Shown here: in pieces, positions 1-64,000 of the stretch | How the letters are laid out: each line of letters opens with the position of its first letter | How positions within the stretch are numbered: the stretch's first letter is position 1 | DNA from: Mesorhizobium sp. M9A.F.Ca.ET.002.03.1.2 | GTDB taxonomy: Bacteria > Pseudomonadota > Alphaproteobacteria > Rhizobiales > Rhizobiaceae | Direction: 5' to 3' | Assembly (NCBI RefSeq): GCF_003952365.1 | Contig: NZ_CP034443.1 | Coordinates: forward strand, 1,667,001-1,731,000 | Length of the DNA: 64,000 nucleotides | Position numbers and translations under genes: made by a program | Notes under the pieces: generated by a model | Seen by the model: only the letters and a program-made list of their open reading frames with translations | Database searches by the model: none | Told to the model about the DNA's origin: nothing

Positions 1-941
1 GCTATATCGTGCTGCGCTCGTTCATTTCGGCGCTGGAGCGGCCGGGCTGGGCGCTGGTCATCGTCTTCGTTGCCGTCGCCTGCAATGTCTTCTTCAACTG
101 GGTGTTCATGTTCGGCAATCTCGGCGCCCCTTCGATGGGCATCGCCGGGTCGGGACTCGCCACCACGCTGTCGAGCACGCTGATGTTCGTCGGCATGGCG
201 GCTGTGGTGATGCTTGAGCCGAAGTTTCGCCGCTATCGCCTGTTCGGCCGCTTCTGGCGGGCCGACTGGCCGCGCTTCACGGGATTGCTGCGGCTCGGTC
301 TTCCGATCGCCGGTCTTCTCGCCTTCGAGGTGACGATCTTCAACGCCGCGGCCCTTCTCATGGGCCTGATCGACGCGGCCTCGCTCGCGGCGCATGCCAT
401 CGCCATCCAGATCGCGTCGGTCAGCTTCATGGTGCCGCTCGGCCTCAACCAGGCGGCGACGGTACGTGTCGGGCTTGCCCATGGCGCCGGCAACCCGGAA
501 GGGGTTTCCCGCGCCGGCTGGACCGCTTTCGTCATCGGCGTGTCGTTCATGGCGCTGATGGGGCTGGTTATGATCCTGTGGCCGCATCTGCTGATCAGCG
601 CCTTCATCGATCTCGGCGACCCGGCCAATGCCACGGTGATCGGGCTTGCCGTGTCGTTCCTGGCCTTTGCCGCGCTGTTCCAGATTTTCGATGGCGCGCA
701 AGCGGTTGCCGCCGGCATGCTGCGCGGCCTGCACGACACAAAGGTGCCGATGATCTATGCCGCGATCGGCTATTGGGGCATCGGCCTGCCGCTCGGCGTG
801 CTGCTCGCCTTCTATTCCGGCCTCAACGGCGTCGGCATCTGGATCGGCCTGTCGTCGGGACTGGCGGCAGTGGCGGCGCTGCTTCTGGCGCGCTGGCTGC
901 GGCGGGACCGTATCGCGCCGCCGCTCTCCTTTGGGCATTGA
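1..941 (+). CDS. MATE family efflux transporter, C-terminal part
   Basis: The reading frame is open at the left window edge, so the N-terminal part is missing. The visible 312 or so residues are a chain of hydrophobic segments with the small-residue-rich pattern of the NorM/MATE fold ([17 protein letters not shown], then a second-half [20 protein letters not shown] segment near residue 155). MATE proteins export cationic drugs or toxic metabolites in exchange for Na+ or H+ across the inner membrane. The substrate cannot be read from sequence. It converges on the agmatinase-like gene 27 bases downstream. Confidence 0.85.
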
Positions 942-968
942 ACGAGCGGCCGGCGGTTTGCCTGGCGG

Positions 969-2036
969 CTATGCTTCAGGCTCTCTTGCCGATATCGCCG
1001 GGCTGAAGACCATCAGGCTGAGGATCTCGAACAGCACCTGAGCGCCGGCATGCGCGGTGTTGGTGGTCGCGTCATATTGCGGCGCCACCTCGACGACGTC
1101 GCCGCCGACGATGTTGAGGCCCTTGAGGCCGCGCAGAAATTCTAGCACTTCCCGCGTGGTCAGCCCGCCGACTTCCGGCGTGCCGGTGCCGGGCGCGAAG
1201 GCCGGATCGACACTATCGATGTCGAAGGAAACATAGGTCGGGCCGTCGCCGACTATCCTGCGCGCCTTCTCGATGATGGCTGGCACGCCAAGGCCGGTCA
1301 CCTCTTCGGCATGCACGACGGTCATGCCGGATTCGTAGGTGAACTCCCACAGATACTCGGCCGAGCCGCGGATGCCGATCTGAATGGTGCGCGACGGGTC
1401 GAGCACGCCGTCCAGCACCGCATTGCGGAACGGCCCGCCATGGTGGAACTTGGTCATGTCGAACAGGCCGCCGGTGTCGCAGTGGGCGTCGATATGGATC
1501 ATGCCGACCGGCGCCTTTTTGCCGACAGCCTTCAGGATCGGGTGGCTGATCGAATGATCGCCGCCGACCGAAAGCGGGATGACGCCGGCGTCGACGATCT
1601 GGTTGGTGCGGCGCTCGATATCGTCATGGCTGGTCTCCAGCCGGTAGCGGCTCTGGAACGGCACGTCGCCGATATCGGCCACCCTCAGCTCATGCGTCGG
1701 CGCGCATTCCAGCACATGATTATACGGCCCGATGCGCTCGATGGCGCGCAACGCCCTCGGCCCGAAGCGCGCGCCGGGCCGGTTGGTGACGCCGAGATCC
1801 ATCGGCACGCCGACCATCGCCACCTGCAGATCGCCGAAATCCGGATTGTCGGTGGCAATTTGCCGATAGGGCGCGGCGAGAAAAGTCGGGATGCCGGAAT
1901 AAGGCGCCAGCCGGGTTCCGCTCTTGGAAAAGATATTGTCGGCGACGCGCCGGAATTTCGGATCGAACATTTCGCCGCCATGGCTTTCGCCATATTTGCG
2001 GCGCAACGCTTCGAGCTTGCCGCGATCGTAACCCAT
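969..2036 (-). CDS. speB: Agmatinase / ureohydrolase family protein
   Basis: 355 residues when started at 2036, where AGAGGAG lies about 8 bases upstream; the frame is open further upstream but without a ribosome site. This is a binuclear Mn ureohydrolase. The metal ligands are visible: GGDHS (H161), DAHCD (D183, H185, D187) and SFDIDSVDP (D272, D274), followed by APGTGTPE. Agmatinases split agmatine to putrescine and urea, but guanidinobutyrase, guanidinopropionase and guanidine hydrolase belong to the same superfamily with the same motifs. The substrate is therefore inferred, and the symbol is conventional. It is monocistronic, facing the MATE gene. Confidence 0.85.
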   Translation of the reverse strand: MGYDRGKLEALRRKYGESHGGEMFDPKFRRVADNIFSKSGTRLAPYSGIPTFLAAPYRQIATDNPDFGDLQVAMVGVPMDLGVTNRPGARFGPRALRAIERIGPYNHVLECAPTHELRVADIGDVPFQSRYRLETSHDDIERRTNQIVDAGVIPLSVGGDHSISHPILKAVGKKAPVGMIHIDAHCDTGGLFDMTKFHHGGPFRNAVLDGVLDPSRTIQIGIRGSAEYLWEFTYESGMTVVHAEEVTGLGVPAIIEKARRIVGDGPTYVSFDIDSVDPAFAPGTGTPEVGGLTTREVLEFLRGLKGLNIVGGDVVEVAPQYDATTNTAHAGAQVLFEILSLMVFSPAISAREPEA

Positions 2037-2400
2037 GTCGGTTCTCCTCTGTGTCCGGCGGCTCGCTGCGTCCGGAAGCGACGGTGGTCGACAGGCCGTC
2101 AAGCGTCCGAGAGCCCCCATCCGTAAGCTGTTTCGGGCGGAGTGTCCGGCAGCCGCGCCGAAAAATCAATTGTGATAGCGCGGCACTTGCCGCAGGGTTT
2201 TCTTTTTTGTCGGGCCAGCCCGCAAAGCGGGCAGCGCTTTCAAAAATTCAATGCTAAGAGGCATTCCGCTAAAGCAATTCCAGGAAAAGTGCGCGGCGGT
2301 TTTCCGTCCGGAATTGCGTGAAACAAATTTAGAGCGGTTCAGAGTTTCTATCCAGAAACTGAAGCGGTCTAAAAGCAAGCAGTGAAGGCGGCATCGAGAC
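2037..2400. other. Intergenic region with a palindromic repeat
   Basis: There is no gene in these 364 bases. The region separates the divergent ureohydrolase and pncB genes. It holds the 44-bp palindromic element at 2274-2317 and, closer to pncB, a small hairpin AGTTTCT/AGAAACT around 2343-2360. A promoter for each flanking gene is expected here, but none stands out. Confidence 0.6.
2274..2317. repeat. 44-bp palindromic intergenic repeat, family A, copy 1
   Basis: The ends are GCAATTCC and GGAATTGC, with inner arms GGAAAA and TTTTCC, so the single strand folds into a long hairpin. The same 44-base element in reverse orientation is at 60619-60662; aligned by eye the two match at 38 of 44 positions. 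Its size and shape resemble the RIME-type intergenic elements of rhizobia. Confidence 0.8.
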
Positions 2401-3705
2401 ATGGCTAAGACCGATATAGCGCGGCGCGTCTACAACCACACCTGGAAGCTCGACCCGATCGTCCGCAGCCTGCTCGATACCGATTTCTACAAGCTGCTGA
2501 TGCTGCAGATGATCTGGGGCATGTATCCCAAGGTCGACGCCACCTTCACGCTGATCAACCGCACCACCTCGGTTCGCCTTGCCGAGGAGATCGATGAAAC
2601 GGAGCTGCGTGATCAGCTCGACCATGCTCGCACCTTGCGCTTCTCCAAGAAGGAGATGATCTGGCTCGGCGGCAACACCTTCTATGGCCGCAAGCAGATA
2701 TTCGAACCGGAATTCCTCGCCTGGCTCGAAAACTTCCAGCTGCCGGAGTACGAGCTTTCCCGGCGCGACGGCCAGTACGAATTGAGTTTCAGCGGCCCGT
2801 GGATGTACACGACGCTGTGGGAGATCCCGGCGCTCGCCATCATCAATGAGCTTCGTTCGCGCGCGGCCATGCGGGCGTTCGGGCCCTTCGCGCTCGACGT
2901 GCTCTATGCCCGCGCCAAGGCCAAGATGTGGGCCAAGACCGAGCGGTTGAAAGCGCTGCCCGACATCCGCATTTCGGATTTCGGCACTCGCCGCCGCCAT
3001 TCGTTCCTGTGGCAGCGCTGGTGCGTCGAAGCGCTGAAGGAAGGCATCGGCGAGGCCTTCACCGGTACCTCAAACGTGCTGCTTGCCATGGACAACGACC
3101 TCGAGGCGCTGGGCACCAACGCGCATGAACTGCCGATGGTGTTCGCCGCGCTCGCCAATTCGGAAAAGGAATTGAGACAGTCGCCCTACAAGGTGCTGCA
3201 GGACTGGCAGCGCTACTATGGCGGCAATTTGCTGATCGTGCTGCCGGACACTTTCGGCACCGCGGCATTCCTGCGCGACGTGCCGGATTGGGTCGCCGAC
3301 TGGACCGGTTTTCGCCCTGACAGCGCGCCGCCGATCGAGGGCGGCGAGAAGATTCTTTCCTGGTGGCGTGAAAAGGGCAAGGACCCGAAGCAGAAGCTGC
3401 TCATCTTTTCCGATGGGCTCGAGGTCGAGACGATCGAGGAAACCTACCGCCACTTCCGCGGCAAGGTGCGCATGTCCTTTGGCTGGGGCACCAACCTGAC
3501 CAATGATTTCGAGGGCTGCGCGCCGACCGAAACCAACCGCCTCGACGCCATCTCGCTGGTCTGCAAGGTCACCGAAGCCAATGGCCGGCCTGCGGTCAAG
3601 CTCTCCGACAATCCGGCCAAGGCCACCGGCGACGAGAACGAGATCGAGCGTTATTTGCGGATATTTGGCGAAAAGGACCGCGTGGAGCAGCTGGTCAAGG
3701 TGTGA
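2401..3705 (+). CDS. pncB: Nicotinate phosphoribosyltransferase
   Basis: 434 residues, normal length for PncB. It joins nicotinate and PRPP, with ATP hydrolysis, to nicotinate mononucleotide, the entry of the Preiss-Handler NAD salvage route. Visible hallmarks are the N-terminal [25 protein letters not shown] near residue 197, and GTNAHELPM near residue 239, which carries the histidine phosphorylated in the catalytic cycle. [11 protein letters not shown] near residue 360 is in the phosphate-binding part. The gene is preceded by palindromic repeat A and followed after 29 bases by a different inverted repeat. Its closeness to pncA and a nicotinate-like catabolic cluster is suggestive. Confidence 0.95.
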
Positions 3706-3734
3706 GGGAATTCCTGGATAGTCTGAGTTCCTTC

Positions 3735-3895
3735 GCGCCCCCCTCTGTCCTGCCGGACATCTCCCCCACTTGGGGGGAGATTGCGCCGTCATTGCAGCTT
3801 TCGCCAATCACCAAAGTTGCAGAGGGAGAGCCGACGGCGGGACTGCCGATCTCCCCCCACGTGGGGGACATGTCCGGCAGGACAGAGGGGGGCGC
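3735..3895. repeat. 26-bp perfect inverted repeat flanking a spacer
   Basis: Bases 3735-3760 and 3870-3895 are exact reverse complements, starting GCGCCCCCCTCTGTCC on the left arm. Inner arms CTCCCCC/GGGGGAG lie next to both. The element sits just after pncB and runs up to the TTG start proposed for the next gene. The frame is open through it, so automatic annotation could translate it by mistake as an N-terminal extension. Confidence 0.85.
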
Positions 3896-3926
3896 CGCAG
3901 AGCGCGACCATAACCCGGTAGCTCAG

Positions 3927-5318
3927 TTGCTTCCCCGTTTCCTTCTTGTTCTAGCACTTACACCTTTGCCCACCCCTGCCTTCGCCCATGCCTCCGACCG
4001 CGGCCACGTTCTGCTGCTGCCCACCGGCTACTACGTCGCCGGCGGTGCGCTTGCGGTTGCCGCCAGCTTCCTTGTCCTGGCCTTGCTGCCCTCAGACTTT
4101 CTCGACCGCTTCTGGCAGCGGCGCCTGCCGCTTTTCGCATTCGGCGACGGCGCACGGACAATCGTCAGCCTGCTATCCTTTGCCGGCTTTGCAATTCTTA
4201 TTGCCGCAGGCCTGTTCGGCAGCCGCGACCCGCTTTCCAACCCTTTGCCACTGACGATCTGGACGCTGCTCTGGGTTGGGCTGGTTTTGCTGCAGGGGCT
4301 TTTCGGCAATCTCTGGTCATGGCTGAACCCCTGGTACGGGCCATGGCGTGTCGTTTCGCGGCTGTTCGGGGAGCGGGAAATAAAGCGCCTGCCCGCATGG
4401 CTCGGCTATTGGCCGGCTTTCGTGCTGTTCCTCGCCTTCGCCTGGTTCGAACTGATCGACCCAGCACCCGACGATCCGGCGCGGCTCGCCTGGGCCGCCG
4501 GTCTCTATTGGCTGCTGAGTTTTGCTGCCATGCTGGTGTTTGGCTACCTCGACTGGAGCCGCGGCGGTGAATTCCTGACGGTATTCTTCACCATGGTGGC
4601 GCGGTTCGCCGTTATCGAGCGCAACGAAGACGGCCGGCTCAGTTTCTGCTGGCCAGGCGCCAAACTCATCAATGCCGCGCCGCTGTCGCTCAGCGGCACC
4701 GCTTTCCTGTTGCTAGCGCTGTCGTCGGTGTCCTTCGACGGGTTGTCGAAAACCTTCTTCTGGTTCGGCCTGTTCGGCATCAATCCGCTAGAGTTTCCGG
4801 GCCGCACTGCGGTGGTCGGCATCGGCACCTTCGGCCTCGTGCTGATGTTCGTCCTGCTTGCGGCCGCGTTCATCCTTGCAATTGTCCTCGGCCAGCGTCT
4901 TGCCGGCAGCAAGCATTCCCTCGGTCAGGCCGCCGGGCTGCTGGTGTGGTCGATCGTGCCGATCGCGCTCGCCTATCATGTCGCACACTATCTGGCGGCG
5001 CTGCTCGTCGATGGCCAATATGCGGTGGCCGCGCTTTCCGACCCGTTCGCGCTGGGCTGGAACCTGTTCGGCACCGCCGACATGCAGATCGAAGCCGGTG
5101 TCGTTGCCGGCGCCGACTCGGCATGGTGGCTGTGGAATGTCCAGGCTGGCGTCATCATCGCTGGCCACATGCTCGCCGTGCTCGTCGCCCATGGCCTCGC
5201 CTGGCGGTTGCACCCGGTTCCCGCTCGCGCCGCGCTCAGCCAGTTTCCGCTCACCGTGCTGATGATCGCCTACACGGTTTTCGGCCTGTGGTTGCTTGCC
5301 ACGCCGGCGGCCGGATGA
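3927..5318 (+). CDS. Polytopic membrane protein of unknown function
   Basis: 463 residues if started at the TTG at 3927. This start is chosen because it gives a clean signal peptide (about 20 residues, LPRFLLVLALTPLPTPAFA, cleavage before HASD) and excludes the inverted repeat that an upstream ATG at 3702 would translate. About ten to twelve hydrophobic segments follow, separated by short loops rich in Trp. After the signal peptide comes HASDRGHVLLLPTGYY. No catalytic motif is recognised. Similar rhizobial proteins may carry the label fenitrothion hydrolase, but this is only a faint memory and nothing in the sequence supports an enzyme. It lies between pncB and the ABC importer, on the same strand. 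Confidence 0.7.
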   Translation: MLPRFLLVLALTPLPTPAFAHASDRGHVLLLPTGYYVAGGALAVAASFLVLALLPSDFLDRFWQRRLPLFAFGDGARTIVSLLSFAGFAILIAAGLFGSRDPLSNPLPLTIWTLLWVGLVLLQGLFGNLWSWLNPWYGPWRVVSRLFGEREIKRLPAWLGYWPAFVLFLAFAWFELIDPAPDDPARLAWAAGLYWLLSFAAMLVFGYLDWSRGGEFLTVFFTMVARFAVIERNEDGRLSFCWPGAKLINAAPLSLSGTAFLLLALSSVSFDGLSKTFFWFGLFGINPLEFPGRTAVVGIGTFGLVLMFVLLAAAFILAIVLGQRLAGSKHSLGQAAGLLVWSIVPIALAYHVAHYLAALLVDGQYAVAALSDPFALGWNLFGTADMQIEAGVVAGADSAWWLWNVQAGVIIAGHMLAVLVAHGLAWRLHPVPARAALSQFPLTVLMIAYTVFGLWLLATPAAG

Positions 5319-5484
5319 GACAAAGGCCGGCCTTTATGCCCGTCGATTGATCCTTGGGGAAAGCCCGCTTGCCACATCAGGGCTTTGGTGATTTAGTTTG
5401 TACACATGCAATTTCGGCCACTTGCCAAGAGTGGCCCGCCTCGCTCCAGCCATTGGTCAAAACTAAAAAAACAGGGGAACTGCC

Positions 5485-6789
5485 GTGACTGACAAGAATG
5501 GGTTTTTCGATCTCTCCAAAACCGGTCTCACCCGCCGCACGGCGCTCAAAGGGTTGGCCGCGGGAGCCGGCCTTGCCGTCGCGCCCGGGTTCGTGCGTTA
5601 CAGCCAGGCGCAAAGCTCGGCGCCGATCAAGATCGGCTTCCAGTCTCACCGCACCGGCATCGGCGCTGCCTATGGCCGCTGGTACGAGAAGACCACCGCC
5701 GCCGCGGTCAAGGCGATCAACGACGCCGGCGGCATCAACGGCCGGCCGGTCGAGGTGATCATCGAGGATGACGGCACTGATCCCGGCCGCGGCGCCGAAG
5801 TGGTCGGCAAGTTCGCCACCCAGCACAAGACCGACATCGTCTACGGCACGCTGTTTTCGCATGTCGTCATCGGTTCGGCGCCGGCCGCCGGCGAGGCCAA
5901 GATGCCCTATTTTGTCGTCAGCGAAGGCCACCACGTCGCCTCGACCAAGCTCAACCGCTATGTCTTCCAGCCCGGCATCACCGACGTGAAGAGCCAGATC
6001 CAGTCGATGGCGCCGTGGATCGCGGCGAATGCCGGCAAGAAGGTGACGCAGATATTCCCCGATTTCGCCTTCGGTTACGATCATCGCGATTACCTGCCGC
6101 CGGCGCTGAAGGCGCAAGGCGCCGAGGTCATCGCCCAGATCGCCATCCCGCCGACGGAATCGTCCTTCACCAAATACTTCCCGCAGATCCCGGCCGAGAC
6201 CGAGGTGATCTACCACGTCATGGTCGGCCCGGCGGTGCTCACCTTCGTCAAGGAACTCGGCGAATTCTATGGCTCCAACCGGCCGCAGCTGTTCGGTTTC
6301 ATCGATTCGCTCGAAGCCACCGACATCAACAGCCCCGGCCTCGAATTCCTCGACGGCAGCCATTTCTGGGAAGGCTCGCCGCGCTATGCGCAGCCGGATG
6401 ATTCCGCCGCGCAGAAGGCTTATCGCGCCGCCGTCGGCATCGACGACAATGGTGCTGCCGTCGGCGATCCGAAGGACGTCTCCACCGCCGCGCACATGTT
6501 CGGCTGCTGGGAAACGCTCTATGTCGTCAAGAAGGCGATGGAGGATGCCGGCTACAAGGGCCCCGAAGACCGCGCCAAACTGGTCGAGGCGACCGAGGCC
6601 TTGACCGAATTCGCCGAGGGTCCCGAGCATCCGCAGGGGCCGAAGACCTTCAACGGCAAGATCCATCAGTGTTTCGGCATCCAGAATATCTCCAAGGTCG
6701 AAGGCGGCCGGCTGAACGTCGTCCACAAGACCAAGATCGAGGACGGCCTCTACGAGCCGGAAGGGGATTACACGACCCAGGCGCTGTGA
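5485..6789 (+). CDS. ABC transporter substrate-binding protein, branched-chain amino acid type, Tat-exported
   Basis: 434 residues, GTG start with AGGGGAA six bases upstream. The N-terminus has a twin-arginine signal (LTRRTALKGLA, arginines 17-18) and a hydrophobic stretch ending near residue 43. The rest is a periplasmic-binding protein of the LivK/AmiC type (IKIGFQSHRTG, then AAAVKAINDAGGINGRPVE and VIIEDDGTDP). It is the first gene of a five-gene importer with livH, livM, livG and livF. Members of this family bind branched-chain amino acids, urea, amides or aromatic acids. The neighbouring molybdenum hydroxylase suggests a heteroaromatic acid, which is inference only. Confidence 0.9.
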   Translation: MTDKNGFFDLSKTGLTRRTALKGLAAGAGLAVAPGFVRYSQAQSSAPIKIGFQSHRTGIGAAYGRWYEKTTAAAVKAINDAGGINGRPVEVIIEDDGTDPGRGAEVVGKFATQHKTDIVYGTLFSHVVIGSAPAAGEAKMPYFVVSEGHHVASTKLNRYVFQPGITDVKSQIQSMAPWIAANAGKKVTQIFPDFAFGYDHRDYLPPALKAQGAEVIAQIAIPPTESSFTKYFPQIPAETEVIYHVMVGPAVLTFVKELGEFYGSNRPQLFGFIDSLEATDINSPGLEFLDGSHFWEGSPRYAQPDDSAAQKAYRAAVGIDDNGAAVGDPKDVSTAAHMFGCWETLYVVKKAMEDAGYKGPEDRAKLVEATEALTEFAEGPEHPQGPKTFNGKIHQCFGIQNISKVEGGRLNVVHKTKIEDGLYEPEGDYTTQAL

Positions 6790-6944
6790 GGCGCCTCACC
6801 CTCCCCTTGTGGGGAGGGTCGGCGAATAGGCTTCGCATTTGCGAAGCCGATGAGACGGGGTGGGGGTCGCAGCGATCCGTGCCCCACTCCCCCCACCCGA
6901 CCGCTGCGCGGTCACCCTCCCCACGAGGGGAGGGTAAGGGCGCC
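6790..6944. repeat. Composite palindromic repeat between SBP and livH
   Basis: The element contains two short hairpins, ACCCTCCCCTTGTGGGGAGGGT near 6799-6820 and CACCCTCCCC...GGGGAGGGT near 6913-6935. A third hairpin, GGCTTCGCATTTGCGAAGCC, lies near 6829-6848. The outer ends GGCGCC are also complementary. It lies inside a probable operon and could cause partial termination or mRNA processing, setting a higher level of the binding protein than of the membrane genes. Confidence 0.75.
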
Positions 6945-6948
6945 CTGA

Positions 6949-7830
6949 ATGCACTTCGGACCTCATCTTCTCCTCGCCGCCCTTGAAGGCCTCGTCACCG
7001 CCGCCGTGCTGGCGCTGACGGCGCTTGGCCTGTCGCTGGTGTTCGGCGTCATGCGCGTCGTCAACGTCGCCCATGGCGAGTTCTTCATGCTGGGCGCGGT
7101 GCTTGCCTGGGCGATCTCCACGGCGATATCGGGCCATCCGTCGCTCGGCTTCCTGGCCGCCCTGGTGCTGGCGCCGCTGATCGTCGGCCTGATCGCGCTC
7201 GTCGCCGAACGGCTTGTGCTGCGCCGGCTGAATTACAATCCGGAAGCCACCATCGTCGCCACCATCGGCATGCTCTATATCATCCAGCAACTGGCGCTGA
7301 CCTTTTATGGTCCCGACGCACGGCCGGTGGAGCCGCCCTTCAACTACCGCATCCTTTTGCCCTGGTTCGGCTACTCCGGCTACAAGCTGTCGATCATCGC
7401 CGCATCCGCGCTTCTTCTGGTCGCGACGTGGTTCGTGCTGACGCGTACCAAAATCGGCCTCGTCATGCGCGCCACGCAATATGACAGCGAAACGGCGCAG
7501 GCCTTCGGCATTCCGGTCACCAGAGTCTACGCCGGCGTGTTCGCGCTCGGCGCCATGCTGGCGGCGGTGGCTGCGGTGCTGATCGTGCCGATCAGCCAGG
7601 CGCATTATCTGATGGGGCAGGACCCACTGCTCCTGTCCTTCATCGTCGTCATCATCGGCGGTCTCGGCTCGCTGCGCGGCACCGTCGTCGCCGCGGTGCT
7701 GATCGGCCTGTCGGACGGCATCATATCGGTGTTCTTCTCGCCGACGCTGGCCAAGATCATAGCCACGCTGCTGGTTGCCATGGTGCTGGTGTTCCGGCCG
7801 CAAGGCCTGTTCGGGACGGCATCGCGATGA
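6949..7830 (+). CDS. livH: Branched-chain-type ABC permease, LivH family
   Basis: 293 residues, usual length for LivH. It is an inner-membrane channel subunit with about eight membrane segments. Family signs are LGLSLVFGVMRVVNVAHGEFFMLGA near residue 25 and the cytoplasmic coupling region VIIGGLGSLRGTVVAAVLIG near residue 225, which contacts the ATPases. The start lies only four bases after the palindromic repeat, with weak ribosome-site support, so translation may depend on the structure of that element. It overlaps livM by four bases (ATGA). Symbol given by family role, not by proven substrate. Confidence 0.9.
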   Translation: MHFGPHLLLAALEGLVTAAVLALTALGLSLVFGVMRVVNVAHGEFFMLGAVLAWAISTAISGHPSLGFLAALVLAPLIVGLIALVAERLVLRRLNYNPEATIVATIGMLYIIQQLALTFYGPDARPVEPPFNYRILLPWFGYSGYKLSIIAASALLLVATWFVLTRTKIGLVMRATQYDSETAQAFGIPVTRVYAGVFALGAMLAAVAAVLIVPISQAHYLMGQDPLLLSFIVVIIGGLGSLRGTVVAAVLIGLSDGIISVFFSPTLAKIIATLLVAMVLVFRPQGLFGTASR

Positions 7831-8789
7831 AGGAGGCTTCACCGGTAAAGGCCTATGCGCTGCATCTGGGCGTCATCGCCCTGCTTTTCGCCCTGAGCTT
7901 CGTCCTGCCGGAGTATCACCACGGGCTGCTCGCCCGCATCATGGTGCTGGCGGTCTTCGCCATGGGCTACAACATGCTGTTCGGCTATGTCGGGCTGCTC
8001 AGCCTCGGCCACGCCATGTTCTTTTCAGCCGGGCTCTATGGCGCGGGCCTTGCCGTTATCCATCTCGGCTGGGGCGTGCCGGCCGCCTTCGCTGCCGGCC
8101 TTGCCTGCGGGGCGCTTCTTGCGCTCATCATCGGTGTGCTGGCACTGCGCACTTCTGGCGTCGCCTTCATGATCGTCACCATGATGTTCGCGCAGGTGTT
8201 CTATCTCATGATCCTCTACTTCGCCTCCTGGACCGGCGGCGACCAGGGCCTGGTGGTGCCGCAGGCGGCGCGTGTCCTCGTCGTTGGCAGCACGTCGCTC
8301 GGCCTCACCAATCCGACCGTGCGCTACATGAGCGCGCTCGCCCTGTTCTCGATCGTCCTGCTGGTGACGCTCGCCATCGTCCGCTCCAGGTATGGCCGTG
8401 TGCTGGTCGCCATCCGCGAAAACGAGGAGCGGACCAAAATGCTCGGTTACGACACGTTTTCCAACAAGCTCGCCGCGGTCGTCGTCTCCGGCACCATCTG
8501 CGCGGCTTCGGGCGCCGCCTACGCGCTGCTGTTCGGCTATGTCGGTTCGACCTTCGCCTCGGTGCAATATTCCATCCTGCCTCTGCTCTGGGTGCTGCTC
8601 GGCGGTGCTGCCACCACACTCGGTCCGCTGATCGGCACGCTGTTCATGTACTATGTCGTCGACATCACCAGCGGCTACACCTCCGCCTACCTGCTGATCG
8701 TCGGCATCGCGCTCATCCTGCTGGTGCTGTTTTTCCCCAAGGGCATCCTCGGTACCGTCCGTCAGCGTTGGTTCGGGTGGCTGCCATGA
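7827..8789 (+). CDS. livM: Branched-chain-type ABC permease, LivM family
   Basis: 320 residues. Second channel subunit with LivM features: LFGYVGLLSLGHAMFFSAG near residue 52 and the coupling segment LLGGAATTLGPLIGTLFMYY near residue 258. About nine or ten hydrophobic segments. It overlaps livH at its start and livG at its end by four bases each, so the three are translationally coupled. It forms the heterodimeric membrane pore with LivH. Confidence 0.92.
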   Translation: MKEASPVKAYALHLGVIALLFALSFVLPEYHHGLLARIMVLAVFAMGYNMLFGYVGLLSLGHAMFFSAGLYGAGLAVIHLGWGVPAAFAAGLACGALLALIIGVLALRTSGVAFMIVTMMFAQVFYLMILYFASWTGGDQGLVVPQAARVLVVGSTSLGLTNPTVRYMSALALFSIVLLVTLAIVRSRYGRVLVAIRENEERTKMLGYDTFSNKLAAVVVSGTICAASGAAYALLFGYVGSTFASVQYSILPLLWVLLGGAATTLGPLIGTLFMYYVVDITSGYTSAYLLIVGIALILLVLFFPKGILGTVRQRWFGWLP

Positions 8790-9511
8790 TGCCGCTGCTG
8801 ACCACCAAAGGCCTGTCCCGAAATTTCGGCGGCCTGCGCGCCGTCGACGGCGTCGACTTCGCGCTCATGCCGGGCGAGATCCGCGCCGTCATCGGCCCGA
8901 ATGGCGCCGGCAAGACCACCTTCGTCAGCCTGGTCAGCGGCCGCATACAGCCGTCCTCGGGTATGATTGTCTTCGATGGCGCCGACATCACCAACCTGCC
9001 GGCCTACGCCAGGGTTCGCCTCGGCGTCGCCTATACCTTCCAGATCACCAGCGTCTTTGCCAATCTAACCGCTTACGACAACGTCGCGCTGCCGGTGCAG
9101 CGCACGCTGACCGACGGCCGCTCGAAAGGCGCCGTCCATGCCGGCGTGATAGCGGCGCTGGAGCGCACCGGGCTTGCCGACCGCGCCCATATGCTGGCCG
9201 GGCAATTGTCCTATGGCCACCAGCGCCTGCTCGAAGTGGCCATGGGGCTGGCGCTGAAGCCGCGCCTTCTCATTCTCGATGAGCCGACACAAGGGCTGGC
9301 CGACAGCGAGATCGACAATTTCATCGGGCTGGTGCGCGAGATCGCCAAAAGCGCCACCGTGCTTCTGATCGAGCACAACATGCCGGTGGTCATGCACCTT
9401 GCCGACCGCATCACCGTCTTCGACGCCGGCAAGATCTTAGCCGAAGGCACGCCCGAACAGATCCGCGCCAATACGCAAGTGCAGGACGCTTATCTCGGAG
9501 CGACCCCATGA
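8786..9511 (+). CDS. livG: ABC transporter ATP-binding protein, LivG family
   Basis: 241 residues with the ATG at 8786 inside the livM stop (ATGA). The frame is open further upstream through livM, but that part is out-of-frame livM sequence. Walker A is GPNGAGKTT near residue 36, the signature is LSYGHQR (the usual LivG variant of LSGGQ) near residue 150, and Walker B is LLILDEPTQGL. The Q-loop region reads YTFQITSVFANLTAYDNV. It powers the importer together with LivF. Confidence 0.93.
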   Translation: MMPLLTTKGLSRNFGGLRAVDGVDFALMPGEIRAVIGPNGAGKTTFVSLVSGRIQPSSGMIVFDGADITNLPAYARVRLGVAYTFQITSVFANLTAYDNVALPVQRTLTDGRSKGAVHAGVIAALERTGLADRAHMLAGQLSYGHQRLLEVAMGLALKPRLLILDEPTQGLADSEIDNFIGLVREIAKSATVLLIEHNMPVVMHLADRITVFDAGKILAEGTPEQIRANTQVQDAYLGATP

Positions 9512-10227
9512 CTGAAACACGGTCTGAAGCACTGACCATCTCCGGGCTCGACTGCTTCTACGGCGAGGTCCAGGTGCTCTACGGCCTCGACCTCGTGCTG
9601 AACAGGGGCGAGGTGCTTTGCCTGTTCGGCCGCAACGGCGCCGGCAAGACGACGACGCTGAAGGCGATCATGGGCCTCGTTCCTTCCCGCGCCGGTTCGA
9701 TTAGGCTCGAAGGGCGGGAATTGACCGGCCTGCCGGCGCACGACGTGCCGAAGGCCGGCGTCGCCTACGTGCCGCAGGGCCGGCGGCTGTTCGCCGAGAT
9801 GACGGTAGCGGAAAACATCGAGATCGGCCTGATGGCCCGCGGCAAGGGCAAGGCGACGCGCGAAAATGTGCTCGATCTCTTCCCGCTGCTGCGCCAGCGG
9901 CTCAGGCAGCGCTCCGGCACGCTGTCGGGCGGCGAGCAGCAGATGCTGGCCATGGCACGGGCATTGTGCCTCGAGCCGCAGGTGCTTCTGCTCGACGAGC
10001 CGACCGAAGGGCTGATGCCGTCAATGATCGCCAGGATCCGTGAGACGGTGTCGAAGCTGCGCGAACTGGGTGTCTCGACGATCCTGGTCGAGCAGCGGGT
10101 CGATGCCGTACTGTCCGTCGCCGACCGGGTCTCGTTTATCGAGAACGGCCGCAACCGCGAGACCGTCGACGTCGAGCAGCTCCGCGCCGATCCGTCGGCG
10201 GTCCGTCGCTATGTCGGCGTGGGTTGA
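9508..10227 (+). CDS. livF: ABC transporter ATP-binding protein, LivF family
   Basis: 239 residues, overlapping livG by four bases. Walker A GRNGAGKTT near residue 42, the LivF-type PQGRRLFAEMTVAENI near residue 88, signature LSGGEQQMLAMARAL near residue 139 and Walker B VLLLDEPTEGLMP near residue 161. It is the last gene of the importer operon. Its stop codon is directly followed by the stop of the convergent antiporter gene, with no room for a dedicated terminator. Confidence 0.93.
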   Translation: MTETRSEALTISGLDCFYGEVQVLYGLDLVLNRGEVLCLFGRNGAGKTTTLKAIMGLVPSRAGSIRLEGRELTGLPAHDVPKAGVAYVPQGRRLFAEMTVAENIEIGLMARGKGKATRENVLDLFPLLRQRLRQRSGTLSGGEQQMLAMARALCLEPQVLLLDEPTEGLMPSMIARIRETVSKLRELGVSTILVEQRVDAVLSVADRVSFIENGRNRETVDVEQLRADPSAVRRYVGVG

Positions 10228-11658
10228 TCAGCCAAAGAACAGAAAACCCGCAATCAGGAATGTCGGGATCAGCACCGCGCCCGACCAACCCATATAGCCG
10301 AAGAAGCCCGGCATTTTGACGCCGCGATGTCTGGCGATGGCGTAGACCATGAAGTTCGGCGCATTGCCGATATAGGTGTTGGCGCCCATGAACACCGCCC
10401 CGGCCGAGATCGCCACCAGCGTCGAGGCGAAGGTGGTCATCAGATGCTGCGGGTCGCCGCCGGCGAGCTCGAAGAAAACCAGATAGGTCGGCGCATTGTC
10501 GAGGAAGGATGACAGCATCCCGGTCAGCCAGAAATAGGCAAGGTCGTTTGGCTCGCCCGTGGGCAAGCTGACAAGCGAGACCAGCGGCGCCAGAGCGCCG
10601 TCGAGGCCGGCCCTGAGGATGGCGACGACCGGCACGATGCAGATGAAGATGCCGGCGAACAGTTTCGCCACCTCGGCGATCGGCTCCCAGTGGAAGTTGT
10701 TCGCCTCGCGATGGCTTTTGTACGAGACGCGAAGCGAGAGGAAGGCAAGCGCCAAGATGATGGCGTCGCGCACGAGGTTCTGCAATTCGAGGCCCACGCC
10801 CTGGACGGAGAAAGTCACGCCCGGTTTCCAGGTCGCAGAAAGCAGGATCGCGCAGATCACCCCGGCCAGCAGCGGGACGTTGGCCAGGCCGCGGATGCGC
10901 ACCTTCGTATCAGGCGTCGGGTCCTTGATCTTCGGCATGCCTTCCTCTCGGCGATGCAGGATGACGTCGATCGCCAGGAAGACGGCGAGCACCACGCCAC
11001 CGACAAACAGCGTTTCCCGAAAAAGGTTCGCGGTGGTCCAGAAGAAATCGACGCCGCGCAGGAAGCCGACGAACAGCGGTGGGTCGCCGAGCGGCGTCAG
11101 CGAGCCGCCGATGTTGGACACCAGGAAAATGAAGAAGATGACGACATGGGCGTTGAACGGTCGGTTGTCGTTGGCGCGCAGGATCGGCCGGATCAGGATC
11201 ATCGAGGCGCCGGTCGTTCCGATGACCGAGGCGAGCATCGCGCCGATCAGCAGCAGTCCGGCATTCACCAGCGGCGTGCCATGGATGTTGCCGGCGACGA
11301 GGATGCCGCCCGAAATGGTGAACAACGCAAACAGAAGAATGATGAACGACATGTATTCGGTGAGCAGCGCATGCAGCACCGCCTCCGAGGCCGAAGGCAT
11401 GCCGAACGCAACCGCCAGCGGCACGACCACAAGTGCTGCCCAGAAGGCGGTGATCTTGCCGTAGTGATGCTCCCAGATGCGGTGGAAGAGCAACGGGCCG
11501 GTGGCGATCGACAGAAGCAGGCCGGCAAACGGCAGCCCCCACCACAGCGACATCGTTTCGCCCGGCAGCCCGTGGGCCTCGGCTGCGAGGGCTGACCCCG
11601 GAAACAGCGTTGCGACCGCCACCACAGCGCCCGCCGTCAAAGCCGCCGCAAACCGCAT
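10228..11658 (-). CDS. Sodium:proton antiporter-like membrane protein (NhaD/CitMHS/ArsB superfamily)
   Basis: 476 residues from the ATG at 11658, which has GAGGGGG five bases upstream. An N-terminal signal-like segment ending near ALAAEAHG is followed by about eleven or twelve membrane segments. Family-like motifs are LVSNIGGSLTPLGDPPLFVG near residue 180 and LDNAPTYLVFFELAGG near residue 389, the two re-entrant substrate/ion regions of this superfamily. The usual annotation is Na+/H+ antiporter, but relatives move carboxylates or arsenite. It is 41 bases downstream of pncA on the same strand, so a pncA-antiporter operon is likely. Confidence 0.82.
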   Translation of the reverse strand: MRFAAALTAGAVVAVATLFPGSALAAEAHGLPGETMSLWWGLPFAGLLLSIATGPLLFHRIWEHHYGKITAFWAALVVVPLAVAFGMPSASEAVLHALLTEYMSFIILLFALFTISGGILVAGNIHGTPLVNAGLLLIGAMLASVIGTTGASMILIRPILRANDNRPFNAHVVIFFIFLVSNIGGSLTPLGDPPLFVGFLRGVDFFWTTANLFRETLFVGGVVLAVFLAIDVILHRREEGMPKIKDPTPDTKVRIRGLANVPLLAGVICAILLSATWKPGVTFSVQGVGLELQNLVRDAIILALAFLSLRVSYKSHREANNFHWEPIAEVAKLFAGIFICIVPVVAILRAGLDGALAPLVSLVSLPTGEPNDLAYFWLTGMLSSFLDNAPTYLVFFELAGGDPQHLMTTFASTLVAISAGAVFMGANTYIGNAPNFMVYAIARHRGVKMPGFFGYMGWSGAVLIPTFLIAGFLFFG

Positions 11659-11699
11659 TAGGCCCCCTCTGGAATTGTGTCGGATGCGATTGGTGGTGT

Positions 11700-12299
11700 T
11701 CAAGCCAGCGTCACGCCGGCATCGCGCATTCGGTTCAGCATCGTCTCGAGGGAGCCATTGAGATTGATGCCGCGGCAGGCGTCGAGCCGCACTGTTGTGT
11801 GGAAGCCGTGCTTGACCGCATCGAGCGCCGAAAAGGCGACGCAGAAGTCGGTCGCCAGGCCGACCAGGGTGAGCGTGTCGATGCCGCGCTCCTGGAGATA
11901 GCCGGCAAGGCCGGTGGGCGTCGTCCGATCGTTCTCGAAGAAAGCCGAATAGCTGTCGATCTCCGGGTGGTAGCCCTTGCGGATCACCAGTTCGGCCTTG
12001 GTCCAGGCAAGGCCGGAATGGAAATCCGAACCCAGGCTGCCCTGGATGCAGTGGTCCGGCCACAGCGTCTGCGGGCCATAGGGCAGATCGATCGATTCAA
12101 AAGGCTGCTTGCCGGGATGGCTGGAGGCAAAGCTCGAATGGCCGGCGGGATGCCAGTCCTGCGTCAGCACGACATGTTCGCTCCGCCGGATCAGGTCGTT
12201 GACCAGTGGCACGATCTCGTCGCCGCCGGCCACCGCCAGCGCGCCGCCCGGGCAGAAATCGTTCTGCAGGTCGATAATAACAAGCGCTTCGTCGGCCAT
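11700..12299 (-). CDS. pncA: Nicotinamidase
   Basis: 199 residues from the ATG at 12299. Converts nicotinamide to nicotinate and ammonia. The isochorismatase-fold catalytic triad is visible as D10 (IIDLQNDF), K108 (VIRKGYHPEIDSYSAF) and C153 (GLATDFCVAFSA). Metal-site residues D48 and H50 (DWHPAGHSSF) and H83 (PDHCIQGS) are present. The product nicotinate is the substrate of PncB, 8 kb away, and possibly of the molybdenum hydroxylase whose operon starts divergently 307 bases away. It could therefore feed either NAD salvage or catabolism. Confidence 0.95.
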   Translation of the reverse strand: MADEALVIIDLQNDFCPGGALAVAGGDEIVPLVNDLIRRSEHVVLTQDWHPAGHSSFASSHPGKQPFESIDLPYGPQTLWPDHCIQGSLGSDFHSGLAWTKAELVIRKGYHPEIDSYSAFFENDRTTPTGLAGYLQERGIDTLTLVGLATDFCVAFSALDAVKHGFHTTVRLDACRGINLNGSLETMLNRMRDAGVTLA

Positions 12300-12502
12300 G
12301 GAGCCTCCCTCTTGTTTGTCCCGGAAGCATGACCCGAACGGGAGGACTGCCGAAACGTGGAATCCGGTGTTCGAAGCCCACCGAAAATGTCGCTGACGCA
12401 ACGGATGCAGAAACTTGACCAGATGGCCGGCTGCGTCAACCTCCAACGGCATACAAATGCGTGCCGCCGCGCCGATGCGGACGGACGGCGCAAACTCTGG
12501 CT

Positions 12503-12530
12503 TTGACAATTCCAGCCGGCTTGATATCAT
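12503..12530 (+). promoter_or_regulatory. Sigma-70-type promoter of the molybdenum hydroxylase operon
   Basis: TTGACA at 12503-12508, then 16 bases, then TATCAT at 12525-12530. It lies about 75 bases before the GTG start of the FAD subunit. The -35 is perfect and the -10 matches four of six positions of TATAAT, rare in this GC-rich background. Confidence 0.65.
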
Positions 12531-12543
12531 TTGCATACGAATG
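12528..12543. promoter_or_regulatory. Candidate operator overlapping the transcription start
   Basis: CATTTGCATACGAATG is an imperfect 16-base palindrome placed on the end of the -10 box. Its core GCATACGAATG recurs as GCATACAAATG at 12449-12459, where GCAT-ACAA-ATGC is itself palindromic. The operon ends in a MarR regulator gene, so these are natural candidates for its binding sites. The link to MarR is inference. Confidence 0.45.
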
Positions 12544-12605
12544 AATTTGACCGGCTCGGACGCCGGCTGGATCCCACCGGAAGGCCCCTTTTGGGAAGGC
12601 AAAGC

Positions 12606-13466
12606 GTGATCCGTTACGCGAAACCCACCACCGTCGACGAGGCGCTCGCTTTGCTGGGCGAGGGTTCGTGGCGCATCCTTGCCGGCGGCACCGATTTCTA
12701 TCCGGCGCAAGGAGCCAAGCCTTTCCGCGAAAATGTCCTCGACATCAACAGTCTCGCAGCGCTGCGCGGTATCGCCGAAACCGGGGACCATTGGGTCATC
12801 GGCGCGCGCACGACCTGGACCGATCTTGTCCGTCATCCGCTGCCGGCGGCTTTCGATGCGCTGAAGCAGGCGGCGCGGGAAGTGGGCTCCGTGCAGATCC
12901 AGAACGCCGCATCCATCGCCGGCAATCTCTGCAATGCCTCTCCGGCCGCCGACGGCGTGCCGGCGCTGCTCGTCCTCGACGCCGAGGTCGAACTGCGCTC
13001 CGCGGCGATGGCCCGCCATCTGCCGCTGGAAACATTCATCCTGGGGAACCGCCGCACGGAACTGCGGCCGGACGAAATGGTCACCGCCATCCGCGTGCCG
13101 AAAAACGCGGCCGCCGGCACGTCGGCTTTCGTGAAGCTCGGCGCGCGTCGCTATCTCGTCATTTCCATCGCCATGGCGGCCGCCCGCTTGTCCGTTGAGG
13201 ACGGCATCGTCGGTAATGTTGCCGTCGCCGTCGGCTCCTGTTCGGCGGTCGCCAAGCGTCTTTCAGGTGTCGAAGCAGCCTTGCGCGGCCTCCCGGTCAG
13301 CCACGCTCTCGCCACTGCGGTCCAGTCCGCGCCGATGGACGAGCTTTCGCCGATCGGCGATGTCCGCGGCAGCGCCGAATACCGGCTGGACGCCGCGCGC
13401 GAGATTGTCGCCCGCGCGGTGCTCGACGCGGCGGGTCATGTGCCTGCGGAAAAGGCGGCGGCATGA
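12606..13466 (+). CDS. Molybdenum hydroxylase FAD-binding subunit (CoxM/XdhB family)
   Basis: 286 residues from the GTG at 12606. Upstream ATG codons in frame would put the start inside the promoter. The FAD pyrophosphate-binding motif ILAGGTDFYP is at residues 21-30 and the second FAD motif VQIQNAASIAGNLCNASPAAD is near residue 95. It passes electrons from the [2Fe-2S] clusters of the partner subunit to an acceptor. The frame ends in an ATGA overlap with the fused subunit. Together they form a xanthine-dehydrogenase-like hydroxylase, here probably hydroxylating an N-heterocyclic ring. Confidence 0.9.
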   Translation: MIRYAKPTTVDEALALLGEGSWRILAGGTDFYPAQGAKPFRENVLDINSLAALRGIAETGDHWVIGARTTWTDLVRHPLPAAFDALKQAAREVGSVQIQNAASIAGNLCNASPAADGVPALLVLDAEVELRSAAMARHLPLETFILGNRRTELRPDEMVTAIRVPKNAAAGTSAFVKLGARRYLVISIAMAAARLSVEDGIVGNVAVAVGSCSAVAKRLSGVEAALRGLPVSHALATAVQSAPMDELSPIGDVRGSAEYRLDAAREIVARAVLDAAGHVPAEKAAA

Positions 13467-13546
13467 GCAAAGCTCAGCCCGACATGAGCAAAGCTCAGCC
13501 CGACATGAGCAAAGCTCAGCCTGGCATGACCGAAGCTCAGCCTGGC
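13463..13546 (+). repeat. Four 21-bp tandem repeats, each beginning with ATG
   Basis: Units at 13463, 13484, 13505 and 13526 read ATGAGCAAAGCTCAGC plus a short variable end, coding MSKAQPD, MSKAQPD, MSKAQPG and MTEAQPG. A fifth ATG follows at 13547. All are in the frame of the fused oxidoreductase. Confidence 0.95.
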
Positions 13547-16447
13547 ATGGAATGCGCCGACATCGCCTTCGAGGTCAACGGCGCCGCCGTTTCCGTCTGC
13601 GTGCCGCCGGTTCGCCGTCTCTCTTCGGTGCTGCGCGACGAATTGCGCCTGACCGGCACCAAGATCGGCTGCGACGCCGGCGACTGCGGCGCCTGCACGG
13701 TGCTTGTCGACGGCGAACCCGTCTGCGCCTGCCTCATGTCGGCGGCTTCTGCCGCTGGCACAGTGGTGACCACGGTCGAAGGGCTCGCCAACGGCAGATT
13801 GTCGGCGCTGCAAGCCTCGTTCCTCGACCACGGCGCGGCGCAATGCGGCATCTGCACACCCGGCCTGCTAATCGCGGCAACCGCGCTGCTGGACAACAAG
13901 CCCAACCCAACCGAGGCCGAAACCCAAGATGCGCTGGGCGGCGTCCTCTGCCGCTGCACCGGCTACCGGAAGATCATCGCGGCGGTGATGAATGCTGGAC
14001 GGTTCGCAAGTGATAGCGCTGCCCCTCATCCGCCTGCCGGCACCTTCTCCCCGTATAGTGACGGGGAGAAGGAAGAGGCTCCGGCGCTGGCGACCCCCTC
14101 TCCCCGTTCTTCACGGGGAGAGGGTAAGGGTGAGGGGCAGCGCCAACCTGACCAGCTCGACCGCACTCTTGACCGCAGAATGCCAACCTCGGGCCACGCC
14201 GTTGGTTCGTCCCCGATCAGGCTCGACGGCCTGCCGAAGGTCACCGGCGGCGAAAAATTCGGCGGCGATTCCTTCCCGGCCGATGCGCTGGCGGTGCTGG
14301 TGGTCCGCTCGCCGCACCATCATGCCCGCTTCGCCTTTGGCGAGCTCGACGGCTGGGTGAAAACCCATCCCGGCATCGTCGGCGTCTTCACCGCCGCCGA
14401 CATTCCCGGAAAGAACTGCTTCGGCGTCATTGCGCCTTTCGCCGACCAGCCGGCGCTGGCCGAAGGTTTTTCACGCTTTCGCGGCGAGGCGGTGGCGCTG
14501 GTTGCCGGCGAGCACGAAGCCATCCTCGATCTCGATCTTTCGGATTTTCCTGTTCGTTGGATCGAACTGCCGCACCTTCTGCAGCCTTGCGAGGCGCAGG
14601 CCGGCGGCGCGCGGCTGATCCACGAGAACCGGCCGGCGAACCTGCTCACATCAGGCTTTGTCGAGCGCGGCGACCCGGAGGCCGCCCTTGCCGGCTCGGC
14701 TTTCGTCGTTTCGGGGGCCATCGACACGTCCTGTGTCGAGCACGCCTATATCGAACCGGAAGCCGGCTATGCCTACATGGATGGCGACACGCTCGTCGTC
14801 GTTGCCTGTACGCAGGCGCCCTACATGGACCGCGACGACGTGGCAAAGGTGCTTGGCCTTGCCGTCGACAAGGTGCGTATCGTCCCGACCGCCACCGGCG
14901 GCGGTTTCGGCTCAAAGCTCGACGTTTCGTTGCAGCCGCTGATCGGCCTGGTCGCGATGAAGACCGGGCGGCCGGCGGCACTCGCCTATACCCGCAATGA
15001 ATCGATGATATCGACCACCAAGCGTCATCCCGCCGAGATGAAGGCGACGATCGGCGCCGATGCCGATGGCCGCGTCACCGGCATGGTTTTCGCGGGCGAT
15101 TTCAACACCGGCGCCTATGCGAGCTGGGGCCCGACCGTCGCCAACCGCGTGCCGGTGCACGCCTCCGGTCCCTATGCGACGCCGAACTATCGTGCCGAAG
15201 GCCGCGCCATCCACACAAATGGCCCGATCTCGGGCGCCTTCCGCGGTTTCGGCGTGCCGCAGGCGACGATCATGCAGGAAACCCTCTATGACGAGCTGGC
15301 CGGGAAGCTCGACATCGACCGGCTCGATTTTCGCCTGAAAAACTGCCTTCGTAACGGATCCGAAACGGTTACCGGCCAGAAGCTGGAATCGGGCGTCGGC
15401 ATCGCCGAGTGCCTTGAGGCGTTGCGGCCGCATTGGGAGCGTGCGCTTGTCGACGCCGAGACGTTCAACGCCGACAGTAGCACAAAGAAACGCGGCGTCG
15501 GCGTCGCCTCTTGTTGGTATGGCTGCGGCAACACCTCGCTGCCCAATCCGTCGACCATCCGGGTCGGCATCTCCGCCTATGGCGATGCCGTCCTGCACCA
15601 GGGTGCGGTCGATATCGGGCAAGGCTCGAACACGGTCATTGCCCAAATCTGTGCCGACGCGCTCGGTCTGCCGCTCGAAAGATTCCGGCTGAAAAGTGCC
15701 GACACCGCGATCACGCCGGACGCCGGCAAGACGTCCGCCTCACGCCAGACCTTCGTGACCGGCAAGGCCGCCGAAAAGGCCGGCCGCGCCTTGCGAGAAA
15801 TGATCTTGCGCTTCGCCAATGTCTCCGAAAATGCGACGATTGCCTTGGAAGGGCACAACTTGGCCATCGGCGAGGGAGAAGCGACGCGGCGGATCGATCT
15901 TTCGACGCTAAAGTCCGACGCTGACGGCTTCGTCTTTCGCGCCGAGGAAAGCTATGATCCGCCGACGCTGCCGCTCGATGCAAAGGGCCAGGGCAAGCCC
16001 TATGCCGTCTACGGCTACGGCGCGCAGATCGCCGAACTCGAGGTCGATCTCAAGCTCGGTACGGTGAAGCTGATCAAGATCACCGCCGCGCATGATGTCG
16101 GCAAGGCGATCAATCCTCTGCTCGCCGAAGGCCAGATCGAGGGCGGCATCGCACAAGGCATCGGCATGGCACTGATGGAGGAATACATCCCCGGCCGCAC
16201 CGAGAATCTGCACGACTACCTGATCCCGACGATCGGTGACGTGCCGCCGATCGAGACCATCCTGATCGAAGTTCCGGATCCGGAAGGACCCTTTGGCGCC
16301 AAGGGCCTGGGCGAGCATGTGCTGATCCCGACGGCGCCGGCGATCCTCAACGCCATCCGTCATGCCGCCGGCGTCCTGGTCACCAAAATTCCGGCGACGC
16401 CTGCCCGTATCCGCGCCGTCATCCGCGACAAGGAGGCACGCCGATGA
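13463..16447 (+). CDS. Molybdenum hydroxylase, fused [2Fe-2S] and molybdopterin-binding subunit
   Basis: 994 residues. After four 7-residue repeats (residues 1-28) comes a CoxS-like domain with plant-type cluster cysteines C70, C75, C78, C90 and second-cluster cysteines C128, C131, C163, C165. A linker of about 45 residues (185-227) is encoded by a palindromic repeat element. The CoxL-like molybdopterin domain follows (from SPIRLDGLPKVTGG), with the C-terminal GAKGLGE motif that holds the catalytic glutamate. In classic enzymes these are two subunits. The adjacent 6-hydroxynicotinate reductase homologue suggests nicotinate 6-hydroxylation; other N-heteroaromatics remain possible. The real start may be the fifth ATG at 13547 (MECADIAFEV). 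Confidence 0.88.
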   Translation: MSKAQPDMSKAQPDMSKAQPGMTEAQPGMECADIAFEVNGAAVSVCVPPVRRLSSVLRDELRLTGTKIGCDAGDCGACTVLVDGEPVCACLMSAASAAGTVVTTVEGLANGRLSALQASFLDHGAAQCGICTPGLLIAATALLDNKPNPTEAETQDALGGVLCRCTGYRKIIAAVMNAGRFASDSAAPHPPAGTFSPYSDGEKEEAPALATPSPRSSRGEGKGEGQRQPDQLDRTLDRRMPTSGHAVGSSPIRLDGLPKVTGGEKFGGDSFPADALAVLVVRSPHHHARFAFGELDGWVKTHPGIVGVFTAADIPGKNCFGVIAPFADQPALAEGFSRFRGEAVALVAGEHEAILDLDLSDFPVRWIELPHLLQPCEAQAGGARLIHENRPANLLTSGFVERGDPEAALAGSAFVVSGAIDTSCVEHAYIEPEAGYAYMDGDTLVVVACTQAPYMDRDDVAKVLGLAVDKVRIVPTATGGGFGSKLDVSLQPLIGLVAMKTGRPAALAYTRNESMISTTKRHPAEMKATIGADADGRVTGMVFAGDFNTGAYASWGPTVANRVPVHASGPYATPNYRAEGRAIHTNGPISGAFRGFGVPQATIMQETLYDELAGKLDIDRLDFRLKNCLRNGSETVTGQKLESGVGIAECLEALRPHWERALVDAETFNADSSTKKRGVGVASCWYGCGNTSLPNPSTIRVGISAYGDAVLHQGAVDIGQGSNTVIAQICADALGLPLERFRLKSADTAITPDAGKTSASRQTFVTGKAAEKAGRALREMILRFANVSENATIALEGHNLAIGEGEATRRIDLSTLKSDADGFVFRAEESYDPPTLPLDAKGQGKPYAVYGYGAQIAELEVDLKLGTVKLIKITAAHDVGKAINPLLAEGQIEGGIAQGIGMALMEEYIPGRTENLHDYLIPTIGDVPPIETILIEVPDPEGPFGAKGLGEHVLIPTAPAILNAIRHAAGVLVTKIPATPARIRAVIRDKEARR
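14016..14143. repeat. Palindromic repeat element inside a coding frame
   Basis: The outer arms GCGCTGCCCCTCA (14016-14028) and TGAGGGGCAGCGC (14131-14143) are exact complements. Two inner hairpins are also perfect: 14043-14054 with 14061-14072, and 14096-14107 with 14113-14124, each with 12-bp stems. The type is normally intergenic, like those at 3735 and 6790. Here the reading frame passes through it without a stop, giving a Pro/Ser/Gly/Glu-rich linker between the Fe-S and molybdopterin domains. Confidence 0.9.
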
Positions 16448-17988
16448 GCGAGCTTGCCGAACGTTTCGAGACGCATGATCCCGGCGAGAAGCAGGTGGCG
16501 GAGAAGATCCGCTGCGATGCCTGCCCGGTCATGTGCTACATCGCCGACGGCCGCACCGGCGCCTGCGACCGCTACGGCAATGTCGGCGGCAGGATCGTGC
16601 GGATAGATCCGCTGACCATCCTCGACCATGCGGCCGAGACCGGCGGCGCTGTCGTGCCGTTTGTCGCCGAAGGCGAGGCCTGGGACGGCGAACTGGTCAA
16701 TACCGGCCGCCGCTTCGTCACTGCGATCGGCGCCGGCACCACCTATCCCGACTACAAGCCGGCCCCTTTCATCGTCAGCCAGGAGGTCGAGGGCGTCGAT
16801 CTCGTCACCGTGGTCACCGAGGGCATCTTCTCCTATTGCGGCGTCAAGGTGAAAATCGACACCGACCGTCATATCGGTCCCGAAACGGCGACGGTGCGCG
16901 CCGGAGGCGAGGCGATCGGCCACGTCACGACAGGCGAATACGGCTCGCAGATGCTGTCGCTCGGCGGCGTGCATCATCTGACCGGCGGCTCGAAGGCCGA
17001 GGGTCGCGCCACCTGCGACGCGCTGCTTGATCTGTGCAACCGCAAGCCGGTCGAACTCACCATCGAGGGAGGTGCTGCAATCATCGTCGAAGCCGGCAAG
17101 CCGCCGGTCATCGACGGCAAGCTCGAACATCGCATGCGCGTCGGCTGCGGCTCGGCCACCATCGGCATGTTCGCCACCCAGTGGCGCGGCCTGGTCGACG
17201 AGGTGGTGGTGGTCGACGACCACATCACCGGCGTCGTTTCCGAGCATCAGGCTGGCAAGGTGCTGGGTTGGCAGGACACCGGCATCAAGATCATCGGCCG
17301 CCGTTCGACGCCGGGCCGCTATTTCAAGGTGTCCGAGCCCGGCCTCGGCTGGGGTGGCACCAACATTTCCGACCCGCTGTCGATCCTTGGCGAATGGAAC
17401 GCGAAGAAAGGCGCGCGGCCGGGCCTGTCGCTGCTGATGGTCTCGACCACCGGCGAGCAGTTCGCTTACTACGAACTCGACGACGAATTGAAGCCGGTTC
17501 AGAAACCGTTCCCGGAGCGGCTGCAGAAATCCGTCGGCCTGATCGAGGACAATTGCGAGCCGGCGCTGTGCACCGTGCTGTTCATAGGCGGCGCCGGCGG
17601 TTCGCTGCGCGCCGGCGTCACCGAGAACCCGGTCAATCTGACCCGCTCGGTGCAGGGCCTGACGACTTATGTCACGGTCGGCGGCGCACCGGTCTATGTC
17701 TGGCCGGGCGGCGGCATCACCCTGATGGTCGATGTCACCCGCGTGCCGGAAAATGCCTTCGGCTATGTGCCGACGCCGGCGCTGGTGGCACCGATCGAGT
17801 TCACGCTGCGCCGCGACGACTATGTCAGGCTCGGCGGCTATGAAGCCGAGATCCGCAGCGTCGAGGACATCCTTGCCAAGGGCGGCGAGTACCTCAATCC
17901 GCGTCATGGCACGGGCGCGCCAGCCAGCAATCCGTGGCCGCCGCTGGCACAGTTGCGGCGCGCAGCGGGCAACGGGGTTAGGCGATGA
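16444..17988 (+). CDS. 6-hydroxynicotinate reductase-like Fe-S protein
   Basis: 514 residues, overlapping the previous gene by four bases. An N-terminal cysteine cluster C24-x2-C27-x3-C31-x9-C41 would bind an iron-sulfur centre. The remainder is a Gly-rich soluble protein matching, as I recognise it, proteins annotated 6-hydroxynicotinate reductase. In Eubacterium barkeri this enzyme reduces 6-hydroxynicotinate to 1,4,5,6-tetrahydro-6-oxonicotinate, and Azorhizobium has been described to use a similar reductive route. Coming directly after a molybdenum hydroxylase, that would be the second step. Substrate not proven. Confidence 0.8.
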   Translation: MSELAERFETHDPGEKQVAEKIRCDACPVMCYIADGRTGACDRYGNVGGRIVRIDPLTILDHAAETGGAVVPFVAEGEAWDGELVNTGRRFVTAIGAGTTYPDYKPAPFIVSQEVEGVDLVTVVTEGIFSYCGVKVKIDTDRHIGPETATVRAGGEAIGHVTTGEYGSQMLSLGGVHHLTGGSKAEGRATCDALLDLCNRKPVELTIEGGAAIIVEAGKPPVIDGKLEHRMRVGCGSATIGMFATQWRGLVDEVVVVDDHITGVVSEHQAGKVLGWQDTGIKIIGRRSTPGRYFKVSEPGLGWGGTNISDPLSILGEWNAKKGARPGLSLLMVSTTGEQFAYYELDDELKPVQKPFPERLQKSVGLIEDNCEPALCTVLFIGGAGGSLRAGVTENPVNLTRSVQGLTTYVTVGGAPVYVWPGGGITLMVDVTRVPENAFGYVPTPALVAPIEFTLRRDDYVRLGGYEAEIRSVEDILAKGGEYLNPRHGTGAPASNPWPPLAQLRRAAGNGVRR

Positions 17989-18866
17989 ACGGCCCACAGG
18001 CGCATTGGCTTAAGGACGGCCGGCGGCTGCATCTCAACCATGGCCCGATCGACCTGATCATCGAGGCATCAGGCGATGCGAACGAATGCCGCGCCGCCTA
18101 TGGCCAGGCGGTGGCACGCTTCCAGACAATCCTGCCCGAACTTGTCGACGAACTCATCGAGCTGCGCCGCCCGGCTTCGTCACAGCCGCGCGCTTTCGCC
18201 GGGCCGACGGCGTGCCGCATGGAGGCGGCCGTCGTGCCGCTGGCGAAACAATTCATCACGCCGATGGCCGCCGTTGCCGGTTCGGTAGCCGACGAAATGC
18301 TTGGCGCGCTGCTGGCCGGGCGCCGACTCGATCGCGCCTATGTCAACAATGGCGGCGACAGCGCGATCCATCTCGGCAGCGACCAGTCCATGACCCTCGC
18401 CATTGCCGGGACAGGTCATGGGCTGGCGGACCGTATCACGATTCGCGCCGGGGACGGGATTCGCGGCGTTGCGACAAGCGGTTGGCGCGGCCGTTCCTTT
18501 TCGCTGGGCATCGCCGACGCCGTCACCGTGCTGGCGCGGACGGGTGCAGAGGCCGATGCCGCCGCGACCCTGATCGCCAACGCCGTCGACCTGCCCGGTC
18601 ATCCTGCCATCGAGCGCTTGCCGGCGCGCGATCTGGCGCCCGACAGCGACCTTGGCGATCGCCTAGTCATCCAAGGCGTAGGCCCGCTTTCCCCTGGTGA
18701 AATCGCCGCCGCGCTGGACAGCGGGCTTGCTGTCGCAGAAGATTTTCGGCGACAGGGCCTGATTGCCGCTTCAGCGCTGTTCCTTGCCGGTCAGGCACGG
18801 ATCGCCGGTCCCATGGCGCTCGCTGCGCCCAACGAGAAATCAAGGAAGGAAATTGCCGATGCCTGA
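17985..18866 (+). CDS. UPF0280 family protein
   Basis: 293 residues, start overlapping the reductase stop by four bases (ATGA). The segments ITPMAAVAGSVADEM (residues 91-105) and AYVNNGGDSAIHL (residues 118-130) are typical of UPF0280 and resemble motifs of the ApbE flavin-transferase superfamily. It may modify a partner protein with flavin or bind a nucleotide, but no activity is established. Its fixed position between the reductase and the AA_synth gene argues for a role in the same pathway. It overlaps the next gene by eight bases. Confidence 0.75.
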   Translation: MNGPQAHWLKDGRRLHLNHGPIDLIIEASGDANECRAAYGQAVARFQTILPELVDELIELRRPASSQPRAFAGPTACRMEAAVVPLAKQFITPMAAVAGSVADEMLGALLAGRRLDRAYVNNGGDSAIHLGSDQSMTLAIAGTGHGLADRITIRAGDGIRGVATSGWRGRSFSLGIADAVTVLARTGAEADAAATLIANAVDLPGHPAIERLPARDLAPDSDLGDRLVIQGVGPLSPGEIAAALDSGLAVAEDFRRQGLIAASALFLAGQARIAGPMALAAPNEKSRKEIADA

Positions 18867-19443
18867 GTTTGCGATCCGCAAGATTGCGGTGCTGACCGAA
18901 GAGATCTTTCACGAGGGCGGGCCGGTGGCGAAGGTTCCGCGCCGCCGCGCCGCCGCCATGGCGGTGGTGAAGAACCCGTTCGCCGGGCGCTATGTGGAAG
19001 AGCTGCAGGGCGCCATGGACGATCTGAAGCCGCTCGGCCTGCTGCTCTCCGACAAGCTGATCGCCGCATTGGGCGGCGACGTGAAACATATCGACGGCTA
19101 CGGCAAGGGCGCCATCGTCGGCATAGCGGGTGAGCTGGAGCATGGCGCGCTGTGGCATGTTCCTGGCGGCTACGCCATGCGCGAGCGGCTCGGCGACGCC
19201 AAGGCGATCGTGCCGTCGGCAAAGAAGGTTGGCGCCTTCGGCTCGCGGCTCGACGTGCCGCTCGGCCATATCAACGCCGCCTATGTGCGCAGCCATTTCG
19301 ATGCCATGGAGGTCGGCATCAGCGACGGGCCCCGTCCCGACGAAATCCTGTTCTGCCTCGCCATGAGCTGCGGCCCGCGCGTGCACGACCGCATGGGCGG
19401 CCTCGCGGCGAAAGACATCAAGGCTTGGGACGGGCTGCGGTGA
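18859..19443 (+). CDS. Amino acid synthesis (AA_synth, DUF1185) family protein
   Basis: 194 residues from the ATG at 18859, with AAGGAAGGA seven bases upstream inside the UPF0280 end. Starts MPEFAIRKIAVLTEEIFHEGG and contains HGALWHVPGGYAMRERLG near residue 94. I recognise the AA_synth family, whose biochemical role is not established despite the name. It could act on a ring-opened intermediate, which is speculation from position. The last bases overlap the MarR gene (GTGA). Confidence 0.7.
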   Translation: MPEFAIRKIAVLTEEIFHEGGPVAKVPRRRAAAMAVVKNPFAGRYVEELQGAMDDLKPLGLLLSDKLIAALGGDVKHIDGYGKGAIVGIAGELEHGALWHVPGGYAMRERLGDAKAIVPSAKKVGAFGSRLDVPLGHINAAYVRSHFDAMEVGISDGPRPDEILFCLAMSCGPRVHDRMGGLAAKDIKAWDGLR

Positions 19444-19901
19444 GCGGCGAGGACAATCTGCTCAAGCTCGTCGAGGCCGAGGAGCCTGACGAAAACGATT
19501 ACCGCTTGCAGGAGCAGGTCGGCTTCATCCTGCGCAAGGCGCACCAGCGCCATGTCTCGATCTTCGCGGCACATATCGCCGACCTGACACCGCCGCAATT
19601 CGCCGCCCTGGCCAAATTGCACGACGTCGGCGAGACCTCGCAGAACCAGCTTGGCAGCCTGATCGCCATGGACGCGGCGACGGTGAAAGGTGTGATCGAC
19701 CGGCTCAAGGCGCGCGGCTTGGTCGAGCTTTCCAAGCATGAGGTCGACAAAAGGCGTCTGCTGGTCAATCTGACCGCCGAGGGCCGCGATGCCATCGAGC
19801 GGCTGATCCCGATCGCCCGCGACATCACGGAGGAAACGTTGGCGCCGCTGTCCGCCAAGGAGGTCGCCACCTTCATGAGGCTTTTGGCCAAGCTGGCCTG
19901 A
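19440..19901 (+). CDS. MarR family transcriptional regulator
   Basis: 153 residues from a GTG overlapping the upstream stop. Winged-helix features: LTPPQFAALAKLHD, then the recognition-helix region SQNQLGSLIAMDAATVKGVIDRL and the wing DKRRLLVNLTAEGRD. It closes the catabolic operon and is probably its ligand-sensing repressor. NicR/BpsR, MarR proteins that answer to 6-hydroxynicotinate in Pseudomonas and Bordetella, are a functional parallel. Candidate operators are at 12528-12543 and 12449-12460. Confidence 0.9.
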   Translation: MSGEDNLLKLVEAEEPDENDYRLQEQVGFILRKAHQRHVSIFAAHIADLTPPQFAALAKLHDVGETSQNQLGSLIAMDAATVKGVIDRLKARGLVELSKHEVDKRRLLVNLTAEGRDAIERLIPIARDITEETLAPLSAKEVATFMRLLAKLA

Positions 19902-19935
19902 GGCTGCCGCTTGCCTGTCGAAGCTTGAATTTTTC

Positions 19936-19966
19936 TCCCTGCCGGGCGATGTCCGCCCGGCAGGGA
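19936..19966. terminator. Strong hairpin between convergent operons
   Basis: A perfect 13-bp stem (TCCCTGCCGGGCG with CGCCCGGCAGGGA) and a 5-base loop, lying between the MarR stop and the sugar-binding protein stop. T-rich on the 5' side and with GTTT on the 3' side, so it can serve as a bidirectional terminator. Confidence 0.75.
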
Positions 19967-19975
19967 AGTTTCAAC

Positions 19976-20940
19976 TCAGAGCCCGTTGTCCTTCAGGATC
20001 TGAGCGGCGTTTTCCTTGGTGATCTTCTCAGTTGGCAAAGTGATGGTCTTTTCGACCTGCTCGCCGTTCAGGAACTTGATCGCCTGCCGCAGCCCTTCGG
20101 CGCCCGGCGTCACATAGGTGAAGGTCGCCGTCAGCTCGCCATTGTTGACCAGCGTCACGCCTTCATTGGGCAGGCCGTCGATGCCGATGAACTTGATGTC
20201 CTTTTCGCGCCCGACATCCTTGGCGGCAAGATAGGCGCCGTAGGCCATCGGGTCGTTGTGACCGTAGACGAGATCGATGGTCTCGTTGTTGCGCAGGGCC
20301 GTGGCCATGATGTTGTAGGCCTGGTCCTGCTTCCAGTCGCCCGACTGCTGGTCGAGCAGGTATTTTATGCCCGGCTCCTTGTCGGTGAATTCATGGAAGC
20401 CGTCATGGCGGTCATGTGCCGGCTGGGTGCCCATGCCGCCCCAGATCTCGACGACGTTGCCGGCGGCCTTGCCCTTGCCGCCGAGCAGCTCGACGGCATA
20501 TTCGCCGGCAGCCCGGCCGATCAGCTTGTTGTCGCCGCCAACGAACTGGGTGTAATCCTTGGTTTCGACATTGCGGTCGAGCACGAAAACCGGGATCTTG
20601 GCATCGATCGCCTGCTGCACGACGCCGGTCAGGCCGGCGGATTCCTTCGGTGACACCAGCAGCGCGTCGACTTCCTGACGGATCAGGTTCTCGACATCGG
20701 CGACCTGCTTTTCGGTCTTGTCCTCACCGTCGGTGACGATCAACTCGACGTCGGGATGCTTGGCGGCCTCAGCCAGGATGTCCTTGTTGAACTGGGCGCG
20801 CCACGGCTCGATGGTCGTCACCTGGGAGAAGCCGATCTTCCACTTCTTGTCCTGCGCGTAGGCGTTGCCGCTGGTCAAAAGGGCGGTCGTGGTCAGCAGT
20901 GCCGCGCCGACAGCGGCAAGCTTCAACATGTCACGTCGTT

Positions 20941-20944
<4 letters not shown>
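19976..20944 (-). CDS. Sugar ABC transporter substrate-binding protein
   Basis: 322 residues with an N-terminal export signal (MKRRDMLKLAAVGAALL, cleavage near AYAQD; two arginines make Tat export possible). The mature part has the RbsB/YtfQ fold: KIGFSQVTTIEPWRAQFNKD, LIRQEVDALLVSPKES and FVGGDNKLIGRAAGEYA. YtfQ-like proteins bind galactofuranose and similar pentose/hexose sugars. It is the last gene of the operon ATPase-permease-SBP and overlaps the permease stop by four bases. Confidence 0.9.
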
Positions 20945-23843
<2,899 letters not shown>

Positions 23844-23893
23844 GACAAGGACGGCCTCCCTTCCGTCGTCGTCGAACGCCCCAAACGCTAATC

Positions 23894-23905
23894 TAAACGT
23901 TTCGA
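23894..23905. promoter_or_regulatory. LacI-family operator, ABC side
   Basis: TAAACGTTTCGA with palindromic core AAACGTTT (23895-23902), about 52 bases before the ATPase start. It matches the second site at 24000-24011. Confidence 0.7.
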
Positions 23906-23999
23906 TCATGTCAAGCCGGTATCTGATGGGGCGCGATTGATGCATTTCAATTCTTGCGCAAATCCGCGAGTTTCCGTAGGTATTGCAGGTAGAGGGCGG

Positions 24000-24012
24000 T
24001 GAAACGTTTCGA
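24000..24012. promoter_or_regulatory. LacI-family operator overlapping the regulator's ribosome-binding region
   Basis: TGAAACGTTTCGA, with GAAACGTTTC (24001-24010) a perfect 10-base palindrome. It ends a few bases before the ATG of the lacI-type gene. Together with the site at 23895 it suggests control of both divergent units, including autoregulation. Confidence 0.75.
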
Positions 24013-24014
24013 AG

Positions 24015-25094
24015 ATGATGGCGTCAGGGCGAAAAAAGCAGCGAAAGTCCACGGCTCCGACCATGCTGCACGTGGCTGAAGTGGCGCGTGTTTCGGTCGC
24101 CACCGTCTCGGCGCTGATCAATGGCACCGCGACTGTCAGTCCCGAGCTCAGCCAGCGCATCGAACAGGCGATCCGCGACATTGGCTACAAGCGCAACGCC
24201 ATCGCCCGCAGCCTGAAGATGGGCACGACCCGCACCATCGGGCTTACCGTCCCCCACATCACCAATCCGTTCTTCACCGATGTCGTTTCGGTCATCCAGC
24301 AGGCATTCGACCGCGCCGGTTATGCGGTCATGCTGTGCTGCACGGACGAGGATCTGAACACGCAGGACGACCAGATCAGGCTGCTGCTCGACCGGATGGT
24401 CGACGGGCTGATCGTTGCGCGCGTCGGCGACGGCGCGATCCTGAAGAGAATTGTCGACGACGCCAACGTGCCGGTGGTGCTGCTCGACCGTGTTTGCGAA
24501 GGCGTCGATACCGACACCGTCATTCTCGACAACCAGCGCGCCGTGTTCGACGCCATCACCTATCTGATCGATCTCGGCCACCGGCGGATCGGTTACATCT
24601 CCGGATCGTTCGACATCTCGCCCATGCATGACCGCATGGCGGGATATCGAGAAGCGCTCCAGGCCGCCGGCCTGCCAATTGAGAACGAGCTCATCCGCTT
24701 CGGCAACTTCCACGAAGTCGATGGCTACAACGCCACGATGCAGCTGCTTTCGCTGCATGACCGCCCGAGCGCGATCTTCTCGGCCAACAACCCGATGGTG
24801 ATCGGCGCCATGAAGGCGATCCGCGATATCGGGCTGACCTGCCCCGAGGATATATCGGTTGCCTGCTTCGACGATTTTCCGTGGTCGGACGTGTTCCAGC
24901 CGCAGCTGACCACGGTCGCACAACCGGTCAAGGCGATCGGCGAGCAGGCCGCCAATCTCCTGCTCGACCGACTCGCCGGAAACAGGGACGCGCCGCCGCG
25001 CAAACTGGCGCTCAAGGGACGCCTGATGATCCGCAATTCATGCCGGCCGCTCGGGGCGCCCTTGGGGGCGATCGCACAAAGCGTCAGCGCCTGA
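24015..25094 (+). CDS. LacI family transcriptional regulator
   Basis: 359 residues. The N-terminal helix-turn-helix is slightly recessed (TMLHVAEVARVSVATVSALING, residues 16-37) with the hinge region YKRNAIARSLKMGTTRTIGLTVP. The rest is a periplasmic-binding-protein-like sensor domain (HITNPFFTDVV, LIDLGHRRIGYISG, SVACFDDFPWSDVFQPQLTTV). It is divergent from the sugar ABC operon and almost certainly its regulator, responding to the transported sugar or a phosphate of it. The operator lies in its own leader. Confidence 0.93.
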   Translation: MMASGRKKQRKSTAPTMLHVAEVARVSVATVSALINGTATVSPELSQRIEQAIRDIGYKRNAIARSLKMGTTRTIGLTVPHITNPFFTDVVSVIQQAFDRAGYAVMLCCTDEDLNTQDDQIRLLLDRMVDGLIVARVGDGAILKRIVDDANVPVVLLDRVCEGVDTDTVILDNQRAVFDAITYLIDLGHRRIGYISGSFDISPMHDRMAGYREALQAAGLPIENELIRFGNFHEVDGYNATMQLLSLHDRPSAIFSANNPMVIGAMKAIRDIGLTCPEDISVACFDDFPWSDVFQPQLTTVAQPVKAIGEQAANLLLDRLAGNRDAPPRKLALKGRLMIRNSCRPLGAPLGAIAQSVSA

Positions 25095-25129
25095 TGCATG
25101 TCGCCCAAAAGTGTCCAGCGGAAAGACCG

Positions 25130-26131
25130 TCAGGCCGCTTGCGACAGCGATTTGTGGACTTCCGCCAGTATCTCGAAGGATCGCACCCGCGCCGTGTGGT
25201 CGAAAATCTGCGCGGTGACCATCAGCTCGTCGGCGCCGGTGCGTTGCACGAAAGCCTCGATGCCGTTGCTGACCGTCTCCGGGGCGCCGACGACGGCGCA
25301 GGACAGCGCCTGGCCAAGCATGGTTTTCGCCATAGGGTCGAGATCGCGCTCGTAACCCTCGACCGGCGGCGGCAACCGGCCGGCCCGGCCGGTGCGCAGA
25401 TTGACGAAGGCCTGCTGCAGCGAGGTGAACAACAGCCGCGCCTCGGCGTCTGAGGGTGCAGCGAACACATTGAGGCCGAGCATGACATAGGGCTTGTCGA
25501 GCTGTTCCGACGGCTGGAAGCGCGAGCGGTAGATCTCCAGCGCGTGGTCCAGTTCGGCCGGCGCGAAGTGCGAGGCGAACGCATAGGGCAGGCCGAGCAT
25601 GGCGGCGAGCTGCGCGCCATAGAGGCTTGAGCCCAGGATCCAGATCGGCACCTTTTCGCCCTCGCCGGGCACGGCGCGGATGCGCTGACCGTCTTCGGCC
25701 GGCTGGAAATAACCCATCAGCTCGACGACATCCTGCGGGAAACTGTCGGCTCCGGCCTCGAGGTTACGGCGCAGCGCGCGCGCCGTGCCCATGTCGGTGC
25801 CCGGCGCCCGGCCGAGGCCGAGGTCGATGCGGCCGGGATGCAACGCGTTAAGCGTGCCGAACTGCTCGGCGATAACCAGCGGCGAATGGTTGGGCAGCAT
25901 GACGCCGCCGGCGCCGACGCGTATCGTCCTGGTGCCGCCCGCGACATGGGCGATGACGACGGAGGTGGCAGCGCTGGCGATGCCCGGCATGTTGTGATGC
26001 TCGGCCAGCCAGTAGCGCTTGTATCCCATCTGCTCGGCATGGCGGGCGAGATCGAGCGAATTGGCGAGCGATTGCGAAGCGTTGCTGCCTTCGACGATCG
26101 GCGACAGGTCGAGAACGGAAAGAGCGGTCAT
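25130..26131 (-). CDS. LLM class flavin-dependent oxidoreductase
   Basis: 334 residues from the ATG at 26131 ([12 protein letters not shown]). A bacterial luciferase-like TIM barrel: [19 protein letters not shown] near residue 41, [25 protein letters not shown] near residue 70 and [14 protein letters not shown] near residue 100, the pattern of the YhbW-type subgroup. Probably uses reduced FMN to oxidise a small molecule, but the substrate is unknown. It is convergent with the lacI gene and not tightly linked to its other neighbours. Confidence 0.88.
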
Positions 26132-26287
26132 GGGCGGGGATCCTATGGACGGGAAGGATGTAGGAAGCGATCGCCACTGCCGCAAATTCAAAAAATTGAA
26201 CAGACGCCGCGCGTTCAGGCAGGCGCAAAGGACGCTCTGGCATTTTTGAGTTCGAGGATCCTTTCGGAACTTATTCCGGTTCCCTGA

Positions 26288-27457
26288 TCATGCGCCCGCC
26301 GCTTTCTCGGTGTCGGAAATCTCTTCGTTCTCAACCGCCGTATGCTGCGCCGCCAGGAAATTGCCGACATGGCTGAGGCCGTCGAAGTGGTCGCAGAACA
26401 CCTTGATGACGACCAGCAGCGGCACCGCCATCAGCGCGCCGACAAAGCCCCACAGCCAGGACCAGAAGGCGATGGCGATGAGGATCGCCACCGCGTTGAT
26501 CTCGAGCCGCCGGCCGACCACCGTTGGCGTCACGAACTGACCTTCGACGGTATCGCACAAAAGCACGAAGGCCGGCGCCAGCAGCGCGTAGGAAATCGTG
26601 TCGAAGCTGATCAGCGCCATGATCGTGACAAGCGTGATCGTAATCGCCGCCCCGATATAGGGCAGGAAATTGAGCAGAGCCGCCGCCGCGCCCCAGACCT
26701 GCGGGTTGGGCACGCCGAGTGCCCAGAGTCCGAGTCCGATGACCACGCCCAGGCATGTATTGATTACGGCGACGGTAAGCAGGTAGTGTGAGATTTCACG
26801 TTCGACATCATAGACGACGCGCAGTGCCCGCTTCTTTTCGCTGAGACTGGGGAAGGATTGGACGATCTTCTCATAGAACATCGTGCCGGAGGCGAGCAGG
26901 AACAGCGACAGGACGAAGACGATGATGACCCCGGTGCCTGCCGACAGCAAATTGCTGGCGGCTTGCGAGAGAAGGCCGGATTGCGTCATGGCTACCCTCT
27001 GAACGCCCGGCTCCTGCGATGTCTGCGTCAGTCCCTCTATCTGATGCGAAATCTCCATGATCCTTTCGAAAGGACGCCGCAGTTGCGCGAGACGTTCGGT
27101 CAGCTGCTGGCCAATCGACGAGGTGTTGTTGATGAGATCGATGACCGGACCACTCAAAAGATAGCCGGCGCTGGCGACGGCGCAGAGCGACAGCACCACC
27201 AGCAGTGTCGCCGACATCACATCGGGCATGCCGCGCTTGCGCAGGAAGCGGACGATCGGCGTCAGCGTCAGCGTCAGCAGGAAAGCCAGAATGATCGGCA
27301 TGAAGAAGGCGCGGGCGAAGTAGAGCGCGTAGATCGCCATCAGGATGAAGATGCCGACGAGCAGCGAACGCATCAAATGCGTGTCCGCACGCGCCTCGAC
27401 GCGCGGATCGGGGCTTTCGGCAACGCCTGCGCCCAAAGCGGCGGGTTCGGCTTTCAT
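26288..27457 (-). CDS. AI-2E family transporter (PerM/TqsA-like)
   Basis: 389 residues from the ATG at 27457, with GAGGG upstream. Eight or so membrane segments in the pattern of the UPF0118/AI-2E exporter family: IFILMAIYALYFARAFFMPIILAFLLTL at the N-terminus with a long soluble loop (residues about 110-190), then LGVVIGLGLWALGVPNP, LNFLPYIGAAITI and FVTPTVVGRRLEINAVAILIAI near residue 315. Members have been linked to autoinducer-2 export or Na+/H+ exchange; the substrate here is unknown. It lies between two LLM oxidoreductase genes on the same strand. Confidence 0.88.
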   Translation of the reverse strand: MKAEPAALGAGVAESPDPRVEARADTHLMRSLLVGIFILMAIYALYFARAFFMPIILAFLLTLTLTPIVRFLRKRGMPDVMSATLLVVLSLCAVASAGYLLSGPVIDLINNTSSIGQQLTERLAQLRRPFERIMEISHQIEGLTQTSQEPGVQRVAMTQSGLLSQAASNLLSAGTGVIIVFVLSLFLLASGTMFYEKIVQSFPSLSEKKRALRVVYDVEREISHYLLTVAVINTCLGVVIGLGLWALGVPNPQVWGAAAALLNFLPYIGAAITITLVTIMALISFDTISYALLAPAFVLLCDTVEGQFVTPTVVGRRLEINAVAILIAIAFWSWLWGFVGALMAVPLLVVIKVFCDHFDGLSHVGNFLAAQHTAVENEEISDTEKAAGA

Positions 27458-27611
27458 TCTGACCCTCGGGGGCACACCGCAATGGTGTCGGCCGTTGGCA
27501 AAAAACGCCTTTGCGGCTTCAAAGTTCCGTTAGCCGGCGTTGATGTATTGACGGCAAGGTCGTTGCGACCTTACCGATGAATCAGGTGACTGGGAATCAG
27601 GCGATTGGGAA

Positions 27612-28676
27612 TCAGGCGCCTGGTGCGGCCACGGCGGGAATGGCCTTCGCCGTTTCCTTGCGCACGATCGGCGCCACCTTGGTGCCGTAAAGCTCGATTG
27701 CCTTCATGATCTTGGCGTGCGGCATGATGCCGATCGCCATCTGCAGCAGGAAGCGGTCATTGCCAAATATCCTGTGCTGGGCAACGATCTTCTCGGCCAC
27801 CTGTTCGGGGTTGCCGACGAACAGCGCGCCGTTCGGCCCGCGCGACTGGTCGAAATGCGCCTTCGACGTTGGACCCCAGCCGCGCTCCCGGCCGATGCGG
27901 TTCATCACCTCGGCCTGCGGCCCATAGAAATCGTCGGCCGCCTGGTCGGCGGTGTCGGCGATGAAGCCGTGGACGTTGAGGCTGGTGGCCAGATCAGACG
28001 GATCCTTGCCGGCCCGTTTGGCCGCCTCCCTGTAGATATCGAACAGCGGCGCGAACCGCGCCGGCTCGCCGCCGATGATGGCCAGCGCCAGCGGCAGGCC
28101 GAGCGCGCCCGCGCGGGCGGCAGACTGCGGCGTGCCGCCAATTGCGATCCAGACCGGCAGTCTTTCCTGAAACGGGCGGGGATAGACGCCGCGGCCGTTG
28201 ATCGGAGCGCGCAGCCTGCCTGACCAGGCCACCTTGACATGATCGCGGATGGCAAGCAGCAGGTCGAGTTTCTCGGCAAAGAGTTCGTCATAGTCTTCGA
28301 GATCGTAGCCGAACAGCGGAAAGGATTCGATAAACGAGCCGCGCCCGGCCATGATCTCGGCCCGGCCGCCGGACAGAAGGTCGAGCGTCGCAAACTGCTG
28401 GAAGACACGAACCGGATCGTCGGAGGAAAGCACAGTGACCGCGCTGGTCAGCTTTATGCGCCTGGTGCGTTCGGCACCCGCGGCCAGGGCCACCACCGGC
28501 GCTGAAGCAGCATAATCGGGACGGTGATGCTCGCCCAGTCCGAACACGTCGAGGCCGACCTGGTCGGCCAGCTCGATCTCCTCGATCAGGTTGCGCAACC
28601 GCTCATGCGCACCGATGGCACCGGGACCCGGTTCCGGGCTGACGTCGGCGAAGGTGTAGAGACCGAGTTCCATCAT
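27612..28676 (-). CDS. LLM class flavin-dependent oxidoreductase
   Basis: 354 residues, start ATGATG at 28676 with AGGATGA upstream. Luciferase-like fold: [25 protein letters not shown] near residue 36, [39 protein letters not shown] near residue 70 and [16 protein letters not shown]. The C-terminal half has [12 protein letters not shown], the usual cofactor-domain end motif. It belongs to a different subgroup from the paralogue at 25130. Substrate unknown. Confidence 0.88.
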
Positions 28677-28904
28677 GTGTCATCCTGGCGTTTCGTTTTT
28701 CGCGCTACAGGTAGCGATCCGGCTGTCGCATCGCCAGAGGGGCGGATGGTGAACAGTGCTTGTCGGTTTCAGCCGAATTCAGCCGGAATGGCGTCTCCCG
28801 ACTGCAACAGCCCAGAATTTCATGCCTGGCATACCGTTTTGGCGCTTGAACTCTCGGTTTTCACGCGTATGTAAGCGTCGCGAATTGACTTCAGGGAAGT
28901 GGAC

Positions 28905-29333
28905 TTGGCTATCTACAGGGAAAAAGACATTTTTGAGCGGCGCAATGCCGCGAACGAGGCAAAGAAGGCGCTTCTGGAGCGCTTCAAGTCAAAACCGGCA
29001 GCAGACGATCCCGCGGTGCTGGCACGACAGGCCGAACGCAAGGCAATCCTCGAAGCCCGTGCGATACGCGAGGCCGAAAAGGCCAGGCTGAAGCAGGAAA
29101 AGCTGGCGCGCGAGGCGGCAGAAAAGGCCGAGCGCGAGGCTGCTGCCGAAGCAGCGCGCATCGCTGCGGAAGAAGCAGCCCAAGCGGAAGCGAAGATCCG
29201 GGAAGCCGAAGAGAACGAGCGCATCGCTCGTCTTCTTGCCGACGAGGCCGAACGCAAGGCCAAGCGCGACGCGCGCTATGCGGCGCGCAAGCAGCGCACC
29301 GGCCGGACGCCTCCGGGCTTTTCAGCCCGCTAG
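28905..29333 (+). CDS. DUF6481-like, Ala/Glu/Lys-rich coiled-coil protein
   Basis: 142 residues from the TTG at 28905, chosen because AGGGAA stands eight bases upstream; the GTG at 28899 is too close to that site. The N-terminal block DIFERRNAANEAKKALLERFKSKP is what I associate with DUF6481. It is followed by an uninterrupted charged helix of about 90 residues rich in AEKAERE repeats and a basic tail ending RTGRTPPGFSAR. Soluble, probably an extended helix; function unknown. Confidence 0.65.
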   Translation: MAIYREKDIFERRNAANEAKKALLERFKSKPAADDPAVLARQAERKAILEARAIREAEKARLKQEKLAREAAEKAEREAAAEAARIAAEEAAQAEAKIREAEENERIARLLADEAERKAKRDARYAARKQRTGRTPPGFSAR

Positions 29334-29418
29334 CGCTTTCATAGCGCGATCCACCAATCGACTCAGGGCCGCGCCTTGCAGCGGCCCTGAAGGCGTTTGT
29401 GTTGCGGCCTCGTAGCAA

Positions 29419-29733
29419 CTAAGCCGCGAGCTTCAGCCCGATGATGCCGCAGACAATAAGTGCGATGCAGGCCAGCCTGATCGCGGTCGCAGGCTCGCCG
29501 AGCAGCCAGATGCCAAGCAACGCCGTGCCGACGGTGCCGATGCCGGTCCACACCGCATAGGCCGTGCCGACCGGCAGCGTCTTCAGCGCCAGTCCGAGCA
29601 AGGCGAGACTGACGACCATCGAGGCAACGGTCAGCACGGTCGGCAGCGGCTTCGAAAAGCCATCAGTGTATTTGAGGCCGATCGCCCAGCCGATCTCGAA
29701 CAGGCCGGCGAAGAAGAGAAGAATCCACGACAT
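29419..29733 (-). CDS. sugE: SMR family exporter, SugE/Gdx type (guanidinium exporter)
   Basis: 104 residues from the ATG at 29733, the size of an SMR subunit with four membrane helices. The first helix has [22 protein letters not shown] with the essential glutamate (E13 in AGLFEIGWA), then [16 protein letters not shown] in helix three. The Gdx subgroup exports guanidinium in exchange for protons as antiparallel homodimers. The leader contains a guanidine-II riboswitch, which strongly supports the guanidinium role over quaternary ammonium export. Confidence 0.92.
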
Positions 29734-29753
29734 CGGAACGCTCCATTGGATTG

Positions 29754-29799
29754 CGGGTCGTCCCGGCCGATTTCGGGGAAAGCGCGAAGCCGTCTTCGC
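29754..29799 (-). ncRNA. Guanidine-II (mini-ykkC) riboswitch
   Basis: Read on the minus strand, two hairpins carry ACGR tetraloops: GCGAAG-ACGG-CTTCGC (29799-29784) and CGGG-ACGA-CCCG (29765-29754), separated by 18 bases. About 20 bases follow to the sugE ATG, containing ATGGAG as the ribosome site. Paired ACGR hairpins upstream of an SMR gene are the definition of the mini-ykkC class, which turns on translation when guanidinium bridges the two loops. Confidence 0.88.
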
Positions 29800-29842
29800 T
29801 GCGTGGATATAGAAATTTCGCGCGCCCAATCAACAGCAACAT

Positions 29843-29896
29843 CGGCGGCATTTCAGAACCAATCGCTGACTATCGATTGGTCCTGAAATGCCGCCG
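29843..29896. repeat. Long near-perfect hairpin, 23-bp arms
   Basis: Arms at 29843-29865 and 29874-29896 (CGGCGGCATTTCAG... and its complement) differ at one position and enclose an 8-base loop. It lies downstream of the small gene at 29926 and upstream of the riboswitch. It may terminate the former or be another intergenic palindromic element; there is no U-tract. Confidence 0.65.
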
Positions 29897-29925
29897 GTCA
29901 TGACCTTGCGCCGAAACGCCGAGGC

Positions 29926-30051
29926 TTACCTGTCCTTGAGCTTGATCGCCTTAACGGGCGGTGCCTTCAGGGCTGGGGCAGCGGCGGGTTTCTTCGCGTC
30001 CTTCTTCGGCTTGCGGGCCTCTTTGCCCGCCTTCATCGCACCTTTAGCCAT
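29926..30051 (-). CDS. Small basic Lys/Ala/Pro-rich protein
   Basis: 41 residues starting MAKGAMKAGKEARKPKKD. The start at 30051 has GGAGGAAACG at ideal spacing; the longer frame upstream has none. About one third of residues are lysine or arginine and there is no hydrophobic core, so it is probably disordered and may bind nucleic acid. I recall small proteins of this kind in other rhizobia, without a function. It is monocistronic, before the long hairpin. Confidence 0.6.
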   Translation of the reverse strand: MAKGAMKAGKEARKPKKDAKKPAAAPALKAPPVKAIKLKDR

Positions 30052-30262
30052 GATTCGTTTCCTCCGATTGTGGCAAGCGAAATGAACCAAGAGAAACGCC
30101 CGACCGCAAGAGGCATAATCTGGCGCCGGCGCCAGCCGGCGGCTGTCAACCGATTCCAATTCGCTCGTAAACCGCGCCGGTCCGTGCGATGATCTTTTTC
30201 GCACTGCAGCATCGGCCCGTGCCTTCGCCGGGTGATGATCCGGCAGACCAGTCAGGACGACA

Positions 30263-30424
30263 ATGCGAATCCATATCGGCTGTGAGATGGGCTTCGACTT
30301 TCCGCAGGAAACGCCGCTGATCGTGATGCTCAACGTCCACTATTCCCGCGCGTCCGGTCTCGAGCGGCCGGATTTCCTGACCTCGAACCCACCGATGCCG
30401 ATCGAGAGCTACCGCGCGTCGTGA
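30263..30424 (+). pseudogene. N-terminal fragment of a transglutaminase-like protein
   Basis: A 53-codon frame starting MRIHIGCEMGFDFPQETP and ending PIESYRAS. It matches the opening of the bacterial transglutaminase-like N-terminal domain found in proteins of about 270-300 residues (MRI.I.CE..F.FPQ.TP.I.ML.VH.SR...LERPD). The downstream sequence in any frame does not continue the family; the GFA gene begins soon after. This is a truncated remnant, although its ATG has AGGAC upstream and it might still be translated. Confidence 0.7.
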
Positions 30425-30497
30425 TTGCTTGTGGAGCTTCGGCGGACGCGCCGTTAAGCTCGAACGCACCGAGGCGCGGCTGAAGGGAGGAATGAAG

Positions 30498-30902
30498 ATG
30501 AAAATCGACGGCGGGTGCCATTGCGGCGCCATCACTTACGAGGCGGAAGTCGATCCGGAGAAGACCAATATTTGTCACTGCACCGATTGCCAGAAGCTGA
30601 CGGGCACAGCATTTCGGGTGACCGTGCCGGCGCCGGAGGATCATTACCGGATCACCAAGGGCGTGCCGAAGATCTACATCAAGACCGGATCGAGCGGCGC
30701 CAAGCGCGCCCAGGCCTTTTGCGCCGACTGCGGTTCGCATCTCTACGCCACTTCGGTTGGCGACGGACCAAAGATCTATGGCATCAGGGTCGGCACGGCG
30801 CGGCAGCGCGAAGAGCTGGTTCCGAGAAAGCAGCTGTGGCACCGCTCGGCGCTGCACTGGCTGCCGGAATTCGAAGGCACGACGATCGTCGAGGAGCAGT
30901 AG
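30498..30902 (+). CDS. GFA family protein (glutathione-dependent formaldehyde-activating enzyme-like)
   Basis: 134 residues from the ATG at 30498, seven bases after AAGGGAGG; a second ATG six bases earlier is too close. Zinc-binding cysteines are seen in GGCHCGAITYEAEV (C7, C9), ICHCTDCQKLTGTAF and FCADCGSHLYA. The fold is the Mss4-like CENP-V/GFA domain. True Gfa adds formaldehyde to glutathione, but most members are of unknown activity. Stands between the transglutaminase remnant and rmuC. Confidence 0.88.
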   Translation: MKIDGGCHCGAITYEAEVDPEKTNICHCTDCQKLTGTAFRVTVPAPEDHYRITKGVPKIYIKTGSSGAKRAQAFCADCGSHLYATSVGDGPKIYGIRVGTARQREELVPRKQLWHRSALHWLPEFEGTTIVEEQ

Positions 30903-30906
30903 CCTC

Positions 30907-32193
30907 TCAGTCGTCGCCTTCGACGACCCTTAGTCTAAGCTGACCGGTCTTGGAGTCGGCGACGCGCGCACCCGCTTCGGCCTTCGCGCCGGCCCCACGT
31001 GTCGTCTCGGCCGATCCGGCGTCGCCCTCCGTCGGCTGCGCGCCGAACTCCAGCGCCTCGATCTTCTGGCCGCGCCTGGTCACCTTCGACGTCGAGACGA
31101 GGATATCGTCGATATCCTTGGCCGACTGGCCGAAATGGCTCTGCAGCTTGCGCACCCGCTCGTCGAGCCGCGAGACATCCTCCATCAGCCGGATGACTTC
31201 GCCCTGGATCAAATGCGCCTGCTCGCGCATGCGTGCGTCCTTGAGGATCGCCTGGATGACCTGGATCGACAGCATCAGCAGCGACGGCGAGACGATGACG
31301 ATGCGGGCGCGGTGCGCCTTGTGGACAATCCCCTCGAAATTCTCGTGGATCTCGGCGAACACCGATTCCGACGGCACGAACATGAAGGCGGTGTCCTGCG
31401 TCTCGCCCTGGATCAGGTACTTTTCGGCGATATCGCGGACATGCACCTCGATGTCACGCCGAAACGCTTGTGCGGCGACCTTCTGCAAATCGGCGCCTTC
31501 GGCGGCGCGGATGGCGTTCCAGGCTTCCAGCGGAAACTTTGCGTCGATGGCAAGTGCCGGCGCGCCGTTCGGCATCTTGACCAGGCAGTCGGGCCGGCTG
31601 CCGTTCGACAAACTCGCCTGGAATTCGTAGGCACCGTGCGGCAGGCCGTCGGCGACGATCGCCTCCATGCGCGACTGGCCGAAGGCGCCGCGCGTCTGCT
31701 TGTTGGAGAGGATCGCCTGAAGCTGGACGACCTGGCCGGCGAGCGACTGGATGTTGCCCTGCGCCGTATCGATGACCGCCAGCCGTTCCTGCAGTTTGGC
31801 GAGGCTCTCATGCGTCGATTTGGTCTGCTCGGTCATGGTCTGGCCGAGACGGCCGGTCATTGCGTCGAGGCGTTGGCCGATCGACTGTGTGAGTTCGGCC
31901 TGCCGCGCCCCGAACACTTCGGCGATGGCGCCCATGCGGCCCTGCATTTCGGCCTGGCTCGCCAAGATGCCGGCCATCCGCGCCTCGGCGTCGCGGGCAT
32001 GATCGGCGGCTTCCGCGGCCGCCACCGCACGCGCCTTGGCCGACCGCCACAGCGCGACGACGAGTGCCACGAACAGGCCCAGGAATAGGATCGCGCCAAA
32101 TGCCAGTGCATGGCCGAGCGTGATCGTGGTGGCGCCGAGCCGGGCGACAGGTTCGGACAGGATTGATGTCAGGTCGTTCATGTGGGACAGCAT
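30907..32193 (-). CDS. rmuC: DNA recombination protein RmuC
   Basis: 428 residues from the ATG at 32193 (or 424 from 32181). One N-terminal membrane helix (ALAFGAILFLGLFVALVVALW, about residues 29-49), a coiled coil to about residue 160, then the RmuC nuclease-like domain with GAFGQSRMEAIVADGLP, AIDAKFPLEAW and DTAFMFVPSESVFAEI. RmuC limits inversions at short inverted repeats, a relevant activity in a genome full of palindromes. The C-terminal 40 residues are low-complexity. Divergent from def. Confidence 0.92.
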   Translation of the reverse strand: MLSHMNDLTSILSEPVARLGATTITLGHALAFGAILFLGLFVALVVALWRSAKARAVAAAEAADHARDAEARMAGILASQAEMQGRMGAIAEVFGARQAELTQSIGQRLDAMTGRLGQTMTEQTKSTHESLAKLQERLAVIDTAQGNIQSLAGQVVQLQAILSNKQTRGAFGQSRMEAIVADGLPHGAYEFQASLSNGSRPDCLVKMPNGAPALAIDAKFPLEAWNAIRAAEGADLQKVAAQAFRRDIEVHVRDIAEKYLIQGETQDTAFMFVPSESVFAEIHENFEGIVHKAHRARIVIVSPSLLMLSIQVIQAILKDARMREQAHLIQGEVIRLMEDVSRLDERVRKLQSHFGQSAKDIDDILVSTSKVTRRGQKIEALEFGAQPTEGDAGSAETTRGAGAKAEAGARVADSKTGQLRLRVVEGDD

Positions 32194-32286
32194 AGATGAT
32201 TCGCTCTGATGGCACAGATCAAAACGTGAACAGCGCTTCAAACGCCCCGGTTGACGCTTTTCGTGCGAGGTCTTAGGTGAGACGCC

Positions 32287-32832
32287 ATGTCGATCAAGCC
32301 GCTCATCATCCTTCCCGATCCCGTCCTGCGCCAGGTTTCGAAACCGGTCGAGCGCGTCGACGGCGCCTTGCGCAAACTGGCCGACGACATGCTGGAGACC
32401 ATGTATGACGCGCCGGGCATCGGTCTGGCGGCGATCCAGGTCGGCGAACCGCTGCGCATGCTGGTGATCGACCTTGCCAAGGAAGACGAGACGCCGGCGC
32501 CGCATATCTTCATCAATCCGGAGATCCTTGAGAGCGCCGATCAGCGCTCGGTCTACGAGGAGGGTTGCCTGTCGATTCCGGATTACTATGCCGAGGTCGA
32601 GCGCCCCGCCGCTGTCCGGGTGAAATATCTCGACCGCGACGGCAAGCTGCAGGAGATCGAGGCCGAGGGGCTGATGGCGACCTGCCTGCAACATGAGATC
32701 GACCATCTGAACGGCGTTCTGTTCATCGACCACATCTCGAAGCTGAAGCGCGACATGGTGGTGAAGAAGTTCAAGAAGCTCGCCAGGGAGAAGACGCCGG
32801 GCAACAAGGCGCCGGGCAAGCTGGTGGGATAG
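32287..32832 (+). CDS. def: Peptide deformylase
   Basis: 181 residues. Removes the N-formyl group from nascent proteins. All three motifs are intact: GIGLAAIQ (44-51), EGCLSIP with the metal ligand C94, and QHEIDHLNG with H136, E137 and H140. Usually directly followed by fmt in Hyphomicrobiales; here a VapBC module is between them. Confidence 0.97.
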
Positions 32833-32913
32833 GGTATTTCAAGCAGCAGCTTGAAATACATGTTGAGCAAAGGTCCTCGCGCCGATATCATTGATATCGA
32901 CTTGGAGGTGCCG

Positions 32914-33201
32914 ATGGGCGATATGCTGATCAGAAATATTCCCGAACCCTTGAAGCGCGAGATCGAACAGGCGGCGCACAAGGGCGGCCAAAGTCTGTCG
33001 GGCAAAGCGATCGATCTGTTGCGCAAAGGCATGGTCGCGGAAAGAGAGGCCAAGCCGGAACCGGGTCTTTCGGCATGGGACGCGATTCGCTCGGCATTCG
33101 CTGCTGAAAACGCGATTGACGACGAGTTCGCAAAGATAATGGACGAAATCGAGGCCGAACGGAAACGCGACTTCGGTCGCCCGGTCGAGGATTTCGAGTG
33201 A
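32914..33201 (+). CDS. vapB: Antitoxin, VapB/FitA-like ribbon-helix-helix
   Basis: 95 residues from the ATG at 32914, which has TTGGAGGTG seven bases upstream. The N-terminus MGDMLIRNIPEPLKREIEQAAHK and SLSGKAIDLLRKG form a FitA-type ribbon-helix-helix DNA-binding domain; the acidic C-terminal part (DDEFAKIMDEIEAE) would wrap the toxin. Overlaps the toxin gene by four bases (GTGA). It should repress its own promoter in the 81 bases after def. Confidence 0.88.
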   Translation: MGDMLIRNIPEPLKREIEQAAHKGGQSLSGKAIDLLRKGMVAEREAKPEPGLSAWDAIRSAFAAENAIDDEFAKIMDEIEAERKRDFGRPVEDFE

Positions 33202-33623
33202 TTGTCCTCGATACCAACATTGTTTCCGAAGCCAGCAAGCTCGCGCCCGATTCGAATGTCTCTGCATGGTTTCGCAAACAGGACTTTCTAGAGCTCTATA
33301 TGTGCGGCCCTGTCATCATGGAGCAGTCTTTCGGCGCGGAAAGATTTTTGAACAAGACGGGGTCGGACCGTTATGTTCGCGTGCTCGATCACCTGATTTC
33401 GCAGCAGTTTGCTGGCCGCATCGTGGATTTTGCCGGATCGGTCCCCCGGCTGGTTGGAAAGCTTCGCGCCGCGCGGGAGCAACATGGCCGCCCGATCAGC
33501 CTCCCTGACGCGATGATCGCCGCAATCTGCCTGGCGCATGACGCTACGCTTGCGACCCGCAATATCAGAGACTTCGACGGGCTTGACCTGAAGCTAGTAA
33601 ATCCGTTTGAAGCGGATGCCTGA
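33198..33623 (+). CDS. vapC: PIN-domain ribonuclease toxin, VapC/FitB-like
   Basis: 141 residues, GTG start inside the vapB stop. PIN-domain acidic residues are D5 ([10 protein letters not shown]), E42 ([13 protein letters not shown]), D104 ([15 protein letters not shown]) and D125 ([10 protein letters not shown]). VapC toxins cleave tRNA or rRNA in an Mg-dependent way. All expected active-site positions are filled, so it looks functional. Confidence 0.9.
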
Positions 33624-33664
33624 CCCAATCTAACGGCCAGACCAAGACTGGACCCGGAGCAAAA

Positions 33665-34600
33665 ATGCCCCTGCGCGTCATCTTCATGGGTACGCCCGAA
33701 TTCTCGGTGCCGACGCTGCGGGCGATCGCCGAAGCCGGGAATGAGATAAAGGCTGTCTACACCCAGCCGCCGCGCGCCGCCGGTCGCCGCGGGCTGGAAT
33801 TGACGCCGTCGCCGGTGCAGCGCGAGGCGGAGCGGCTGGACATCGAGGTGCGAACGCCGGTGTCGCTGAAGAGCGAGGCCGAGCAGCAGGCATTCCGCGC
33901 CTTGCGGGCCGATGTCGCCATCGTCGTCGCCTATGGATTGCTGTTACCCAAGCCCATTCTCGAGGCGCCGCGGTTCGGTTGCCTCAATGGCCACGCGTCG
34001 CTGTTGCCGCGCTGGCGCGGTGCCGCCCCCATCCAGCGCGCCATCATGGCCGGCGATGCCGAGACAGGCATGATGGTGATGCGGATGGAAGAAGGCTTGG
34101 ACACCGGTCCGGTGGCGATGGTTGAAAAATGCGCCATCGACCCCGATATGACGGCCGGTGATCTGCACGATCGGTTGATGAGTCTTGGTGCGGCGCTGAT
34201 CGTGCAAGCACTGGCGCGGCTGGAGCGGAATACCCTGACATTTACCACACAGGCGACGGCGGGGGTGACCTATGCCAAAAAGATCGATAAAGCGGAGACG
34301 CGCGTGGACTGGACGCGGCCTGCCGGCGAGGTCCACGATCATATTCGCGGCCTGTCGCCTTTTCCGGGGGCATGGTGCGAGGTCGAAATTGGCGGCCGCA
34401 TGGAACGGCTGAAACTGCTTCGCTCGACGCTATCGGATGGCGCCGGCGAGCCGGGAGGAATTCTCGACGGCCGGCTGACGGTCGCCTGCGGGTCAGGCGC
34501 GATCAGGCTGGTCGAAGTTCAACGGGCGGGCGGAAGGCCCGTCAGCGCGCAGGAGTTCCTGCGCGGGGCCAAGCTCGAAAAAGGAATGAAATTCTCATGA
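33665..34600 (+). CDS. fmt: Methionyl-tRNA formyltransferase
   Basis: 311 residues, normal length, CCGGAG upstream. It adds the formyl group to Met-tRNAfMet using 10-formyl-tetrahydrofolate. Motifs: [14 protein letters not shown] at the N-terminus, [20 protein letters not shown] near residue 108 (folate site and catalytic N/H/D) and [16 protein letters not shown] near residue 200 at the start of the tRNA-binding C-terminal domain. It overlaps the downstream GNAT gene by four bases. Confidence 0.97.
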
Positions 34601-35106
34601 GCATGATGTCTATACGCGCGGCGACGCCGCGGGACCGCGAGGCGATCCGCCTTGTCGAAGAACATGCATTCGGCCAGCAGGCGGAGGCCGGGCTGGTCGA
34701 CGCGCTGGTCACCGGCGGCGATGCCGTTGTCGAACTGGTGGCGGACGAAGACGGGCAGGTGGTGGGCCATATCCTGTTTTCGCGGCTTTTCGTGCTGAAC
34801 GGCGGCAAGAGCTTCCCGGCGGTGGCGCTGGCGCCTTTGGCGGTCGAGCCGTCTTTCCACGGCACCGGCATCGGCGGCGCGCTGATCCGCGAGGCGCATA
34901 TCCGTCTGAAGGACGCCGGCGAGGTGCTGGCTGTGGTGCTTGGCGATCCCGCCTATTACGGCCGTTTCGGCTACAGCCACGCACGCGCCGAAAAGTTCGA
35001 GAGCGAATACCAGGGCGACGCGCTACAGGCGCTGGCCTGGGGCGAAGCGCCGGAGACCGGCAGGCTGGTCTACGCTTCGGCCTTTGGCTCCGCGCTCGCC
35101 GCCTAA
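34597..35106 (+). CDS. GNAT family N-acetyltransferase
   Basis: 169 residues, ATGA overlap with fmt. The acetyl-CoA-binding segment is [31 protein letters not shown] (about 79-109), followed by [15 protein letters not shown], the YhbS-type subgroup signature. The substrate is unknown. Lies between fmt and truA in a probable single transcript. Confidence 0.9.
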
Positions 35107-35124
35107 CCTCATCCTGCTTCAGGA

Positions 35125-35883
35125 ATGCCGCGTTTTCGCCTCGACATCGAATATGACGGCGGCCTCTATGCCGGCTGGCAGCGCCAGGCAGACCGGCCTT
35201 CGGTGCAGCAGGCGATCGAGCAGGCGATCGAGAAATTCTGTGGCGAAGAGGTCTCGCTGCGCGGCGCCGGCCGCACCGATGCCGGCGTGCATGCGACCGG
35301 CCAGGTGGCGCATGTCGATCTCGTCAAGGTGTGGCCTGATGACAAGGTGCGCGACGCCGTCAACGCCCATCTGCAAACGGCCAAGGCGCGCATCGCCATC
35401 CTCAAGGCGGCTGTCGTGCCGGATAGCTTCGATGCGCGTTTCTCGGCAACCGGCCGCCACTATCTCTACCGCATCGTCAATCGGCGCGCGCCGGCGGCAC
35501 TCGACAAGGGCAAGATCTGGTGGGTGCCGAAGCGTCTCGACGCCGAGGCGATGCACGAGGCGGCAAAAGTGCTGCTGGGGCGGCATGATTTCACTACGTT
35601 CCGCTCGACCCAATGCCAGGCCGACAGCCCGATCCGGACGCTCGACCGGCTGGATGTCAGCCGGGTGGGCGACGTGATCGAAGTGAGGGCCTCGGCGCGC
35701 TCGTTCCTGCACAATCAGGTGCGCTCCATGGTCGGCTCGCTGAAGCGCGTTGGTGAAGGCGGCTGGACAATTGCCGACCTGAAGGCGGCGCTCGACGCGC
35801 GCGACCGTGCAGCCTGCGGCCAGGTGGCGCCGCCCGACGGACTTTTTCTCGTCGGTGTGGACTATTCGCAGGCGTCCGGATGA
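35125..35883 (+). CDS. truA: tRNA pseudouridine(38-40) synthase
   Basis: 252 residues. Modifies uridines 38-40 of the tRNA anticodon stem. The catalytic aspartate lies in [18 protein letters not shown] (D53 region), and the N-terminal [16 protein letters not shown] and later [20 protein letters not shown] are diagnostic. Last gene of the def-fmt-truA group. Confidence 0.97.
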
Positions 35884-35932
35884 CGCGGCCGGATATGCCG
35901 ATCAGTTAGAGCATAAATGACAGCTCCACGCC

Positions 35933-36200
35933 TCACGCATTCCTCTGTAGGCGGGCAGCGTGGCGCTTGCGTGCGCGTTCGGCCATCTCCTCCCGCGAAA
36001 TACTCCTACCAGGCTCTGCCTTCCAGGCGTCATAGGCCGGCGCGACTTCCTCGCGCAGCCAACGTTCCACGGCAGCATCGCGCTCTTGCAAGGGCGCGAA
36101 GCCCGGCGCGGATCACTTCGCTGCTGGTTGCATAGGTGCCGGACTGAACGAGTTGGTCGATAAAAGCGGCTTGCTCAAATTCACCTGGACGAAACTTGCT
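35933..36200 (-). pseudogene. Decayed ParD-like antitoxin
   Basis: On the minus strand, sequence just after the stop at 36203-36201 reads KFRPGEFEQAAFIDQLVQSG then TYATSSEVIRAGLRAL, typical of ParD/CopG antitoxins. A one-base insertion near 36088-36092 then shifts the frame, and the tail resumes as QERDAAVERWLREEVAPAYD to a stop at 35933. There is no start codon: a TGA precedes the remnant in frame. No ParE toxin gene follows. This is a dead antitoxin fragment in the truA-dapE gap. Confidence 0.75.
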
Positions 36201-36806
36201 TCAGGTCCCGGTTCCGCTCGGTACGGCGATTCCGAGCAGCGCCTCCATGCCGAACCAAACCGCCAACGACGCCATAAACATGCCGGCGAAGACAGCGGTG
36301 CCGACAGCCGCGCCCCTGCCGATGGCGGCGTTCGTCATCCGCCAGGTCAGGACCATCGACAGCGCAAACAAAAGCAGCGCTGCCAGCACGGCGAACTCGT
36401 TGGTGGACGGCAGGAAAAGCCTGATCAACGCCGCCGGTAGCATCATCCATGCGATGATTGCCGACGCCCAGTTGCTGGCGACGACATAGTGGACAAAACG
36501 CCCGCCAATGCCTGCGCGGGGCGCGACCAGGGCAAGGCCGACAAGCGGCAATACCCAGGCGCCGATGTCGACCGCCGCCAGGCGGATCAGCATGCTGAAG
36601 CGCCCGGCGAATGCATCCGGATCGCCGATCTCGTTGGCAAGGCCGACCCAACCGACGATCAGCGCCGGTGCCGCGACGAGGATGGCGAAAAAGGAATTCC
36701 AGAAACCGTCGGCCGAAAGGTCGAGCAGGCGCAGCCCGTCGGCCTTGCCGAGCATCAGCCGCCAGGCGCCGGTCAGCGAAGCATATGTTTCATCCGACGA
36801 AAGCAT
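36201..36806 (-). CDS. Membrane protein of unknown function (Yip1-like topology)
   Basis: 201 residues, five predicted hydrophobic segments after a soluble N-terminus (MLSSDETYASLTGAWRLMLGKADGLRLLDLSADGFW). It starts two bases after the dapE stop, so the two are co-transcribed. Its stop codon directly abuts the ParD remnant in the same frame. No enzymatic motif is visible. Confidence 0.75.
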   Translation of the reverse strand: MLSSDETYASLTGAWRLMLGKADGLRLLDLSADGFWNSFFAILVAAPALIVGWVGLANEIGDPDAFAGRFSMLIRLAAVDIGAWVLPLVGLALVAPRAGIGGRFVHYVVASNWASAIIAWMMLPAALIRLFLPSTNEFAVLAALLLFALSMVLTWRMTNAAIGRGAAVGTAVFAGMFMASLAVWFGMEALLGIAVPSGTGT

Positions 36807-36808
36807 GA

Positions 36809-38008
36809 TTAAGATACGCCTCGCTCGAACCAGTCTTCGATGAAGCGCTGATAGATCTGCGTCAGCGTCTCCAGGTCGGCAAGCGCGACGCGTTCATCGA
36901 CCATGTGCATGGTCTTGCCGACCAGCCCGAACTCGACCACCGGACAATAGTCCTTGATGAAGCGCGCATCGGAGGTGCCACCGGAGGTGGAAAGCGCCGG
37001 TCTCCTGCCGATCACCGCCTTGACCGAACCGCTGAGCGCTTCGATCAGCCGGTCGTCGCGGGTCAGGAAGACGTGGCTCGGCCGGTCGCGCCAGACGAGC
37101 TCGTAATCGACCGGCGTCGTCTTGCCGGCCCGGTATTTCTTGCGCTTCGCCGCCTGGTCGAGGCGGTTGTGGATTTCTGCCTGGATGGTCTCAGGCGTCC
37201 ATGTGTCGTTGAAACGGATGTTGAAGATGGCGGTCGCCTTCGCCGGAATGACATTGGTGGCCGGATTGCCGACATCGATCGAGGTCACCTCCAAATTGGT
37301 CGGCTGGAAATCCTTTGTGCCCTTGTCGAAGACGGGATGCAGCAAGGCGTCGACCAGCGTCATCAGCCCGCGCACCGGGTTGTCAGCTAGCTGCGGATAG
37401 GCGGCGTGGCCCTGCCGGCCGTTGACAATGATGCTGCCGGACAAAGAGCCGCGCCGGCCGATCTTGATCATGTCGCCGAGCGCGTCGGGATTGGTTGGTT
37501 CGCCGACGATCGAGGCGTCCCATTTCTCGCCCCTGGCAGCCGCCCATTCGAGCAGCTTTATCGTGCCGTTGATGGCCGGTCCTTCTTCGTCGCCGGTGAT
37601 CAGCAGCGAGACCGAGCCCTTCGGGCCACCTTTCGACCCGACGTGGCGCGCCACCGCGGCGATGAAACAGGCGATGCCGCCCTTCATGTCGACGGCGCCG
37701 CGACCGAACATCTCGCCCTTGGCGATCTCGGCAGCGAATGGCGGATGCGTCCATGAGCCTTCGTCGCCGACCGGCACCACATCGGTGTGCCCGGCGAACA
37801 TCAGATGCGGACCGTTGCCGGAGCGCCGCGCATAGAGATTTTCGATATCGGGCGTGCCGTCCTCGGAAAACACGGGCCGCTCGACCGCAAAACCAAGCGG
37901 CTTCAGCATGTCTTCCAGCGTGCTCAGCGCACCGCCCTCGGCGGGCGTCACGGAAGCGCAGCGGATGAGGGCGGCAAGGTTGTCGGCGGGATCGGTTGGC
38001 AGTGTCAT
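36809..38008 (-). CDS. dapE: Succinyl-diaminopimelate desuccinylase
   Basis: 399 residues from the ATG at 38008 ([11 protein letters not shown]). Hydrolyses N-succinyl-LL-diaminopimelate in lysine and murein synthesis. Di-zinc site residues: H74 in [13 protein letters not shown]107 in [10 protein letters not shown] and E141/E142 in [10 protein letters not shown]; the C-terminal SGGTSDARF motif is present. It acts after DapD, encoded 3 kb further on the same strand. Downstream partner is the 201-residue membrane protein. Confidence 0.96.
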
Positions 38009-38124
38009 GGGCAAAAGCGATAGTCGAAAGAGCAAGGCCTGTCACGGTCAGACATAAAGGCCAGACATACCGCCGACATTATGGTTTTCAGGTCGTATAG
38101 TCGCAGGCCAGAACGGGATATTGG

Positions 38125-39159
38125 ATGGACGGAGGCGACCAAAGGATCGTCGTAGCCGGCGCCGGCAGCATCGGTTGCTATGCCGGCGGTTGCCTGGCGC
38201 TTGCCGGACGGCAGGTGATTCTGCTGGCACGGCCGCGCATCGGCGAGGCCTTGCTGAAGCATGGATTGCGGGTCACCGACCTTGATGGCCGTGACCGTCT
38301 CATCGAGGCTGACGCGCTTTCGGTCACCGCCGATCCGGCGGTCGCCTTGCCTGGTGCCGAAATGATCCTGGTAACGGTCAAGAGCGGCGCGACGCAAGAG
38401 ATGGCGGCGCTCATTGCCGCCCATGCCCGCCCGGACGCGGTGGTGGTCAGCCTGCAGAACGGCATCGACAATGCCGACAGGCTGCGGGCCGGGCTCGCCG
38501 GGCGGCGTGTGCTCGCCGGCATGGTGCCGTTCAACGTGGTCCAGTCGCCGGGTGGCGAATTGCCGCTTCGCGTGCATCGCGCCAGCGAAGGCAAGGTGGT
38601 GATCGAAGACGGGGTAGCTGGCCTCGTCGATCTCCTCGATGTCGACGGGTTTGCCGTAACCGCGCATGGCGACATGACGGCGGTGCTGTGGGGCAAGCTG
38701 CTGTTCAACCTAAACAACGCGCTGGTGGCGCTTTGCGGCCTGCCGCTGGCAACGCAATTGGCCGACCGCCGCTGGCGGCTGATCCTGGCCGGTCAGATCG
38801 ACGAGGCGTTGGCGGCAATGCGGGCTTCGAACATCGAACCGGCGCGGATCGTCGGCATGCGCCCGGCGCTGTTGCCAAAAGTGCTGCGTCTGCCCGGCTG
38901 GCTGTTCAAGATGCTGGCGCGGCGTATGCTCGCGATCGATCCCGAAGCGCGCTCGTCGATGTGGGACGATTTGCAGCGCGGCCGGCCGACCGAGATCGAC
39001 GAATTGCAAGGCGCGATCCTGCGCCTGGCGGACAGAGCGGGCACGCCGGCACCACTGATAAGGCGGGTCACGGCGCTGGTGCGCCAGGCAGAGCAGGAAA
39101 GGCGTGGATCGCCCGGCCTGACGCCCGAGGCCATCATCGCGGCGGATGTCCCCCAATGA
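38125..39159 (+). CDS. 2-dehydropantoate 2-reductase family protein (ApbA/PanE-like)
   Basis: 344 residues. The N-terminal Rossmann motif is IVVAGAGSIGCYAGGCLALAG (residues 8-28), with VTVKSGATQE (catalytic lysine region), SLQNGIDNAD and WGKLLFNLNNAL near residue 190 and the C-terminal RGRPTEIDELQGAI. PanE reduces ketopantoate with NADPH in pantothenate synthesis, but many family members are paralogues of uncertain role, so I give no symbol. The stop codon lies inside the first unit of a 17-bp tandem repeat. Confidence 0.85.
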   Translation: MDGGDQRIVVAGAGSIGCYAGGCLALAGRQVILLARPRIGEALLKHGLRVTDLDGRDRLIEADALSVTADPAVALPGAEMILVTVKSGATQEMAALIAAHARPDAVVVSLQNGIDNADRLRAGLAGRRVLAGMVPFNVVQSPGGELPLRVHRASEGKVVIEDGVAGLVDLLDVDGFAVTAHGDMTAVLWGKLLFNLNNALVALCGLPLATQLADRRWRLILAGQIDEALAAMRASNIEPARIVGMRPALLPKVLRLPGWLFKMLARRMLAIDPEARSSMWDDLQRGRPTEIDELQGAILRLADRAGTPAPLIRRVTALVRQAEQERRGSPGLTPEAIIAADVPQ

Positions 39160-39240
39160 TCGGTGTGCCCTAGGGATCGGTGTGCCCTAGGGATCGGTGT
39201 GCCCCAATGATCGGTGTGCCCCAGGGATCGGTGTGCCCCA
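39156..39240. repeat. Five exact-length 17-bp tandem repeats
   Basis: Units start at 39156, 39173, 39190, 39207 and 39224. The consensus is (GG/AT)GATCGGTGTGCCC(T/C)A with variation only in the first and last few bases; a degenerate sixth unit follows at 39241. The array begins in the last codons of the PanE-like gene and ends beside the diguanylate cyclase stop. Confidence 0.95.
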
Positions 39241-39256
39241 GGGGCCGGTGGGATCG

Positions 39257-40357
39257 TCAGTTCGCGGCCCGCACATGCGCGCGGTAACGACCCTTGCCGG
39301 TGCGCTTGGCTTCGTAGAGCGCGTGATCTGAACAGGTGAGGAGAACTTCCGGCTCGCCGCCGTCGGCAGGCGCGAAAGCGCTTCCGATACTCATCCCGAT
39401 GTGTATGGCGGTGCCCACGCCAAGGTCGAAAGGCAGTGAAATCTTCTCGATGGCCCGTTTTGCCAGGTAGGTGGCTTCGATCTCGGATGTGCCGGGCAGC
39501 AGGATGACGAATTCGTCACCTCCGATGCGAAAGACCATATCCTCCGCTCGGAAAGCGCGTTTCAATCGTTCGGCCACCTTGCGCAGCAGGATATCGCCGA
39601 TCGCGTGGCCGAAGCGGTCATTGACGTGCTTGAAGCCGTCGAGATCCATGCTGAGAACGGCAAACGGCCTGCCGCCATTCGCGGCCGGCGCCGCAAGCTC
39701 GCCGCACATGTCGCGCAGTCTTTCCTGAAGGAAGATGCGGTTTGGCAGGCCGGTCAGCGCGTCCTTGATGGCCAGATCGCGATTGTCCAGTTCGGCGCGG
39801 ATCATGCGGGCATTGATCGCATGGTTCTGAAGCAGCACGACGATGACGCCGGCCACATAGAACGGCATTTGAATTCCGACGATCGACATTCCGGGCGCCG
39901 GAGAAAGCAGCGCGCCAACCAGATAAGGCAGGCTTACGGCAAGCATGACGAATATGGCGTAGCGCGGGGTCGCTGCGTTGCGTGACGACACCACGCCGAC
40001 GACGCCTGCGACGTTCAAGCCAGCCAGCACGGCGAGCGCCATATGCCCGCTGGCGACGCAGCCATAGCAGCCGAGGCCGAAAATCACCGACCACACGCCG
40101 CCGGCGGCCATCAGGGCTGCCAGCGGCCCCTTTCTCCCGCGCTTGCGGGCCTGCTCGCACTCCCGCATCAGCAGGAAGCGGACGGCAAATAGGATGAGGT
40201 CGGCCGCTATCCAGGCGTAAGGCCACCAGTCGCCGGTGACGACCGCCGCGCTGACTGCCAGCACCAGGACGCTGATGGTGCCGAAAAGGACAGCGAATTT
40301 GCGGTCGAAGGTGGTGTCGAGAAGCCGTGCGCGGACAGTTTCCGGTTCCGCTCTCAT
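39257..40357 (-). CDS. Membrane-bound diguanylate cyclase
   Basis: 366 residues: about six membrane helices in the first 180 residues, then a GGDEF domain beginning KDALTGLPNRIFL. The active-site loop RIGGDEFVILLPG (279-283) is intact, and an RxxD inhibitory site (R270 to D273, RAED) stands five residues before it, so the enzyme is predicted active and feedback-inhibited by c-di-GMP. No EAL domain. The signal sensed by the membrane part is unknown. Confidence 0.93.
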   Translation of the reverse strand: MRAEPETVRARLLDTTFDRKFAVLFGTISVLVLAVSAAVVTGDWWPYAWIAADLILFAVRFLLMRECEQARKRGRKGPLAALMAAGGVWSVIFGLGCYGCVASGHMALAVLAGLNVAGVVGVVSSRNAATPRYAIFVMLAVSLPYLVGALLSPAPGMSIVGIQMPFYVAGVIVVLLQNHAINARMIRAELDNRDLAIKDALTGLPNRIFLQERLRDMCGELAAPAANGGRPFAVLSMDLDGFKHVNDRFGHAIGDILLRKVAERLKRAFRAEDMVFRIGGDEFVILLPGTSEIEATYLAKRAIEKISLPFDLGVGTAIHIGMSIGSAFAPADGGEPEVLLTCSDHALYEAKRTGKGRYRAHVRAAN

Positions 40358-40542
40358 CGGCGAAGAAAACCAGGCGAACAGCCGCGCGCCGGTGCTTCGC
40401 TTTGCGCGTGCTTTCGGATTGGCCAGGGTTTCGTCGTGTGCCAGTCGAGTGCTCCGTGTCTGCCGACACAGTCTCCACGGGCATGCTGGACCAAGGTAAT
40501 TAAGATTCGCTTAGGTGTCTGCCGACCGCAGGGGACCGTCGA

Positions 40543-40653
40543 TCAGCGTGATCCTCCACGCAAGCCTGCATCGGGAAAACGGTCGGCGACGCATTTTTCC
40601 AGTCGCCCGGCGGTTTCGATGATCAGTTTCGAATCAAGCGAGCGGTAGCGCAT
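40543..40653 (-). pseudogene. Short frame, possible truncated gene start
   Basis: 36 codons, MRYRSLDSKLIIETAGRLEK then CVADRFPDAGLRGGSR. The pattern (R)LEK.V.DRFP.AGL resembles the opening of longer rhizobial proteins of unknown function, and the frame stops abruptly after it. It has no clear ribosome site. It could be a remnant or a chance frame. Confidence 0.3.
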
Positions 40654-40674
40654 AGCGAGATATCCGACCGACCC

Positions 40675-41046
40675 TCAGCGTTCGGCCGGTGCATTGGTGC
40701 GTTTGCCGTAGCGGTTGGGTCCGGGATCACTTTTGAAAAAGGCCAGGATGACAAGGAGAATGGCGCCGACGACGAGAGAGATCAATGCGTAGTAGGTAGG
40801 CTTGCCGAAATCATGGAACCGCTTCGCCGTCAGCGCAAAGGTCGACCATGTCGAGACAACCACGGCGATCCACCAGGCGAGCGCCCAGTACTGACTTGCG
40901 GCGGTGCCGAGTGGCGTCCGCGAGAACTGGTAGAGCAGGAAAAGTTGAACGAGGAGGGGCAAAAGACCAGCCAAAACATAGGCACTGGGATTCACTCGCC
41001 CGGAAAGGCTGAAGAAAAGCCATAGAAATCGAGGTCTGTCGGGCAA
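40675..41046 (-). CDS. DUF805 family membrane protein
   Basis: 123 residues, four hydrophobic segments. Family signs are FSLSGRVNPSAYVLAGLLPLL at the start, the central AKRFHDFGKPTYYAL and the C-terminal DPGPNRYGKR. DUF805 proteins are small inner-membrane proteins of unknown role. Downstream of dapD on the same strand with a 25-base gap, so probably co-transcribed. Confidence 0.85.
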   Translation of the reverse strand: MPDRPRFLWLFFSLSGRVNPSAYVLAGLLPLLVQLFLLYQFSRTPLGTAASQYWALAWWIAVVVSTWSTFALTAKRFHDFGKPTYYALISLVVGAILLVILAFFKSDPGPNRYGKRTNAPAER

Positions 41047-41071
41047 TCGGGTGCGTCCGTTTCTTCAAGGA

Positions 41072-41926
41072 TCAATCGCGAAGCAGTTCATTGATCGAGG
41101 TTTTGGAACGGGTCCTGGCATCGACCCGCTTGACGATGACGGCGCAGTAGAGGCTCGGACCGGGCTCGCCATTGGGCAATGGCTTGCCGGGCAGCGAGCC
41201 GGCGACGACGACGGAATTGGCCGGCACTTCGCCGTAGAAGACCTCGCCGGTGGCACGGTCGACGATCTTGGTCGACTGGCCGATGAAGACGCCCATGCCG
41301 AGCACCGAGCCCTCGCGCACGATGCAGCCTTCGACCACTTCGGAGCGCGCGCCGATGAAGCAATTGTCCTCGATGATGGTGGGGCCGGCCTGCATCGGCT
41401 CCAGCACGCCGCCGATGCCGACGCCGCCCGACAGATGCACGTTCTTGCCGATCTGCGCACAGGAGCCGACCGAGGCCCATGTGTCGACCATGGTGCCGCT
41501 GTCGACATAGGCGCCGACATTGACGAAGGACGGCATCAGCACGGCACCCGGCGCGACATAGGCCGAACGCCGCACGATCGATGACGGCACGGCGCGGAAG
41601 CCTGCCTTCTCGAAATCGACGGCACTCCAGCCGTCGAATTTCGACGGCACCTTGTCCCACCACACGGCCTGGCCGGGACCGCCCCCGATGATCTCCATCG
41701 GATTGAGCCGGAACGACAACAGCACCGCTTTCTTCAGCCATTGGTTGACATGCCATGTGCCGTCGGCCTGGCGCTCGGCGACGCGGGCGATGCCGCGGTC
41801 GAGCAGGTCGAGCGCCGACTGGATGGCATCGCGCGTCGCGCCGCGGGTTGCCGTCGAAATCGCGTCGCGTTCCTCGAAGGCTTTTTCGATGGTGTTTTCG
41901 AGACTCGCCAGATCGGGCTTCGACAT
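41072..41926 (-). CDS. dapD: 2,3,4,5-tetrahydropyridine-2,6-dicarboxylate N-succinyltransferase
   Basis: 284 residues, normal length. Transfers succinyl from succinyl-CoA to tetrahydrodipicolinate in the lysine/diaminopimelate route. A left-handed beta-helix of hexapeptide repeats is visible from [43 protein letters not shown] onwards (residues about 115-160), with [29 protein letters not shown]. Pairs functionally with dapE at 36809. Confidence 0.97.
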
Positions 41927-42070
41927 GAATTCGCTCCATTACCAAGCTGTTAAGGGGCCGCGCCTTAACCTGTTTGAAAGTCGCGCGGACCCTATGTGAA
42001 GGTCGAGTAGGGGTCAATCGCGGCTGCGTCACGGGACGGCGCAAGTGAATGATTTGGACGGGTAGGTAAT

Positions 42071-42910
42071 ATGAACCCCATGGAAAAGGCGGGGTGGACG
42101 CCGCTGCCGCATTCGGACGAGGATCTGGAGCGGTCGAAAAGCGTGCCGGACACGCCGCAGACGCGCGCCGAGACCTATCGGTTGGCCTGGAACGATCCCG
42201 ATTTCATGACACGGCGCGAATTGCGTGCGGTGCGGCTGCAGCTCGAACTCCTGAAGCCGGAGATGATCCTGGCCGAACGCGGCATCCATTCGACCGTCAT
42301 CCTGTTCGGCGGGGCGCGTATCCCCGAGCCGGGCGGTGAAGCCTGGGCGGCCAAGAACGAGACGCAGAAGAGAAACCTCGAGGAAAACAGCAAATATTAC
42401 GAGGAGGCGCGCAGGTTCGCCCGCCTCTGCTCGCAGCAGTCGGCCGCTTCCTATTATCGCGAATTCGTCGTGGTGACAGGCGGCGGACCCGGCGTCATGG
42501 AAGCAGGCAACCGCGGCGCCGACGATGTCGGCGCACCGTCGATCGGCCTCAACATCGTATTGCCGCACGAGCAGGCGCCGAATGCCTATGTGACGCCGGA
42601 ACTCTGTTTTAATTTCCACTATTTCGCGGTCCGCAAGATGCATTTCGTCATGCGCGCCAAGGCTGTCGCGGTGTTTCCGGGCGGCTTCGGCACGATGGAT
42701 GAATTCTTCGAGACGCTGACCCTGATCCAGACCGGCCGCATGGAACGCGTGCCGGTGATCCTGTTCGGCAGGGCTTTCTGGAAAAAGGCGATCGACCTCG
42801 ACTTCCTCGCCGAGCAAGGCACGATCACCCCCGGCGACCAGGACATCATCGATTTGGTCGACACCGCCGACGAAGCCTGGGGGATTATCAGCCGCTTCTA
42901 CGAGCTTTGA
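42071..42910 (+). CDS. LOG family protein (TIGR00730 Rossmann fold, nucleotide 5'-monophosphate phosphoribohydrolase)
   Basis: 279 residues. The lysine-decarboxylase-like/LOG signatures are VVVTGGGPGVMEAGNRGADD near residue 135 and VAVFPGGFGTMDEFFETLTLIQTG near residue 198 (PGGxGTxxE). Such proteins release ribose-5-phosphate from nucleoside monophosphates, including cytokinin nucleotides; they are not lysine decarboxylases. The N-terminal extension of about 75 residues fits the longer subgroup. Divergent from dapD. Confidence 0.88.
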   Translation: MNPMEKAGWTPLPHSDEDLERSKSVPDTPQTRAETYRLAWNDPDFMTRRELRAVRLQLELLKPEMILAERGIHSTVILFGGARIPEPGGEAWAAKNETQKRNLEENSKYYEEARRFARLCSQQSAASYYREFVVVTGGGPGVMEAGNRGADDVGAPSIGLNIVLPHEQAPNAYVTPELCFNFHYFAVRKMHFVMRAKAVAVFPGGFGTMDEFFETLTLIQTGRMERVPVILFGRAFWKKAIDLDFLAEQGTITPGDQDIIDLVDTADEAWGIISRFYEL

Positions 42911-43012
42911 GGGCTGCCGGTCGCGTGGCCGACCGGGCTATCTTTTTTCCGAAGCGATTGCCCTGATCAAGCCCCCAATGAAACAAAAGCGCCGATCAGG
43001 CGGTAGGCGGCT

Positions 43013-43720
43013 TCAGGCTGGAACCTCGACGATCGCGGTGAGGAATTCGGCGAGATCGTCGGTGACGAAATCCACGTCGTCCTCGTTGGCCGGGTCACGT
43101 TCCCAGATTTCCGAGAAGGTGGGCTCGAAGTTGCGCGGCACGACCAGCACCGTAGTCATGCCCAGCGATTTCGGCACGGACAGGTTGCGGGCCAGATCCT
43201 CGAACATCACCGCATTGTGGCCGGTGACGGCGTGGAGTTCCGCAAACTTCTCGTAGGTCTGGCGTGCCGGCTTGGGGTTCAGCCCGGCGGCGACGATGTC
43301 GAAGATGTCGTCGAAATGGTCGAGGATGCCGAGTTGGCGCGCGGTGCGTTCGGCATGCCTGCGGTCGCCATTGGTGAAGATGAACTTGCGGCCGGGAAGC
43401 TGGCGGATGGCGGTACCAAGAACAGGATCGGGCACCAGCCAGGAATAGTCGATGTCATGGACCTTCTCGAGAAAGTCATCGGGATCGATGCCGTGGCGCG
43501 TCATCAGACCGTTCAGCGTCGTGCCGTATTCCCGGTAAAGTTCCTTCTGCAGCTTGCGGGCATCGTCGCGCGGCAGCGTCAGCAGTTCCCCGATATAGGC
43601 GGTCATCTTCACGTCGATCTGCGAGAACAGATTCGAATGGTGCGGATAGAGCGTGTTGTCGAGGTCGAACACCCAGTCGGTGACATGGGCAAAGCGGGCG
43701 GGGTCCAGGAACGTGGTCAT
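43013..43720 (-). CDS. HAD family pyrimidine 5'-nucleotidase-like hydrolase
   Basis: 235 residues from the ATG at 43720 with AAGGG upstream. HAD motif I is VFDLDNTLYPHH (aspartates 17 and 19 region), motif II IFTNGDRRHAERTARQLG, motif III lysine in NPKPARQTYEKF, motif IV VMFEDLARNLSVPKSLGM. This is the Sdt1/Phm8 subgroup, which dephosphorylates nucleotides such as UMP. In other Hyphomicrobiales a gene of this type often stands beside argB or dapD. Confidence 0.88.
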   Translation of the reverse strand: MTTFLDPARFAHVTDWVFDLDNTLYPHHSNLFSQIDVKMTAYIGELLTLPRDDARKLQKELYREYGTTLNGLMTRHGIDPDDFLEKVHDIDYSWLVPDPVLGTAIRQLPGRKFIFTNGDRRHAERTARQLGILDHFDDIFDIVAAGLNPKPARQTYEKFAELHAVTGHNAVMFEDLARNLSVPKSLGMTTVLVVPRNFEPTFSEIWERDPANEDDVDFVTDDLAEFLTAIVEVPA

Positions 43721-43882
43721 GCAGCCCTTATGGCACGAAACGGTGCTTTTGGCAGAGGCTTTATCCACAACTTATGCGCGTTGCGAGGGGCCAAAGTGGC
43801 ACAACGATTCAAATTTTAGGCATCGCCGAAAGGTGGCATTCAGGGCTTGCTGGCACAGAGGCAGTCCAGTGGGAAGCAAGCG

Positions 43883-44644
43883 ATGAGCCGCATATTTCTG
43901 AAGTCCGCCGCCGTCGCTTTCGCCTCCCTCGCGGTCTCGCTTCTGTTGACGCTGATCGTCGTCCCGGCGATGGGCTTTCCGTTCAACCGCACGATGTGGC
44001 TGACATCCACGGTCTGCCCGCTCGCGCTCGCCTGGATCGCCAGCGGCCACACGTTCTGGCAGGGCGAAAGGCTGAAGAGCGCCCATCGCGAGCTCGCCCG
44101 CGCTCACGCGCAACTCGCCGCCGCGCATCGGCGTCTTTCCGAAAAGGCGAGCCGCGACGACATGACCGGCATGCTCAACCGCGAGAGCTTCTTTGCGGCG
44201 CTCGACGCCTCCCGGCGTAAATCCGATCGCGGTACGTTGCTGATCATCGATGCCGACCATTTCAAGATCATCAACGACAGCTACGGTCATCTGACCGGCG
44301 ACGACGCGCTGCTCCTCATCGCAAATGCGATCGAGCGCGGCGTGCGCAGCGGCGACGTGATCGGCCGCATTGGCGGCGAGGAATTCGGCGCGTTTCTGGT
44401 CGGCGCCACCGAACAGGAAGCCAAACGCGTCGCCGAGCGCATCCGCCGTGAAGTCGAGCTGATCCGCTTCCGCCCCGTCGATGAGCGGACCATCCCCCTC
44501 ACCGTCAGCATCGGCGGCGTCACCTGCGGCGAAGATGCGGCCGTATCGGATCTGATGCGTGCCGCCGACCAGCGCCTTTACCAGGCCAAGCACAGCGGCC
44601 GCAATCGGACCATCCTGGACAGGGACGTTTCCGAAGCGGCCTGA
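43883..44644 (+). CDS. Diguanylate cyclase with two membrane helices
   Basis: 253 residues from the ATG at 43883 (MSRIFLKSAAVAFASLAVSL). Two N-terminal hydrophobic segments (8-28 and 38-56), a short coiled coil (62-90), then a GGDEF domain. The active site is RIGGEEFGAFLVG (GGEEF 164-168) with the RxxD inhibitory site RSGD at 155-158. The short periplasmic loop leaves little room for a sensor. Predicted active and product-inhibited. Confidence 0.92.
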   Translation: MSRIFLKSAAVAFASLAVSLLLTLIVVPAMGFPFNRTMWLTSTVCPLALAWIASGHTFWQGERLKSAHRELARAHAQLAAAHRRLSEKASRDDMTGMLNRESFFAALDASRRKSDRGTLLIIDADHFKIINDSYGHLTGDDALLLIANAIERGVRSGDVIGRIGGEEFGAFLVGATEQEAKRVAERIRREVELIRFRPVDERTIPLTVSIGGVTCGEDAAVSDLMRAADQRLYQAKHSGRNRTILDRDVSEAA

Positions 44645-44740
44645 GCGGTCTCGCTCGTTAAGAAAATCCTAACTCTTGGCGAGCATGTGCCGTTCAGGGA
44701 ACGCCATGCGTGGGTCGAAGCCCCCATCAAGAGACGTGTC

Positions 44741-44896
44741 ATGAGTTTCTTCACCAGGAAGATATCGCGCCGCACGATCATGCAGGCGCTGATCGCGTTG
44801 CCGGCCCTGTCGCTGTTCCGCAAGCCGCCCGATGCCGATCCGGATGCCATCGTCGAGGTCAATGGTTGGATCCTCAAGCGGGGCGACCTCACGTGA
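44741..44896 (+). CDS. Small Tat-signal-like protein upstream of the GMC oxidoreductase
   Basis: 51 residues. KISRRTIMQALIALPALSLF fits a twin-arginine signal (R10, R11, then a hydrophobic stretch), followed by only about 25 residues ending VNGWILKRGDLT. The stop overlaps the GTG of the GMC gene (GTGA), so translation is coupled. It is reminiscent, at a much smaller size, of the Tat-carrying gamma subunits of gluconate-type dehydrogenases that carry a cofactor-loaded partner to the periplasm. That role is inference. Confidence 0.6.
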   Translation: MSFFTRKISRRTIMQALIALPALSLFRKPPDADPDAIVEVNGWILKRGDLT

Positions 44897-46332
44897 TCTT
44901 CGACAGCTACGAGGCATTTCGAGCGGTGAATTTCACCGCCAAGGTCTGCATCCTCGGCTCCGGGCCGGCCGGCACCACGATCGCCAGGAAGCTTGGCGCG
45001 GCCGGCATTCCGGTTGTGGTGCTGGAGGCCGGCTCCCGCGAGTTCAGCGATGGCTCACAGGATTTCTACCGTGGCGTTACGGTCGGCGACCCCTATTTCG
45101 ACCTTGACATCACCCGGCTGCGCTTCATGGGCGGTAGCTCCAATCACTGGGCCGGCTGGTGCCGCGTGCTCGACAGCCAAGATTTCGAGCCGAAGGCCTG
45201 GGCGTCGGATACCGGCTGGCCAATCAGTCGCGCCGACATCGAGCCCTATCTGCCTGAAGTCCACGAAATTCTCGAACTTCCCGATTTCCGGCCGGATGTG
45301 CCGGTCTCGGACGACATTCGCTGGGTGCAGCTGATCAAGAGCCCGGCCGTGCGTTTCGGTGAAAAATTTGCCGACGAACTCGACAAGAGCAGGAACGTCG
45401 CCGTGGTGCTCAACACCTATGCCACCGAACTCGCTGGTGACGGCAAGAGAGTGACCGGCGCCAAACTGTGGTCGAACGGCAAGGATGCCGGTTCCTTCAC
45501 CGCCGATTATTTCGTCGTCTGCACCGGTGGCTTGGAAAACTCACGATTGCTCCTATGGTCGAACCAACGCTCGAACGGCGGTGTGGTGCCGAATGCAACG
45601 GCACTCGGCCGCTACTGGATGGAGCATCCGACCTTCGAAGGCGGCAATGCCATCCTCGCCGATTATAGCGAGTTTGAGGTCGACGCCACCAACGAGGCTT
45701 TCTTCTCGCCGACGCTGGCGGCCATGGAGCGCCTTGAGATCATGAACTTCGGCATCAGGCTGATCGAGACGCCGTATCCCGGCATCAAAAGCATCATCGC
45801 CGACCTCGCCTGCACGGCGCCTGAGATGGCTGAATGGGTATCCTATCAGCTCAGCCAGAACCTGCGCTGCGCCGCCCAGCTCTATGTCACCTGGGAACAG
45901 GCGCCGCGGGCCTCGAACCAGATTCTATTGTCGAAAACCGATGTCGACCACGCCGGCGCGCCACGCATCGAGCTGCACTGGAAAAAGTCGGAACTGGAGC
46001 GCCGCACGCTCCTGGAGGGCCTGAGGCTGTTCGGCACGACGCTTGTCCAGAAGGATCTTGGCCGGGTGCGCATCGCCGACTGGCTCACCAATGGCGGGGA
46101 CTATCCGACGAACGAGGAATTGGCCGGCCACCACCACATGGGCGGCACGCGCATGGGCGCGGACGTGACCAAGAGCGTGGTGGACGCCAACTCAAAGGTA
46201 CACGGCATGGACAATCTCTATGTCGGCGGCTCCTCGGTGTTTTGCACGTCCGGCGAATGCAATCCGACGACGACGATCACAGCATTGGCCTGCCGGCTGG
46301 GCGACCACCTCGGCAAGGTAATCGGCGCATAG
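44893..46332 (+). CDS. GMC family FAD-dependent oxidoreductase
   Basis: 479 residues from the GTG at 44893. The ADP-binding motif is KVCILGSGPAGTTIARKLG (about 17-35), with FMGGSSNHWAGWCRVL near residue 78 and the C-terminal GHHHMGGTRMG (catalytic-histidine region) and NPTTTITALACRLGDHL. No signal peptide of its own. It oxidises an alcohol or sugar; the substrate is unknown. The tight coupling to the Tat-like mini-protein suggests a periplasmic dehydrogenase complex, but no cytochrome subunit is present nearby. Confidence 0.88.
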   Translation: MIFDSYEAFRAVNFTAKVCILGSGPAGTTIARKLGAAGIPVVVLEAGSREFSDGSQDFYRGVTVGDPYFDLDITRLRFMGGSSNHWAGWCRVLDSQDFEPKAWASDTGWPISRADIEPYLPEVHEILELPDFRPDVPVSDDIRWVQLIKSPAVRFGEKFADELDKSRNVAVVLNTYATELAGDGKRVTGAKLWSNGKDAGSFTADYFVVCTGGLENSRLLLWSNQRSNGGVVPNATALGRYWMEHPTFEGGNAILADYSEFEVDATNEAFFSPTLAAMERLEIMNFGIRLIETPYPGIKSIIADLACTAPEMAEWVSYQLSQNLRCAAQLYVTWEQAPRASNQILLSKTDVDHAGAPRIELHWKKSELERRTLLEGLRLFGTTLVQKDLGRVRIADWLTNGGDYPTNEELAGHHHMGGTRMGADVTKSVVDANSKVHGMDNLYVGGSSVFCTSGECNPTTTITALACRLGDHLGKVIGA

Positions 46333-46388
46333 CCGGCCGGCGGCAATGAGCAATCCGATGCTCAAGCAAAAATAGAGTGTCGGTCGTT

Positions 46389-47225
46389 CTAAAGTTTCGC
46401 AGGGTCGAGCGCCGGCTTGCCCTTGTGGCGTCCGACGATCGCTGCCAGGCCGGCGACGTTCTGGAAGGCATCGCGCAAGACGTCGAAGGACGGCAGTACA
46501 AAATAGGCGCGCTGGAACTTGTCGATCTCGTAGCTGGTGCGCATGACCGTTTCCAGATCGAAGGGGACATGGTGCGCATCCTTGCCTTCGATCGCGAACT
46601 GAAGTTCCGCAAACGATGACATCAGTCCGGCGCCGAAAGCCTTCAACGGTTGGCCTGCTTCCTGGATCAGCCCGTATTCGACAGTGTACCAGTAGAGGCG
46701 GCTGATCATCTCGTCGCCGCCAAGCGCGATCAGATGCTCGGCCTTTTCGCCATACATCTGCATGAAGTCGGCAAAGACCGGCTGGGCAAGCGCCGGCACA
46801 TGGCCGAAGAAGTCGTGGAACATATCCGGCTCGACGATGTAGTCGAGCTCCTGCCGCGTCCGCAGCCAGTTGGTGACTGGAAAGCGGCGACTGGCGAGAT
46901 GGACGAAGAACGGCGCGGCGGGGATAAGGCCCGGCACGGCGACGATCTCCCAGCCGGTGAGCTTGCGCAGCTTTTCGCTGACCGAGCCGAAATCCGGGAT
47001 CTTGTCGAGAAGGCCAAGCGCGGCGACGCCGTCGAGATAGGACTGATGCGCCAGCTTCTGCGTCAGCTTTGTCTGGCGGTCGCACAGCGTGCGCCATACG
47101 GCCTGCTCTTCAGCGCTGTAATCGTAATGCTGCGCCACGGTGAAGTCGGCACGGCAGACCGAATAGTCGCCGCGAAGGCCTTGCGCCGCGCATTCCCTTG
47201 CGTACTCGGCAACGTTTATCGTCAT
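46389..47225 (-). CDS. phhA: Phenylalanine 4-monooxygenase
   Basis: 278 residues. Hydroxylates phenylalanine to tyrosine with tetrahydropterin and O2. The iron ligands H137 and H142 lie in PDMFHDFFGHVPAL and E183 in LYWYTVEYGL, the positions known from Chromobacterium PhhA. The pterin region near GLIPAAPFFVHLASRRFPVTNWLR is conserved. Divergent from an Lrp/AsnC regulator 141 bases away, which very likely controls it. Confidence 0.96.
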   Translation of the reverse strand: MTINVAEYARECAAQGLRGDYSVCRADFTVAQHYDYSAEEQAVWRTLCDRQTKLTQKLAHQSYLDGVAALGLLDKIPDFGSVSEKLRKLTGWEIVAVPGLIPAAPFFVHLASRRFPVTNWLRTRQELDYIVEPDMFHDFFGHVPALAQPVFADFMQMYGEKAEHLIALGGDEMISRLYWYTVEYGLIQEAGQPLKAFGAGLMSSFAELQFAIEGKDAHHVPFDLETVMRTSYEIDKFQRAYFVLPSFDVLRDAFQNVAGLAAIVGRHKGKPALDPAKL

Positions 47226-47366
47226 GGCTCTTCTCCTCGCAACTTATGAACCGGCGAATTCCCCTAAGAGATAGCCGAATGCGGCGAGGCAAATCAGCTT
47301 TGATGATGGTCCGAATGCAGGATTGGAGGTAAAAGTCATCACAGTAACGCCATTGGAGAGGTGAAA

Positions 47367-47843
47367 ATGCCTCAGTTCGACGATTTCGAGATCAAGATGC
47401 TCGATATCCTGCAGCGCGACGGGCGCAAGCCGGTGTCCGAACTGGCGCAGGAGATCGGCCTGTCGACGACACCGTGCGCGCGCCGCTTCGAGGGCCTTCA
47501 GGGCGCCGGCGTCATCAAGGGTTTTGCCGCCGTGCTCAGCCGCCGCGCCGTCGGCCTGATGGTCGAGGTGTTTATCCAGGTGCGCCTGGTGAGCCACAGC
47601 GACGGCTCGCCCGAAACCTTCATCGCCGCCGTGCAGCGCATGGACGAGGTCTCGTCATGCTGGACGATGACCGGCGACCACGATTTCCTGCTGCATGTGA
47701 TGGTGCCGTCTGTCGACGACCTCAATGCCTTCGTCATGCACCGGCTGATGCGGCTCGACGGCGTGCGCGACGTCCACACGCAGCTTGTCCTGCAGAACAT
47801 CAAGGGGCCGGGCCACGTCCCGCTTGGGCACCTCAGGCGATGA
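47367..47843 (+). CDS. Lrp/AsnC family transcriptional regulator
   Basis: 158 residues from the ATG at 47367, with GGAGAGG five bases upstream; the GTG six bases earlier is less well placed. Helix-turn-helix: DDFEIKMLDILQRDGRKPVSELAQEIGLSTTPCARR. The C-terminal RAM domain contains CWTMTGDHDFLLHV and VHTQLVLQNIK. Divergent from phhA, so a phenylalanine or tyrosine-responsive control of phhA is the natural reading. Confidence 0.93.
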   Translation: MPQFDDFEIKMLDILQRDGRKPVSELAQEIGLSTTPCARRFEGLQGAGVIKGFAAVLSRRAVGLMVEVFIQVRLVSHSDGSPETFIAAVQRMDEVSSCWTMTGDHDFLLHVMVPSVDDLNAFVMHRLMRLDGVRDVHTQLVLQNIKGPGHVPLGHLRR

Positions 47844-47905
47844 GCCTGCCGGACGCCTGCACCCCTGGATTTCCGCTGTCGAACAAACCCGTCAGCCTGC
47901 GCCCC

Positions 47906-48799
47906 TCACGGCACGATCAGCGTGCCGGCGCCATGTTCGGTAAACAGCTCGAGCAGCACCGAATGCGGCGTCTTGCCGTTGAGGATGACGACGCCTTCGA
48001 CGCCGCGCTCGATCGCCTCGATGCAGGTCTCGACCTTGGGGATCATGCCGCCCGACACCGTGCCGTCGCGGATCAGGGCCTTTGCCTCGGCCACGGTCAG
48101 CTCGTCGATGAGCTTCTTGTCCTTGTCGAGCACGCCGGGCACGTCGGTGAGGAACAACAGGCGTGTCGCCTGGCAGGCGCCGGCAATGGCGCCGGCGAAG
48201 GTGTCGGCATTGATGTTGTAGGTGTGGCCGTCGCGGCCCGGCGCCACCGGCGCCAGCACCGGGATCATTTCGGACCGCGCCAGAAGGTCGAGGAGCGTGC
48301 GGTCGACCTCGATCGGCTCGCCGACGAAGCCGAGATCGAGCACGCGCTCGATGTTGGAGTCCGGGTCGATCATGGTCTTGCGCGCCTTTTCGGCGAAAAC
48401 CATGTTGCCGTCCTTGCCGCACAGGCCGATCGCCCATTCGCCCTCGGCATTGATCAGCGCGACGATCTCCTTGTTGATCGAGCCGGCCAGTACCATCTCG
48501 ACGATCTCGACCGTCGTCTGGTCGGTGACGCGCAGGCCGCCCTCGAATTTCGATTCGATGCCCATCTTGGTCAGCATGGCGCCGATCTGCGGCCCGCCGC
48601 CATGCACGACGATCGGGTTGACGCCGGATTGTTTCAGCAACGCGATGTCGCGGGCGAAGGCCTTGCCGAGCGCATTGTCGCCCATGGCGTGGCCGCCATA
48701 TTTCACCACGACCGTCTTGTTCTCGTAGCGCTGCATGTAGGGCAGCGCCCTCGAAAGCAGCGCGGCCTGCATTTCGGCGGTGGCGGCGAGGTCCGTCAT
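47906..48799 (-). CDS. argB: Acetylglutamate kinase
   Basis: 297 residues from the ATG at 48799 ([20 protein letters not shown]); an ATG two codons earlier is possible. Phosphorylates N-acetylglutamate in arginine synthesis. Motifs: [12 protein letters not shown] near residue 29, [13 protein letters not shown] near residue 65 and [14 protein letters not shown] near residue 195, [17 protein letters not shown] near residue 245. The N-terminal helix typical of arginine-sensitive hexameric forms is present. In related genomes this gene is close to engB and yidC; here 12 kb of accessory genes separate them. Confidence 0.97.
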
Positions 48800-48805
48800 C
48801 GGCAT

Positions 48806-49435
48806 GGTTCCCAGCTTGGCATGAACGGCGGCGTCTTAGCGGGAATTACGGCAGGCCGCAAACAGCTTTGCTGTCACAATGATCAAATCGGTGCGTCTTT
48901 ATGCCGGCCTCTGCAGCGGCGCCCGCAGCACCAATCAGCCCGAAATCCTTTCCATTTGCGCGGCGATCTCACAAAGGATTAAACAATCGAGCGGAGAACT
49001 CGCATCTGCCGCTGCGAAAACGGAAGCCCGTGATGCAAACATTTCGATCATCGGGAAGCCTTCAACAGTTCCTCTCAGCTTTCTCCGCGGTCCGCAATCT
49101 CTTCGTGCCGCCTCGGATCAGATGCAACGCCCTTGTAATCCACATTCATCGCATACGTGCACTTGCACATCAGAAATCCGTCACCGATGTTGCTGCTTGA
49201 AGCCCGGCATCCACCAGGATTGCCCTAGCAGACTTAACCTGGCATCACCAATTCGAGTATTGGGACGAGGTATACATCCTAGTCGCGTCGCTGAAAGGCG
49301 GTTATGTCGCGCCATCTTGGTTACCCGAACTGCTGACACTGATAGCAATTAGCTTCGAGTTGACTGTTATTTAGAACTCAGAAATGTTTCCGCGTAGCGT
49401 GGGCCAATGTTTCTGGCAAGGCGGCGGAATTCGTG
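48806..49435. other. Intergenic region with IS remnant, lower GC
   Basis: No intact gene. The central part holds the C-terminal end of an IS6-type transposase (48961-49200). From 49201 to 49435 the composition is visibly richer in A/T than the surroundings and I see no coding content. Confidence 0.6.
48961..49200 (+). pseudogene. IS6-type transposase, C-terminal remnant
   Basis: The frame reads RRSHKGLNNRAENSHLPLRK, then MQTFRSSGSLQQFLSAFSAV, RNLFVPPRIRCNALVIHIHR and a stop. HKGLNNRAENSH...R.R is the end of the DDE domain in IS6-family transposases (the E of DDE is in NNRAENSH), followed by the usual FSAVRNLFVPPR tail. The first two thirds of the gene are absent. No terminal inverted repeat was recognised. 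Confidence 0.75.
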
Positions 49436-50914
49436 ATGACGACAAGCGCGATACCCTTGTGGAATTTTGGTCGCGGAAAGATCGCGAAAGTCAAATATCT
49501 CGACCACGCATATGACGGCCTGACTGCTTTCACCCCCTTCTGGGCAGGGGCCGCTATCTTCAGCATCGCCGGCGATACCTATGGCCTGATAGGCTACAAA
49601 GGACTTCTCTATGCCGTTCTGAGCTGGGGCGTGGTCCTGTTCAGCCTGCTTCTCTTACTCCATCCGCGACGGACGGACCTTCTGATCGGGCTCGTGTTAG
49701 TTTCGCTTACGCTCTATGCCCTGCGAATGCCGGTCGCCTCCAACAACAAGACGATCGCTGCGGTAATGGATGGGGCTATCCTGCTCAGCGTAGCGGTTCT
49801 CTATCTGCGGGCGGGCCGCGGCGGCTCCATAGACCGCATGGCGCTTTATGAACAGATCCGCGTCGTCGCCCGGTCGCTGCTCGCCATCATGTATTTCTAC
49901 GGCATCTTCCACAAGATCAACACGGACTTCCTCGACCCTTCCGTGAGTTGCGCCGTCGGTCTCTACACGCCACTCGCGCGTCCGTTCGGGCTCGAGGACA
50001 ATCTCTTCGGCCGGTATCTGGCGATTTACGTCACCTTCGTCATCGAGGCCATTGCCATCGTCTCGCTTTACTGGAAGCGCTATTTCGCCGTGGGGTTCAT
50101 CCTCGCGCTCGTCTTCCACTACGTGATCCCGATCTCGGCCTATTCCTGGTACATGGACTTTTCCAGCCTGGTGTTCGCGCTATATGTGCTGAGCATCCCC
50201 GCGCCCGCCAGCCAGGCGCTCTATCGCATCTTGCTGGGAGCGGCCAATCCGTTACGCGTAACGTTCGGGCGGATCGGGATCTTGGTGCCGGGCGGAGCGG
50301 TTTTGCTGTTCACGGTCACCGTCGTCATGCTCCTCCATTACGCTTATCCCAGGGGCTCTTTCGACATGATGGTCCACTCCGTCTGGATCCTCATTTGGGC
50401 GGTAGTGGGCGGCGTGGCGATGATCGTGCTGGCCTATGTGGCCCTGCAGAACCTGCCTTGCCAGAACGTTTCCGCGCCGCGCCGGCCACTGTGGGTCTAT
50501 TTGGTGCCGGGCATGTTCTTTCTCTCCTGTCTATCGCCCTATGTCGGGCTAAAGACAGAGAGCTCGATCAACATGTTCAGCAATCTGCATACGGAAGGCG
50601 GCCAGACCAACCATCTGCTCTTCACCAAACCGCCATACCTGTTCAACTATCAGAACGAGGTGGTGAAAATCGTCGATTCCTCGGAGCCCTATCTCGTCCG
50701 GCAGTCGCGGGCGGGCAATTACCACATCCTGCTCGATCTGAAGAGACGTCTCCGCTGGAATCCCGAGGCCTGGGTAACCTATGTGAAGGACGGCGAGACG
50801 GTCACGCGCGCGAAGGCGGCGACCTTTGCGGACGACATGCCCAACGTCCTTGAGCGCAAGTTCCTGGTTTTCAAGCTTGTGGATTTCTCGCGGCCGAAGG
50901 TCTGCACCCACTGA
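49436..50914 (+). CDS. HTTM-like polytopic membrane protein
   Basis: 492 residues from the ATG at 49436. About ten hydrophobic segments. MYFYGIFHKINTDFLDPSVS near residue 157 and CLSPYVGLKTESSINMFSNLHTEGGQTNHLL near residue 362 are the features I associate with the HTTM family (a membrane domain shared with vitamin-K-dependent carboxylases). A soluble C-terminal part follows (KRRLRWNPEAWVTYVKDG). The function in bacteria is unknown. Genes of this type often neighbour a DCC thiol-disulfide protein, as here, and it is bracketed by transposase remnants. Confidence 0.7.
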   Translation: MTTSAIPLWNFGRGKIAKVKYLDHAYDGLTAFTPFWAGAAIFSIAGDTYGLIGYKGLLYAVLSWGVVLFSLLLLLHPRRTDLLIGLVLVSLTLYALRMPVASNNKTIAAVMDGAILLSVAVLYLRAGRGGSIDRMALYEQIRVVARSLLAIMYFYGIFHKINTDFLDPSVSCAVGLYTPLARPFGLEDNLFGRYLAIYVTFVIEAIAIVSLYWKRYFAVGFILALVFHYVIPISAYSWYMDFSSLVFALYVLSIPAPASQALYRILLGAANPLRVTFGRIGILVPGGAVLLFTVTVVMLLHYAYPRGSFDMMVHSVWILIWAVVGGVAMIVLAYVALQNLPCQNVSAPRRPLWVYLVPGMFFLSCLSPYVGLKTESSINMFSNLHTEGGQTNHLLFTKPPYLFNYQNEVVKIVDSSEPYLVRQSRAGNYHILLDLKRRLRWNPEAWVTYVKDGETVTRAKAATFADDMPNVLERKFLVFKLVDFSRPKVCTH

Positions 50915-51067
50915 CAACTGCCCCGCGGGCCGCCGGAATGTTCGACCGATCCAGGCCGTTGATCAATCCAGCCCGATATTTTGGAGGAAGCCCGGCGCGC
51001 ATGTTCCAGGCCTCTTTCTGCTTTCTCGTTGAATCGCTCAAATGCTCACCCACCAGGGTTTGTCCTC

Positions 51068-51110
51068 GAGCATTTCCGGACTTCCGAATCCACTTCGTCG
51101 GGAAATGCTC
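51068..51110. repeat. Palindromic element GAGCATTTCC...GGAAATGCTC
   Basis: Perfect 10-base arms at 51068-51077 and 51101-51110 with a 23-base centre. It joins directly to the family B repeat that starts at 51111, so two rhizobial-style palindromes are stacked end to end. Confidence 0.75.
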
Positions 51111-51208
51111 TAAAGCGCGTCGCATTTGAATGCGACGCGCTTTAAGTTATTGTTTTTATGCAAGTCGTTATCGCAAAACCGCTGCGCACTTTTGCGCGAC
51201 ATGCATTA
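51111..51208. repeat. Palindromic intergenic repeat, family B, copy 1
   Basis: About 98 bases: a hairpin TAAAGCGCGTCGCATT/AATGCGACGCGCTTTA, a linker with TTTTTATGCAAGTCGTTATCG, then CAAAACCGCTGCGCACTTTTG. The same element is found in the opposite orientation at 62089-62194 with most positions identical. It ends beside the DCC gene stop. Confidence 0.85.
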
Positions 51209-51607
51209 GCGGCGGTCAAGGTCGGCAGGGATGAGCGAGCGGCCGCGAAGCCGCAGGGTGGCCCGACGCCCGAGCTTGAGCGCCGGATAGATCAGCCGCG
51301 CGGCCGCCCTGTTTGAGAGGATCTTGCGGTTGAGCCAGCCAAAGAGCGAAGAAGAAGAGCTGAGGATCGCCAGGAGATTGATAGCTTCCTCGCCATGGTA
51401 GACGCGATCCTCGAAGACGAAGAGCATGCCCTCGTTCAAGTCGAAGCCCTGGCTCTGGAACCCGGCGACGCGCGGGTCGCCCGAGCGCGCGTCGAGCAAC
51501 TCGACGGGACCGACGGCGGCGCGCAGCCGGGCAAAGCGGACATAGTTCTGGCAGAAGATGCAATCGCCGTCATAGACGATGAGCGCCGCTTTCCCGGACG
51601 GCTTCAT
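51206..51607 (-). CDS. DCC family thiol-disulfide oxidoreductase-like protein (DUF393)
   Basis: 133 residues from the ATG at 51607. The N-terminal IVYDGDCIFCQNYVRF carries the D-x-D-C-x-x-C redox motif of the DCC family, thioredoxin-like in fold, followed by VELLDARSGDP. The ATG overlaps the stop of the upstream small membrane protein by one base (TAATG). DCC proteins are found next to, or fused with, HTTM-type membrane proteins; the facing gene at 49436 is one. Confidence 0.88.
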   Translation of the reverse strand: MKPSGKAALIVYDGDCIFCQNYVRFARLRAAVGPVELLDARSGDPRVAGFQSQGFDLNEGMLFVFEDRVYHGEEAINLLAILSSSSSLFGWLNRKILSNRAAARLIYPALKLGRRATLRLRGRSLIPADLDRR

Positions 51608-51792
51608 TACCCCACCGGGTCCAGACCGAGTTCGGTCGGCGGTTCGGCGGGGCCATCGATCGCACAATTGCCGTAGAACGCGCAGCCCGAAATGACGGGC
51701 AGATTGCTGAGGGCATCGAAGACGCCTACGAATACCAGCCCGACAATGCCGAGCATCAAGAATTTCTTGTATGCGGACATATCGCGAAACAT
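51607..51792 (-). CDS. Small single-pass membrane protein
   Basis: 61 residues, AAGGAT seven bases before the ATG at 51792. One membrane helix (FLMLGIVGLVFVGVFDAL), then two cysteines in VISGCAFYGNCAIDG and a Pro-rich end. It overlaps the DCC gene by one base, so the two are coupled. The two cysteines just outside the helix make it a plausible partner or substrate for the DCC redox protein; that is inference. Confidence 0.6.
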   Translation of the reverse strand: MFRDMSAYKKFLMLGIVGLVFVGVFDALSNLPVISGCAFYGNCAIDGPAEPPTELGLDPVG

Positions 51793-52286
51793 ATGCGATC
51801 CTTGCTGAACATCGGACTTGGTCGATCCGACGTCAAAACGCGATCAACTTCAACCGGCTGAAGTCGGACACTTTTCGTGAGCACGGCGCCTATGCCAGCC
51901 GCTATCTCCAATCTTAAGGTCGCGGCTGAGACAATCGACCTACCCGGATAGTGCAGCGCAATAATGTGTGATGATCGGTGGAAAATCAAGCGGAATGGCG
52001 GATTTCGGAGGTTGCGGGAGCATTCCGGCACGTCGACGGCGATGTCGGTGATTTCAGGTTACCCGATCGCCCGTCAGCTATAAAACGCCACCGCTTTCGA
52101 CCGGCACTTATTGCCCATACGGTTTGGTTGTATTCCGGTTTCCGTTCAGCCGGAGATGATCACCGCTAGCGGCAGGTGATTTCCCTGGGCAATCGACGTA
52201 TGAATTGCGTGGCAGCTGCGCGGAACGTTTGGGTGGGCAACGACTTCCGCCGTTGCAAATATATCGCGATTGCCTAATTTGCCGAA
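51793..52286. other. Intergenic region with IS remnant upstream of the ECF sigma gene
   Basis: No intact gene in 494 bases. It holds an N-terminal IS6-type transposase scrap (52071-52155) and the presumed promoter of the sigma factor gene, which I could not pin down. GGAACG near 52223 could be an ECF-type -35 element but no -10 at the proper distance was convincing. Confidence 0.5.
52071..52155 (+). pseudogene. IS6-type transposase, N-terminal remnant, frameshifted
   Basis: The plus-strand frame reads PSAIKRHRFRPALIAHTVWLY, resembling the IS6 opening (KRHRFPP..I.HAVWLYFRF). After WLY one T is missing; restoring it gives FRFPFSRR, the expected continuation. Nothing of the catalytic domain follows. 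It is in the same orientation as the C-terminal remnant at 48961. Confidence 0.6.
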
Positions 52287-52826
52287 ATGACGCCGCGGGA
52301 CATCAGCAACCTGATCGTTCGGACTTCGATGAAGGATCGAGCTGCGTTCGATCTGCTCTACCGGCAGACCAGCGCGAAACTTTTCGGCGTCTGCCTTCGT
52401 GTATTGAAGGATCGGGGGGATGCGGAAGAGGCTCTTCAAGAGGCCTTCGTCAAAATATGGACGAAGGCAGACCGTTTCGCCGTCTCGGATCTAAGCCCGA
52501 TTTCCTGGCTGGTGGCCATTGCGCGCAATCATGCGATCGATCGGATAAGGGCGCGGCGAGAGCCTGCTGCCTATATCGATGCCGCGCTCGACGTGGCCGA
52601 TCCGGCGCCGGGACCCGAGGCTGCGGCTGTTGCGGGAGGTGAATCCGAACGCGTCTACCGTTGTCTCGACCAATTGGAAAAGGACCGGGCGGCGGCCGTC
52701 CGGGGCGCCTATCTGGATGGCGAAAGCTATGCCGACCTGGCCGCACGCCATGGCGTGCCGCTGAACACGATGCGAACCTGGCTGCGGCGCAGCCTGTTGA
52801 AGCTCAGAGAGTGTCTGGAAAGATGA
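52287..52826 (+). CDS. ECF-type RNA polymerase sigma factor
   Basis: 179 residues. Region 2 spans about 17-85 (AAFDLLYRQTSAKLFGVCLRVL, DAEEALQEAFVKIWTKADRF, WLVAIARNHAIDRIRARR), region 4 about 122-175 (ESYADLAARHGVPLNTMRTWLRRSLLKLRECL). This is the group paired with RskA-like anti-sigma factors, and the next gene, overlapping by four bases, is one. The start has no visible ribosome site; an internal ATG at 52329 is an alternative. Confidence 0.93.
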   Translation: MTPRDISNLIVRTSMKDRAAFDLLYRQTSAKLFGVCLRVLKDRGDAEEALQEAFVKIWTKADRFAVSDLSPISWLVAIARNHAIDRIRARREPAAYIDAALDVADPAPGPEAAAVAGGESERVYRCLDQLEKDRAAAVRGAYLDGESYADLAARHGVPLNTMRTWLRRSLLKLRECLER

Positions 52827-53521
52827 CGCTGGCAGACGATAACGGACCGGATCCCGGGGGCGACGACCTGTTCGCCGCCGAATACGTTCTCGGCGTGCTG
52901 GACGCGGACGAACGCGAGATCGCGTCGCGCCGCATCGACGCGGACGCCGCTTTCGCACACCTTGTCGATGCCTGGGAGGTGCATCTTTCGCCGATGATCG
53001 CCGCCTATCCGGAGACAGAGCCGCCGATCAGGGTCAAGGAGGCAATAGATAGCCGGCTGTTCGTGGCAGAGCCTCGCGCGGGCCTCTGGTCAAGCCTTGC
53101 CTTCTGGCGCGGTCTTGCCGCCGCTTCCGTTGCGGCGCTGGCGATCACTATCGCCGTGCCTTACCTCAGCCCGCCGGTCGAGCAGCCGCAGCTCGTCGCC
53201 TCGCTGGCTGCCGACGGCAGCGACGTTAGATACCTTGTCGTCTACGACGCCGCCGATCGCGAGGTCGGCTTGTCGCATGTCTCCGGCGAGCGTGCCGCCG
53301 GCAAGGATTTCGAACTGTGGATGATCGAAGGCAAGAATGCGCCGGTCTCGATGGGCGTCATCCCGGCCGGTCAGACCGCGCGTATGACGATTGCGCCGGC
53401 CGTGCAGGAAAGACTTGCGCAGGGCGCCGTGCTTGCGGTCAGCGTGGAGCCGACGGGCGGTTCGCCGACCGGCCAGCCGACCGGACCGGTTGTCGCCGCG
53501 GGCGATCTGAGAGGCATCTGA
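52823..53521 (+). CDS. Anti-sigma factor, RskA/anti-sigma-K family
   Basis: 232 residues, ATGA overlap with the sigma gene. The N-terminal anti-sigma part (FAAEYVLGVLDADEREIASRR, residues 17-37) is followed by one membrane helix (AAASVAALAITIAVPYL, about 94-110) and a periplasmic RskA domain with GKDFELWMIEGKNAPVSMGVIPAG. It would hold the sigma factor at the membrane until a periplasmic signal, probably oxidative given the neighbours, triggers release. Confidence 0.92.
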   Translation: MTLADDNGPDPGGDDLFAAEYVLGVLDADEREIASRRIDADAAFAHLVDAWEVHLSPMIAAYPETEPPIRVKEAIDSRLFVAEPRAGLWSSLAFWRGLAAASVAALAITIAVPYLSPPVEQPQLVASLAADGSDVRYLVVYDAADREVGLSHVSGERAAGKDFELWMIEGKNAPVSMGVIPAGQTARMTIAPAVQERLAQGAVLAVSVEPTGGSPTGQPTGPVVAAGDLRGI

Positions 53522-53732
53522 TCGCTTTCGCGTCACGCCTCTCAGGAAAGAAGAGCCAAAATCTATCCTCCTGAGAAAGAGAGGCTTGCAAACTTGTCAG
53601 CTGGCGAGCGATTATGCCTGGTAATTTGTGGCAAGACGAGATTTTTCCGGAGAGGACGAAACTCTCGTATTTCTGGTCCGTATCTCCTTGTGTTCCCAAA
53701 GAGGGGAACGATAACCCGAGGAGATTGACACC

Positions 53733-54290
53733 ATGCGTAAATTCGCCACCCTTTTGCTTGCTGGAACGGTCGCCGCCTCCGCGCTCGCCACCGCCGCCTA
53801 TGCCGAAAATCCGATGGTCGGCGGCGCCGCCATGTATGCCACCAAGACCATCGTCGAGAACGCCGTCAATTCGAAGGATCACACGACACTGGTCGCGGCC
53901 GTCAAGGCCGGCGGTCTGGTCGACACGCTGCAGAGTGCTGGTCCCTTCACCGTGTTGGCGCCGACCAACGACGCCTTTGCCGCGCTTCCGGTCGGCACGG
54001 TCGACATGCTGCTCAAGCCCGAAAACAAGGACAAGCTGGTCAAGATCCTGACTTGCCACGTCATCGGTGCCAAGGCGATGGCCGCCGACGTCACTAAGAT
54101 GGCCATGGACGATGGTGGCGCGCACAAGGTCAAGACGGTTGGCGGCTGCGAGCTGACGCTCAAGGCCGATGGCGGCAAGGTCACCGCGACCGACGAGAAC
54201 GGCAATGTCGCCAATGTGACGGTCGCCGATGTCGAGCAGTCGAACGGCGTCATCCACGTCATCGACAGGGTTCTCCTGCCGAAGATGTAA
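53733..54290 (+). CDS. Secreted fasciclin (FAS1) domain protein
   Basis: 185 residues, GAGGAGA at good spacing. Signal peptide to about residue 24 (cleavage AYA|ENP). One FAS1 domain: TIVENAVNSKDHTTLVAAVKAGGLVDTL, GPFTVLAPTNDAFAALP (the H1 box) and SNGVIHVIDRVLLPK (H2 box). Fasciclin proteins act in adhesion and are common members of ECF/RskA regulons, so the preceding sigma factor probably drives it. Confidence 0.93.
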   Translation: MRKFATLLLAGTVAASALATAAYAENPMVGGAAMYATKTIVENAVNSKDHTTLVAAVKAGGLVDTLQSAGPFTVLAPTNDAFAALPVGTVDMLLKPENKDKLVKILTCHVIGAKAMAADVTKMAMDDGGAHKVKTVGGCELTLKADGGKVTATDENGNVANVTVADVEQSNGVIHVIDRVLLPKM

Positions 54291-54335
54291 CGAAGGGCCT
54301 GCTGCCAGCGAAGATATGGCTGAGGCTCCATGCCG

Positions 54336-54374
54336 ATAGCGCGGGTTTCCGCTCGCGTGACCCGCGCTATCGAC
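54336..54374. terminator. 13-bp-stem hairpin after the fasciclin gene
   Basis: CGATAGCGCGGGT (54336-54348) and ACCCGCGCTATCG (54362-54374) are exact complements around a 13-base loop. It lies 46 bases past the fasciclin stop. There is no T-tract, so factor-dependent termination or mRNA 3'-end protection is more likely than intrinsic termination. Confidence 0.55.
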
Positions 54375-54383
54375 AAGCGTACA

Positions 54384-54425
54384 CTCCGCACTGTCCACTC
54401 CAGGCGGGGGCAGGTGCGGAGTGCC
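54384..54425. other. Second hairpin in the fasciclin-msrB gap
   Basis: CACTCCGCAC (54384-54393) pairs exactly with GTGCGGAGTG (54416-54425). Adjacent to the stronger hairpin at 54336, it makes most of this 216-base gap structured. Confidence 0.5.
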
Positions 54426-54506
54426 CGTTTCAGGGGCTGGCTGTCACCGGCTTTTGATTTCCGTATGACGGTCGAATTTGGCAAACGAACAACAGGAGGA
54501 ATGGTC

Positions 54507-55010
54507 ATGAACCGTCGCGATCTTCTTTTATGCGGCGCGGCCGCCATTGGCGCTATTGCAGCCGCCACCGCTCTGATGCGCATGGGCGGACCGCAGGATG
54601 CACGCGCGGCCGAAACCTTCGAGGTTACCAAGACCGAGGCCGAGTGGCGCGCCATCCTGTCCGACGCGGCTTTCAAGGTGCTGCGCAAGGAAGGCACCGA
54701 ATATCCGGGCACCAGCCCGCTGCTCAACGAACACCGCAAGGGCATCTTCGCCTGCGCCGGCTGCGACCTGCCGCTTTACTCCTCCGAGACCAAGTTCGAT
54801 TCCGGCACCGGCTGGCCGAGCTTCTGGCAGGAGATTCCCAATGCTGTCGGCAAGACCGAAGACAGGTCGTTGGGCATGACACGTACCGAGGTCCACTGCC
54901 GCCGTTGCGGCGGTCATCTCGGCCACGTCTTCGAGGACGGCCCGCCGCCGACCGGCTTGCGCCATTGCATCAACGGCGTCGCCCTGACCTTCAAGCCAGC
55001 CACCGCCTGA
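54507..55010 (+). CDS. msrB: Peptide-methionine (R)-S-oxide reductase, exported
   Basis: 167 residues from the ATG at 54507, seven bases after AGGAGG. Twin-arginine-like signal MNRRDLLLCGAAAIGAIAAA, cleaved near ARAAETF, so a periplasmic enzyme. Zinc cysteines C83/C86 (CAGC) and C131/C134 (CRRC); catalytic C154 in LRHCINGVAL; substrate loop TGWPSFWQEI. Repairs methionine-R-sulfoxide in exported proteins. Follows the fasciclin gene and may belong to the same stress regulon. Confidence 0.95.
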   Translation: MNRRDLLLCGAAAIGAIAAATALMRMGGPQDARAAETFEVTKTEAEWRAILSDAAFKVLRKEGTEYPGTSPLLNEHRKGIFACAGCDLPLYSSETKFDSGTGWPSFWQEIPNAVGKTEDRSLGMTRTEVHCRRCGGHLGHVFEDGPPPTGLRHCINGVALTFKPATA

Positions 55011-55040
55011 TGGCCTGCAAGCTGTCTCCTAACCATAGCC

Positions 55041-55529
55041 CTAGTTGAGGTCGAACAGGGTGATGGCGGGTTTGGTCAACATCAGCCAAAAGATCGCGAT
55101 CGCTGCGAAAAAGGCTGGAAAACCGAAAGCAAACCAGATGCGATAGAGCCGATGGAAGCTGGGCGGCAGGGTGGCCGCCTCGGCGGCTGCATACCTTGCC
55201 ATGTCGCGCAAGCGGATCTGGATCCAGACCACCGGCAGCCAGAAAAGGCCAATGAAGACATAAAGCACCAGTGACACGATGAGCCAGCCCTCGTTGAGCG
55301 GCCAGCCGGTGACACGCGCCAGCCCGTATCCTGTCAACGGCTGGAGCACGACAGCTGTTGCCGTGAAGACGGCATCGGCGACGACAACGATGCCGGCGAC
55401 ATCAGCGATAATGCGAGGGTCGCGGGTTCGCACCGCCATTGCCATGAAGAAGGCGATGCCGGCGCCGGTGCCGAACAGCACTGTCGCGCCGAGTACGTGG
55501 ACAAGCCGAAGAAAGTCTTCGAGCACCAT
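55041..55529 (-). CDS. DUF2269 family membrane protein
   Basis: 162 residues, four hydrophobic segments. FLRLVHVLGATVLFGTGAGIAFFM at the start and PLTGYGLARVTGWPLNEGWL near residue 64 are typical of DUF2269. Its start overlaps the stop of the SDR-DoxX gene by one base, so the two form an operon. Function unknown. Confidence 0.85.
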   Translation of the reverse strand: MVLEDFLRLVHVLGATVLFGTGAGIAFFMAMAVRTRDPRIIADVAGIVVVADAVFTATAVVLQPLTGYGLARVTGWPLNEGWLIVSLVLYVFIGLFWLPVVWIQIRLRDMARYAAAEAATLPPSFHRLYRIWFAFGFPAFFAAIAIFWLMLTKPAITLFDLN

Positions 55530-56809
55530 CAGCGTTCATCCAAAGTGGCAAGAGCTGCAAGCGTCAGCAGAATCGACGGCACCACCTTGACGAGAACTCC
55601 GAGCGGATCGAGCCAAAGTGCGGGTTCGGTGAGCGTTGCGGCAACAAGATAGGCGAGCGTCAGGAAGATCATGCCGACAAGAGCACGCCTTGCCCAGGGT
55701 CGGTATAGGACGCTAAGCCCGAGAACGATGTCGGCGAGGCATGTCGCGACCACCATGATGCTTGCAAGGCGATCAGGCAGAAGGGCGGCGAAATGGCTTC
55801 GCGCCGCCTCGAACCTAAGGAAGGGCACCAGGCCGGAGATCAACCAGAACAGCGACAAGACAATGATGGTTGGCGATTTCAGCAGATAGAGGCGGGCGAA
55901 CCAGATGTCCTGGACCCCTGCAGGGGCGGCAGCCAGGGTCTCGGCCGCCGACGAGAGAGGCGGATCGTTGTTCCGTGGCCGTCGGATTTCGACACCACCT
56001 GACATGACCGCCATCGCGGTCGAGCGGAGCGGCGAACGCCAACCGAGCCTGCCGGCCATATCGGCGAGCCATGTCACCGGTCGCGCGACTGCGGACGGCA
56101 CGGCAATTACCGGAGCTGAAGGGAGGCCGAGCCAGCTACGGTGTAATAGAACCAGTTCCTTCAGCGTGAGCCTTTCATTGCTGCCGAGAGCAACATCGGA
56201 TCCGGGTGGCAGGGTGCCCTGAATGGCCGCGTTGACGGCGCTCGCGACGTCGTCAAGGGCAACTGTCGTGATGGGGCTGTTGGCGTAAACCAGCGGGATC
56301 GCCAATGGAAAGGCTGCGAGAGCCCTTAGCAACGCGGAGCCACCATGCGCATTGCGGCCGAGGACAAGCGCCGGACGAAGGATGACATAAGGTATGCCGC
56401 TTGCGGCGAGAGCCGCGTCTGCCCGCCGCTTGGTGTCGAGAAAGGGAAGGTTACCGCCAACGCTTTCCGTCTCCGCCGATATCTGGACGATTAACAGCCC
56501 TCTTTCCCGCGCCGCCTCGTAGAGCGCCAGCATCGCCTTTTCCTGGGTTGCGTCGAGATCGTCCGAAAGGCCATCCTGCAGCGCGCCGGCGCAATTGACG
56601 ACAGCCTGCTGGCCATCCAGCGCGCGCTGCCAATCCTCGCTTTGTGTCATGCCGGCGAGATCCGCCGCCAGCCAGCGGACATGCGGCATCTTCAATGCGG
56701 CACGCGCGGGATCGCGCCCAAGTCCCGTGACCTGATGGCCTTCGTCCGCCAGTCTTCTCGTGACGGCGGAACCGATGAAGCCGGTCGCGCCGAGAATCAG
56801 GATGTTCAT
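55529..56809 (-). CDS. SDR-family NAD(P)-binding protein fused to a DoxX-like membrane domain
   Basis: 426 residues. The N-terminal part (1-280) is an atypical short-chain dehydrogenase: NILILGATGFIGSAVTRRLADEG (GxxGxxG), VRWLAADLAG, VVNCAGALQDG and YVILRPALVLG. From about residue 300 a four-helix membrane domain resembling DoxX follows (SPTIIVLSLFWLISGLVPFL, LADIVLGLSVLYRPWARRALVG). Fusions of this kind are known and often neighbour DUF2269. Substrate unknown, perhaps a quinone-linked redox role. Confidence 0.85.
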   Translation of the reverse strand: MNILILGATGFIGSAVTRRLADEGHQVTGLGRDPARAALKMPHVRWLAADLAGMTQSEDWQRALDGQQAVVNCAGALQDGLSDDLDATQEKAMLALYEAARERGLLIVQISAETESVGGNLPFLDTKRRADAALAASGIPYVILRPALVLGRNAHGGSALLRALAAFPLAIPLVYANSPITTVALDDVASAVNAAIQGTLPPGSDVALGSNERLTLKELVLLHRSWLGLPSAPVIAVPSAVARPVTWLADMAGRLGWRSPLRSTAMAVMSGGVEIRRPRNNDPPLSSAAETLAAAPAGVQDIWFARLYLLKSPTIIVLSLFWLISGLVPFLRFEAARSHFAALLPDRLASIMVVATCLADIVLGLSVLYRPWARRALVGMIFLTLAYLVAATLTEPALWLDPLGVLVKVVPSILLTLAALATLDER

Positions 56810-56873
56810 GCCGGAACTTTAGCCGAAACCAGCTAACGGATGTCGCGCAAGAACATGGCAGCATTTGATTTTT

Positions 56874-56907
56874 CGCATGACCCCGAAAATTGCTTTTCGG
56901 TCATGCG
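56874..56907. repeat. Palindromic hairpin downstream of emrB
   Basis: CGCATGACC and GGTCATGCG with inner CGAAAA/TTTTCG around TTGC; only a two-base bulge breaks the stem. Found 29 bases past the emrB stop on its 3' side, so it may end that transcript; rhizobial genomes have many such elements. Confidence 0.6.
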
Positions 56908-56935
56908 CGAGGATGCCGGACGGAGCCAGCGCTCC

Positions 56936-58519
56936 TTAGTGCCCGCCGCCGCCGCCCGGTTCCGCCGGCTTGCGGATGAACAGGACGAAGATCGCCAGCG
57001 TGGCGAACAGCGCCGTCAAGAGGTAGAACACGTCCATGAAGGACAGCAGCGACGCCTGTTGCTGGACCGTGGCGGACAGTTTGGAGATAGCCGCCTTGGA
57101 GGCGTCCAGGCCGGCATTCTGCTGGAAGTCGAGCGTCATGTTCTGCAGCTTGGTCTGCGCCTCGGCACTGCCCCATTGCACATGCTCGGCCAGCCTTGCG
57201 TAGTGGAAGGCGTTGCGGTCGATCAGCACGGTGTTGATGACGGCAAGGCCGACCGCGCCACCGAGGTTGCGGGTGAGGTTGAACAGGCCGGATGCGTTCT
57301 TCAGCCGCTCGGGCGGCAGCGTCCCCAGCGCGATGTTGTTGATCGGCACCATGCACAGCATCATCGAGGCGCCGCGCAGGATCTGCGGCACCAAAAGTTC
57401 CCAGAAATCCCAGTCGGCGGTCAGATGGGTCATCCGCCAGGTCCCGGCTGCGAAGCCGAGGAAGCCGATCATCATCATCAGCCGCGGATCCATCTTGCGT
57501 GACAGGATGCCGGAAATGGGCGCGGTGGCGAACATGGCCAGGCCGCTGACGAACAGCGCCTCGCCGATCATCAAGGAATCGTAGCCGCGGATGCGTCCGA
57601 GGAACACCGGATAGAGATAGGTCAGGCCGTAGAGGCCGATGCCGATGACGAAGGAGAACAGCGAGCCGAAAGCGAAGTTGACGTTGGTGAAGGCTTTCAG
57701 GTCGACGATCGGCTCCTCGGCGGTGAAGGCGCGCCAGAAGAACAGCACCGCGCCGGTCGTCATCAGAATGGCGCAGATGAAAACGGCCTGGTCCTGAAGC
57801 CAGTCATTGTTAGGACCCTCCTCGAGCACATATTCGAGCGAACCGAGGAAGGCTGCCATGCCGGCAAGGCCCCACCAGTCGAACTTGCGGAACAGGCTGA
57901 GATCGGGCTTGTCGAAGTCGATCAGCGACCATGCCGCGGCGGTCACCAGGATGCCGGGCACCACATTGATCAGGAACAGCCAGTGCCAGGACATGGCATG
58001 GCTGATATAGCCGCCGACGGTCGGGCCGATGGTCGGCGCCAGCGTCGCCACCAGACCGATCATCGGCGACACCATGGCGCGGCGCGACGGCGGAAAGATG
58101 GTGAACGCGGCAGCGAAGACGCTCGGAATCATGCCGCCGCCGATGAAGCCCTGGATGGCGCGGTAGACGATCATCTGATCGATGTTGGTGGCGGTCGCCG
58201 CCAGCGCACTGGCCGCAGTGAAGCCGGCTGCGGAGACGGTGAACAGCACACGCGTCGACAGCATCCGGCTGAGAAAACCGGACAGCGGGATCATGATGAC
58301 TTCGGCGATCAGATAGGCGGTCTGCACCCACGGGATCTCGTCGGAGCTTGCGCTCAAGCCCGCCTGGATCTCGGACAGCGAGGCCGAAACGATCTGGATG
58401 TCCAGGATCGCCATGAACATGCCGAACACCATAGCCAGGAAGGCGATGATGCGACGCGGCTCGATGTGATCGACCGGCTTGGCCGGCTCCGATCCCGCGG
58501 TCAGGGTTGCGGTCGCCAT
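56936..58519 (-). CDS. emrB: DHA2 family MFS multidrug exporter, EmrB-like
   Basis: 527 residues with about 14 membrane segments. Signatures: FLAMVFGMFMAILDIQIVSASLSEIQAGL near residue 29 (motif D1 of the 14-TMS group), WVQTAYLIAEVIMIPLSG, RAIQGFIGGGMIPSVFAAAF near residue 120 and GPTVGGYISHAMSWHWLFLINV near residue 166 (motif C). It works with the HlyD-type EmrA subunit, 18 bases upstream in the operon, to expel hydrophobic compounds through an outer-membrane channel. The C-terminal tail is Gly-rich (PGGGGGH). Confidence 0.92.
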   Translation of the reverse strand: MATATLTAGSEPAKPVDHIEPRRIIAFLAMVFGMFMAILDIQIVSASLSEIQAGLSASSDEIPWVQTAYLIAEVIMIPLSGFLSRMLSTRVLFTVSAAGFTAASALAATATNIDQMIVYRAIQGFIGGGMIPSVFAAAFTIFPPSRRAMVSPMIGLVATLAPTIGPTVGGYISHAMSWHWLFLINVVPGILVTAAAWSLIDFDKPDLSLFRKFDWWGLAGMAAFLGSLEYVLEEGPNNDWLQDQAVFICAILMTTGAVLFFWRAFTAEEPIVDLKAFTNVNFAFGSLFSFVIGIGLYGLTYLYPVFLGRIRGYDSLMIGEALFVSGLAMFATAPISGILSRKMDPRLMMMIGFLGFAAGTWRMTHLTADWDFWELLVPQILRGASMMLCMVPINNIALGTLPPERLKNASGLFNLTRNLGGAVGLAVINTVLIDRNAFHYARLAEHVQWGSAEAQTKLQNMTLDFQQNAGLDASKAAISKLSATVQQQASLLSFMDVFYLLTALFATLAIFVLFIRKPAEPGGGGGH

Positions 58520-58537
58520 GACGCTGCTCCCGGCCGC

Positions 58538-59719
58538 TTACTTCGATGCGGAAGGTGCGGTGCGGCTGTCGACGGCGACGACGACGCTGAGGCCCGCGCG
58601 CAGCTTGCCTGTCTTCAGCACGTCCGCCGGCACGTCGATGCGAACCGGGACACGCTGCACGACCTTGGTGAAATTGCCGGTGGCGTTTTCCGGCGGCAGC
58701 AGCGAGAACACCGCGCCGGAAGCCGGCGCCAGCGACGAGACGGTGCCTTCGAAATCCTGGCCATCGATCGCATCGACCGAAATCCTGACCTTTTCGCCGG
58801 GCACCAGTTGGGCAAGCTGGGTCTCCTTGAAATTGGCGACGATATAGAGCTTGTCCATCGGCACGATGACGGCGAGCTTCTGTCCGGGGCTGATCAGGTC
58901 GCCCTGCTCGACGGAGCGGTTGCCGACCACACCGTCATAGGGCGCGCGCAGCACGGTGAAGGACAGATCCCGCGCGGCTTTGTCCCGGGCAAGCTGCAGC
59001 GACGCCAGCGTGCTTGCCGTCTCCGCGCGCTGCGCCTGAAGCACACCGATATTGGCCTGCGCCGCCGCGATCTGGGCGTCGGCGCCTGCAAGCGCGGCAT
59101 TGGCCTGCTCGACCGCGGTCTGGGCATCATCCAGTTGAGCCTGGGTGCCGACATGTGTCTTCAGCAACTGGGCGGCGCGCGCTTGAACACGCGCCGCATT
59201 GTCGGCGGCGGCCTGATCGGCGGTCTTCTGCGCCTGCGCCTGATTGAGCGTTGCGCGCGCCGCCTCGGTCTGGGCGTCGATGCGGTCGAGCGTCTTGCTC
59301 AAGGTGGCGATCTCAGCCTCGGCCTGGGCGACCGCTATCTTGTAGTCGCCGTTGTCGACGATCAGCAGCGGGTCGCCGGCTTTCACCTGCTGGTTCTCGA
59401 TTACCTTGACCTGATCGACATAGCCGGAGATTTTCGGCGAAATGAACGCCATGTCGGCCTGGACATAGGCGTCGTCCGTTGAGATCATGAAGCGCCCGTC
59501 GGTCCAATAGTCGTAGCCGTACCAGGCGCCGGCGCCCAGCAAGCCAAGCGCGATGACGGGCAGCAGAAAGGAGCGCGCCGAACGTTTCTTTTTGGCCGGC
59601 GCCTCGGCCGGAGGGCTGATTGCGGGCACGGTCGGTGCGTTCGGCGCCTCGGTTGCTGGCGCGACCTTGGCGTTGGGGAATGGACGGACTTCGGCGGTGA
59701 CTGGCGCGTTCGAGGACAT
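58538..59719 (-). CDS. emrA: HlyD family periplasmic adaptor, EmrA-like
   Basis: 393 residues from the ATG at 59719 (MSSNAPVTAEVR). A Pro-rich cytoplasmic start, one membrane helix (about 51-68), the lipoyl half-motif DDAYVQADMAFISPKISGYV near residue 82, a long Ala-rich coiled coil (about 130-235), the second half-motif VLRAPYDGVVGNRSVEQGDLI and a beta-barrel end. It joins EmrB to an outer-membrane factor. The operon is divergent from its TetR regulator. Confidence 0.92.
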   Translation of the reverse strand: MSSNAPVTAEVRPFPNAKVAPATEAPNAPTVPAISPPAEAPAKKKRSARSFLLPVIALGLLGAGAWYGYDYWTDGRFMISTDDAYVQADMAFISPKISGYVDQVKVIENQQVKAGDPLLIVDNGDYKIAVAQAEAEIATLSKTLDRIDAQTEAARATLNQAQAQKTADQAAADNAARVQARAAQLLKTHVGTQAQLDDAQTAVEQANAALAGADAQIAAAQANIGVLQAQRAETASTLASLQLARDKAARDLSFTVLRAPYDGVVGNRSVEQGDLISPGQKLAVIVPMDKLYIVANFKETQLAQLVPGEKVRISVDAIDGQDFEGTVSSLAPASGAVFSLLPPENATGNFTKVVQRVPVRIDVPADVLKTGKLRAGLSVVVAVDSRTAPSASK

Positions 59720-59761
59720 TGGGGATCTCTCTGGCATCTCTTTGGGAAAATCAGTCAGACT

Positions 59762-59775
59762 GAACCGTTCGGTTC
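59762..59775. promoter_or_regulatory. TetR-family operator, emrA side
   Basis: GAACCG-TT-CGGTTC: six-base inverted arms with a two-base centre, 43 bases before the emrA start. It matches the stronger site at 59823-59840. Confidence 0.7.
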
Positions 59776-59822
59776 GATGCGAGCATTGACTTAGCGCGGA
59801 GAGAGCCCCATATCAAGGGCGA

Positions 59823-59840
59823 TCGAACCGATCGGTTCGA
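59823..59840. promoter_or_regulatory. TetR-family operator, perfect 18-bp palindrome
   Basis: TCGAACCGATCGGTTCGA is identical to its reverse complement. It lies 23 bases before the tetR start, where it would block transcription of the regulator and probably of emrAB. Confidence 0.8.
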
Positions 59841-59862
59841 ATATTTTTCGAGGTGTGACCTT

Positions 59863-60606
59863 ATGACCGACCCTGACACCGGCCCTCTGCCTGACGCTGG
59901 CAAGGACCCGTGCGACTTGCTGGACAGCCTGCGCCGCGGCCGCCCGGCAGCGGGACAGGATCCGGTCAAGCGCAGCCAGATCATCGACGGCGCGCGCCGT
60001 GTTTTCATCGACAAGGGCTTCGAAGCTGCGTCGATGAACGACATCACCCGTGAGGCCGGCGTTTCCAAGGGAACGATCTATGTCTACTTCGCCAACAAGG
60101 AAGAGCTGTTCGAGGCGCTGATCGAGGAAGAACGCGGCACGATTTTCAAGAATATGTATGATATGCTCGACCGCGCCGACGACCTTCGCGAGACGCTGGT
60201 GAAGTTCGGAAAGGTGCTGTCCCTCAAGATCACGTCGGCTAAGGTCGTTCAGGCGCAGCGTACGGTGATCGGCGCGTCCGACAGGATTCCCGAACTTGGC
60301 GCGCGTTTTTACGAACGCGGCCCGAAACGCGGCCATGACAAGGTCGTGGCCTTTCTCAATGCCGCCATCGAGCGCGGCATGCTGCGGATAGACGATGTCG
60401 ATCTTGCCGCCTATCAGTTCACTGAACTGTGCCTGGCCGGTCTCTTCCGTCAGTGCATATTCGCCTACCGCACCAAGGCACCCAGCCAGGATGAAATCGA
60501 CCACATCGTCAGGTCAGGCGTCGGCATGTTCCTGAAGGCTTACGGCACCGAAAGGCTTGCGGCGGAAGAAAGCACCCAAACGATTGCACTAGAGGCGAAG
60601 AGCTAA
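59863..60606 (+). CDS. TetR/AcrR family transcriptional regulator
   Basis: 247 residues. After an unusual 40-residue N-terminal extension comes the DNA-binding part: RSQIIDGARRVFIDKGFEAASMNDITREAG then VSKGTIYVYFANKEELFEAL (about 44-93). The C-terminal ligand domain resembles the AcrR-like C-terminal types (LAAYQFTELCLAGLFRQCIF). Divergent from emrAB with two shared palindromes in between, so it is the pump's repressor; the inducing compound is unknown. Confidence 0.93.
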   Translation: MTDPDTGPLPDAGKDPCDLLDSLRRGRPAAGQDPVKRSQIIDGARRVFIDKGFEAASMNDITREAGVSKGTIYVYFANKEELFEALIEEERGTIFKNMYDMLDRADDLRETLVKFGKVLSLKITSAKVVQAQRTVIGASDRIPELGARFYERGPKRGHDKVVAFLNAAIERGMLRIDDVDLAAYQFTELCLAGLFRQCIFAYRTKAPSQDEIDHIVRSGVGMFLKAYGTERLAAEESTQTIALEAKS

Positions 60607-60618
60607 CTTCTTTTTTGC

Positions 60619-60662
60619 GCAATTCCTGACGGAAAACCGCTACACGCCTTTCCTGGAATTGC
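60619..60662. repeat. 44-bp palindromic intergenic repeat, family A, copy 2
   Basis: Reverse-orientation copy of the element at 2274-2317, with six differences. It fills nearly the whole gap between the convergent tetR and engB genes and may serve as their shared terminator. Confidence 0.8.
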
Positions 60663-60663
60663 C

Positions 60664-61323
60664 CTAGCCGCCATTGGCCGCAAGCGCGATCGCGGCGCGC
60701 AATTCCTCGAGGCCCTCGCTCTTTTCCGACGATGTGGCAAGAACGAACGGAAACGCGGCCGGCCGCTTCTTGATCTTCTGGAGGGTCTCCTCGATCAGTC
60801 GCGGCACGCCGGCCGCCTTGATCTTGTCGGTCTTGGTCAGCACGATCTGGTAGGACACCGCCGCCTTGTCGAGCAGCGACAGCACTTCGTCATCCTTGGC
60901 CTTGATGCCATGGCGGGCGTCGATCAGCACGTAGACGCGCTTCAGCGTGACGCGGCCCTTAAGATAGTCGAAGACGAGCTTCGTCCAGTCGTCGACCTTT
61001 TCCTTGGGCGCGGTGGCGTAGCCGTAGCCCGGCATGTCGACCAGCGCCATCGGCGGCAGATCGGCGCCGTCGCCGGAAAATCCACCCGGAACGAAATAGT
61101 TGAGTTCCTGCGTCCGGCCCGGCGTGTTGGACGTGCGCGCCAGCCCCTTCTGATTGACCAGCGCATTGATCAGCGACGATTTGCCGACATTCGAGCGGCC
61201 GGCAAAGGCGATTTCCGGCGGTCCTTCCGGCGGCAGGAACTTCATCGCCGGCACGCCGCGGATGAAGATCCACGGCCGCGTGAACAGCTCGGTGCCGATC
61301 ACGGTCTTGTTCAACGCGTTCAA
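60664..61323 (-). CDS. engB: Ribosome biogenesis GTP-binding protein EngB/YsxC
   Basis: 219 residues from the TTG at 61323, which has GGAGG seven bases upstream and overlaps the stop of the preceding gene as TTGA; no ATG is available before residue 25. A small GTPase needed for 50S assembly. G1 [14 protein letters not shown]2 region [10 protein letters not shown]3 [11 protein letters not shown]4 LTKTDKIK and G5 [12 protein letters not shown] are all intact. In many alphaproteobacteria it follows yidC; here a CatB-type acetyltransferase lies between. Confidence 0.95.
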
Positions 61324-61958
61324 ACCGCTGCCTCCAGAAGAGAAATATCGGCGCCACGAATGGCATTGAGGTTGCGGCTGATCTTTTCCACCGGCCAGTC
61401 CCACCACGACACCGCCAAAAGCCGCCAGATGGTCCTGTCGTCGAAGCGCATCTTCACCACCTTGGCCGCATTGCCGGCGACGATCGCATAGGGTGGCACG
61501 TCATGCGTCACCACCGATTTTGCCGCAACGATGGCGCCATGGCCGATCGTCACGCCGGGCAGGATCACCGCCTCCATGCCGATCCATACATCATTGCCGA
61601 GCACTGTGTCGCCGCGCAATTCCTTCGACCAGGTCGCCGGGTCGAAACCCTCTTCCCAACCATGACCGAAGATGTTGAACGGATAGGTCGAAAAACCGGA
61701 CATGGCATGATTGGCGCCGTTCATGATGAAGCGCGCGCCCTCGGCGATGGCGCAGAACTTGCCGATGATCAGCCGGTCGCCGATGAATGGATAATGATGC
61801 AGCACGCATCGCTCGGCGAATTTGTCCGGCCCGTCCGGATCGTCGTAATAGGTGAAGTCGCCGATCTCGATGTTCGGCGCCGTGATCAATCCCTTCAGGA
61901 AACCGACGCGCGTATGCATCGGGATCGGGTGTTTGATATTGGGGTTGGGTCCGATCAT
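61320..61958 (-). CDS. CatB-related O-acetyltransferase (hexapeptide-repeat, Vat type)
   Basis: 212 residues from the ATG at 61958 with TGGAGCC upstream. Left-handed beta-helix features: [39 protein letters not shown] near residue 67, [32 protein letters not shown] near residue 121 and [14 protein letters not shown]. The family contains virginiamycin and chloramphenicol acetyltransferases, and many sugar acetyltransferases. Resistance cannot be claimed from sequence. Translationally coupled to engB. Confidence 0.9.
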
Positions 61959-62088
61959 GGTCTGGCTCCATCGACGAAAACAGGCAAGGTCAAAATAGCG
62001 CGATCCGCCCGGCAGCACCAACCGCGTGCGGAGCGGATCATCCTTACCTGTTCATCGACGGAGCACTCCTGAAACGAGAGCGAGCTTA

Positions 62089-62194
62089 TAATGCATGTTG
62101 CGCAAAAGTGTGCAGCGGTTTTGCGATAACGACATGCATAAAAACCAGAACCTAAAGCGCGTCGCATGAATCCGTTCAAACGCGACGCGCTTTA
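62089..62194. repeat. Palindromic intergenic repeat, family B, copy 2
   Basis: Inverted copy of the element at 51111-51208: AATGCATGTTGCGCAAAAGTG, GCAGCGGTTTTGCGATAACG, then the hairpin AAAGCGCGTCGCAT ... CGCGACGCGCTTTA. Slightly longer, mainly through about eight extra bases in the hairpin loop. Confidence 0.85.
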
Positions 62195-62264
62195 GGGATG
62201 TGTCGCGGCGGCGTCTATCGTTGGGCCGACTGGTTCGCCGTTCGATGGCGGCTCGGCTTGTGCG

Positions 62265-62291
62265 AAAAAGCCCCGGTCCGGCCGGGGCTTT
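62265..62291 (-). terminator. Intrinsic terminator of yidC
   Basis: On the minus strand AAAGCCCCGG-CCGGA-CCGGGGCTTTTT: a GC-rich stem ending in five T residues, about 28 bases after the yidC stop. Confidence 0.85.
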
Positions 62292-62318
62292 GCTGGATTC
62301 GCAAAAAGGGATCGCCGG

Positions 62319-64000
62319 CTATTCCGCCGGCGACGGTTTCTTCCGAAAAAGCGCGACCAGATTGTCCCACAACTCGATTTTGGCGCCCTGGCGCTTCATG
62401 ATGACGCCTTGCTGGATGATCGAAAGCAGGTTGTTCCAGGCCCAGTAGATGACGAGGCCGGCCGGAAAGCCCGCCATCATGAACGTGAAGACCACCGGCA
62501 TCCAAGTGAAAATCATGGCCTGCGTCGGGTCCGGCGGCGTCGGGTTCATGCGCATCTGCAGGAACATGGTGACGCCCATGATCAGCGGCCAAACGCCGAT
62601 CATCAACATAGCTGGCAGGGTAATCGGGATGAGGCCGAACAGGTTGAAGAGCGAGGTCGGGTCGGGTGCCGCCAGATCCTGGATCCAGCCGAAGAACGGT
62701 GCGTGCCGCATCTCGATGGTGATGTAGAGCACCTTGTAGAGCGCGAAGAAGACCGGGATCTGCAGCGCCACCGGCCAGCAGCCGGCGAGCGGATTGATCT
62801 TCTCGGTCTTGTAGAGCTCCATCATCGCCTGTTGCTGCTTCATCTTGTCGTCCGCGTACTTCTCGCGGATCTCCAGCATCTTGGGCTGCACCTTCTTCAT
62901 GTTCGCCATCGACGCGTAGGACTTGTTGGCGAGTGGGAAGAAGAGGGCCTTGACGACCACGGTGGTGGCAAGGATGGCCAGGCCGAAATTGCCGAAGAAT
63001 TTGTACATCGTGTCGATCAGATAGAACATCGGCTTGGTGATCCAGATGAACCATCCCCAGTCGATCAAACGGTCGAACAGCCTGATGTTGCGGTCCTGCG
63101 CATAGGCGTTGACCTTGGCGACTTCCTTGGCTCCGGCGAAGATCTCGGTCTCGACAGTTGCCGACTGGCCGGCATCAACGGTGATCGGATCGGTGAGGAA
63201 GTCGGCCTGGTAGCGAGGGCGGCCGTCCTCGAAATAGGCGTAATGCGGCTGGAACGGCTGCTTCTCGGTCGGCACCAGCGTCACCGCCCAGTATTTGTCG
63301 GTGATGCCCAGCCAGCCATCGGTCGACTTGCCCGGCGTGTACTGCTTGTCGTCCTCGACGGCCGCGTATTTGTGTTCCTGCAGGCCTTCCGTGCCGGTGA
63401 CGCCGATCAGCCCCTCATGCAGCACATAGATGCTGGCAACGGCAGGCTTGTCGAAGCGGGTGACACGGCCGTAGTTCGACAGGGTGACGGCGGCCGAACC
63501 CGAATTCTGCACCGTGTCCGAGACCGTGAACATGTAGTCGCTGTCGACGGAGAAAGTGCGCTTGAAGGTCAGGCCCTTGTCGTTTGTGAAGGTCAGCGTG
63601 ACCGGGGTCGCCGGCGTCAGTGTCGCATTGCCGTCGACGGTCCACACCGTTGCCGGCCCTGGCAGCGTGCCGATCTTGTCGCTGCCGACAAAGCCGATCT
63701 CGGCATAGTAGCCAGTTGGCAGCGTCGCCGGGTTGAGCAGTTCGATCTCGGGCGAGTTCTTGTCGACCGTCAGCGTGTAGTGCTTGAGCTTGAGGTCGTC
63801 GAGACGGGCGCCGGTGAGGTTGATCGAGCCCTCCAGGCTCGGCGTGTCGATCTTGATGCGCTGCGTCGACGCCAGCGCCTGCTCGCGGCTGGCCGGCGTC
63901 GTGCCGTCGGTTCCCGGTGCATTGGCGCCCGGTGCATTCGGAATGGCGCCTTGCTGCGGCGCCGGCGTTTCACTGCTGCCCGGACTGGCGCTTTCGGCCG
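62319..64000 (-). CDS. yidC: Membrane protein insertase YidC, 5' end outside the window
   Basis: About 560 C-terminal residues; the frame is open at the window end and the N-terminal helix is missing. The periplasmic P1 domain reads ATLPTGYYAEIGFVGSDKIG, PGPATVWTVDGNATL and YAYFEDGRPRYQADFL. The conserved insertase core follows: IDTMYKFFGNFGLAILATTVVVKALFFPLANKSYASMANMKKVQPKM (hydrophilic groove and C1 loop), then PVALQIPVFFALYKVL and VFTFMMAGFPAGLVIYWAWNNLLSI. YidC inserts inner-membrane proteins with or without SecYEG. Confidence 0.97.
   Translation of the reverse strand, partial: AESASPGSSETPAPQQGAIPNAPGANAPGTDGTTPASREQALASTQRIKIDTPSLEGSINLTGARLDDLKLKHYTLTVDKNSPEIELLNPATLPTGYYAEIGFVGSDKIGTLPGPATVWTVDGNATLTPATPVTLTFTNDKGLTFKRTFSVDSDYMFTVSDTVQNSGSAAVTLSNYGRVTRFDKPAVASIYVLHEGLIGVTGTEGLQEHKYAAVEDDKQYTPGKSTDGWLGITDKYWAVTLVPTEKQPFQPHYAYFEDGRPRYQADFLTDPITVDAGQSATVETEIFAGAKEVAKVNAYAQDRNIRLFDRLIDWGWFIWITKPMFYLIDTMYKFFGNFGLAILATTVVVKALFFPLANKSYASMANMKKVQPKMLEIREKYADDKMKQQQAMMELYKTEKINPLAGCWPVALQIPVFFALYKVLYITIEMRHAPFFGWIQDLAAPDPTSLFNLFGLIPITLPAMLMIGVWPLIMGVTMFLQMRMNPTPPDPTQAMIFTWMPVVFTFMMAGFPAGLVIYWAWNNLLSIIQQGVIMKRQGAKIELWDNLVALFRKKPSPAE

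Follow-up and report, generated by a model that had tools for sequence, protein, structure and literature searches.

Putative nicotinate uptake and reductive catabolism genes in Mesorhizobium, with a UPF0280 protein as predicted partner of 6-hydroxynicotinate reductase and a remotely encoded candidate ring opener

Results and Discussion

A 64,000-nucleotide stretch of the Mesorhizobium sp. M9A.F.Ca.ET.002.03.1.2 genome (the window) was analysed and, on balance, is judged to encode the uptake and the upper half of a reductive nicotinate route, in which a HyuAB enzyme encoded about 87 kb off would open the lactam, the UPF0280 protein would serve the 6-hydroxynicotinate reductase (Hnr) and the AA_synth protein would act afterwards. 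Comparison of genomes revealed co-occurrence of UPF0280 with Hnr, complementarity of enamidase and HyuA, and association of AA_synth subtype B with enamidase. The UPF0280-Hnr partnership, the split between the two ring openers and the AA_synth subtypes appear from this comparison to be new.

Organization of the locus

The initial annotation had listed an importer, a molybdenum hydroxylase, an Hnr homologue, UPF0280, AA_synth and a MarR regulator, and the reading frames, families and positions of all of these were confirmed. On the plus strand, pncB (2401..3705), encoding nicotinate phosphoribosyltransferase (PF04095, 155 bits; PF17767, 93 bits), is followed by an ORF for a membrane protein without Pfam match (3702..5318, start approximate, conserved part from about 3984). 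A gene 71-72% identical to pncB lies near Hnr at loci L111-L113, and the conserved part of the membrane protein is present at 24 of the 80 listed Hnr loci and additionally at L127 and L130. The importer block, also on the plus strand, encodes a periplasmic binding protein of the branched-chain amino acid type, which is a putative nicotinate binder (5485..6789; PF13458, 162 bits), two ABC permeases (6949..7830 and 7827..8789), a LivG-like ATPase (about 8786..9511; PF00005, PF12399) and a LivF-like ATPase (about 9508..10227), with conserved order for both permeases and the LivF-like ATPase.

Two minus-strand genes part this block from the hydroxylase-Hnr block: one for a CitMHS_2 transporter (10228 to about 11655; PF16980, 629 bits), with matches at 25 of the 80 listed Hnr loci and none among L070-L110, and pncA for nicotinamidase (11700..12332, start approximate; NF008623, 222 bits, cut-off 174), with matches at 41 of the 80, four of them within the 41 loci L070-L110. 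These two genes, pncB and the membrane protein gene were absent from the initial annotation. The second block, again on the plus strand, begins with the FAD subunit (12531..13466; PF00941, PF03450) and the fused [2Fe-2S] and molybdopterin subunit (13463..16447; PF00111, PF01799, PF02738 and PF20256, above cut-offs) of a xanthine-dehydrogenase-family hydroxylase, the putative nicotinate dehydrogenase. It continues with the Hnr homologue (16444..17988), named after its database relatives, the UPF0280/COG2122 protein (17985..18866), AA_synth of subtype A (PF06684, 233 bits, above cut-off; ATG start, 18859..19443; fold via 3byq and 2qtp) and the MarR regulator (19440..19901; PF01047). Short overlaps of 4-8 bases, as described before, were borne out inside each of the two blocks: the junctions are 4-base overlaps, and UPF0280 and AA_synth overlap by 8 bases. 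Since gene order is conserved among Hnr loci, the grouping is not by chance.

Proposed pathway

Every chemical step of the proposed route is a prediction. PncA would deamidate nicotinamide to nicotinate, and the ABC system would import nicotinate, which would then be split between salvage via PncB and breakdown. The molybdenum hydroxylase would form 6-hydroxynicotinate, and Hnr, receiving electrons via a ferredoxin-NADP reductase encoded elsewhere, would reduce this to 1,4,5,6-tetrahydro-6-oxonicotinate (THON), a cyclic enamide and six-membered lactam. In the absence of enamidase, the THON lactam would be opened by an ATP-dependent HyuAB, whose genes form a unit with that of the reductase, and AA_synth could then act on an aminomethylene- or formyl-dicarboxylate. 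UPF0280 would serve Hnr, its most likely role being that of a maturation factor. The PncA and PncB flanks and the kinship of Hnr with the published Azorhizobium and Bradyrhizobiaceae clusters support the first proposal, in which a nicotinate-type acid is taken up, hydroxylated and reduced.

Hnr and its UPF0280 partner

The window's Hnr had no matches in Pfam (PF01837 included), NCBIfam or PDB, and many of its database relatives bear the name 6-hydroxynicotinate reductase (among the matches listed, the best 120 of 7999). According to the available part of the published account, the Hnr homologue of strain SG-6C is 42% identical to the Eubacterium barkeri enzyme (PMC3511419). In a co-occurrence survey of the reductase, UPF0280 and AA_synth, as suggested in the initial annotation, 398 Pseudomonadota genomes were covered, and UPF0280 and Hnr occurred together in 32 of them: UPF0280 was present in all 32 Hnr-positive genomes and in none of the 366 Hnr-negative ones above the NF003322 cut-off. 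No AA_synth was found in the Hnr-positive genomes G139 and G425. UPF0280 was likewise present in 32 of 32 additional Hnr-positive genomes, including one whose Hnr locus (L104) is without it, and a contig search placed its gene next to Hnr at 79 of the 80 listed loci. The Hnr of G016, which spans two reading frames, was counted as present. A match in G022 (E 9.8e-4, 33 residues) was not counted as Hnr, and below-cut-off UPF0280 matches in G293 and G373 are ApbE proteins and were likewise not counted. Fisher values for these associations overstate independence because the surveyed genomes are phylogenetically clumped, with nine of the 32 Hnr-positive genomes belonging to genus g11 and nine to the genus of the window. 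UPF0280 had been put forward as a possible ring opener; its distribution follows Hnr and not the type of opener, which does not support that role and points to a partner of Hnr instead.

The window's UPF0280 protein scored 392.9 bits against NF003322 (UPF0280/COG2122; cut-off 290) and matched PDB 2o34 at E 5e-4, while no Pfam family, PF02424 (ApbE) included, matched it up to E 10. Ten of the 19 UPF0280 proteins examined did match PF02424, the best of them at E 1.7e-4, and a profile comparison between UPF0280 and ApbE gave E 5.8e-5 with probability 66 over 39 columns. The strongest invariant motifs of UPF0280, NNGGD, ATSG and ADxxAT, are those resembling ApbE. All 19 members share S165 of the ATSG motif and D191 of ADAAAT, and the equivalence of these two residues to the ApbE serine and aspartate was set by eye against the ApbE proteins of L162 and L163. 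In these two proteins 31 residues separate ATSG from VTV, against 13 in UPF0280, where no invariant histidine lies in this stretch among the 19 aligned. The Asp-Ser-His set of Vc_ApbE, as given in the part of the source available, consists of D285, S241 and the catalytic H257 (PMC12052999), the last of which has no counterpart in UPF0280. By these comparisons UPF0280 is distantly related to ApbE but does not have its histidine segment.

Our best guess is that UPF0280 attaches or loads the flavin of Hnr as a maturation factor; the Hnr of E. barkeri presumably carries a covalent flavin. A bolder and rather doubtful extension is that UPF0280/COG2122 proteins are cytosolic enzymes that flavinylate other proteins and make up a second class working without the histidine, which would attach the covalent flavin of Hnr and do the same or equivalent loading for the COG1900 sulfurtransferase in methanogens and sulfate reducers. 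If true, this would account for the requirement for COG2122 in homocysteine synthesis.

It is possible, though with less than even chances, that UPF0280 has no flavin role and acts instead in sulfur trafficking or as a persulfide factor, building an Fe-S cluster or a sulfur ligand for Hnr. Many invariant cysteines are kept across Hnr relatives, UPF0280 lacks the histidine segment of ApbE, and the ApbE target motif (D-x-x-[ST]-G-A-[ST]) occurs neither in the 100 Hnr proteins taken from the loci nor in the window's Hnr; however, UPF0280 has no invariant cysteine among its 19 aligned members, and its strongest motifs are ApbE-like. In the parts of the sources available, Desulfovibrio vulgaris requires COG2122 to form homocysteine, with a suggested role in persulfide modification (PMC5764234), and MA1715 is referred to as a protein of sulfur trafficking (PMC12068725). 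Somewhat less probable again is a structural subunit of an Hnr complex, binding for instance flavin or substrate, that is no maturase. The strict pairing and the adjacency of the genes would suit such a subunit, but the only Hnr relative of fusion length (796 aa, among the best 120 of 7999) carries a Mo-subunit domain instead, and the E. barkeri enzyme is reportedly made of one kind of subunit. A maturation factor for Hnr stays the preferred role of UPF0280.

Ring opening and AA_synth

An orthologue of the 2vun-type enamidase is absent from this complete genome, where a fragment match alone was obtained (E 2.6e-4, 41% over residues 31-110); the protein at locus L123 matches PDB 2vun (ENAMIDASE) at E 3.6e-109. 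We take 2vun to be the ring opener of E. barkeri. That the pathway might end elsewhere had already been considered, and this now finds support: genes for HyuA, HyuB and a ferredoxin reductase lie together about 87 kb upstream of the cluster, outside the window. HyuA (PDB 5-oxoprolinase 6yra, 3e-112) and HyuB (PF02538, 512 bits) represent both subunits of the ATP-dependent hydantoinase/oxoprolinase family, and this HyuA, with HyuB and the reductase next to it, shares 94% identity with the HyuA encoded alongside the Hnr cluster at L032.

Enamidase and this type of HyuA were largely complementary among Hnr-positive genomes. In the 63 examined, 21 had enamidase only, 36 HyuA only, five both and one (G413) neither; the respective numbers were 15, 15, 2 and 0 for the 32 genomes of the survey and 6, 21, 3 and 1 for a further set of 31. 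The latter had been picked before inspection from 54 listed Hnr loci without a visible opener, the remaining 23 being outside the count. Neither enamidase nor nicotinate-type HyuA occurred in the 10 Hnr-negative genomes checked. HyuA was counted as nicotinate-type above 46% identity (lowest counted, 62%), the remaining HyuA proteins in these genomes being at most 46% identical to it. The HyuA of G414, in two pieces (68% and 60%), was scored as present, that of G426 is without its first part, and enamidase matches weaker than E 1e-7 were left out as fragments. HyuAB is thus the likely ring opener in this genome.

AA_synth occurs as two subtypes, A and B. Because subtype B accompanies enamidase, and A and B occur together at a second enamidase site without Hnr, AA_synth is placed at ring opening or later. 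HyuAB need not be a lactamase, since acetone and acetophenone carboxylases are among the relatives of HyuA, and it might perform another step in its lineages with AA_synth opening the ring there; the fold of cyclic amide hydrolases (barbiturase/AtzD) may be similar to that of AA_synth. This arrangement is unlikely, as AA_synth coexists with both kinds of opener. Of its suggested role in later steps, the link with the ring-opening stage holds, while action as the opener itself is improbable; HyuAB is retained as the candidate.

Substrate

Nicotinate is favoured as the substrate because pncB and pncA flank the cluster. Specificity within the xanthine dehydrogenase family is not readable from sequence, which leaves a slim chance that another N-heteroaromatic acid is served and that PncA and PncB are nearby by coincidence, but PncB and PncA both flank the cluster, PncA turns up again at L122 and L123, which are distant loci, and 6-hydroxynicotinate is degraded by strain SG-6C, whose cluster is of the same type, according to the available part of its description (PMC3511419).

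If the proposed route is correct, a ring opener of another kind would close a gap in how nicotinate is broken down aerobically, and the opener would become predictable genome by genome. Two unknown proteins would be sorted into separate modules, Hnr maturation and post-ring-opening metabolism, and COG2122, also required for homocysteine synthesis, would gain a testable partner in Hnr.

Comparison with known systems

The nicotinate fermentation of E. barkeri, reportedly described by Alhapel in 2006, shares Hnr and the THON intermediate with the route proposed here and differs in the ring opener and later steps. The g11 genomes (probably Bradyrhizobium) differ from the genome of the window in that enamidase is present in nine of nine, and the single g11 locus scanned (L112) encodes a dehydrogenase with cytochrome c domains in place of the FAD-type enzyme.

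The initial annotation had regarded the cluster as an undescribed system, but clusters of this type were published in 2012. Nicotinate degradation clusters are known from Azorhizobium caulinodans, Bradyrhizobium japonicum USDA110, Rhodopseudomonas palustris HaA2 and Bradyrhizobiaceae SG-6C; judged from the available part of that report, they have relatives of the window's Hnr and, as is proposed here, a route through THON (PMC3511419). As far as the accessible text of the sources goes, the ATP-dependent lactamases OplAB (PMC11033972), which opens the six-membered delta-valerolactam, and CapAB (PMC8453981) belong to the same HyuA/HyuB family as the putative HyuAB of this genome, whose nicotinate-linked HyuA clade is a candidate for lactam opening.

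The window's AA_synth shares its family (PF06684) and the invariant hexamer-interface residues with BB2672 and SPO0826 (PMC2954203), and the AA_synth homologue TgnF acts in the breakdown of trigonelline, another pyridine (PMC7913881); the portions of these two accounts available do not contain the division into subtypes A and B or the tie to enamidase. The COG2122 proteins MA1715 and DvMF_0044 are of the same family as the window's UPF0280, and NF003322 matches fell below cut-off in both methanogen control genomes. In the sections of the sources available, the partner of MA1715 and DvMF_0044 is DUF39/COG1900 (PMC5764234, PMC12068725), whereas that of the window's UPF0280 would be Hnr.

Gene content and layout

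All genes named in the initial annotation were recovered at the coordinates assigned to them and matched their families, save the 6-hydroxynicotinate reductase homologue (Hnr, window 16444-17988), for which no Pfam or NCBIfam model was matched. Among the best 120 of 7999 relatives, the closest Hnr proteins are labelled Mesorhizobium (96%). In another genome (G016), the Hnr homologue (L125:9225-10800) is split over two reading frames, a frameshift or sequencing error.

The importer block (6949-10227) and the catabolic block (12531-19901) are both compact with 4-base overlaps, and two minus-strand genes stand between them. One of these, encoding the nicotinamidase PncA (11700-12332), had been overlooked, as had the nicotinate phosphoribosyltransferase gene pncB (2401-3705), which ends 1.8 kb upstream of the binding-protein gene. 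Judged from sequence, the cluster very probably runs a nicotinate route. A membrane protein encoded between pncB and the binding-protein gene (3702-5318) has no Pfam match; its conserved part recurs in 24 of the 80 Hnr loci, which makes membership of the system probable. Elsewhere in the window, two luciferase-like monooxygenase genes (PF00296; 25133-26191 and 27615-28676) flank an AI-2E family transporter gene.

UPF0280 as probable partner of the reductase

Hnr matches were found in 33 of 398 surveyed Pseudomonadota genomes, or 32 after a 33-residue match (E 9.8e-4) was dropped. UPF0280 (COG2122; window 17985-18866) exceeded its family cut-off in 32 genomes, identical to these 32 Hnr-positive ones; two weak matches in other surveyed genomes proved to be ApbE proteins. 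UPF0280 lies next to Hnr in 79 of 80 loci from the genome contigs, and the genome of the sole exception (L104) carries it elsewhere. It was also present in all 31 other Hnr-positive genomes tested, above cut-off in 30. There is thus no UPF0280 without Hnr in the sample, and UPF0280 very probably serves Hnr.

By sequence comparison, UPF0280 is a distant relative of ApbE which retains the motifs NNGGD, ATSG and ADAAAT, but where ApbE carries its histidine the UPF0280 segment lacks 18 residues and contains no histidine that is conserved. The Hnr of Eubacterium barkeri reportedly carries a covalent flavin. Together with the ApbE relation, this suggests flavin attachment as the service rendered, a tentative proposal with somewhat less than an even chance; the known ApbE target motif is absent from the 100 Hnr proteins of the loci and from that of the window. 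A sulfur-trafficking role is cited for the COG2122 protein MA1715 in PMC12068725.

Alternative candidate ring openers

The proposed Hnr product, 1,4,5,6-tetrahydro-6-oxonicotinate (THON), needs a ring opener. In L123, a locus outside the window's class, the amidohydrolase encoded some 2 kb away from Hnr matches the enamidase of E. barkeri (PDB 2vun) over its length; a genome-wide search of the window's genome (single contig, 6,415,165 bases, reported completeness 100%) with this type gave a fragment match only. Among 100 loci (L031-L130), enamidase occurs in 14, one type of HyuA, of the ATP-dependent hydantoinase/oxoprolinase family, in 28, both in none, and neither in 58 within the retrieved stretch. 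The window's genome encodes a HyuA (genome positions 1592953-1595028) 94% identical to the copy in the Hnr neighbourhood of L032. It follows a ferredoxin-NADP-reductase-like gene and precedes HyuB, which ends about 87 kb from the Hnr start. HyuAB is probably the ring opener in this genome. A ferredoxin-NADP-reductase-like gene (L123:8101-8928, L184:8905-9870) adjoins enamidase in many loci and HyuA in others, and is a likely electron source for Hnr.

Genome-wide, the 32 surveyed Hnr-positive genomes hold enamidase only (15), HyuA only (15) or both (2), and none lacks both; neither type was found in the 10 Hnr-negative relatives searched. In the two surveyed genomes with both, the enamidases form a separate branch and lie at a second site without Hnr. 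The opener is swapped inside family f2 (HyuA in G167, enamidase in G382) and family f17 (enamidase in G339; HyuA in G277, G333, G367 and G386). The first, hydroxylating step may be swapped between lineages too, as a molybdenum hydroxylase with cytochrome c domains adjoins Hnr in place of the FAD type in L112 (4954-8984; genus group g11).

AA_synth and the ring-opening stage

AA_synth (PF06684; window 18859-19443) is less exclusive to Hnr genomes than UPF0280, being present in 59 of the 398 genomes (31 of 32 Hnr-positive, 28 of 366 others). Two subtypes exist, A in the window and B in g11 genomes. Subtype B accompanies all 14 Hnr loci with enamidase; the 28 HyuA loci hold A only (25), A and B (L128) or no AA_synth (L106, L120).

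As a test of the opener forecast from the subtype, genomes of 31 of the 54 genome-contig loci without a visible opener were searched. Enamidase was borne out in 3/3 subtype B genomes, and HyuA in 21 of 23 with subtype A only, three of which had enamidase besides; of the two misses, G422 has enamidase in place of HyuA and G413 neither. Five genomes without AA_synth, for which no forecast was made, hold HyuA (3) or enamidase (2). In total, enamidase only was found in 6, HyuA only in 21, both in 3 and neither in 1, and subtype B (at least 67% identity) occurs in 9/9 genomes with enamidase and 2/22 without. For enamidase versus HyuA, Fisher p, uncorrected for kinship, is 4.6e-11 (n=63) and 7e-4 for the test genomes alone.

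Second enamidase sites (L205:1996-11724, L206:1848-12694) combine AA_synth A and B, enamidase and a MarR-like gene with an isochorismatase-family hydrolase, a nucleoside hydrolase and a Bmp-type importer (Pfam assignment for L205 only), and possibly serve breakdown of a pyridine nucleoside. Hnr and UPF0280 are absent from both. Because subtype B tracks enamidase even here, AA_synth seems to belong with the ring-opening stage, and we lean towards action at or after ring opening. Its model matches solved DUF1185 structures and otherwise weakly resembles chorismate mutase, Rid and the cyclic amide hydrolase group. PMC7913881 terms TgnF an AA_synth homologue, reportedly stimulating semialdehyde oxidation in trigonelline breakdown. 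Deamination or decarboxylation of an aminomethylene- or formyl-dicarboxylate is a speculative assignment, about one chance in three.

Comparison with known systems

The cluster had been put forward as a candidate for an undescribed system; its type is already in print. It is real and for the most part of a known kind, and the three results that are new are all comparative. Open-licence literature, weak evidence of absence, yielded no published link of UPF0280 to Hnr or of HyuAB to nicotinate. According to PMC11033972, OplAB, of the same family as HyuAB, opens delta-valerolactam, which like THON is a six-membered lactam.
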